A DNA stretch of 32,263 bases from a virus, in the IMG/VR virus record IMGVR_UViG_3300046461_000092, positions 1 through 32,263 of that record. One strand, 5' to 3'. Of the stretch, positions 1 through 32,263 are shown piece by piece; positions within the stretch are counted from its first letter, which is position 1, and the number at the start of each line of letters is the position of its first letter. The position numbers and the translations under genes are program-made. The notes under the pieces were generated by a model. It was not told where the DNA came from. It saw only the letters and a program-made list of their open reading frames with translations, and did not search any database.

Positions 1-1191
1 AGCTATAGCGGGTCCGTGCTCTCGCGAAGGCACCAGCTCAGTCATGCCGGTGTACTCAACCAAGAACTTGTCTGGTGGATCCGGATTATCTATCGATATG
101 GCCGACGGTTCAGCGCTGTACAAGTAACTGATGGCCTGCACCTTTTGAGGAGACACATCTCCACTAAATTTAAACGCCGGTGGCGGATTAGGGTTCTCTG
201 CTGGAGTCTGAAATGGAGAGCTTATATTATGGGGATCGCCGCCGCCGGACACCCAATTGTCATTTTCGTTTTCATACCAATTAGACCTCGAGCGATACTT
301 TCCTCCACCATTCAAAGTTGTCAGCAAGTCTTTCATCGGCAAGCCTGGATCATCATTGACTAGCTTCTCACTTGTCAACGGATTCCCTGTATCACCGATC
401 ATGTCTACGATGGTATTGTTGGTGTGGCAGTACCCCTGCGTACCCTGAACAAAAGTAAGAGGAATACCGACCCTAACATCGCCAAGGTCTGGCCCATAAT
501 TTCTGTCGTACCACCTGAATAAGAATAAAACGTAATATCCACCGCTAACGATATTCTGAAACGGATCTAATCGCCAGGGAGGATCGATGCCATTTTCAGA
601 GTCTGATATGTCATCGAGGTTAGGATCAACCTGAATGGTGTAAATCGGATTGCCGTTGCCGTCGTTGGTACCTTCTACTGGATCACCAATAGTGATGCCA
701 TCGATTCCCTGATTGTTGGGCGGATTAGCAAGAATGATGTAAGTATCTTGGCCGCGATCGTTCGGGTCGGTGAAACGTATTTCGTCAATGAGCTCACTGT
801 CGAGCGAGTTGCCATCATCTGGCGTATTCAAATAGCGAACGATGTGGGTCTTTTCGTGAGTTATAAAAAAGGGTGGTGCCTCTGGTGGCTGATTGACTGT
901 TCGGCTGTCTGGAGCAAAGAAACTCTCCTGACCTCTGTCAGGACCATCAAGAACGCGCAGCCGGTCAACGCGTTCAACCTTCAATCCATCCTTCTGTCCA
1001 GTCTCGTCGGTTCCGTCACCGGTGATGGTTGCGACATGAACATCGCGATCACCTTGTGCGGTGTTGTTGATGGTGTATTGAGATTCCCAACCGCGATCAA
1101 AATCGTCCTTGAAAGTTATCTGGACGATGACGGGAACGTCAACCCCGTCAATGCGCTTACGTTTGACAATACGAGAAACTTCTTCAGCCAT
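1..1191 (-). CDS. Large tail-tip-region protein, C-terminus cut by window edge
   Basis: An open frame of 397 codons runs from an ATG at 1191 to the left edge without a stop, so the C-terminus is missing. The ATG follows the TAA of the upstream gene (1194-1192) directly, as expected for translational coupling; no good Shine-Dalgarno is visible. The protein is acidic and rich in Asp, Asn, Gly and Pro, with many short beta-type segments and no signal peptide or membrane helix. I recognise no domain. The position after the tape measure, hub and a fibre-like gene suggests a receptor-binding or tail-tip protein, which is inference. Its codons look more AT-rich than those of the head genes, which hints at exchange of this end of the tail module. 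Confidence 0.75.
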   Translation of the reverse strand, partial: MAEEVSRIVKRKRIDGVDVPVIVQITFKDDFDRGWESQYTINNTAQGDRDVHVATITGDGTDETGQKDGLKVERVDRLRVLDGPDRGQESFFAPDSRTVNQPPEAPPFFITHEKTHIVRYLNTPDDGNSLDSELIDEIRFTDPNDRGQDTYIILANPPNNQGIDGITIGDPVEGTNDGNGNPIYTIQVDPNLDDISDSENGIDPPWRLDPFQNIVSGGYYVLFLFRWYDRNYGPDLGDVRVGIPLTFVQGTQGYCHTNNTIVDMIGDTGNPLTSEKLVNDDPGLPMKDLLTTLNGGGKYRSRSNWYENENDNWVSGGGDPHNISSPFQTPAENPNPPPAFKFSGDVSPQKVQAISYLYSAEPSAISIDNPDPPDKFLVEYTGMTELVPSREHGPAIA

Positions 1192-1890
1192 TTACAACAA
1201 GTCCATCAGGCCCCAAAGATCATATGCTGCCGCGCCGACTACTTCGATCTGCACAACAGCGCCTTGGATGGAGGTCGTAAGGCCATAGCCGGCGAGGCCA
1301 TTGATGGTCACGCCAGCTCCGGCCACGAAGGTCAAGCCGCCTGCGGCGCTCTGACGGAAAGCCAAACGATCGGCAGGACCGAACACGTTGCCGTTAAGAG
1401 TGATGACGCAGCCGCCAGCATTGGTGCAGCGGAGATACTTGTTCGTGTGCTGAGTCGTCGGCGTGAGCGTAGCGGTGGTGATTGTTCCGACGCCATCACC
1501 GTAACGAACAATAACCCTATAGACGTCATGGCCAGCGGATTGAGCAGCCTCGTCGAATGTGCCGGCGGAGGTGTGTGGATAGATGACGCAATAGAGAGTG
1601 CCCTGATAATAAAAGACGTCATTGACCAGATAACTAAGGCTCGGCTGCCAAACACCGCGAAGATGGTCCCCCATCACGTAGGCATTAGCCGGGCCAATGT
1701 CTAAGGAGATAGTAGACGCGTCTGAGAAATGGAGAGTTTGAACCGACCCGGCCAGCGTCCAGCTTGTTATGCTGCCGGCGCTGCCAGTCCCTTCGAGACT
1801 CAATAACCGGCCGTTCAAATCGTCCATGTTGCCGTCGCCCTCGGCGGCGGTCAAATTGCGGGACAGATCGCGTCGAAAAGTTAAGGCCAT
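1192..1890 (-). CDS. Tail fibre-like protein with a carbohydrate-module-like segment
   Basis: A 232-residue protein. The N-terminus (about residues 1-29) carries the Arg-Asn-Leu-Thr-Ala-Ala-Glu plus Leu-Asn-Gly pattern that often opens phage tail fibre proteins. Residues about 79-108 (GVWQPSLSY ... VFYYQGTLY ... HTS) resemble the W/Y-rich beta modules found in chitin- or sugar-binding domains and many phage fibres. The last 50 residues (repeated G-A-G, ending in W-G-L-M) match a common fibre C-terminal beta pattern. It lies between a small unknown gene and the large left-edge gene, after the tail hub, so a tip or fibre role fits. The exact ligand cannot be predicted. The AT-rich bases before the ATG give only a weak ribosome binding site (GAGAA). 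Confidence 0.7.
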   Translation of the reverse strand: MALTFRRDLSRNLTAAEGDGNMDDLNGRLLSLEGTGSAGSITSWTLAGSVQTLHFSDASTISLDIGPANAYVMGDHLRGVWQPSLSYLVNDVFYYQGTLYCVIYPHTSAGTFDEAAQSAGHDVYRVIVRYGDGVGTITTATLTPTTQHTNKYLRCTNAGGCVITLNGNVFGPADRLAFRQSAAGGLTFVAGAGVTINGLAGYGLTTSIQGAVVQIEVVGAAAYDLWGLMDLL

Positions 1891-1897
1891 TAGTTTC

Positions 1898-2188
1898 TCA
1901 CGGTGGTGGTGGCTCTAGAACTAACGGGTCAAGAATTAATGGGTCTTCGTTCGGCCCAAAGTAGTTGCCGCCATCGCCGGCTTTCTTCTTCTCCTTAGGC
2001 TTCTTAATGAAGTAGAACGATACATCCTGATTGAAATTGCCGGACCACGACGTCACGCTATCGCTGCCGATATCGATAACGATGTTCGACTGAGTAGTGG
2101 TGGGAGTTGCGCCAACGTCCGGCTGCTTCGGCGACGTGACCTGAGATACAACGAACGGGCGAACTATCAGCTCGAGAGCTGCTCTCAT
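1898..2188 (-). CDS. Small tail-region protein of unknown function
   Basis: A 96-residue protein whose ATG overlaps the TGA of the hub gene (ATGA, 2188-2185), a strong sign of coupled translation. The first 60 residues alternate polar and beta-prone segments. Then comes a short basic run (KKPKEKKK), an acidic stretch and a C-terminal PPPP. No domain is recognised. Position between a hub-like and a fibre-like gene suggests a minor tail-tip component or assembly factor. Confidence 0.65.
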   Translation of the reverse strand: MRAALELIVRPFVVSQVTSPKQPDVGATPTTTQSNIVIDIGSDSVTSWSGNFNQDVSFYFIKKPKEKKKAGDGGNYFGPNEDPLILDPLVLEPPPP

Positions 2189-4191
2189 GGCGGCGTAACA
2201 GGGGAGGCCGAAAGATTAATCTGCATAGGAACATTAAGCGGAGTCGTCACCACAGGAACATCGGCACTGAGATTGATGCTTCCGGCCGGCACAAGCTCAA
2301 GGTGAAATTTGTCGGTCTCGGCGTTCGTAAAGTAAGTCCTCGTGCCGCCGCCGGCCAGGTCGTCACTTCCAGTTTGAACTGTCGTTATGCCCGTCTGCCA
2401 CTCAGCTGCGACGACACATTCGGCCGCTGTTAACGCGCTGATGCCGGCGACCGCGTAGGGATTGATGGTATATCCTATATCGCTGGCGGCAGGCACTCCA
2501 GCTAAGCCGGGAATAATCGAGATGCTGTTTGTAATTTGATAATAAGTGTCGATGTAGTTGTCGATGTAGACGTTGGTGGTGCTTACCACTTCGACAACCG
2601 TGTCTGGAGTGCTGCCTGTTGGAACAATACCAACGGCCGGCATGATCTCGAACGTTCCGGTAGCAATCTCGCCATCGAAGCCAAAGCTGTAGCTGGTGAT
2701 TTTGCCTTCTACGAATCCGCCTGGAAGACGATAATCATTGACGCGAGCGCTCTTGCGAAGCGAAAGCTCAAGGGCCTTTTCGAACTGCACGGTGCCGCTG
2801 CATCTTGTAGCGCGTGACGCTTTCCTAATGGCGGCCCGGCCTACGGCCACCAAATAGCCAATAGCATAAGCGCCGCGATCGGTGAGGGCAAAGGCGTCCG
2901 ACGAGCTGTCGAGCGGAGGAGTGTCGCCACCACCGGCCGGATTGCCTGCGTCAGCATCGCTCGTCAAATCCTGAGTCGAAAGCTCGATTGTCTGAGTCAC
3001 TACGGTTGGGTCTGGCAGAATGACGATAGGTTGAAGATTAGGCGTGATAGTAAATGTCATAGTCTCCGCTGCCTTGGCGCCAGTGCCGCCGATGCTCAAC
3101 GAGAGACCGTAGTCAATCCTCCAGTTCGGGATCATGATCACGTTATAGCTAACGTGCATGGGGATTGCAGCCTGATCCCCCATTGTAGCGTCATCGATGC
3201 TGGCGTACGGGTCATAAGTCGAATAGCCGCCGCCCTCTTCTAATTGGTAAGCAACAAATGAAGAAGCCGGCACTAAGCCGGTCTGAGTTTTAACATTCGA
3301 GATGAAGCTGTGACCGCCTGCCGGGAATAACGTGTAACTCAGCGATGACGACATGACATCGCCGACGGTATGCGTCTTCGCACGATTCTCATAGGACCAT
3401 GTCTTTTGAACCGGCTGCTGAACGCCGATGTTCAGAACGTCGGTGCAAAAACCATTCGTGACGACATAGCCGCCGCCTATCGTGTCGCCCGTCTTCGGCC
3501 ACGAAGAAACGAGCGACTGACCGTTGAGAACCGCTTTCGATCCATTAGCATTAGGAACCTCGAACCCAACACCAGCACCAGCCACCTGCGTCCAGTTAGC
3601 GTGAGCAATCATCGTGACGCTGGTTAACGGTGGATCTCCAGATGATCCGCAAGTCAAATTATCGTAAAGGATATCGTCGAGCGTTATATCAACACTGCCA
3701 TCTTCGCCGTAGAGAATGTCGGTGATCGACATGGCATGAGTGACGCGGTCAACAAAATAAAGCGCGCTCTGACATTCAAGAACCGCCATTGGATCTGACC
3801 GCTTGTCAGGATCGACCCAGACGGCATCATATGGGGGAAGAGCCCGAAGCTCGGCAGCAAGGGTAGCTAATTGTTGATCGTAAGATGACGGCTTAGCGAT
3901 GAACATCAGCTCGACGGTCTCGCCGATGATGTTCTGAGGGATCCCGGTCAAGCGACCGCGAAAAACCTCTATGGCATCTCCGCTCCCGGTTCCGTAGGAA
4001 ACCGACGCCCAGATCGCGCCGTTGAGCAGGCCCCGATACGGATTCTTAATGACGATATCGAGGTTGTCGCAATCGCCCTCGTTGCCAGTTACCTTCCAGG
4101 AAATGAACTCCTCGTCAACGCGGAATTGCGATCCGTCGAACACTTCGAACTCACCGGACAGCCAAGCGAAGCCAAACTGCTTGACTGCCAT
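2185..4191 (-). CDS. Probable tail hub or baseplate protein
   Basis: A 668-residue protein, beta-rich and without membrane segments. The N-terminal 55 residues describe a short beta domain (FGFAWLSGEFEVFDG ... NLDIVIKNPYRG). The segment around residues 445-515, with an Arg-rich helix followed by LPGGFVEGKITSYSFGFDG and a G-T-F-E motif, resembles the C-terminal part of siphophage tail hub/tail-tip proteins that follow the tape measure gene. It begins one base after the stop of the preceding small tail gene and its TGA overlaps the next ATG. The position two genes after the tape measure is that of the distal tail/hub proteins in siphophages. The family assignment is by context and general pattern, not by a diagnostic motif. 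Confidence 0.65.
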   Translation of the reverse strand: MAVKQFGFAWLSGEFEVFDGSQFRVDEEFISWKVTGNEGDCDNLDIVIKNPYRGLLNGAIWASVSYGTGSGDAIEVFRGRLTGIPQNIIGETVELMFIAKPSSYDQQLATLAAELRALPPYDAVWVDPDKRSDPMAVLECQSALYFVDRVTHAMSITDILYGEDGSVDITLDDILYDNLTCGSSGDPPLTSVTMIAHANWTQVAGAGVGFEVPNANGSKAVLNGQSLVSSWPKTGDTIGGGYVVTNGFCTDVLNIGVQQPVQKTWSYENRAKTHTVGDVMSSSLSYTLFPAGGHSFISNVKTQTGLVPASSFVAYQLEEGGGYSTYDPYASIDDATMGDQAAIPMHVSYNVIMIPNWRIDYGLSLSIGGTGAKAAETMTFTITPNLQPIVILPDPTVVTQTIELSTQDLTSDADAGNPAGGGDTPPLDSSSDAFALTDRGAYAIGYLVAVGRAAIRKASRATRCSGTVQFEKALELSLRKSARVNDYRLPGGFVEGKITSYSFGFDGEIATGTFEIMPAVGIVPTGSTPDTVVEVVSTTNVYIDNYIDTYYQITNSISIIPGLAGVPAASDIGYTINPYAVAGISALTAAECVVAAEWQTGITTVQTGSDDLAGGGTRTYFTNAETDKFHLELVPAGSINLSADVPVVTTPLNVPMQINLSASPVTPP

Positions 4192-4192
4192 T

Positions 4193-4561
4193 TCAAAGCT
4201 GCCTCATCGTCAGCGACCAGCTGCTAACGCACCCCCACTCGTCACGCGACACGGTCCAGGAGTCTACCAGCATGTCCATAGAGACGGCGACGCCGTTGCC
4301 CAGACCTATGTCTGGAACCGATAGCACGTGGACCGGAGTGCCTTGCCAGACGCCGGTAAAGTCAGGAGCCTGAACATCGTCACAGGTTACCGTCGCGGTG
4401 AACTTTCGCATTTGCGTCGCAGTGAGATCGAGGAGCCTTCCGCTAGAGGCGCGTTGGAGCCCATTGGTGTTCGGCTCCGGCGCCAAGTCCATCGTAATAC
4501 CGCGCACGGAATAATCGCCCATCGGTATGCCGGTGATCTGGAGGAGAGTGTAGGTCGGCAT
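4193..4561 (-). CDS. Small distal-tail protein downstream of the tape measure
   Basis: A 122-residue protein. I chose the ATG at 4561 (MPTYTLLQITG) because it lies 4 bases after the TAA of the tape measure gene. The frame is open further upstream, but those codons read as tape-measure sequence in another frame. The protein looks like an all-beta fold with paired Cys and Trp near the C-terminus (W-G-C-V-S-S-W-S-L-T). Genes at this place in siphophages usually encode a distal tail or tail-tip adaptor. No family is recognised with confidence. Confidence 0.6.
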   Translation of the reverse strand: MPTYTLLQITGIPMGDYSVRGITMDLAPEPNTNGLQRASSGRLLDLTATQMRKFTATVTCDDVQAPDFTGVWQGTPVHVLSVPDIGLGNGVAVSMDMLVDSWTVSRDEWGCVSSWSLTMRQL

Positions 4562-4565
4562 TTGG

Positions 4566-6863
4566 TTAATACCAGGATGGCTTACGACCGGTAGACAGGA
4601 GGCGAGACTTGACGGCGTGCTTTCGCAAAGCGCTGGCCACGTCCTCGCTGGCATTCATAGCAAAAGACTGACCGTCGAGATGAAGATGAATCGGCTGCGA
4701 GGAGCTCACCGCTCCGCCCTCGGCGAATTGCGGCAGCGGTCCGGCCGCTAGCGCGCTCCTGAGACCATTGACGAGCCCGCCGAACTCGAAACGCTGTCCG
4801 AAGCCGCGCGGCAATTTCAATTGCCTGATCGCTTCCATAAACTCGACGCCATAATGCGCCACAACGCCTGCAGGCTGGACAAATTCGCCGCTCGATAACC
4901 GCGCCAGAATGCTGTCGCTGGTGGCCGAGCCAGGCCCGGTGACAAAGCCGCCGCGGGCGAAGCCGGCAGTGCCGGGCGTGAAACCCGGAGGCGTTATGTT
5001 GAGCTGTTGGCTGAAAATAGCTTGGACCTGACTCCAAATTGATTGGGCTGTTCCCACCAGCCCCTGTACGGCGCTTTCGAACGAACTAGAAATGCTGCTG
5101 AAATTGACAGGTGCAGCAAAAATTTGCTGCACGCTGGTCCACTGCGTCTCCGCCGTCTGTGGCAAAGTGCTCGTGGCCTGCTGGAATGCATTGGTTATAC
5201 CGCTGAAATCGGGCGGCTTTAATGAACTAAAGGCCGCGTCAATGCGCTGCTGCGCCGTCTGACCCAAATCACTGAAGGCCGCGTCAATGCGCTGCTGGGC
5301 GCTCTGACCGAAATTGGTCCCAAAATCGAGGCCGCCCTGGCCTCCTGTCTTTTTGAGCTGTTCGATTGCGTTCTGTATGATCTGAATAAGTTGATCGACG
5401 GCGGTTTGTATTTCCGAGGCGCTTGGCAGAAAGCCGCCCGGCCCGGTAATTCCGCCAACTTTCGGCGGTCCGGCAAATGCCGCGTCCAGACTTTTCTGCG
5501 CCGTTTGGACCTGTGTTACGGCAGCATCCAGCCCCGGCTTCATCGCCGGCGCGATCTGGCTGGCTGCCTGTCCGGCGGCGAGCGGCGCCTTGGTGAAGCT
5601 ATCGCCAAGCCCATCGCCAACGGTTTTAAATTTTGCGCCTGCTGTGGCTGCGGCGTCGCCGACCTGCTTGAAATTGTCAGGGAGCTTTGCCGTGGCCTGC
5701 GCGGCTGCCGCAGTCACGCCGGTTATCTTATTGAGGAAATCAACGAAAGCTTTAACGCCGGGAATATTATTAGCCGCCGCGTCGAGTTGTTTAATGAATT
5801 GTAGAAAGCTGTTGATCTGGTCGATTGAATCCTTAATGCCCTTGCGAATAGCGGCGAGTTGATCGATGAGAAATTGACTGAAGGTCGTTCCTGAAAGACC
5901 TTTAAATGCATTCTGCAGATCATTGACCAATCCCTGAAACTCGTCCTTGAAACTTTTGACGGCGCTGGTGTCGAAAGCCTTTTGCGCTTGCGGAGTGAAC
6001 TGGGCGAGACCTTGAACAACCTTGAGAATGTTCGGCGGCGCCAGGGCAATTTCTGCCCTGAATTGCTCTGCGCTCACCGTGCCCTTGCCGAGCGCAGTAG
6101 CAAGCAAACTTACGGCTCCGGCGTCCATTTCTTTGAGCGCATCGGCGGTCAGCTTGCCGCCGTTCTGCAGCGTGCTGAAAAATGCCGCAGCTGCCTTTTG
6201 CGCCTCTTCGTGCGTCGCTCCACCGGCGCGGATGATCTTGAACAAATTCTCAACCGCGGCAGCGGTGTCGTTGATGTTGCCAGCGATGCCTTTCGGCAGA
6301 TCGATTCCCTGCAGGGCAACGAATTTCACCGTGCTGCCGGTCTGCACGAACCTTTGGATTGCCGTGGTCGCAGCCTCGAATGCCGGCGCCAGGCCAGTGA
6401 CCGTGGTGTCGAGATCGGCCGCGCCTTGCTTGAGCGCGGCGAAGGCCTGGGCGCCCAAATCCTTCGAGCCGAAAAGGCCGGATAATTTTGCCTGCGTCCG
6501 CGCCGCGGCTTCCTCGGCATTGGCAAACGAGGCCACGAGCACGCCGCCGACCGCAGTCGCCAAGACGCCAACGCCTGCGGAGGCCAGCCGGGCGAAGCCG
6601 GCAAAATTTCCGAGTTCGATGCCGGCGGCTGCCAAAATGGGATGTAGAACGTGGATAGCTTCCGAAAAGCCGGCCGTCGCCTCTTTGGCGCTGTTGGCCG
6701 CCGGAGCAGCGGCCGCAAGACTCGTGGTGAATTGTTGCAACGGCGCCTGGTCGCCGATGCCCTGCAAGCTGCTGACCAGCGCCTCGCCCGACTTCTGAAC
6801 GTCGGCCAACTGCGATTTGATGGCGTCGGTGCCTTCCAGCGTGATCAGGATTTTGACGGCCAT
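4566..6863 (-). CDS. Tail tape measure protein
   Basis: A 765-residue protein, long, Ala/Gln-rich and mostly helical, as tape measure proteins are. Residues about 84-115 form a hydrophobic Gly/Ala/Val stretch like the membrane-active segment of many tape measures. The region around residues 631-676 (ARGGFVTGPGSATSDS then LSSGEFV ... FMEAIR) is the characteristic C-terminal motif of tape measure proteins of this group. A 15-residue unit is repeated in tandem near residues 515-545. It starts with ATG immediately after the TAG of the upstream gene. Its length would set a fairly short tail, on the order of 110-120 nm at about 1.5 Angstrom per residue. That rule is general knowledge, not measured here. 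Confidence 0.92.
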   Translation of the reverse strand: MAVKILITLEGTDAIKSQLADVQKSGEALVSSLQGIGDQAPLQQFTTSLAAAAPAANSAKEATAGFSEAIHVLHPILAAAGIELGNFAGFARLASAGVGVLATAVGGVLVASFANAEEAAARTQAKLSGLFGSKDLGAQAFAALKQGAADLDTTVTGLAPAFEAATTAIQRFVQTGSTVKFVALQGIDLPKGIAGNINDTAAAVENLFKIIRAGGATHEEAQKAAAAFFSTLQNGGKLTADALKEMDAGAVSLLATALGKGTVSAEQFRAEIALAPPNILKVVQGLAQFTPQAQKAFDTSAVKSFKDEFQGLVNDLQNAFKGLSGTTFSQFLIDQLAAIRKGIKDSIDQINSFLQFIKQLDAAANNIPGVKAFVDFLNKITGVTAAAAQATAKLPDNFKQVGDAAATAGAKFKTVGDGLGDSFTKAPLAAGQAASQIAPAMKPGLDAAVTQVQTAQKSLDAAFAGPPKVGGITGPGGFLPSASEIQTAVDQLIQIIQNAIEQLKKTGGQGGLDFGTNFGQSAQQRIDAAFSDLGQTAQQRIDAAFSSLKPPDFSGITNAFQQATSTLPQTAETQWTSVQQIFAAPVNFSSISSSFESAVQGLVGTAQSIWSQVQAIFSQQLNITPPGFTPGTAGFARGGFVTGPGSATSDSILARLSSGEFVQPAGVVAHYGVEFMEAIRQLKLPRGFGQRFEFGGLVNGLRSALAAGPLPQFAEGGAVSSSQPIHLHLDGQSFAMNASEDVASALRKHAVKSRLLSTGRKPSWY
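5230..5319. repeat. Two tandem 45-bp units inside the tape measure gene
   Basis: The 23 bases starting at 5230 recur exactly at 5275, and the following bases are also very similar, giving a 45-bp period. In the protein this is a duplicated 15-residue unit (AQQRIDAAFSDLGQT type). In-frame unit duplication is a known route by which tape measure length changes. Confidence 0.85.
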
Positions 6864-7505
6864 CTAGGGAGTCTCGTTTTGGATATAGAGGCCTTGCATC
6901 GCCTCGGTGGCGCGCTCGACGGCGTCCTGCACATCGAAGCGCTTTTCGATCGTAACGGAAGGCACGCCGACGAACAGCGGGATCAGGGTGACGGCGCTGC
7001 CACCGAGTTGTCCGCGCCGCAATCGCGCCTTGGTGACAAAACGGCCGAACGGTTGCGGGTTGAGCGATCCTGTGACTGGCGCGCCGAGCAATGGAGTTTT
7101 GCCCGGACGTTTCATCGTTACCAAGGGCCCGACGGTTTCGATATATTTTCTCGGACTCATCTGCCGCGTCGCGTCACCGGGCCATAACGGCACTGTCGGC
7201 AGCGGCAACCACAACAGCGGGTTGCCAAAGATGTGCTTACCTTCAGTAAATACGTCCTCGAAATTGACTTGGCTGTGCAGCCAAACTTCGGGCAGCAACG
7301 TGTTACCGGAGGCCGGAAAATTTTTGGCTCGCATTTCCCATTTGCGGCTGGCAAAACCCGCGGCGTGAATATTATTATTTGCTGCGTCAGCTGCCCTTTT
7401 GCCGACCGCTCGCATAGAAGCCGTGAGGCCTTTGGCCATCGTGCTCTCGGCTTCATTAGTCGCTTTGATGAACTGTCCGGAATCGGCCTTAAAGACAATT
7501 TTCAT
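6864..7505 (-). CDS. Minor tail protein upstream of the tape measure (DUF6441-like)
   Basis: A 213-residue protein beginning MKIVFKAD and containing an Ala/Asn-rich helix, then a Pro/Trp-rich centre (LLWLPLP, PLWPGD) and a C-terminal amphipathic helix (VQDAVERATEAMQ). The arrangement resembles DUF6441-type phage proteins often found just before tape measures. I am not certain of the family. The ATG overlaps the TGA of the chaperone extension frame (ATGA at 7505-7502), and the TAG touches the ATG of the tape measure. It could be a tail-initiation or tail-completion protein. Confidence 0.7.
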   Translation of the reverse strand: MKIVFKADSGQFIKATNEAESTMAKGLTASMRAVGKRAADAANNNIHAAGFASRKWEMRAKNFPASGNTLLPEVWLHSQVNFEDVFTEGKHIFGNPLLWLPLPTVPLWPGDATRQMSPRKYIETVGPLVTMKRPGKTPLLGAPVTGSLNPQPFGRFVTKARLRRGQLGGSAVTLIPLFVGVPSVTIEKRFDVQDAVERATEAMQGLYIQNETP

Positions 7506-7657
7506 TCGTCGTCAGCAGCCAAACGCTTGAGCGATTTTTCGATAGTGCGTTCGTTGGCGCGAAACGCGGTCACCATTTGCGCCAGCATCGATGCTCGCTC
7601 TGCGCGATACCGTCTGCCAGCCAAGTCGCAATATGCAAAGAATTGCCCGGGCGTCAT
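7502..7657 (-). CDS. Tail chaperone extension in the -1 frame (rcc01693-like)
   Basis: Read alone, an ATG at 7657 overlaps the TGA of the preceding chaperone gene (ATGA) and gives 51 residues (MTPGQFF ... LKRLAADDE) ending in an ATGA with the next gene. The frame is -1 relative to the upstream gene. It stays open well upstream, where it reads DFEFLVARGG and then EIWD directly before the ATG. W-x-M-T-P is the hallmark of rcc01693/Phage_TAC_6-like chaperones, so the Trp before the ATG argues that this domain is made as a frameshift extension, like lambda gpGT. Independent re-initiation at the ATG remains possible. Confidence 0.6.
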   Translation of the reverse strand: MTPGQFFAYCDLAGRRYRAERASMLAQMVTAFRANERTIEKSLKRLAADDE

Positions 7658-8163
7658 GTCCCAAATTTCTGCGGCTCGATGTCCGCCTCGGGCGACGAGG
7701 AATTCGAAGTCGGCTGCGATTGCATGCGATAAAGACGGTGTTTCATGCGTTCCAGTTTCGCCTCGCGGTCGCTCTGCTGCGGCGGTTCCATTATCTTGAA
7801 CGCGTCGTAAATCTTTTTGATTTTTTCGGCGAAAGGGCCGGCACCGCCGCCGAGCGTTGCCTTGACGATTGCGGCGATCAGATCGAGTTGGATGTCCATT
7901 GGCAGATCGGCCGCGGCTTGGCGCGCCTTCTCATCGTCCGGCATGCCATAACCGGCGGCGATGATGAGCGCCGCGGCTTGCGGCCCTTGACCGATAACGG
8001 CTTCCGCTGTCAGCCCGCCGCCGAGCAACCCGACCGCTGCCGGATAGTCTTTCAATAGATCGACGATAATGCGCAGCGGCAAGCCGCGCACTTTATGATC
8101 GACGCCGTTGATCGATACGATTTCGGTCGGCGGCGCAAGATCGAATAATCCCGCTGGTACCAT
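7654..8163 (-). CDS. Tail assembly chaperone (gpG-like)
   Basis: A 169-residue protein in the slot between the tail tube and tape measure genes, which is where siphophages encode the pre-tape-measure chaperone. It opens with a beta pair (TEIVSINGVDHKVRGL) followed by helices, as in GTA/HK97-like chaperones. The last 50 residues are hydrophilic and low in structure. An AGGA box lies 7 bases before the ATG at 8163. A canonically phased slippery heptamer (C CCT TTC) occurs about two thirds into the gene, and the -1 frame beyond it carries a second chaperone-like domain, so two products may be made. The chaperone probably coats the tape measure during tail assembly. Confidence 0.8.
   Translation of the reverse strand: MVPAGLFDLAPPTEIVSINGVDHKVRGLPLRIIVDLLKDYPAAVGLLGGGLTAEAVIGQGPQAAALIIAAGYGMPDDEKARQAAADLPMDIQLDLIAAIVKATLGGGAGPFAEKIKKIYDAFKIMEPPQQSDREAKLERMKHRLYRMQSQPTSNSSSPEADIEPQKFGT
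7831..7837 (-). promoter_or_regulatory. Candidate -1 ribosomal frameshift heptamer CCCTTTC
   Basis: On the minus strand the bases C CCT TTC lie in the X-XXY-YYZ phase of the chaperone frame (Gly-Pro-Phe codons). A -1 slip would re-pair fully as CCC TTT. It is the only heptamer of this form that I find between the middle of the gene and its stop. From here the -1 frame is open for about 110 codons to the TGA at 7502. No strong downstream pseudoknot was worked out. Confidence 0.4.
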
Positions 8164-8174
8164 GGCACGTCCTG

Positions 8175-8678
8175 CTATGCTGTCGGCTGCGCCTCAACGG
8201 TCCATACGCCATAGGAGCCGGCGTCGAGCAGCACTTCGGCATTGAGCGGTATGATTTGGAAATCGTCCGTGTCGGTGACGAGGCTCATATCGCCGCCTGG
8301 CTGCATTTGCACTTGGCCGGTGAACGTCATCAGGTTGCCAATCGCATTTGCGCCGGTGAATTCCAGCTTGCCCTTCAATTGCGTATTGGTCAGGCCGCCC
8401 ATGCTTGCGGTACCGGTCTCTGCCAATAAGAAAAGCGCCAAGTTGAACTCATTGATCTCGTCTAGGCTCATCTTGATGGTGGCATCCAATTGCGTGACGA
8501 CACTCAAATCCTTACTGCGGATTCCAGACATTGACTGGAAGTGATCTTTTTTGGTGACCGCCGGCGTATAGGTGAAATTAAAGCAATTGCCTAAGTGAGT
8601 CCGCGTTCCGCCGGTCGGTGTGAAATGCACGGATCCTTTCGGAATGGTGTAATTGCTGGTGCTGGGTGCGGTCGCCAT
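8175..8678 (-). CDS. Major tail tube protein
   Basis: A 167-residue protein with the start NYTIPKGSVHF and the L-G-N-C-x-x-F pattern typical of siphophage tail tube proteins. It is followed by alternating beta strands (TQLDATIKMSLDEINEFNLALFL), consistent with the tube/Hcp-like fold. A good AGGAG box precedes the ATG at 8678, suggesting strong translation of an abundant structural protein. It sits between the terminator gene and the tail chaperone gene, the standard order. About 600 bases of the neighbouring genes have weaker start signals. Confidence 0.85.
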   Translation of the reverse strand: MATAPSTSNYTIPKGSVHFTPTGGTRTHLGNCFNFTYTPAVTKKDHFQSMSGIRSKDLSVVTQLDATIKMSLDEINEFNLALFLLAETGTASMGGLTNTQLKGKLEFTGANAIGNLMTFTGQVQMQPGGDMSLVTDTDDFQIIPLNAEVLLDAGSYGVWTVEAQPTA

Positions 8679-8690
8679 TTGTCAGTTCTC

Positions 8691-9131
8691 CTATGGCAGG
8701 TCTGCGGGATCGAGGGGGTAAGAGAGCGAGAATAGTAATTGCATATCGCAGGCCATCAGGCTGCCTTGCGAAAGTTTGCCGTTGGCACCGTTGTATTGAA
8801 TGCGGCCGTTCGGCGTTGCCAGACTTCCGAGCTCGGCGTCGCCGAGGAGGGCGGGAAGGATTTTGGCGCGCAGGCCATTGGCGCCGCCGCCGACATCCTC
8901 GGGCTTAGCACTAAACCCGATGGCGATGATCGGCGCCATGTGGATGATGACCGGCTGCATCCCAAGGCCGCGCGAGGTGTCGGAGCGCGCCTCATCGCCG
9001 TCGATCAAAACCAGGCACGGCCTCGCCTGTTCTGGAATTTCGTCGACATTGCGGACCACGGTATTGACGCCACGGATGCTCGATAGGATGGAAAAAATCC
9101 GATTGAGGATCTGCTCGCGCCGGTCAGACAT
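8691..9131 (-). CDS. Tail terminator (tail completion) protein
   Basis: A 146-residue protein with the pattern RREQILNRIFSIL ... PCLVLIDGDE ... IIHMAPIIAIGF seen in tail terminator or completion proteins: an N-terminal helix, then a central beta sheet. It is encoded directly upstream of the tail tube gene, as expected for the ring that caps the tube and joins it to the head. I use the ATG at 9131 (MSDRREQ); another ATG two codons upstream (9137) would also work. Both overlap the end of the stopper gene. Confidence 0.7.
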   Translation of the reverse strand: MSDRREQILNRIFSILSSIRGVNTVVRNVDEIPEQARPCLVLIDGDEARSDTSRGLGMQPVIIHMAPIIAIGFSAKPEDVGGGANGLRAKILPALLGDAELGSLATPNGRIQYNGANGKLSQGSLMACDMQLLFSLSYPLDPADLP

Positions 9132-9477
9132 CCACATCGTCTTTCAGGAACAGACGCAATTCACCGTCATTGACGCCGACCGGCGACGGCACATGCTCGT
9201 AGCTTTTGATGCTCCATGTCTTGCCGTCCATGGTTAATTCGCCGCCGAGGATGTCGTCGATCGGCACGAGATTGGCGGTCAATAGTTCCGCCATTCGCAC
9301 CATCGCCGAAGGTTTGAACGCCTGGAACTCGACGCCAAATCCGGCGAACGGCGATGGCGCTGTTTTATTGACGATCGTGATCGCGATGCTGTCGCCGCCG
9401 GTCGTCGCCAGGGTCGCGGCCTGGCCGAACGTATCGTAAACCGGCGCATACATCAGCGCCTGATAATCGAGCAGCAT
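9124..9477 (-). CDS. Possible head-tail stopper protein (lambda FII-like)
   Basis: A 117-residue protein. The ATG at 9477 overlaps the upstream stop (TAATG), which decides this start over an upstream TTG at 9516. The arrangement resembles the lambda FII stopper/joining family: an N-terminal region with Y-A-P-V-Y-D-T-F-G, a middle P-S-A-M-V-R-M-A-E-L, then GGELTMDGKTWSIKS and a C-terminal G-x-L-x-L-x-L strand. Such proteins sit at the head-tail interface. The context before the tail terminator and tail tube genes supports this. The similarity is by pattern only. Confidence 0.55.
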   Translation of the reverse strand: MLLDYQALMYAPVYDTFGQAATLATTGGDSIAITIVNKTAPSPFAGFGVEFQAFKPSAMVRMAELLTANLVPIDDILGGELTMDGKTWSIKSYEHVPSPVGVNDGELRLFLKDDVDV

Positions 9478-9809
9478 TATTTTGTCCGGGTCTGCGCCGT
9501 GAATGGAAACTGCCAATGTGCGAAGCGCTCCGAATCTGTGTCGCTGCCATCGGCGTCGATATAGGCGGTGTATTTCGCCCCATTGGTGAATTCGAGGAAT
9601 CGTGACAGGCCGAGGACATAGTTGCCCTCGGAGCCGGGCAAGTAAGTCATGCTCTGCGGCCAGCTTGCGCCGGCCACTTCTACGCTACTGGCGTCCTTGA
9701 TGGTGACGGACACTATCGCATCGTTCAGGAACACGCCTTCGATTTCACTCTTGAGGCCGTTGACCTCTAGATTGTTGGTATTGCCGACAAAGGCGACGGA
9801 GGTAGCCAT
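9477..9809 (-). CDS. Small beta-rich neck or tail-region protein, unknown
   Basis: A 110-residue protein. The ATG at 9809 is favoured over an ATG two codons upstream (9815), because the AAGGA box ends 6 bases before 9809 but abuts the earlier ATG. It has short beta segments (SVTIKDAS, SMTYLPGSEGNYVLGL, YTAYIDADG) with Gly and Asp turns, suggesting an Ig-like or jelly-roll fold. No family is recognised. The TAATG overlap with the stopper gene and the overlap with the repeat-protein stop place it in the same transcript. Confidence 0.65.
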   Translation of the reverse strand: MATSVAFVGNTNNLEVNGLKSEIEGVFLNDAIVSVTIKDASSVEVAGASWPQSMTYLPGSEGNYVLGLSRFLEFTNGAKYTAYIDADGSDTDSERFAHWQFPFTAQTRTK

Positions 9810-12016
9810 CAGCATTCCTTAAGGTCGAGAGTTGCGGTCACGGCCGGCCCGATCTCAAGCGCCGCCAGCATTTCAGGCCCGACCGAGAGATCGGCGATCA
9901 CCGCGGCCCCGATCGATGGCGCGCCGCCGACCGATGCGCCTACCGTGACGTTGGCAACAACCGCAGGCCCGATCGTGATCGAGCCGCAAACGAGCCATTC
10001 GCGTTCCTTGCGTAGCCGCAGGATGCTGCGAAGCAGTTCGACGAATTGCGGCCAGGCGATGCTGATCAGCCGGCCGATCGATTTGCGGACGGTGACGGCC
10101 TCGCCCTGGACGAACGCGAGCACGCGATTAAGCGTCTTTCGCAGCGTCAATGCCTCCGCTTGCGCAAGGCTCAACGTTCTGCGTTGCACCCGCGACCGCG
10201 CCAGGCTCATGGCCTCGCCGCTCGTGATCGCGATGGTCCTCAGTAATGACCGGACGGCATTCAGCGTTACCGCTTCTGCCATCGCTACGCTGATGCGGTA
10301 GGCATTCCGGCGCGTCAGCGATAATGCTTGCGGCCAGGTCGGAGCGATCAAGTGCGCCATGGACCTGCGCAGCGTCACGGCCTCGGCCTGGAAGGCAGTA
10401 ATGGTCCGCGGCTTAGCGGCGAGCCGCGCCAGCGTAACCAATTCAGCGCTGGCGATATTGAGCGTTCGCAGCAACGCTCTCGAGGTGGTCAGTGTGACGA
10501 GCGACGGACTGGCGAACGTCAACCGTTTGGCGGTCCTGCTGACGAGCGACAGGAACTCGGCCAGCAGTACATTGATCTGATGGCGAATGGACCGGCGCAA
10601 GGTCACCGCTTGCGCTTGCGCAATGATCATGAAGCGCTGATTGCCACCGATCGGCGTCAGCGTCACCAATTGCGTCTGCAGCACGGCAATCAATTTCCGC
10701 AGCTGCCGACCAAGCGTTACGTTCTGCCCAGTCGAAACCAAAATCAGGCGGCGTATTTGCCTGAGCATGCTGACGGCCGACGCGATGCTGATCGCGATCA
10801 GCCTTCCGAGCGTTTTGACGGCAGTCAGCGTCACCGCCAACGGCGATGGAATGTTGATAGTGCGAGCAGTCGCACGCGCGAGCGAAACCGCCTGGCCGAT
10901 AGTAACCGCTATGATGCGGCCGGTCCGCCGCGCCAGCGTGACGAACTCACCGATGGTCACCGCAATCGCATGCACGATCGACCGCGCCACCGTGACTACC
11001 TGTGCCTGCGTGACCACGATGGTCTTGGCAAACTGCTGCGCGCCGGTAATGACGTTGCGGCCGAGCGTCACCAGTTCGCTAATGGCGACGGTGATCGTGC
11101 GCAATAATGTCTTAACGGTCGAGAGCGTGACCAGCTCGCCAATCGATACGGCGATCATCGCCGACTTGGCGGCCCGGCGCGCCAGCGTGACGAGCTCGGC
11201 AATCGCGACGGCGAGCGTCTTGCTGATCGCCCGGCCGAGCGTCACGATTTGCGCCTGCGCCAGATTGATGCTGCGCTGCGCCGCTTTTTTGCTCGCGAGC
11301 GTCACGAGTTCGGCCGATCCTAAGCTAATGGCGAGCCGGTGCAGCGCCGAACGGATCAGCGTCACCGCCTCGCCGATAGCGAGGATGATAGCGCGCACGA
11401 TGCTGCGCGTGAGACTGACGGACTGCGCGATCAACACGGCGACAATCTTGCCGATTCGTTTGATCGCTGTGACTAGGTGCGATTGCGACAACACAATCGA
11501 CACCGACAGCGCGAGCCGCCGGGCCAGCGTGACCAATTGCCCGCTGGTTATTGTTATAAGTCTGCTGAGCGCAAGTCGCCGCTGCAACGTAATCAATTGC
11601 GCACTGGCGACCGTGACACTCTTACCGAGACTTTTCAACCTCGCCAGCGTAACGTTGTGCTGGGTCGCTACTCCATAAAGCTCACCGACCAGTGAGGCAA
11701 TAGCACTTCCGGAAATATCCAATCCCTGCTGGATATTGAAGCCTTTGCCGCGGCCGCGGATCAATGTCAGGAGATGGCTTGCAGCGACCGCGATCAGCTT
11801 GCCGAGAACCTTCTTAATCGTTAGCGTGACCGTTTCTGCGCTGGGCGTTCCATATAGCGCGTATTGCACCAGTGCGAACAAAGTCCCGCTGACGTTCTGG
11901 GCACTGACGATCGTCGGCACCGAAACCGCATAGGTGGTGCTGAAGCTATCAGGGACCACCAGCCTGACGTTGTTCTGCGGACTCTCGCCTTGGTGAAGGA
12001 CAATCGTCACTGCCAC
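9809..12016 (-). CDS. Basic protein of about 29 short beta repeats, unknown function
   Basis: A 735-residue protein starting at a GTG (12016) shortly after the previous TAA. Residues about 1-118 form a non-repeating or degenerate head. Residues about 119-665 consist of about 29 units with the consensus (R/K)-x-I-x-V-x-x-A-E-x-V-T-L-x-R. Counting from one conserved Thr/Ser to the next, the spacing is 18 residues 14 times, 20 residues 13 times and 25 once; 19 never occurs. The C-terminus (residues about 678-730) has another triple pattern (IGPAVVANV, IGAAVIADL, IGPAVTATL). The protein is strongly basic, with 2-3 Arg/Lys per unit and no signal peptide. Steps of two residues keep strand faces in register, so a beta-solenoid or beta-stacked fibre is likely. 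The function is unknown; a virion fibre or surface-binding protein is my guess. Confidence 0.85.
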   Translation of the reverse strand: MAVTIVLHQGESPQNNVRLVVPDSFSTTYAVSVPTIVSAQNVSGTLFALVQYALYGTPSAETVTLTIKKVLGKLIAVAASHLLTLIRGRGKGFNIQQGLDISGSAIASLVGELYGVATQHNVTLARLKSLGKSVTVASAQLITLQRRLALSRLITITSGQLVTLARRLALSVSIVLSQSHLVTAIKRIGKIVAVLIAQSVSLTRSIVRAIILAIGEAVTLIRSALHRLAISLGSAELVTLASKKAAQRSINLAQAQIVTLGRAISKTLAVAIAELVTLARRAAKSAMIAVSIGELVTLSTVKTLLRTITVAISELVTLGRNVITGAQQFAKTIVVTQAQVVTVARSIVHAIAVTIGEFVTLARRTGRIIAVTIGQAVSLARATARTINIPSPLAVTLTAVKTLGRLIAISIASAVSMLRQIRRLILVSTGQNVTLGRQLRKLIAVLQTQLVTLTPIGGNQRFMIIAQAQAVTLRRSIRHQINVLLAEFLSLVSRTAKRLTFASPSLVTLTTSRALLRTLNIASAELVTLARLAAKPRTITAFQAEAVTLRRSMAHLIAPTWPQALSLTRRNAYRISVAMAEAVTLNAVRSLLRTIAITSGEAMSLARSRVQRRTLSLAQAEALTLRKTLNRVLAFVQGEAVTVRKSIGRLISIAWPQFVELLRSILRLRKEREWLVCGSITIGPAVVANVTVGASVGGAPSIGAAVIADLSVGPEMLAALEIGPAVTATLDLKEC
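10022..11662. repeat. Degenerate in-frame 54/60-bp protein repeats
   Basis: The DNA encodes about 29 diverged repeat units of 54 or 60 bp. Copies are not identical at DNA level, so this is an old, selected protein repeat rather than a recent tandem array. The same composition makes long spurious open frames on the opposite strand. Confidence 0.85.
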
Positions 12017-12019
12017 CGG

Positions 12020-12514
12020 TTACGTCCCGGTGAGTGACTGGATCGTGGTCCCTGCTGTCTCCGGCGAACCGGCAATATCAGCAACCGCAAAGCAATTCAC
12101 CGCGTTAGGATCACCGCAAGTGAAGCTGCCATCAGATGCACTGATTTGCGTATCGACCTGAAGTCCAGTCAAAGTATTGAATAGATCCACTGTTACGCCA
12201 GCTACTGGAACACCACTGGCATTAACCACGACGCCACTGATGATCTTGCGCACATGACAACCAGATGGCGGAAAATTCCATTCCCAGAATTGATGTGCCG
12301 AGTCGAGACTGAAGAAGCCATTGCCGCCGCCGCCCTGCTGAGGAAAACTACAACGGGTCCATACCACGTCGGTGTCCCGAAGGTTGTTTCCTTGGTGGCC
12401 GCGAGTTTCTGGCAGCGATTGGCGATAATCTGGAGGCTGCAGGCAATCTTCGTTTATGCCCCAATCTCCACGGCTAAATAATGCTAAGCCGCTTGATTTT
12501 ATCAGAGTGCTCAC
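12020..12514 (-). CDS. Protein with a CNA-B/carboxypeptidase-regulatory-like beta domain
   Basis: A 164-residue protein beginning with GTG in a GTGA overlap with the upstream stop (12514-12511). Residues about 1-85 are rich in Trp, Gly and polar residues. Residues about 90-155 carry the pattern ISGVVVNASGVPVAGVTVD ... T-D-T-Q-I-S-A-S-D-G-S-F-T, the typical signature of a carboxypeptidase-regulatory-like or CNA-B Ig-type domain (G-x-V-x-D-x-x-G-x-P-x-x-G-x-x-V ... T-D-x-x-G-x-F). Such domains occur in virion surface proteins and often serve in adhesion or as stalks. Two Cys pairs (CGD, NCF) may be structural. It precedes the repeat protein with a three-base gap, and the two might act together. 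Confidence 0.7.
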   Translation of the reverse strand: MSTLIKSSGLALFSRGDWGINEDCLQPPDYRQSLPETRGHQGNNLRDTDVVWTRCSFPQQGGGGNGFFSLDSAHQFWEWNFPPSGCHVRKIISGVVVNASGVPVAGVTVDLFNTLTGLQVDTQISASDGSFTCGDPNAVNCFAVADIAGSPETAGTTIQSLTGT

Positions 12515-12999
12515 AGGTCTAACTCAAGTTCCGCATGCAGAGCATAGGATGTAGCGCCGCTGGTGATAATCCATGCCGACCAGGATGAAGATGGGGCAAC
12601 TTTTAGCCCATGAGAAAAATGCCACTTGATCCTACTGAAATAAGTTGTCCCAGGGCTAGTATATCGCCGTAGGTAGTTGGTTGGCGCCGTAGGGTACACA
12701 GACCATTGCGTGCCATAAGTTACACCAGAGGCCGCATCGGTGCGCGAGCCATCCAATGAACTCACGGCCGTTGGATTGACGAGCGTGCCAGCAGAGGCGG
12801 ATTTACCAAAGCCAAGCGTAAGCTGCGCGGTTGGTCCACTGCCAAGAGCGCCGACATAAATAAGAACTTCGGTAAGAATTGCGTAATCGGTAGGACCAGT
12901 CTTAATCTCAAAGACAGCGCCTGGGCTTCCTGCCCAAGCACTGACTGGGACAAACCCAATAGGTCCGGTCCAGATGCCCGTAGCGACAGCCTGCGTCAT
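12511..12999 (-). CDS. Virion-associated protein, paralogue of the upstream gene
   Basis: A 162-residue protein. The ATG at 12999 overlaps the TGA of the upstream gene (ATGA), which decides this start; the frame extends further upstream but reads as out-of-frame sequence of the neighbouring gene. The core P-T-N-Y-L-R-R-Y ... W-H-F-S-H-G is shared with the upstream gene product (N-F-L-R-R-V ... W-T-F-P-R-G). It looks like a beta-sandwich with many Ser, Thr and Gly residues and an acidic Leu-rich C-terminus (ELELDL). A fibre or decoration role is inference. Confidence 0.7.
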   Translation of the reverse strand: MTQAVATGIWTGPIGFVPVSAWAGSPGAVFEIKTGPTDYAILTEVLIYVGALGSGPTAQLTLGFGKSASAGTLVNPTAVSSLDGSRTDAASGVTYGTQWSVYPTAPTNYLRRYTSPGTTYFSRIKWHFSHGLKVAPSSSWSAWIITSGATSYALHAELELDL

Positions 13000-13427
13000 T
13001 CGTCCACTACGAACCACACGTCGGCGACCGATCCGGTGACAATGTTCTGCACGGTATCGGTTACCGTTTTGAGTACTGAGCGTCCGCGTGGGAAGGTCCA
13101 GACAATGCCGGAGCCAACGGTGTTTGGTAGAGACACGCGGCGTAGAAAATTGGTCGGATTGGTTGGGCTCGTCCCCCAAGTCAGTGCAACTCTAGTGTTG
13201 CCAGCCGTGGTGTTACCGGCATCCTCCGCCTGCACCGTGCTCAACGTGGCCGGCGTGATACCGGCTGCGGCTGGGGTGCCATAGCCGAACACGCTTGCGG
13301 TGGCGGCGTTAATCGTCAAACCAAGTTCGAGCAGGCGAAACGCATTGTTCGAACCGGCAAGGATCTCGGCAGCAGATGTGTTGAGCGTCGCCCCAGATGT
13401 CCGTACCGCTATTGAGAAGATCGCCAT
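12996..13427 (-). CDS. Virion-associated protein, paralogue of the downstream gene
   Basis: A 143-residue protein. The ATG at 13427 is placed 7 bases after a GAGG box; a TTG two codons upstream is a worse choice. It shares the N-x-L-R-R ... W-x-F-x-x-G core with the next gene, and both have a Thr/Ala/Gly-rich beta character (GTPAAAGITPATLSTV). Tandem copies suggest duplication of a virion protein. No enzymatic motif is seen. Confidence 0.7.
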   Translation of the reverse strand: MAIFSIAVRTSGATLNTSAAEILAGSNNAFRLLELGLTINAATASVFGYGTPAAAGITPATLSTVQAEDAGNTTAGNTRVALTWGTSPTNPTNFLRRVSLPNTVGSGIVWTFPRGRSVLKTVTDTVQNIVTGSVADVWFVVDE

Positions 13428-13429
13428 GT

Positions 13430-13696
13430 TCAATCCTCATGATAGAAATCACCGCTGCGATAGCGCTCAGCTATCTCTACGGTACGAAACTCGCCGGTGA
13501 ACGGATTCCACAATAGTCTTGCTCGTTTCGCATTACACGTGACGCCTTCGACTTTCGACATCTCGCGATCACTGATCTGACCACGATCACGCAACGCCTG
13601 CGCGCGCCAAAGATGAATTTGCGCCATGTCTGGATTGATGCCGATTGCGTCAGCAACGTTGATGTCCTGCTCACTTGGAAGCAATAAACGTGACAT
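13430..13696 (-). CDS. Small soluble protein of unknown function
   Basis: An 88-residue, charged, mostly helical protein (MSRLLLPSEQDINVADAIG...). A strong AAAGGAG box precedes two adjacent ATGs (13699 and 13696). I choose 13696, which puts 7 bases between GGAG and ATG. There are no membrane segments or recognised motifs. Its context between virion genes suggests an assembly or chaperone role for a fibre, which is only inference. Confidence 0.65.
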   Translation of the reverse strand: MSRLLLPSEQDINVADAIGINPDMAQIHLWRAQALRDRGQISDREMSKVEGVTCNAKRARLLWNPFTGEFRTVEIAERYRSGDFYHED

Positions 13697-13733
13697 CATA
13701 CTTCTCCTTTTCGCAATTTCATCCATACACGCA

Positions 13734-14102
13734 TCAGGTGTATCCGCCTATGGGATAATGGCTGCCGGCAAAGATCGGTGCGCAGCCGACATCGGTGATG
13801 ATGCCGCCGATGTTGTTCTTCAACACATAAGGCGGACCATCGCGGTCCAAGGCAAAGGCCAGATTTGGATCGCTGGTCAATTGCGCATTTGGTTTTACCA
13901 CCGCGACAATGCAGAACCACCCAGCCAGATAAGTATGTGTGCCGTCGGTGTTATCTTGCGAAACGCGCCATGCTTGAACGCCAGGCAACACGTAATGGGT
14001 GTCCCAATGCCATACATTGTCGGCATCGTAGCGGCCAAGCCTGCCCGCCGCTGCGGTTATGGCATCGGCCTCCGTATTAAACTTCAAAAAATAATCGATC
14101 AT
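13734..14102 (-). CDS. Small phage protein next to a lectin-like fibre gene, unknown
   Basis: A 122-residue protein that overlaps the preceding lectin-like gene by ATGA (14102-14099). It opens with MIDYFLKFNTEADA, a pattern seen in small proteins that accompany phage fibre genes. The rest is a beta/alpha mix with Trp residues (WHWDTHY, AGWFC) and a Gly-rich C-terminus. A fibre accessory or chaperone role is possible. Confidence 0.65.
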   Translation of the reverse strand: MIDYFLKFNTEADAITAAAGRLGRYDADNVWHWDTHYVLPGVQAWRVSQDNTDGTHTYLAGWFCIVAVVKPNAQLTSDPNLAFALDRDGPPYVLKNNIGGIITDVGCAPIFAGSHYPIGGYT

Positions 14103-15388
14103 GGCGCGGTAAAGCCCTGCAATGTCGCGTCCGCCAATTTGCTATTGAATACGGTCAGACGTTCAAAGATACCGTTGAGAAAATTGGTTGAACCGCTTGA
14201 TCCCAAATGTTGCGTCGCCGACGGCGTTTGTGCGCTGGCATCAGTCGCCACCGTTCCGCCGTTGAGAACCAGGCTTCGGCCCGCGCCGCTCCATGCCAGA
14301 CCGATCTTATCACGAGAGGTCCGATTGGCAGCGTTCGCTGTGGCGAGAGTTGCGGTGATCGAAGCCAAGCCATGATTTGACGAATCAAACCCTATCAGAT
14401 TGGTGCCATTACTATCTACCAGATTAGCCGCAACGCTTGCTGCGCCCTCGTTGTTAACTTGCGCCACGATCGACGCTGTCGCATTGGCAATCAATGTCTG
14501 TGCGGCTCCAGTGATGGCGATATTATCCGCCGCCCGCGTCGCGCTGCTGGTCGTCGTCGGGATGTAGGAGGAAGCGAAGGATCCGGATTCTAACTGCGCG
14601 CCCCAAGCATAAACACCAGAAGACCCGTCACCGCTGTAACTGTTATTACCAGAAGCATCACAAAGATAGATGCGCGTGATTAAACTAAAAGAAGAACCGG
14701 GATTAGCTGTCCCAGTAAGGCTGACGCGCTTCCAGCCGTTTGCATAGTCCTCGATTGCGGCACTAACGTTGGTCCAGCTGCCGGCACCTAACGGACCCGC
14801 CGAAACTGTATTTGTAGTTAAATCAATCAACTTATTTGCGTCACCGGTAGTGCTGTCGGACATGTCGATGACGATTTTAGTTCGTCCGTTCGGCTTGATG
14901 AAATGACTGTAAGTAAAAGCCGTGGCGTTTGGTTGGCTTAAAATAGTGTCAACAAAATTATGTGTAGTCCCACCGGAACTCTCGGCAACCAGCGCGGCAG
15001 TCGTCGCGCCATTAGGGGCAGTCGTCGCGTTATCCGTTGGCGTCACAATACCGTTCCATTGAAAGTTTAGCCACGAGTTCATCACCTCGCTGTATTCGTG
15101 GAGGTTCGTCCGCGCATCCTCGACCAGCAAGCCCAGATCGGTGAGACGCAGAACGTTATTGGTAAACTGCGTCAAAACGCCGGCCGAAGTTTTGGCGTAG
15201 CCAGTGCTCGCACGCGTGCAGGAAAGATAATCGGTGACGGCAGCCAGTGACCGCTTCAACGCGGTTAGGCTGGAATCGTAATAGCGGCCGCTATCCAAAT
15301 CCAAGTCGATTGAAGCACCGGATAGCCACCACGGATTGATGAGGTTCAAACCAAGCCGGAATTGTTTCGTGCTGGTAAAAACGCCCAT
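14099..15388 (-). CDS. Lectin-like fibre or head-surface protein
   Basis: A 429-residue protein. The ATG at 15388 overlaps the TAA of the methyltransferase gene (TAATG), which sets this start. Residues about 57-96 carry the C-T-R-A-S-T-G-Y ... G-L-L-V-E-D-A-R-T-N-L pattern. Residues about 258-289 carry V-Y-A-W-G-A-Q-L-E ... A-S-S-Y-I-P-T-T ... T-R-A-A-D. These two blocks are typical of phage proteins with a concanavalin-like, carbohydrate-binding beta-sandwich. The C-terminal third looks like a second such sandwich (GLAWSGAGRSLVLNGG). The function is probably binding of a surface sugar. It follows a methyltransferase gene. Confidence 0.75.
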   Translation of the reverse strand: MGVFTSTKQFRLGLNLINPWWLSGASIDLDLDSGRYYDSSLTALKRSLAAVTDYLSCTRASTGYAKTSAGVLTQFTNNVLRLTDLGLLVEDARTNLHEYSEVMNSWLNFQWNGIVTPTDNATTAPNGATTAALVAESSGGTTHNFVDTILSQPNATAFTYSHFIKPNGRTKIVIDMSDSTTGDANKLIDLTTNTVSAGPLGAGSWTNVSAAIEDYANGWKRVSLTGTANPGSSFSLITRIYLCDASGNNSYSGDGSSGVYAWGAQLESGSFASSYIPTTTSSATRAADNIAITGAAQTLIANATASIVAQVNNEGAASVAANLVDSNGTNLIGFDSSNHGLASITATLATANAANRTSRDKIGLAWSGAGRSLVLNGGTVATDASAQTPSATQHLGSSGSTNFLNGIFERLTVFNSKLADATLQGFTAP

Positions 15389-16047
15389 TAGATTTTGCGA
15401 TAGACCGCCCAGAAAGTCTGGGTCGCCAGCCATTCGGGTGCTATTTCGGCACCCACGAGATGGCCGCGTTCAACGCACTCGAAACCTGCCGCGATGATCA
15501 TCTTGTCAACGTCCTTGCCGTCATCGAGCCAGCGACCATCATTGGTTGGCAGGGCACGCGAGAACAGATTATTGAGAATGAAAAGCACGCCGCCGCTTTT
15601 GAGCACGCGCTTGATATGATTGATATCGGCTTCGAGCTCAAGGCAATGCTGTAGCACCCAGATCGATAGCGCGGCATCAAAAGTTTCCGCGCCAAGCAGA
15701 TCGAGCATTTCCGGCGGCATCGCCAGGAAATCGCCGCTCTCGACGCATGACGCCGCCAGCCCGCGCATATTCGGACTGATATCGACTCCGACGACGCGGC
15801 ATTGCATCATCTCGATTAGCGGCCTTGCCATGCGACCGATGCCGCAGCCGAAATCGAACACCAGACTTTTCGGCTTTATATGCCGCGCCAATATTTCCAT
15901 CAGGAATGGCGCTTCGGTTTTCCAGCGGTGATGGCTCGATATACCGGCATCCGGCGTCAGGATGATTTGCACCGCATCGTCGACGGTTTCGACATTCAAA
16001 AACACGGACGGATCGTAGCTGACCTCTTTCAGGGCGGTGACTTTCAT
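15388..16047 (-). CDS. Class I SAM-dependent methyltransferase
   Basis: A 219-residue protein with SAM-binding motif I VFDFGCGIGRMA at residues about 63-74, motif II V-V-G-V-D-I-S at 85-91 and a later F-D-A-A-L-S-I-W-V-L-Q-H. This is the order and length usual for class I small-molecule or sugar methyltransferases. No DNA-recognition domain is visible. It is embedded between fibre-type genes rather than in a replication module, so a role in modifying a glycan or a virion protein is more likely than DNA methylation. The acceptor is unknown. The ATG lacks a convincing ribosome binding site. Confidence 0.85.
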   Translation of the reverse strand: MKVTALKEVSYDPSVFLNVETVDDAVQIILTPDAGISSHHRWKTEAPFLMEILARHIKPKSLVFDFGCGIGRMARPLIEMMQCRVVGVDISPNMRGLAASCVESGDFLAMPPEMLDLLGAETFDAALSIWVLQHCLELEADINHIKRVLKSGGVLFILNNLFSRALPTNDGRWLDDGKDVDKMIIAAGFECVERGHLVGAEIAPEWLATQTFWAVYRKI

Positions 16048-16079
16048 ATTAATACGCCATCACCAAGCTAAGTCATTGA

Positions 16080-16760
16080 TTATGTTAGCTGATCTTTCCA
16101 AGTGAAGAGTATAGAATCGCTGTTATTCAGCGCGATGCCGGCGAAATCTGCATGCGCGAACATCGAGCCGCCCTTAGCTGTCGTGTTAGCGTAGGTCGCG
16201 CTCTGACCACCGAGCGCCGCGTTAGTGTTGGCAAGGCCGTCGGCACCTGATGTTGCTGTTGCGCCGATAGGATGCGCGGCGGAAGTCGATAACAATTGGC
16301 CGCGCACCACTGTCAGGGTGGCAGTACCCTGGCCGGCGGTGACGAGCTCCACCTCGTTTTCGACCTGGATGTAGAAATTGCCGGATGCCGGTCCGATGGT
16401 GGCACCGAGCGTGATCGTTGTCGCGGCAGCGGCTTGAGACGACGTTGCGATCGTCGAGGTCGACGCCGCGGTCGTCGTGTCGAACAGTCCGGCTTCGGTG
16501 ATCGTTTTCGCGTTGGTCGCCGTGATCGTGCCGGTGACCTGATAAGTATCGGCGAGGGCCGAGGTCGAAACCAGCGACGACGTGCCGGCGACCCGTGCCT
16601 CGGTCTGCGGTCCGAATAAAGCGACATCTGGATTGGCCGAGGCCGTGGTGGCGCCGCTGCCCCAGCCAATATTTTTCGGTTCTGTGGGTGAACCCGCGGC
16701 TTTGACGAATGCCCAGATCAACGATCTGCCGGCATAGGTGGCGGTGGCGGCGTTAGCCAT
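16080..16760 (-). CDS. Beta-rich virion protein, unknown family
   Basis: A 226-residue protein extremely rich in Ala, Thr and Ser (SQAAAATTITLGATIGPAS), mostly beta strands with an apparent central N-F-Y-I-Q-V strand and a W-G-S-G motif near the N-terminus. A GGAG box precedes the ATG at 16760. Composition and context suggest a virion fibre, decoration or head-surface protein. It has many Ser/Thr residues and lies directly after a glycosyltransferase gene, so it would be a plausible O-glycosylation target, but nothing in the sequence proves that. Confidence 0.7.
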   Translation of the reverse strand: MANAATATYAGRSLIWAFVKAAGSPTEPKNIGWGSGATTASANPDVALFGPQTEARVAGTSSLVSTSALADTYQVTGTITATNAKTITEAGLFDTTTAASTSTIATSSQAAAATTITLGATIGPASGNFYIQVENEVELVTAGQGTATLTVVRGQLLSTSAAHPIGATATSGADGLANTNAALGGQSATYANTTAKGGSMFAHADFAGIALNNSDSILFTWKDQLT

Positions 16761-18156
16761 TTGCGATCTCCGATGCTTCAGGGACGAGGTTTTTCAGATT
16801 GCGGCGCGCATCAACAATATCAATCAGTTCATCACGCGCGGTGCCGACAACGCCATTCCAGTCGTCGGTTGTCGTCTGCCGGAACAGCCGCAGCGATGGA
16901 TACCAGGGGCTGTCGGATCGATCGCGCAGCCAGACCCAATACGGGCTTTTGCAAAGTAGCACCCAAGCATTGATGCCGAGCGCGCCTGCCAGATGCGCGA
17001 TTGAGGTGCAGCAAGTGACAACTAAGTCCATCTGCATCAGCGCGGTGGCGGCAACCGTCAGCCCGCGGTCTTTCAATTGCGGGCCGAGATCGCAGATGAT
17101 GTCGTCGGCACCGAGCCGCGCGATATCGGCTTGGCCTGGGCCAGCCTGAAGGCTGTAGAGCCAGACATTCGGATGCTCGGCCAGCGTCAGTAAGAGTTCA
17201 AGCGGGATCGAGCGCTCGTCGTTGCGCTCCTGCGCCGGATTGCCAGTCCAACAAATGCCGACCTTAAATGGATCAGGCCCGAGCGGCTTGGGCACTGCGG
17301 CCGGCCCAATGCGCATTTGAACCGCAGTGCGAGCTCGGATGAGGCCGGGATCTGGCGGCAAGGTTTCGAGCGTGCATTTGGCATGGAACGGCAAACTTCC
17401 GGTAACGACACTAAAATCGCATTTCGGAATTGGCACGCCCTCGGGAACGAATTCCAAAATGCCTCGCAGTTGGAATTCCCATAGCAGGACCATCAATTCG
17501 TGAGCGCAACACAGATAGATCTTGCCACCAAACACCGTCGGCCCGACCTGCTGCTTCAGCCATATCAGCCACCGCGAGAACATGATGGTGTCGCCGATGC
17601 CCTGCTCAATGCAGCAGAATATCTTTTTCCCTTTTATGTCCTCGCCCTGCCAATAGGGCGCCGGAAATTTGGGATAGAGCTCCTTGCCCTCGGATTTGCG
17701 AAACGGGATACGGAGCTCGTATTCTTCCCAGCCACGCGCATAGTCGCCGAGCGATAGCCGCATCATCGAGCGGCACCATTTAACGTTCAGATAACCCGGA
17801 TCGGCAGCGAGCGCCTTGGCAAAGCATTCCTCGGCCTCGTCAAAGCGGCCGAGGCTTTCGCACACCAGCCCTTTGTTGTGAAACGCCTTATGAAACTCTG
17901 GGCCAATCCGCAACGCACGATCGATGCACGCCATTGCCTCGTCATACTTCCGCGCCGCCCAGAAATAGGTCGCCAGATTGCTCCATAGCTCTTTCGATCT
18001 TGGCGATACAGCGACCGCGCGCTTGCCTTCAATAATTGCCGTCACCAGATGTCGCTTGGCGCCGCGCGCCAAGGCAATCTGATTCAGTTCACTGACAGCT
18101 TCGTGGACGGGCCGAAACTGTTTGCCTCCTTTCGTCGGCAGCTTAATGATGCTCAT
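16753..18156 (-). CDS. TPR glycosyltransferase (GT9/GT41-like)
   Basis: A 467-residue protein. Residues about 44-145 form TPR units (LWSNLATYFWAARKYDEAM, AFHNKGLVCESLGRFDEAE). The C-terminal part has E-Q-G-I-G-D-T-I-M-F-S-R at 184-195, V-G-I-C-W-T-G-N-P near 299-307, D-L-V-V-T-C-C-T-S-I-A-H-L-A-G-A-L-G near 377-394 and W-V-W-L-R-D-R-S-D-S-P-W-Y-P near 407-420. This set marks the TPR plus glycosyltransferase family common in Alphaproteobacteria, related to O-GlcNAc-transferase-like enzymes. It probably transfers a sugar from a nucleotide donor to a protein or glycan. The ATG overlaps the upstream gene (ATGA). In this phage context it may modify a virion protein or a host glycan. Confidence 0.85.
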   Translation of the reverse strand: MSIIKLPTKGGKQFRPVHEAVSELNQIALARGAKRHLVTAIIEGKRAVAVSPRSKELWSNLATYFWAARKYDEAMACIDRALRIGPEFHKAFHNKGLVCESLGRFDEAEECFAKALAADPGYLNVKWCRSMMRLSLGDYARGWEEYELRIPFRKSEGKELYPKFPAPYWQGEDIKGKKIFCCIEQGIGDTIMFSRWLIWLKQQVGPTVFGGKIYLCCAHELMVLLWEFQLRGILEFVPEGVPIPKCDFSVVTGSLPFHAKCTLETLPPDPGLIRARTAVQMRIGPAAVPKPLGPDPFKVGICWTGNPAQERNDERSIPLELLLTLAEHPNVWLYSLQAGPGQADIARLGADDIICDLGPQLKDRGLTVAATALMQMDLVVTCCTSIAHLAGALGINAWVLLCKSPYWVWLRDRSDSPWYPSLRLFRQTTTDDWNGVVGTARDELIDIVDARRNLKNLVPEASEIANG

Positions 18157-18407
18157 TGCGGCGTTGGCATTTTCTCATCTGTGGCCTCGAATGTCGCAGC
18201 GACGACGCAATCATTCTGAAACAGCGCCTTGGCTGGCTCGACGTCCGCGCCGATGAAGCGAAGCTTGACCCCGCCATTGGCGAGATCGACGGCGCGCAAT
18301 TCGACTTCGAGAGCGTCAACGGTTGCCGCCATTTGAACGCCGTTAACCACCGCCTGAAATGCGCTCGGCGTCATATGCGGATTTTGGACGATGTATTTTA
18401 CCTTCAT
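18153..18407 (-). CDS. Small hypothetical protein
   Basis: An 84-residue protein with a beta-rich middle (VELRAVDLANGGVKLRFIG) and an acidic, Pro-containing C-terminus (ATDEKMPTPQ). An AGGAG box lies 9 bases before the ATG at 18407. There is an ATGA overlap with the TPR glycosyltransferase gene. No family is recognised. Confidence 0.6.
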   Translation of the reverse strand: MKVKYIVQNPHMTPSAFQAVVNGVQMAATVDALEVELRAVDLANGGVKLRFIGADVEPAKALFQNDCVVAATFEATDEKMPTPQ

Positions 18408-18419
18408 GTCATTTCGCTC

Positions 18420-18740
18420 CTATGCGCGATTGAACAACGCCATGCCTTTGATCAAGCACCACTTCGCCGCCAGCACGGTAGTCCAGAGCCATAGCGGCAT
18501 CGAGGCGCAAAGTTCGCCGAGGTTGCGATCGGCGCGCCGCGGCTTGCGGCAGTTCGGGCAGATGTCACCGACAGCCCGGTTGTGCCGGTCAGGGTCGTAG
18601 CAGCCAGGCCAATGTTGCTGCGTATAGGCATCGGCCTTGTAGAGGCCTGGCGCCTCGCAATGCGGGCAAGCGTGGATGACCACGGCATGCAGCGATTTCC
18701 GCGTCAGGCCGAGCGTGATGTTATGCGCTTGCTCAGCCAA
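18420..18740 (-). CDS. Small zinc-ribbon-like protein with a C-terminal hydrophobic helix
   Basis: A 106-residue frame starting at TTG (18740), with another possible GTG start further in. Two Cys pairs (CPHC at about residue 25 and CPNC at about 62) with intervening Cys and His residues indicate a zinc-binding domain. The last 25 residues (LWLWTTVLAAKWCLIKGMALF) form a hydrophobic stretch that could be a membrane anchor. The start site is uncertain because the nearby AAGG is too close to the TTG. The role is unknown; a membrane-tethered partner of the glycan enzymes is one possibility. Confidence 0.55.
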   Translation of the reverse strand: MAEQAHNITLGLTRKSLHAVVIHACPHCEAPGLYKADAYTQQHWPGCYDPDRHNRAVGDICPNCRKPRRADRNLGELCASMPLWLWTTVLAAKWCLIKGMALFNRA

Positions 18741-18744
18741 ACCT

Positions 18745-19761
18745 TCACACTACTGCCTGGCCAAATTTTGCTGAATTGAGATTGGAGGCAGTCCATGCCG
18801 CGCTCGTGTTTGGATCAACGCCGAACTCTTGCTGAGCCACCGGGCCGTAAGCAGCCGGCACCAGGATCGACGATCCGTTCCGCTGGGTCGAGCTGGACTT
18901 GCCGATCAATTGACCATTGACCGTTCCGGCGCCCGGATTCTCCCATCGAACGTTCAGCATGACTCCCGAGATGTCCGCCGGCGTATAGGGCAAATCCTGG
19001 AAATCATAGAGATCCTGTTGTCCGGTGGCCCCTTGAACGTAGGTGGTGTCATCGTCGGCACCCGCCTCGTCGACCTGCGTATAATTGGTGCCACCCGCGT
19101 TGGGCGCGAACTGCACTGCGCTGTCGCCATTCGGAAAACAGGTCACGATGCGGCGCGGCCCAAGAGGGAAGTCCGATGTCGTCGGACATCCCGTGGTGTC
19201 GTCATAGGCAATGATGTCGTCGAGCGTTCCTACGCCGGTGAAGTTGTCGGTAAAGCCTAGGGTAGTCAGCGATTGACCCGAAGCCCCGGCGAGATTGGCC
19301 GTGACATTGATGTCCGAAACGCCATCGACCAAGACTCGCTGCAGGTTCGAACTATTGGCGATGTTCAATTTCATCTCGATCCAATGAAACTGATTATCCC
19401 CTATCTGTTTGCTGCCAGTGGCTATCCCAGCGCCGTTAAGACAAAATAAGACCATTTGACCGCTGGCGTTCCAGCGAAAACCGCCGCCGGCGCCAATGCT
19501 GAACCAATTGGAATTAGCAGTGCTGTTGACAGTATGCTTCAGCCACCAGCCAAAACAAACAATCCCGGTGGAGATACCCCCAAAGATGTTCGGTGAAGTT
19601 ATCGTCCCGGCGACGGACGCGGCGCCCTGGATCGATCCGCCACCGAACTTACCTGCTGTCGATTGATACGTAAGGCCCGTACCAGTCCTGGAATTCCACT
19701 TCTTGACGATATCGCCAGACGCGGCGTAGCCGTCGCAGCCATCGACGAAACGGAATGCCAT
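18745..19761 (-). CDS. Concanavalin-like (LamG-like) virion protein
   Basis: A 338-residue beta-rich protein. The first 200 residues look like a jelly-roll with Ser/Thr-rich strands (WWLKHTVNSTANSNWFSIG, IEMKLNIANSS) and the L-D-D-I-I-A-Y-D-D motif near residue 181, a pattern seen in phage lectin-like domains. A second domain follows with R-R-I-V-T-C-F-P-N-G-D. An AGGAG box lies 6 bases before the ATG (19761). The start overlaps the upstream TAA (TAATG). Probable role: surface or fibre protein binding a carbohydrate. Confidence 0.75.
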   Translation of the reverse strand: MAFRFVDGCDGYAASGDIVKKWNSRTGTGLTYQSTAGKFGGGSIQGAASVAGTITSPNIFGGISTGIVCFGWWLKHTVNSTANSNWFSIGAGGGFRWNASGQMVLFCLNGAGIATGSKQIGDNQFHWIEMKLNIANSSNLQRVLVDGVSDINVTANLAGASGQSLTTLGFTDNFTGVGTLDDIIAYDDTTGCPTTSDFPLGPRRIVTCFPNGDSAVQFAPNAGGTNYTQVDEAGADDDTTYVQGATGQQDLYDFQDLPYTPADISGVMLNVRWENPGAGTVNGQLIGKSSSTQRNGSSILVPAAYGPVAQQEFGVDPNTSAAWTASNLNSAKFGQAVV

Positions 19762-20261
19762 TACGTGCTCCTGCTGAGCTTTCGAAGCTCCCGCTTAGCA
19801 AGCTCGGCGACTGGTCCAAACAACTTCCGCCGCATGGTCTCGCGACGTTCGAGCATCAACGGCTTGACGACCTTCGGATCACGCTGGTTGTCGGCGTAGC
19901 ATTCACCGACGGCACCCTCCATCGCGCCGCGGATCGCTAACTTGACTTCCGGCCAACGCGACCCGACGGCGATGCCAACGCTGTCCGCAACCCATGGATA
20001 TTCACGCGCGGCTTGCTTCTTGTATTTGTCCGGAAGATCGGAACGCAGACCGCGCTCGACCAGCCAGTAATGCGAATAAGCGCGCAGCTTCAAGGGTAGC
20101 GTCACTGCGCGCGTGCGCGCATGATGCAGCACGACTAGCGCTTCCGCATCGGTTGCTGGCGCTGGCGCCAATGGCGCGATGTGATGCCAGAGATTTCGCA
20201 TGCCGGCGACGTCAACCTCGGCCAGGCAGCGGCGCATTTCGGCAGAATGTTGTTCGAACAT
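19761..20261 (-). CDS. Helical soluble protein of unknown function
   Basis: A 166-residue, helix-rich basic protein (WHHIAPLAPAPATDAEALVVLHHARTRAV, then KYKKQAAREYPWVADSVG). It has no membrane helix or known catalytic motif. It lies in a TGATG overlap with the upstream gene and a TAATG overlap with the downstream one, so it is made in the same transcript as virion proteins. Many Arg and Lys residues occur at the C-terminus. It could be an assembly factor. Confidence 0.6.
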   Translation of the reverse strand: MFEQHSAEMRRCLAEVDVAGMRNLWHHIAPLAPAPATDAEALVVLHHARTRAVTLPLKLRAYSHYWLVERGLRSDLPDKYKKQAAREYPWVADSVGIAVGSRWPEVKLAIRGAMEGAVGECYADNQRDPKVVKPLMLERRETMRRKLFGPVAELAKRELRKLSRST

Positions 20262-20695
20262 CAGTCGAGCGTAATGGTGCTGGCAGTTGTCAGGCGCGGG
20301 ATCACCCCGGAGGCGCCGATGGCAATGTTTGGAGTCACTGTGCCGGACCAGAAGATATCGGTCGCGCCGCTCGACGTTTTGCCGGTCGAAAAATTGGTAA
20401 TCGTCGTGCCCGAGGCGCCGCTCGACGGAAAATCGATGTTCGCCACCGGCGAGGTGCTGCCTGCGGTCGACGCCGTCCAGCCGCCAGTGGTGCGCGCCGG
20501 AGTTTGTCTCGCGTAATTCGAATAGGTCGATTCCGACGTTTGCTGAGTGCCGGCCTCGCCCGGATCAGCAGTGTGCAATGCCACGCTGATCGTGGTGGTC
20601 GGAGAAGATGCTGCGTTGTCGGCGATATTAGCGATCGCCGTAGCGTTGTAGTATAGCTTGAGAATGTTATTTTCCGTGACGTCTGCGATGCTCAT
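20261..20695 (-). CDS. Phage tail fibre-like or head-surface beta protein
   Basis: A 144-residue protein with a Thr/Ser/Gly-rich beta pattern. The core A-L-H-T-A-D-P-G-E-A-G-T-Q ... Y-A-R-Q is common to small phage structural proteins. A GGAAGGGAAAGG run precedes the ATG (20695). This is the first gene after the only sizeable intergenic gap in the window. A role as a virion decoration or fibre protein is inferred. Confidence 0.7.
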   Translation of the reverse strand: MSIADVTENNILKLYYNATAIANIADNAASSPTTTISVALHTADPGEAGTQQTSESTYSNYARQTPARTTGGWTASTAGSTSPVANIDFPSSGASGTTITNFSTGKTSSGATDIFWSGTVTPNIAIGASGVIPRLTTASTITLD

Positions 20696-20872
20696 AGAAC
20701 CTTTCCCTTCCGTTGAACGCGAAGCTTATGAATGAGGAGATGAAATGAACCCGCTCTGGTTTTGGGAGGACACAACGGGGGACTATGCCACCGTTCTGCG
20801 GTGGTCATGGTCAACTCACTCATGCGAAAGCACGAGCATCTGGTGGCTAAAAGAATGAAACCGCTATCAGTG
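20696..20872. other. 177-bp intergenic gap with a stem-loop
   Basis: This is the largest gap between minus-strand genes. It holds a perfect 6-bp inverted repeat CCACCG/CGGTGG with a 5-base loop at 20788-20804, which is not followed by a T run in either direction, and a short plus-strand frame with a good ribosome binding site (listed separately). I see no clear -35/-10 pair for the downstream minus-strand genes. TTGACC at about 20811-20816 on the minus strand has no -10 at a normal distance. Confidence 0.5.
20745..20858 (+). CDS. Possible plus-strand Trp-rich micropeptide
   Basis: A 37-residue frame on the plus strand, the only one with a convincing start signal (AGGAG then 5 bases then ATG). 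It contains six Trp residues and otherwise shows no domain. It lies entirely within the intergenic gap and reads antisense to no gene. It may be chance, because a frame of this length is not rare. I list it because the start signal is better than those of many real genes here. Confidence 0.2.
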   Translation: MNPLWFWEDTTGDYATVLRWSWSTHSCESTSIWWLKE

Positions 20873-21400
20873 TCATGAGCTGCCTTCCACGATCACGCTC
20901 TCGATAGCGTTGAATTTCTCGCCGATGACCTTGTGGTGGCCGTCGACGTCACGCAATTCGCCGTGCCGCGACTGATGCGGTGAGCAGCGCTCGACAAGGT
21001 CGAAGCCGCTATAAAACAAAGTCGCTTCCAGTAGCGAGGCCGTCCACACAGTGGCATGGCCGTGGCTATAGATGATTGCGTGCATGGCGCCGCGCGCCGT
21101 AGGTCCCAGCTTCTGCCAGCGCTCGGTGAATTCGTAATAATCCTGGTCGGCACATTTCCAGATTTTCTTGATCGACGGCACAATGATACGTGCTACGCCT
21201 TTGGCGTTCAAAACTCGCCTGCATTCGGTAAAAAAATCGATTGCCTTATGATATGGAACATGCTCGACGCAGTGCTCGCATAGTATGAAATCCACTGAAG
21301 CGTCGGCGTAAGGCAACGGAATGGCGATATCAACCTCCTTATCCACATTTTGCCAGCCGGCAAGAAGATTGACGCCGCAGCCGAGATTCAATTTCAGCAT
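20873..21400 (-). CDS. Class I methyltransferase (Methyltransf_11-like)
   Basis: A 175-residue protein. The ATG at 21400 gives MLKLNLGCG at once, the motif I of the SAM-binding fold, and overlaps the end of the preceding gene by 7 bases. Then V-D-F-I-L-C-E-H-C-V-E-H-V-P (about residues 36-49) and R-R-V-L-N-A-K-G-V-A-R-I-I-V-P-S (about 61-76) follow in the usual order. Such enzymes often methylate sugars or lipids in surface polysaccharide loci. It is the last gene of the glycan cluster before an intergenic gap. Confidence 0.85.
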   Translation of the reverse strand: MLKLNLGCGVNLLAGWQNVDKEVDIAIPLPYADASVDFILCEHCVEHVPYHKAIDFFTECRRVLNAKGVARIIVPSIKKIWKCADQDYYEFTERWQKLGPTARGAMHAIIYSHGHATVWTASLLEATLFYSGFDLVERCSPHQSRHGELRDVDGHHKVIGEKFNAIESVIVEGSS

Positions 21401-22029
21401 GCCTTGACCATGACGAAAGCATTGGCGGCGAACCACCAGACGTGCCGCGTTTTTTGCGTCAGTTCAAATCGTATGGCTTCCGATGTTAAGCGATCGACGA
21501 CGAAGCCATGCGGCGCAAATTTTTCCGCCCAATAATCCGGCTCCTGCTCATTGACATGCAGGTGACCGCCTTTGCCTTTGCGGGCCGCGGAAAAAAAGAT
21601 CGTCTTCCGCGCCGCCCGCGCGACGGTGTCGACCAATATGTCGGCAAATCTTTCCTCGATGTGCTCGGCAACCTCGGTGCAGATTGCCAAGTCGAACTTG
21701 CCGACATCGAGCGGTTCGGTGAGGTCACGGATCCGCACCGCCGGTTCGAACGCCCACACGCTCTCGGAGCCATCAATCCCGAGGACGGTTTTGCCGAGCT
21801 GCTCTAGCCTGGTCAGGATGTAACGGTTGCCGCAGCCGAAATCGACTGCATTAGCAAAGCGCAGATGATGATCGAGGATTTCAGCAATTGCCTCATATTC
21901 CCGACGCCATGGAACGTGCATCCGGAAAAACGCATGGTCGTAATCACGCGCTAACCGTTTCGATGAATCTGTCGTAGGCGGCACCGTCGTTGTGGAAGTG
22001 AGTGATCCAGTCAAATCCTGCACCCGCAA
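21394..22029 (-). CDS. Class I methyltransferase
   Basis: Up to 211 residues. Motif I is A-V-D-F-G-C-G-N-R at residues about 61-69, with G-I-D-G at 84-87 and F-D-L-A-I-C-T-E-V-A-E-H-I-E near 112-125. The start is uncertain: the ATG at 22029 overlaps the end of the upstream gene by 86 bases. GTG codons lie at residues 3 and 16, and the convincing fold begins only around residue 24 (KRLARDYDHAFF). The substrate is unknown. Its cluster position suggests sugar or glycan methylation. Confidence 0.8.
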   Translation of the reverse strand: MRVQDLTGSLTSTTTVPPTTDSSKRLARDYDHAFFRMHVPWRREYEAIAEILDHHLRFANAVDFGCGNRYILTRLEQLGKTVLGIDGSESVWAFEPAVRIRDLTEPLDVGKFDLAICTEVAEHIEERFADILVDTVARAARKTIFFSAARKGKGGHLHVNEQEPDYWAEKFAPHGFVVDRLTSEAIRFELTQKTRHVWWFAANAFVMVKAC

Positions 22030-22654
22030 TATTGCGATGGTTGATGGTTGGCAGCTTGTCCTGTCGCATGCCGCGCCAAGGCATCATCGTGAGATGCGGA
22101 CCAATGATCCGCTTGATGACCGCCTCAGGCGTCGGCACTGCTCGGCGGTTCGGCCAATCATAGCGGCCAATAAAATCGCTTAGCCGCAGGAACTCGGCAT
22201 CGAAGAACATCAGCCCCGTTTCGACCCAATGCCGCAGGACGCGATCGCCACTCAGCACCGGGATTGATGCCGCCTTGATATTGTCGCGCTGCATCTGCCG
22301 GCAGATGGAAAGCACCGGCAACCTGAACAGCGAGTCCGCTTCGATGTGCACCGCGTATTCATAATGCCCGTCGATCGCTATCGTTAGGCCCTGGCAGAAC
22401 GCCCGGCCCCAACCATCCTTGCCCGGCGTCACGGTACGGCGTGACAAATGACCGATATTATCGGGAAAGTTGAAAACATTTATGCGCCGATCAAGCTGCG
22501 GCATCATTGGCGATTGGGAATCGATCAGCCAGATATCGCAGTCAGCATTGAGGCGGAGCATCAGCTCGGCCCATTGCACCGTCAATTTCGCCCGCGCTTC
22601 GGAGTCCACATAGCACGTGCCGAATAATAAAACCCGCGGCTCAATGTCCGGCAT
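21944..22654 (-). CDS. Putative glycosyltransferase (GT-A-like)
   Basis: A 236-residue protein. The ATG at 22654 (MPDIEPRVLLFGTCYV) overlaps the previous stop by 14 bases and is preferred to an upstream GTG. It begins with a beta strand and a T-C-Y-V-D pattern followed by a helix. It has E-A-D at residues 105-107 inside V-H-I-E-A-D-S-L-F, a possible DxD-type metal and nucleotide-sugar site. GT-A-type glycosyltransferases have this layout. The remainder contains many His and Trp residues. The assignment is moderate; a related non-catalytic fold is possible. Confidence 0.6.
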   Translation of the reverse strand: MPDIEPRVLLFGTCYVDSEARAKLTVQWAELMLRLNADCDIWLIDSQSPMMPQLDRRINVFNFPDNIGHLSRRTVTPGKDGWGRAFCQGLTIAIDGHYEYAVHIEADSLFRLPVLSICRQMQRDNIKAASIPVLSGDRVLRHWVETGLMFFDAEFLRLSDFIGRYDWPNRRAVPTPEAVIKRIIGPHLTMMPWRGMRQDKLPTINHRNIAGAGFDWITHFHNDGAAYDRFIETVSA

Positions 22655-23561
22655 TCCTAACGAACTCCTGTATCCGGGCCCGCGCCGGCGGCAGCGTGAC
22701 ATGCTTATTGCCACAATTGTGCGCGTGGCTGTGGCAATCGCACGGCCGGTCAGGATCGATGCCTAGCGTTGGCGCCAGATGAGCGCCAGCGGCATTGCTG
22801 GTGCGAAAGCTTTCGCGCCCGCCATAGACCACGATCGACGGCGTACCGACCGCCTGCGCCATCACCGGCGCAAATCCGGCGTTGCAAAACACCATGGCAG
22901 CCTCGGCGAATAGCCCGCACATGATCTCGATCGGCAGGCCATTGTGCATTTTCAGGTCGGCATCTTCCTCGGCACCGACGATCCATTCGGTGCCCGGCTT
23001 GAGTGAAGCAACGCTGACGACGAAAAACCGTTCGCGGATTTGACTGAATAAGTCGTGATAGGCGTCAGGATCTGGATTGCGATTGGCGCTGTTCCATTCG
23101 CGCCGCAGCACGATTGGCCGATAGATCAGAAGCGGCTTGCCCCTAGTGTTCCATTCCTCGATCAGTTTGCGAGCCGCGGTCCGCCATTCCGGCAATACCG
23201 GCAGCCTGAAATCCGGAGCCTGCAGATCCGGCATAAAAAACGAGGCGTTCATGGCGCCGAGGATCGAGCCATATTTGTCGATCGCTGGTTTCAGATACCA
23301 AATTTTCCAATGCGGACACGTGAACGGCGGTGTCTCGGTGCTGAACTTGTGCCGCTCGCGTTCGATATTCTGCCGATGCATCCATAAATTCGTCGGCCGC
23401 ACGATGAGTTTGAGGCCGTCGGGCATCAGATCGTGATAGAGCCAAGCGTGGCAGGTATCGAGCCAAACCGAATATTGCTTAACCAGGAGGCGCAGCGCTG
23501 CTCGCTGATGCAGATTGTCGCCAATCCCCCACATTCCGGTAATCCGCAGCGGCGGCTTCAT
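22641..23561 (-). CDS. GT9-like glycosyltransferase (heptosyltransferase-like)
   Basis: A 306-residue protein; the ATG at 23561 (MKPPLRITGMWGIGDNLHQ) is chosen since the G-x-G-D-x-L-x-Q-R motif follows at once, as in GT9 enzymes. The C-terminal part has L-F-A-E-A-A-M-V-F-C-N-A-G-F-A-P-V-M-A-Q then V-G-T-P-S-I-V-V-Y-G-G, the nucleotide-sugar side of the GT-B fold. An unusual Cys/His cluster (C-D-C-H-S-H-A-H-N-C) lies at residues about 274-283. This family adds sugars such as heptoses to lipid-linked or protein-linked glycans. The donor and acceptor cannot be read from the sequence. It overlaps both neighbours. Confidence 0.75.
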   Translation of the reverse strand: MKPPLRITGMWGIGDNLHQRAALRLLVKQYSVWLDTCHAWLYHDLMPDGLKLIVRPTNLWMHRQNIERERHKFSTETPPFTCPHWKIWYLKPAIDKYGSILGAMNASFFMPDLQAPDFRLPVLPEWRTAARKLIEEWNTRGKPLLIYRPIVLRREWNSANRNPDPDAYHDLFSQIRERFFVVSVASLKPGTEWIVGAEEDADLKMHNGLPIEIMCGLFAEAAMVFCNAGFAPVMAQAVGTPSIVVYGGRESFRTSNAAGAHLAPTLGIDPDRPCDCHSHAHNCGNKHVTLPPARARIQEFVRNAGH

Positions 23562-24180
23562 GTTCGAGCTTCGCGATTGCTTCCGATAATTGCATGACGG
23601 GCCAGAACGGCAGGGCACTCCCCGGCGAAGCATTAAGGCAAGAAATATTTAGCTTGAGCAAGTCGTCAGCCACAGGCTGCAGATCCGCCTTGTGTTTGTC
23701 CCAGCAGCCATTGAGCTGCCGCCACGGATGATCGGCATGGTGATGCACCTTGCCGTCGGCAGCGATCCGGCCATCGGCGCCGAGCAGAACGATCGCCCGC
23801 GCGCCCAGATGCACCGCAAAATTGATGGCCGCAGTGAGGGTCGTATATTTGACCATCAGTGTGCCGAGCTCGTTTGACAGGCCTGGTGTAGCCTTGCGCC
23901 GCATGCGATTTAATTTCGGCGGCCCGGCCATACTCATACATACGGAAATAATGCGCCCCTGGAACTTGGCGAATCGTTCTCGGTAATGCATGAACAACCG
24001 TGCATCGGCAAAGATCACGAACTCGGCCCACGGCACGATTTCGTGGCTGCAATTGACGGCGATGACTCTCTTGTCGCGCAGCAGTTCGAGATTTTGCGTC
24101 AGCAGCGACGGACCGCCGGCAACAATGAAAGCGACCTCGCCTTCCCATTCGCGGGTCGGATACCATACATCGTCGCTCAT
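23479..24180 (-). CDS. DUF115-like (glycan-associated) protein
   Basis: A 233-residue protein with F-I-V-A-G-G-P-S-L at residues about 18-26, followed by a helix and R-V-I-A-V-N-C-S-H. This is the nucleotide-binding-like start of DUF115/MAF-type proteins, which are linked to flagellar or surface glycosylation. It also carries V-L-L-G-A-D-G near residue 133 and many His residues. Its ATG overlaps the connector gene stop (ATGA), so the glycan cluster is translated together with the head genes. A role in sugar transfer or modification is likely from context. Confidence 0.65.
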   Translation of the reverse strand: MSDDVWYPTREWEGEVAFIVAGGPSLLTQNLELLRDKRVIAVNCSHEIVPWAEFVIFADARLFMHYRERFAKFQGRIISVCMSMAGPPKLNRMRRKATPGLSNELGTLMVKYTTLTAAINFAVHLGARAIVLLGADGRIAADGKVHHHADHPWRQLNGCWDKHKADLQPVADDLLKLNISCLNASPGSALPFWPVMQLSEAIAKLEHEAAAADYRNVGDWRQSASASSAAPPG

Positions 24181-24836
24181 ACCGCGAGCCGCCGATAGGG
24201 CGAGATCAGGCCTTCGATCATGGCGCTGACGCCGGTGATGTGAGCGCCGGCACTGGCTTTGGTGTTCAGATCGAAATAGCGCACGCGGTTATCGCCGGCC
24301 CAGACATCCTGCACGCCGGCATGAAGACCGCGCGCCGACAGCATGCGATCGTCGCGGATCGACTCGATGCAGGCCCGCCCCAGTGCCGCCGGAGCGTCAT
24401 CAGGCAGGTTATAGCCGCCGCTATAGGTCGCGACGATCTTCGCCTGCTGCGGAAAGAAATACGACCAATAAGGCCAGTAGCCGTGAAGGCGGTAGATAAG
24501 CCCGGCATTCTCATCGATCTCGTAAAAGCTTGGATCGACTTCGGCGCCGCCGATCGTGAGCGACTGGAAATCCGTCACCGGGTAACGCGATAGGTTGAGC
24601 GTATCGCCGCAATGATCGCTGCGCCCAACGCGAAAAGTTTCGACCACGGTTTGCAACGCGAATACCCGGCCGCACAATTCGGCGAGGATGCGCGAGTTCT
24701 CGGTGATGTCGGCCTGCACGGCGGCATCGTTTGCCGGGCTGCTGGTGAGCTTAAACTCGGCGTTGACCTTCTCGACCGTCGTCAGGTCATAGATCACATC
24801 GGAGGTTTGATCGATCACGGTCAGGAACTGGTGCAT
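24177..24836 (-). CDS. Head-tail connector protein (gp6-like)
   Basis: A 219-residue protein of connector type: helical segments, then beta pattern V-T-D-F-Q-S-L-T-I-G-G, then Y-S-G-G-Y-N-L-P-D-D-A-P-A-A-L-G-R-A-C-I-E-S-I (residues about 137-160), a hallmark of gp6/YqbG-type connectors that attach to the portal ring. It overlaps the small upstream gene by 16 bases and the downstream DUF115-like gene by 4. The next neck genes are found 14.7 kb further downstream, which is unusual. Confidence 0.85.
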   Translation of the reverse strand: MHQFLTVIDQTSDVIYDLTTVEKVNAEFKLTSSPANDAAVQADITENSRILAELCGRVFALQTVVETFRVGRSDHCGDTLNLSRYPVTDFQSLTIGGAEVDPSFYEIDENAGLIYRLHGYWPYWSYFFPQQAKIVATYSGGYNLPDDAPAALGRACIESIRDDRMLSARGLHAGVQDVWAGDNRVRYFDLNTKASAGAHITGVSAMIEGLISPYRRLAV

Positions 24837-25090
24837 TTTTTAGCCACGTTTAGGCCGTCGCCAAAGACCAAGACCTTTACGCCGGGAAGATATCTTTCGA
24901 AGTGCGCTTTTAGCCTGTCTGCTGTATTTTTAGTAATCATTCCCGGCGCAGTGAGGACGACGGTGTCGCCAGGTTTTAGATCAAGTTTGGCAATTTCAAA
25001 TTGGAGTTTTCCTAATCGAACAGCGTCCAACTCACGTTCGCAATCACGCAAACGATCGCGGTAATGATCGCGCTCCTCGCGCAAAGTCAT
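24821..25090 (-). CDS. Small protein sharing a short motif with the portal
   Basis: An 89-residue protein. I use the ATG at 25090; a GTG at 25111 is also possible, and neither has a good ribosome binding site. The N-terminal half is a charged coiled-coil-like helix (REERDHYRDRLRDCEREL). The second half is L-K-P-G-D-T-V-V-L-T-A-P-G followed by a helix and K-V-L-V-F-G-D-G-L. This pattern (LKPGD ... helix ... KVLVL) belongs to a family of small phage proteins. Twenty residues are 80 percent identical to a segment of the portal (positions 24896-24955 against 26561-26620). The gene looks more AT-rich than its neighbours, suggesting separate origin. Confidence 0.7.
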   Translation of the reverse strand: MTLREERDHYRDRLRDCERELDAVRLGKLQFEIAKLDLKPGDTVVLTAPGMITKNTADRLKAHFERYLPGVKVLVFGDGLNVAKKCTSS

Positions 25091-25104
25091 TGTGTTGTGA
25101 AGGA

Positions 25105-25968
25105 TTACCACTTCTTGCCGTCCGGTCCCATCTGCGTCAGATCGCGACCGTCACGGCCGGGCGGCCCTGGCGGTCCGATGACAGATTCGCCGTCCTTGCC
25201 GTCGCGGCCACGCTTGGTGATCAACACCCAATCTTTCGAACCTTGCCCCGGCTTGGCCGAGGTGGCGCATTGCGCGAGCCAGGTCGAACCGTCCCAGGTG
25301 ACGACGTTCTGCGGCTCGTATTTGTTCTCGGCGCGCCAGATGCCGACCCAGCGCATATAATGCAGCTGATGCCGCACTTCCTTGACCACGGCACCGCCGC
25401 GCAGCCATTTATGCACGAGCACGCCGTCGTCGGTGACCTCCTCGATCATATCGTCGATCGACAGGCCGTCCTTGCCATCGCGGCCGTCCTTGCCGTCTTT
25501 CCCCGCCGGCCCCGGAACTCCGTCGGCGCCTTTGACGACGCCGAGCGTGCCGACGGTGCCATCGGTCATGGTGACGACGAGGCTGTCGCCGCGATCGATG
25601 AAGGCGCTGGCAAGACCGATGCCGTCGTGGCCATCGTGGCCATCTTTACCCGGCAGTCCTTGCGGACCGGGTTCGCCTTTTTCGCCGATTCCCTTCTCGC
25701 CGCGCTCGCCGGCAGGACCGATAATCGATTGACCATCCTTGCCGTCTTGGCCGTCCTTACCGGGCGGACCTTGCGGACCGGGCGGACCAGGAACTTCCGG
25801 CCGGTTCAGCAGCGCTTGAAAGGTTTGCATATCTTCGCGCATCTCAGCCAGCGCGGACTTGAGCTCGGCAATCTCCGCATGAGCCGCCTTCAATTTTTCG
25901 CCAATGACGTCTTTGACCTCGCGCACCACATAATCGCCGAGCAATTCCGCGGTTGCGAGATCAAACAT
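25105..25968 (-). CDS. Collagen-like head or fibre protein
   Basis: A 287-residue protein. Residues about 20-55 form a helical coiled coil (KLKAAHAEIAELKSALAEM), a likely trimerisation unit. Residues about 61-117, 147-168 and 254-274 are G-X-Y collagen repeats (PGPPGPQGPPGKDGQDGKDG type). A beta segment (residues about 118-146) and a W/Y-rich carbohydrate-module-like segment (W-R-A-E-N-K-Y-E-P-Q-N-V-V-T-W-D-G-S-T-W, residues about 211-230) lie between them. Phage collagen-like proteins form trimeric fibres. The ATG lies inside the end of the portal gene (overlap 8 bases), so it is made next to the portal. Confidence 0.85.
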   Translation of the reverse strand: MFDLATAELLGDYVVREVKDVIGEKLKAAHAEIAELKSALAEMREDMQTFQALLNRPEVPGPPGPQGPPGKDGQDGKDGQSIIGPAGERGEKGIGEKGEPGPQGLPGKDGHDGHDGIGLASAFIDRGDSLVVTMTDGTVGTLGVVKGADGVPGPAGKDGKDGRDGKDGLSIDDMIEEVTDDGVLVHKWLRGGAVVKEVRHQLHYMRWVGIWRAENKYEPQNVVTWDGSTWLAQCATSAKPGQGSKDWVLITKRGRDGKDGESVIGPPGPPGRDGRDLTQMGPDGKKW

Positions 25969-27292
25969 TGGCCAATCCTCTGCGGATGGTCCGCAACATC
26001 AGCTTGGCCGCGGCAGCCGACGGCAATGCTGGTGTTGACGGAGCCGGCGGCGTTGGCGCGGGCGGCGGCTTGTTGTCGGGACGTTTATCGAGCGGGTAAT
26101 ATTGCTGCTGCAGGTATGGCGTATCGCCGCCAGCGACGGGGCTGTAATCGAATTCCGCCCGCGCTTCGTTCGGTGCGACGATGCCGGCGCCGACCATTTT
26201 CGCAAAAGCATCGACTTTGCGTGCCGTGTCCATGCGCAGCAAGCCATCGAGGTCAAACTCGACATAATAGCCGGAAGGCAATTCCAGTCCGGATCGCAGC
26301 AAGCGCTCGATCTGCTCAATGTGGATCTGCAGACAGCCGGAATAGTAAATTTGGTCCATTGCCTCGACGTTATCGTACGTTGGCGCGCCCTCAACGCCGA
26401 TCTTGAACGGCGGCACGCCGAACGAGGTGCAGACTTTCTTGTCGCTGAGATCAAGTTGCTTGACCAATTCGGCATCAACGGCATTTTGCGTCATTGGATC
26501 GAATTTGAGCCCGTCGCCGAGCACCGCAACCTTGCCCTGGTTTTCCGCGGTATAATTCATTTCCCAATGGGCCTTGAGCCGGTCGGCGGTTTCCTTGTTG
26601 ATGACGCCTGGCGCGGTGAGCACGCCGGACGGCCGCGCTGCGTTGCCGAAAAAGCGATCGGAATATTTCAGAATGCGCAGCGCTTGCGCCGCCGGTAGAT
26701 GATTGGCGTAGATCGGACTTAGACCCCAGAGCGGATGATAAAACGCGTTCATCCGATCGTGGATGATCTCGCTGGCCGGCACCATAATATTCTCCTGCTC
26801 GCCGGCCAGGATATCACGCTGCAGTTGATAGAGGATCGATCCGTCGGGACCGACCATCGGCCGCACCCGGCCAGGGTCAAGGATGAACATTTCGCTGACG
26901 ACGTTGCGGCCATCGCGTTTTTTGAGCACATAGGTATTGCCGTTGATCAGCTTGGAAAACATCCATTGTTCGAAAAACTGGATGCTGTTCTGATAGCTGT
27001 TTGGTTCCTCGATGACGTTGTCGAGCGGAGAATTTTCGACTTCCTGGCCGATGCCGTCGGCATCCTCCTCCAATAACTGCACTTCCATTTTGGCGATATC
27101 GCCGGCAATCAGCGAAATGCAGCGGAACACAGTTGTATTGGCGAGAATGTTCTCGACCGGCAACGGGTCATTGCGCTGCCAGGCGCCGGTATATGGCTCG
27201 TTGATACGCAGCCAGCCCCGCGTGTAATCAATGCCGCTGGGCGGGACCGATAGTTGCTTGCGAATGATGATCTCGCGGCCGAAGAGTTTCAT
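25961..27292 (-). CDS. Portal protein (HK97 family)
   Basis: A 443-residue protein with the order of segments of HK97-type portals: T-T-V-F-R-C-I-S-L-I-A-G-D-I-A near residue 55, helical and beta segments leading to I-I-H-D-R-M near 176, then a L-T-A-P-G ... T-A-D-R-L-K-A-H-W-E block near residue 225 and a helical middle domain. The C-terminal 50 residues are Pro-rich (PPPAPTPPAPSTP) and probably flexible. It makes the dodecameric ring through which DNA is packaged. It starts with an ATGA overlap of the preceding small gene and precedes the collagen-like gene. Length is close to the family norm. Confidence 0.93.
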   Translation of the reverse strand: MKLFGREIIIRKQLSVPPSGIDYTRGWLRINEPYTGAWQRNDPLPVENILANTTVFRCISLIAGDIAKMEVQLLEEDADGIGQEVENSPLDNVIEEPNSYQNSIQFFEQWMFSKLINGNTYVLKKRDGRNVVSEMFILDPGRVRPMVGPDGSILYQLQRDILAGEQENIMVPASEIIHDRMNAFYHPLWGLSPIYANHLPAAQALRILKYSDRFFGNAARPSGVLTAPGVINKETADRLKAHWEMNYTAENQGKVAVLGDGLKFDPMTQNAVDAELVKQLDLSDKKVCTSFGVPPFKIGVEGAPTYDNVEAMDQIYYSGCLQIHIEQIERLLRSGLELPSGYYVEFDLDGLLRMDTARKVDAFAKMVGAGIVAPNEARAEFDYSPVAGGDTPYLQQQYYPLDKRPDNKPPPAPTPPAPSTPALPSAAAAKLMLRTIRRGLANV

Positions 27293-27483
27293 TCGGCGTC
27301 GGCACTATCTTCGGCTTGCATGTCGCGGCGTTGATATTTGCGTTTGCTCGGCGCTTCGATAGCGAGGCCGGCGCGCTTTAACACATCGGCCTCGGCATCA
27401 TTGACATCGAATTGATCGCCCGGCTGCAACGCGGCGCCGCCGATAATCGGAAAGGAAAAAGCTTTTTCGGCGATCAATCTCAT
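27289..27483 (-). CDS. Small protein between capsid and portal genes
   Basis: A 64-residue protein. The ATG at 27483 (MRLIAEKAFSF) is chosen because only this part reads as a protein of the known type; the open frame further upstream covers the intergenic region and the capsid stop. It has G-G-A-A-L-Q-P-G-D-Q-F-D-V-N-D-A-E-A-D-V-L-K-R-A-G-L-A-I-E, a common small head-module pattern, then a basic and acidic tail. It overlaps the portal start by 4 bases. The function is unknown. Confidence 0.65.
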   Translation of the reverse strand: MRLIAEKAFSFPIIGGAALQPGDQFDVNDAEADVLKRAGLAIEAPSKRKYQRRDMQAEDSADAE

Positions 27484-27539
27484 TGGCTTGCACTCCGATA
27501 CCTGCGGGCGGACGCCGCGCGTGCGACTTCCGCCCTGTT

Positions 27540-27565
27540 CGCAATCGCCACTCCGAACGATTGCG
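27540..27565 (-). other. Stem-loop between capsid and small-protein genes
   Basis: An 8-bp perfect inverted repeat CGCAATCG/CGATTGCG with a 10-base loop starts 8 bases after the TAA of the capsid gene. There is no T run after it, so it is not a typical intrinsic terminator. It could reduce downstream transcription or translation, or protect the capsid mRNA 3-prime end. Confidence 0.5.
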
Positions 27566-27572
27566 CTTGCGC

Positions 27573-29801
27573 TTAGTGCGCGGTGGCAACACCGCCGTAG
27601 GTGGCGCTGGTGATGTAATAAACCGCCGCGTCGATGGCTTTGACCCAGGTGATGAACCGTTCGGCCTTGATGCCGACCATGTTCTGCTGCCACAGGCTGA
27701 CAACGCCAGTCGGTGGCGTTGCCGGCGCGCTGTCGGCCTGCACCGAGGCCTCGGTGCTGATATCGATAGCGATGCCGCCATCTTGGGCGATGAGGATATT
27801 TTGCGGCCGCATCAACACGATTTGGCCGGCCGTCAGATTCGGCGTTACGAACACCGGGAATCCGAGCAGCGTGCCGCCGGTGTTATTGATGCCGGGGAAG
27901 GCCTCGACGCCCAGTGTGGTCCGCAGCATGCCGATGGCCACAGCGTTCGCTGGCTCCATCACCCAGACCAATCCGTCAAGCGGAATGTTGAACAGATTGA
28001 AGTGAGCAAATGCTTGCTTCACATCATTGATCAGAGCGTCGATCGTCGTGCCGGATGCCGGATCATTCGCCGCGCCGTTGGTGATTGATGCCGGCGAGAC
28101 GTTGGACACGGCGGTTACCGTAGGATCGAAGAACTGCTTGTCGATGAAGGTGGCGATGGCATTGGCCAACGTATCGCGGACAATGCCCTCGATCGCCGGA
28201 TTGCTGAACTGCGCGAGCTCTTGGGTAAAAAGCACAATGTTGGCACACTTGGCCCAGCGCAACGTCACCGTATCGAATGCGAGCTTGCCGACCGGCTTTG
28301 ATGCACCTTCACCAACCCATGACGACACCACGGCACCGGTCTGCCGCGGAATGCGGACATTGAAAGGCACGTTGGTGAAGCCCGGAATTCTCGACAGCAC
28401 TGTGCGGCCCCACAGATACTCGATGAACGATCCCGGCAGATTGCTGGCATAGATCAATTCCGTGGCCCAGGTCGACGCGGTTGTGGTGCCTGCGGCCACC
28501 GCGGCCTTGAGGTACATTTCGACCTCTGGCGTGTCAGGATAGTGTTGCCTGGCCAATTCGGCGGCGTTGGCATGTTCCTTATGCGCCACCAGTTTGCAGA
28601 TCACTGCGCGGGCGAGGAGATTCTCCCGCGGCACCATCGATTTAACGGAAATGATCGACGACGAACCGCGACTTTCGGCGGCGCGATCCGGCGATGAGCC
28701 GTCGATCGGCTTGGCTGCTGCTTTATTGAGCTTTTCCATCTTCCGGCAATCGGACAATTCGCGATCGACGCCCTCGATCTTTGTCATCAAGTCGTCGAAC
28801 TCGGTTTGCTCGGTCTCGTCCTTGGTCCGGCCTTCGTCCGTTACCTTCTGACTGATCGTCTCTAGCGCGGCGACGTTTGCGGCGCGCGTCGCCTCCAAGT
28901 TGGTGATGCGCTCCGTGATCGTGAGTTTGGCCATAACGGCCCCCTTCGGTTTGACACTGATTGATCTCGCCGAGGCGCCGGCCGGTTTGCTTTTGCCTGT
29001 GTCGCCAGGCATTGCCTTCTGGGCGTTATCCCACGCCGCGCTGCATTGATCCTCGGCATCTGTGGAATCGCCCATTGCCGAGGTGCAGCGGTCCATGAAA
29101 TCTTGTTCGCTCTCGCCGGATTGCGGTTCCGGCGGCGTCTGCTTCTGGCCAGTCGCGGCCCGCAGTTTGGTATCGATTTGCTTGATGATGGTGATCGAGG
29201 CGGCAGCGTTGGCCGGGATCGTCACCGCGCTGAGCTCGAGCCACGACCATTTCTTGATGGTGCGGCCCCAGTTCGAGCCCTTGATTGGTTCGCTTTCCAG
29301 ATCCTTGAAACCAATACTCAGACCTCTAACAAGACCGTGCTTGATGGATTGCCAGGCCTCGTCGAGCCGATCCTTCAATTTGCCGGGATCGGTGACCTTG
29401 GCGAGCTGAATGCCGACCTCGATGCCGTCATCGGTCACGTTGGCGGTGCGGACGTGGCCAATCGGCTGTCGCGAATCATGTTGCCAAAGGAACGGGATTG
29501 GCAGCTTGAAGAGAGCGCCGCGCGGCTCAACCACATCTTCCATCAAATCAGTCTGCGGTGTGGTCGCCATGCCGCTGATGACGCGTTGTTCTTCATCAAA
29601 CGATTTGATGCTGAGCAGGCTATAGGCGCGCTCGACGCCGGCCGATTTCTTCGAGTCGCGCCATTGCCGGAAGCACATTGCCGAGGCCTGCGCGCGGCCG
29701 TCCGGCGTATTGTCCACCGTGCCGTCGCCAACAACGACGCCAATGCAGCGGCTGACAAATTCCTGCTCGGTCTCGTTCTTGTTCGGGTTAGGCAAAGGCA
29801 T
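27573..29801 (-). CDS. Fused prohead protease and major capsid protein (HK97-type)
   Basis: A 742-residue protein; the ATG at 29801 (MPLPNPNKN) is chosen because GGAGG lies 5 bases upstream. Residues about 55-210 are a prohead protease of the HK97/U35 type, with probable catalytic His in F-L-W-Q-H-D (H108) and Ser in G-L-S-I-G-F (S162). A Cys-containing motif occurs before (F-V-S-R-C-I ... A-M-C-F-R-Q-W) and again after the protease (F-M-D-R-C-T ... Q-C-S-A-A-W). Residues about 290-355 form a scaffold-like coiled coil. Residues about 400-742 are an HK97-fold capsid subunit. An internal ATG with its own ribosome binding site (M290) would give a separate capsid chain. The fused form is known from other phages. 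Confidence 0.9.
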   Translation of the reverse strand: MPLPNPNKNETEQEFVSRCIGVVVGDGTVDNTPDGRAQASAMCFRQWRDSKKSAGVERAYSLLSIKSFDEEQRVISGMATTPQTDLMEDVVEPRGALFKLPIPFLWQHDSRQPIGHVRTANVTDDGIEVGIQLAKVTDPGKLKDRLDEAWQSIKHGLVRGLSIGFKDLESEPIKGSNWGRTIKKWSWLELSAVTIPANAAASITIIKQIDTKLRAATGQKQTPPEPQSGESEQDFMDRCTSAMGDSTDAEDQCSAAWDNAQKAMPGDTGKSKPAGASARSISVKPKGAVMAKLTITERITNLEATRAANVAALETISQKVTDEGRTKDETEQTEFDDLMTKIEGVDRELSDCRKMEKLNKAAAKPIDGSSPDRAAESRGSSSIISVKSMVPRENLLARAVICKLVAHKEHANAAELARQHYPDTPEVEMYLKAAVAAGTTTASTWATELIYASNLPGSFIEYLWGRTVLSRIPGFTNVPFNVRIPRQTGAVVSSWVGEGASKPVGKLAFDTVTLRWAKCANIVLFTQELAQFSNPAIEGIVRDTLANAIATFIDKQFFDPTVTAVSNVSPASITNGAANDPASGTTIDALINDVKQAFAHFNLFNIPLDGLVWVMEPANAVAIGMLRTTLGVEAFPGINNTGGTLLGFPVFVTPNLTAGQIVLMRPQNILIAQDGGIAIDISTEASVQADSAPATPPTGVVSLWQQNMVGIKAERFITWVKAIDAAVYYITSATYGGVATAH
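28932..28947 (-). promoter_or_regulatory. Internal ribosome binding site and ATG before the capsid domain
   Basis: On the minus strand GAAGGGGG (28947-28940) is followed after 5 bases by ATG (28934), in frame with the protease-capsid fusion. The codons from there read M-A-K-L-T-I-T-E-R-I-T, a typical start of a scaffold-capsid precursor. This suggests that the capsid precursor is made on its own as well as fused. Confidence 0.6.
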
Positions 29802-30021
29802 GGAGTCCTCCATGTACCCAATGCGGCAAGGCAATAACTGCTCCGAGCAATTGAAGGATCACATAGACGACGATGAGAACCAGGACGACGACCAACAAGA
29901 CATAAATGATTCTGCGAAATGGCTCAGGCAGAGGAATCAACGGCAATAATTGTTGAACGGCCCACCAAATCACACCAACTACAATCAAAGTGATGATGAT
30001 GCTGATAAGTGTGCCGATCAT
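29788..30021 (-). CDS. Two-helix small membrane protein (Thivi_2564-like)
   Basis: A 77-residue protein with two strongly hydrophobic segments (residues about 3-27 and 38-64) separated by P-L-P-E-P-F-R-R-I-I-Y. The pattern matches the Thivi_2564-type small membrane protein. A GGAG box lies 7 bases upstream of the ATG (30021). In phages such proteins may be holins, but its place between packaging and capsid genes is not the usual lysis position, so this is uncertain. Its stop overlaps the start of the protease-capsid gene by 14 bases. Confidence 0.75.
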   Translation of the reverse strand: MIGTLISIIITLIVVGVIWWAVQQLLPLIPLPEPFRRIIYVLLVVVLVLIVVYVILQLLGAVIALPHWVHGGLHAFA

Positions 30022-30087
30022 TGGTCTTCTCCGAGAGCAAAAGTGACGGCAGCAATCGCCACCGTCACCAACGCCTATTTCTCGTTT

Positions 30088-30450
30088 TTATTTCTTCGGG
30101 CCAGCGCCGCTACTGCCAGGGAAATATCCCCAGCCATAGGCGGGCGACCAACCCCAACCGCCTTCTGGAGGCGGCGGTTTCACCACTGACGGATCTTGCG
30201 GAATCTCCGGCGGCACCGGCGTCTCGGGCGGAAGAACAATCGGGTGCTCCGGATGTGGATACCCGCCAGGAGGAACCATCGGATGCTCAGGATGCGCGCC
30301 ACTAGCGCCGCCACCAGGCATCGGACCTCCGCCAACGCCCAGCCCAGTGGCCCAAGCGTAAGCGACAATTGTGCAAGGCACCGGCTTATCGCCTCCGGCC
30401 TTGCCCTTCGGGAACATCACGCCGCTCAGTGTCACTGGTACTGCTGCCAT
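30088..30450 (-). CDS. Proline/glycine-rich small head-module protein
   Basis: A 120-residue protein; the ATG at 30450 has GAGGAG upstream. The N-terminal part (MAAVPVTLSGVMFPKGKAGG) resembles a beta strand pair. The rest is low complexity with two P-E-H-P units, runs of Gly and Pro, and a Trp/Tyr-Gly tail (GGWGWSPAYGWGYFPG). It is probably largely unfolded or a flexible surface tail. It lies between the large terminase and the membrane protein genes. The function is unknown. Confidence 0.65.
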   Translation of the reverse strand: MAAVPVTLSGVMFPKGKAGGDKPVPCTIVAYAWATGLGVGGGPMPGGGASGAHPEHPMVPPGGYPHPEHPIVLPPETPVPPEIPQDPSVVKPPPPEGGWGWSPAYGWGYFPGSSGAGPKK

Positions 30451-30481
30451 TTTACACTCCTCTGTGAGATTGAACTGAAGG

Positions 30482-32188
30482 TCAGGCAAAGATCATCTGA
30501 TATTCCGGCGCACGCTGCGGGTTCTGCACCATCAAGGCCACCGCATCGAACAGCGCCATCGCAACGTCGATCTTAGCGTCGCCGGCATTCTGTTTCGTGG
30601 CGCGGATTGCCGTCGCGGTCGGCTCGATCTTGACATTAGAAACGCACCACGACATCAGCGCGCAATCAGAATGCCACAGCGTGCCGTTGGCCAGCTTGCG
30701 CTCCGCGGTCTTGAGCGCATTCATCATGCCGAAGCCCTGCGGCGCGCCGACCACGAGCTTGTTGTCCGGCGTGATCTGGATATTAGCCAAAGCGTCGATG
30801 AACTCGCCGAGGCCGGCCGGGTCGACCGCAACGCCGCGCAGAAGATTGCGGCCTTTGATGTCGCCGATGACCTCGATGATTTCGGAAATATCGCCGAGTT
30901 CGTCATCGACGATGGTCAGTTCGCCGCGTTGAGCGAAGTCCTGAAGCGTCGGCGCTATCGTTTGGCGCCTTTGCAGGACGCCGGAATGGCACCAACCGTG
31001 CGACCAGCACAGCCAATCCTGATTGTCTTTGGCTCGACCAAGGACGCACAGCCCGAACAGGTCATCAAGGCCGCCGCCATCGATGCCGACAACGACGGCC
31101 TCGCTGCGCTCGAGGAGGCTTTCGAGCGTCAGACCCGCCTTGGTTTGCTTTTCCCAAAATTCTGATCCCGGCCAGCGATCGGACCGGAGCGCGATGCCTA
31201 TCTCGACATTGAAATGCTGGCTGGCGAATAGCGCCAGCTCGGCCGGGCCCTTGCGCTCGGCATCAATTAAGGACGACCGGAGGAACTCGCCATCGACCGA
31301 GCGGCCGAGGTTCGGATTGACCAGCGGCCAATATTTCTCGTCCTTCCAGCCGCCGAATTTGGCCAGCTTCAACGGCAACTCATAGAGCACCGGCAAAAGC
31401 GGCTTCGGTAGTTTTAGCTTGCCGTCACGCACATCGCGCGCGCGCTCAAGCTCCGACTTGAACACGCCGGCCGGCGGCGCCTTCGATTGCGTCGTAATCT
31501 GGATCAGAAAACCGTCCGGCCGCGCGGCCAGCGCACCGCGGATCTCAAGGAAAATATCTGCCGCATGCGACTTTGTGGCGAAAACGTGGGTCTCGTCGAC
31601 CAACGTGCCCAGCGGCTTCGACCCGGTGACTACATCGACGTCGGCGGCCTTGATCTGCAGGAAGGCGCCGGTGTCTCGCCTCGTAATGCGGCGGATATTG
31701 TCCTGAATATGGAACAGCTTAACCAAGACCGGGTCGAGCTTGATAATGCCGCGCGCCTGGCGGAAGGAAATCCCGGCAACCTCGATGGTCGGCGCCAGAA
31801 AGGTGAACTCGGCATCCGGCCGCCGGTTGACAAGGATGGCAGCGACCATGATTGCCGCCGCGCCGGTCGACTTGCCGTTCTTCTTTGGCACCAGGAGGAA
31901 GAACTCTTGTATGGCGCGCCGATCAGTCGTGACGTCGTAGCAACCGAAAATCGCCTCGACGATGCGTTCAAACCATTGACCGCCAATGTTGCCGAGCCGC
32001 GGCGTGCTAATCACATCAGGCAATCGCAGTTGACGATAGGCCTTTAGTCCGCTCCTGGCTTCCGCTTCAAACAGTGGCAGGTTGGCGATTGGCACCTGAC
32101 CGGCGAGAATGCGCTCCTGCCAATCAATGCAGGATGTGTCCCAGATTAATTCGCTCGTTCGCCCGGTGTCCTGATGATATCGCCCCAT
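30482..32188 (-). CDS. terL: Large terminase subunit
   Basis: A 568-residue motor protein that cuts and pumps phage DNA into the prohead. ATPase: P-K-K-N-G-K-S-T at residues 101-108 (Walker A, the form usual in HK97/P335-like phages) and L-V-D-E-T-H at 196-201 (Walker B, acidic pair D198/E199). Nuclease: V-V-V-G-I-D-G-G-G with D370, D-P-A-G with D456, and D-A-K-I-D near 537-541 supply acidic residues of the RNase-H-like metal site. The N-terminus (W-D-T-S-C-I-D-W-Q-E-R-I) is typical. An in-frame TAG lies 22 bases upstream of the ATG (32212-32210), so the ATG at 32188 is close to the true start. It overlaps the preceding gene by 43 bases. Confidence 0.95.
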   Translation of the reverse strand: MGRYHQDTGRTSELIWDTSCIDWQERILAGQVPIANLPLFEAEARSGLKAYRQLRLPDVISTPRLGNIGGQWFERIVEAIFGCYDVTTDRRAIQEFFLLVPKKNGKSTGAAAIMVAAILVNRRPDAEFTFLAPTIEVAGISFRQARGIIKLDPVLVKLFHIQDNIRRITRRDTGAFLQIKAADVDVVTGSKPLGTLVDETHVFATKSHAADIFLEIRGALAARPDGFLIQITTQSKAPPAGVFKSELERARDVRDGKLKLPKPLLPVLYELPLKLAKFGGWKDEKYWPLVNPNLGRSVDGEFLRSSLIDAERKGPAELALFASQHFNVEIGIALRSDRWPGSEFWEKQTKAGLTLESLLERSEAVVVGIDGGGLDDLFGLCVLGRAKDNQDWLCWSHGWCHSGVLQRRQTIAPTLQDFAQRGELTIVDDELGDISEIIEVIGDIKGRNLLRGVAVDPAGLGEFIDALANIQITPDNKLVVGAPQGFGMMNALKTAERKLANGTLWHSDCALMSWCVSNVKIEPTATAIRATKQNAGDAKIDVAMALFDAVALMVQNPQRAPEYQMIFA

Positions 32189-32262
32189 TCGGTGCCGACT
32201 CCGGCCGTCCTAGCCTCTTCGTCGCGTATTTGCTTCTTGCCGAGCCTCGCCGTGAGCGGATC
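32146..32262 (-). CDS. C-terminal end of a gene in the small-terminase position
   Basis: Thirty-eight codons in the frame ending at the TAA (32148-32146) run to the right edge without interruption; the N-terminus is outside the window. The residues (DPLTARLGKKQIRDEEARTA, then GVGTEWGDIIRTPGERAN) are charged and fit the tail of a DNA-binding small terminase subunit. The evidence is position directly before terL, so the assignment is tentative. Confidence 0.5.
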   Translation of the reverse strand, partial: DPLTARLGKKQIRDEEARTAGVGTEWGDIIRTPGERAN

Positions 32263-32263
32263 A

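Follow-up and report, generated by a model that had tools for sequence, protein, structure and literature searches.

A family of basic phage repeat proteins with units spaced by 18 or 20 residues, probably surface fibres, encoded beside head-tail connector genes

The window analysed here comprises positions 1 to 32,263 of the IMG/VR virus record IMGVR_UViG_3300046461_000092. The gene of interest encodes a long repeat protein, and its surroundings are listed in Table 1, together with the related proteins discussed below. The open reading frame originally predicted at this place is real, but the gene is on the minus strand, with a GTG start codon at 12016 and a stop that ends at 9809. Plus-strand reading frames that overlap it (for example 10641-11678) are rejected as artefacts, because it is the minus frame that has homologues and synteny.

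Table 1 Features of the window and repeat proteins at related loci. P numbers denote proteins and L numbers the loci that carry them; coordinates of slot proteins and of P0006 refer to their own loci.
Feature	Position	Strand	Description
Tape measure	4566-6863
Major tail protein	8175-8678		Strong match
Tail terminator	8691-9137		Weak match
Head closure/stopper-like protein	9124-9516	-	Weak: Phage_attach E 0.012, phrog_82 E 0.013
Small protein	9477-9815	-	At the position of the relatives' Ig-like/BppU_N-like gene; assigned by position, not sequence similarity
VTL-repeat protein	9809-12016	-	735 residues; 29 regular units; homologues P0002-P0006
C-terminal tail	9812-10000	-	Residues 673-735; short L-x-V/I-G-P-like repeats; proposed virion anchor; low AlphaFold confidence
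Repeat array	10001-11686	-	Residues 111-672
Irregular 25-residue interval	10991-11068	-	Core 317 to core 342, ...VITGAQQFAKTI...
N-terminal segment	11687-12016	-	Residues 1-110; no homologue found
Small CarboxypepD_reg (CNA-B-like) protein	12020-12514	-	Stop 3 bases ahead of the repeat gene start
Tail protein	14099-15433		phrog_5939; within the insert
Methyltransferase	15388-16047	-	Same module as L009, 45% identity
TPR protein	16753-18156	-	Same module as L010, 66% identity
Head protein	20261-20695		phrog_240; within the insert
Head-tail adaptor	24177-24836	-	phrog_442 E 5e-22
Collagen-like gene	25105-25968
P0002	L004/L005		1404 residues
P0003	L006		1239 residues
P0004	L007		1265 residues
P0005	L009/L010		1423 residues
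P0006	L011, 2802-7061		1419 residues
L019 slot protein	5281-6990	+	Gly/Ala-rich AAGVG repeats
L027 slot protein	2348-5656		DxDxFYxP/PPLLxSExxxYDPxV-type units, 22/23/24 residues
L029 slot protein	3251-5285		DxDxFYxP/PPLLxSExxxYDPxV-type units, 22/23/24 residues
L031 slot protein	3202-5622		W-rich units, about 32 residues

The repeat gene lies just before the neck genes, as was originally predicted, the head closure and terminator genes being recognised by weak matches and the major tail protein by a strong one. On the other side is a small gene that had been described as CNA-B-like; the adjacency stands, while the domain call is weak, the CarboxypepD_reg match (E 4.7e-6) being below the Pfam cut-off. 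The stopper-like gene and the head-tail adaptor bracket about 14.7 kb (9.5-24.2 kb), which hold, besides the repeat gene itself, a TPR protein, methyltransferases and a number of genes that resemble fibre or head genes. The nearest terminases are those of phages of Roseibium and Agrobacterium; in the isolates Labrenzia phage V1 and Agrobacterium phage Rivra, which carry such terminases, the adaptor adjoins the stopper or joining gene, and the genes between 9.5 and 24.2 kb in the window are therefore an insert in the connector region. A methyltransferase and a TPR protein upstream of the repeat gene are common to the window and to L009/L010; the TPR protein may be a sugar transferase.

Three other reading frames of the window, all on the minus strand, are worth recording. 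Downstream of the collagen-like gene, a 96-residue frame (24821-25111) contains 39 residues that match residues 224-262 of the portal at 62% identity (E 6e-11, pairwise), and by this resemblance is a partial copy of the portal. In a 753-residue frame (27573-29834) the head maturation protease (phrog_80) and the major capsid protein (phrog_617/phrog_10) appear fused. The protein at 1192-1890 has a CBM_5_12-like domain (E 3e-5, just below the Pfam cut-off) and is possibly a carbohydrate-binding part of the tail tip.

The repeats of the window protein were located with an unsupervised, iterative detector that permitted any spacing from 13 to 32 residues. It found 29 units, with a core Thr or Ser at residues 123, 143, 163, 183, 201, 219 and so on to 660. 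The 28 intervals comprise 14 of 18 residues, 13 of 20, one of 25 and none of 19, in exact agreement with the original count. Residue autocorrelation, a check of the spacing that uses no motif, peaks at lag 18 (0.20) and lag 20 (0.23) and is at background at lag 19 (0.07), and even lags exceed odd lags at nearly all distances. Were odd and even intervals equally likely, 27 or more even ones out of 28 would have p = 1e-7, a figure to be read with the reservation that the units are not independent. The repeat region is strongly basic, as had been claimed for the unit, with 77 K+R against 17 D+E.

The mean identity between units in the window is only 33% in protein and 45% in DNA, and the even spacing was therefore not left by recent tandem duplication. 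Tandem Repeats Finder reported no array at this gene. Judged from this divergence, the repeats are old, and the even spacing has outlasted most of the unit sequence.

The unit consensus, R-x-I-x-V-x-x-[AG]-[EQ]-x-V-T-L-x-R, has the form of a single alternating β segment. Counted from the core Thr, the odd positions are R(-11), I(-9), V(-7), E/Q(-3), V(-1), L(+1) and R(+3), and the even positions are T(-10), T/S(-8), S/A(-6), G/A(-4), T(0) and A/T(+2). One face of the unit is thus hydrophobic, with E/Q and R, and the other small and polar. Most two-residue gaps in the alignments fall between R(+3) and the following R(-11), and most units of odd length (21 or 25) contain a Gly/Pro or polar loop. 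An extended linker would need steps of two residues to hold the faces in phase, which would account for the quantised spacing.

Five distinct relatives, with about 30-60 units in 1239-1423 residues, were found in viral contigs of IMG/VR. Alignments of repeat chunks were needed to find them; the window protein and its small neighbour, each used as a single query against IMG/VR, gave no match. The contigs are presumed to come from soil on the basis of sample numbers and relatives, not of metadata. The window protein aligns with P0006 by BLASTP at 35% identity over 622 columns (E 4e-65), values that are inflated by the repeats. When the six proteins are pooled, 74 intervals measure 18 residues, 150 measure 20, none 19, four 21, one 23, two 24 and six 25, with additional longer gaps wherever a unit goes unrecognised. 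A fixed, untrained regular expression run on the same six gave 50 of 18, 111 of 20 and again none of 19. The homologues thus keep the 18/20 spacing, and the 19-residue units that the original prediction held to be incompatible with a β fibre do not occur among them.

The 25-residue interval is found in five of the six (the window protein P0001, P0002, P0004, P0005, where it occurs twice, and P0006). It is one conserved special unit, with the motif [SP]GxxQ[YF]T[KQ]xI in most of the proteins and a variant in P0006. The last 14 intervals of P0002 and P0004 follow in identical order, without gaps, at 42% sequence identity, which implies that the 18-versus-20 state of a unit is itself inherited. 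Some units of P0006 are nearly identical (up to 94%), indicating a recent expansion, unlike the old array of the window. In most relatives a glycine-rich domain precedes the repeats, and a sub-threshold match to Gly_rich_2 is seen at the N-termini of P0003 and P0006.

In L004, L006, L007, L009 and L011 the repeat gene directly precedes a small Ig-like gene and the adaptor, and the stopper, terminator, tail protein and tape measure follow, these names being given by position and resemblance. The Ig-like protein of L006 and L011 matches phrog_1084. The gene order of the window is the same in position, but the anchor tail and the gene at the Ig-like position are only loosely like those of the relatives. 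We define the VTL-repeat family by units with a VTL core, spacing of 18 or 20 and never 19 residues, and a slot before Ig-like and adaptor genes. The window protein has these features, the Ig-like neighbour by position only, and is a member of this undescribed repeat family.

The original prediction knew of no characterised relative, and this still holds for Pfam, PHROGs, NCBIfam, PDB and BFVD. Searches of Pfam, PHROGs, NCBIfam and PDB sequences gave nothing usable for the window protein, and in PHROGs neither it nor its relatives had a match below E 0.009. In INPHARED (50,697 phage records) the window protein had only chance-level matches, to minor tail proteins of mycobacteriophages (E 4-6), and a consensus repeat query had low-similarity matches in three phages, the best (E 6e-10) to a protein of Curvibacter phage P26059A annotated as an acyltransferase. 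A broad alignment contained no stretch usable as a pattern. In 84,980 genomes of bacteria and archaea, two pattern scans of limited sensitivity found no relative, and hence no sequenced host or prophage; nor did an isolate with the protein come to light. Literature searches found no description of a phage repeat protein of this family.

A more distant resemblance is seen in phage C48C1 (L022), whose protein WJE88074.1 matches P0006 at E 7e-5, a similarity that may be compositional. It too has repeat autocorrelation at even lags only, and its gene lies near one for a tail fibre and one for a tail assembly chaperone; it differs in its 12-residue TRxRTSTYDGTY units and in belonging to a Kyanoviridae genome. 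This is a giant protein (3206-9332; 3347 codons by the record coordinates).

Structure predictions were obtained with AlphaFold2. For residues 111-324 (11 units), with 18 chunk rows in the alignment, the model is all-β (pLDDT 79, pTM 0.74); each unit forms a single strand of about 12 residues, 4-8 residues link one strand to the next, and there is no notable helix. The full-length model is poor (pLDDT 62, pTM 0.50), with the same strands present; in it the strands continue across the linkers of 18-residue units (173-220, 350-389), and the C-terminal tail has a pLDDT of about 30. These models give good support to the β structure originally proposed. They show none of the α-helical packing that would have spoken against it. 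A transmembrane β-barrel was also set aside, because the number of units ranges from about 30 to 60.

Foldseek with the AlphaFold model gave no significant match (best E 0.13 in PDB and 0.039 in BFVD). The sub-significant PDB matches are mostly to parallel solenoids, namely LpxD, GlmU, tapirin, HxuA, SufBCD, LRR proteins and CsgA, with both left-handed β-helix enzymes and right-handed helices represented, at TM-scores near 0.2, and are a hint, not proof, of parallel stacking. Covariation between neighbouring units did not separate parallel from antiparallel stacking. A parallel solenoid topology is moderately supported.

The left-handed β-helix proteins are comparable in having about 18 residues per coil, and LpxD, LpxA and GlmU are the commonest of the weak Foldseek matches. 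However, the VTL protein lacks the hexapeptide pattern ([LIV]-G-x4), no match is better than E 0.13 at a TM-score of about 0.2, and in the VTL family 20-residue coils are about twice as frequent as those of 18. Pfam gave no match, and the structural search none of significance.

As a comparison of principle, the bacterial amyloid curli is the best studied. The curlin repeats of CsgA average 23 residues, in a strand-arc-strand arrangement with a Q-x10-Q motif (PMC10192328). By analogy, both proteins would have tandem units with hydrophobic residues pointing inward, together with Q/N in CsgA or E/Q in VTL, and polar residues pointing outward, and 8c50_A is among the weak Foldseek matches. The VTL units differ in length and sequence, being of 18 or 20 residues with one long strand, a T/S/A outer face and R at both ends, and are encoded in a phage connector neighbourhood. 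There was no Pfam or PDB sequence match to the curlin repeat, and the two have no sequence relation.

Many viral fibre shafts are trimers, and a homotrimeric shaft of the triple β-spiral or triple β-helix type, as in adenovirus fibre or reovirus sigma-1, has to be weighed against a single-chain solenoid. Here three chains would be wound together, each unit being strand-turn-strand with the turn at [AGP]-[EQ]. Position -4 is indeed mostly G, A, S or P and position -3 usually E or Q, with alternating hydrophobic residues on either side, and in the thinly covered parts of the full-length model the unit consists of two short strands, interrupted for two residues at [AGP]-[EQ]. However, with a proper alignment AlphaFold gives one unbroken 12-residue strand per unit, albeit in a monomer prediction that is blind to trimers, and the loops of triple β-spiral repeats vary freely in length, whereas the VTL units are quantised. 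On balance we regard a trimer as unlikely.

A survey of the slot, starting from the Ig-like and adaptor genes of the relatives, showed that in L019, L027, L029 and L031 it is occupied by unrelated repeat proteins. The L019 protein has features in common with the VTL family. Its detected intervals are all even (14-26, mostly 16/18/20), with autocorrelation strong at 18, 20, 36 and 40 but depleted at odd lags, and it shares the tail type (LRAWEL...L.A); it is unlike the family in being Gly/Ala-rich, without a VTL core and neutral. The spacing of 22/23/24 in L027 and L029 means that parity is not a property of the slot as a whole, an idea that was therefore rejected. These two also serve as negative controls, in that the analysis does not generate parity everywhere. 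The L029 repeats are split across two overlapping frames, perhaps by a frameshift.

A tail of the form LRAWE(P/L)xxxL is common to P0002 (as LKAWEP), P0004 and L019, and the bodies of the other slot proteins end in short L-x-G/A repeats. The charge is -75 in L027, -1 in L019 and +57 in the window protein, and every one of the six family members is basic, with values of +55 to +88. These differences fit an exchangeable surface part, and together with the likeness of the tails they form the pattern that a surface shaft exchanged on a conserved anchor should show.

On the basis of these observations, we hypothesise, with slightly better than even confidence, that the VTL-repeat protein forms the shaft of an exchangeable fibre on the virion, at or near the neck, anchored by its C-terminus and folded as a basic β-solenoid. 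It is probably a surface fibre; for the neck, the argument comes from gene position and exchange at the slot. Tail fibres can be encoded anywhere, and a connector-gene neighbourhood is no proof of a neck location. The protein might instead have a structural or adhesive role on the surface of the tail or head, for example as a side fibre or head fibre that happens to be encoded beside the connector genes, and the phrog_5939 and phrog_240 genes in the same insert and the collagen-like gene would agree with this. However, in all the relatives its gene has the Ig-like and adaptor genes as neighbours, and the repeat protein is exchanged at that one place, which makes such a location improbable. An internal protein, DNA-facing or ejected, whose charge serves DNA binding or membrane passage, would suit the basic character of all six family members but is very hard to reconcile with the acidic and neutral proteins that related phages carry in this slot and with the glycine-rich, outer-domain-like N-termini of most relatives.

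Appendages at the neck are known from other phages, among them the T4 whiskers, phi29 gp12, the lactococcal neck passage structure and the XM1 collar spikes (PMC10491603, PMC6669499). They resemble the proposed fibre in place and role, as optional, variable adhesive parts at the head-tail connection, but have no sequence relation to the VTL protein, whose proposed role is read from gene position.

In the proposed neck fibre, the units would stack as coils of a parallel β-solenoid, with I, V, V and L of each coil alternating inward and T/S/A outward. The 18-residue coil would be the basic turn. The 20-residue coil would gain one inward/outward pair of residues in the linker, so that the faces keep phase, while an odd insertion would flip the linker. 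The short C-terminal L-x-G/A tail would fix the fibre to the virion, with the neighbouring Ig-like protein as a possible attachment point, and the N-terminal end, glycine-rich in most relatives, would face outward. The length of the fibre would be set by the number of units. A basic shaft would help a soil phage to cling to cell surfaces or matrix that carry negative charge, ahead of specific adsorption.

More tentatively, and with doubts that outweigh our confidence, we suggest that this is an undescribed type of β-solenoid, whose coil length changes only by two residues, serving as a replaceable phage neck-fibre shaft. Like cartridges on an anchor, repeat shafts of different chemistry (basic VTL, neutral AAGVG and acidic DxDxFYxP) would be interchanged among related soil phages on similar C-terminal tails. 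If this is true, coil-length parity would be a signature, readable from sequence, of β-repeat fibres to which profile libraries are blind, and a means of searching for such fibres in viral dark matter. At the slot, soil phages would then be trading one long surface shaft for another of different chemistry, a matter relevant to how they adhere in soil.
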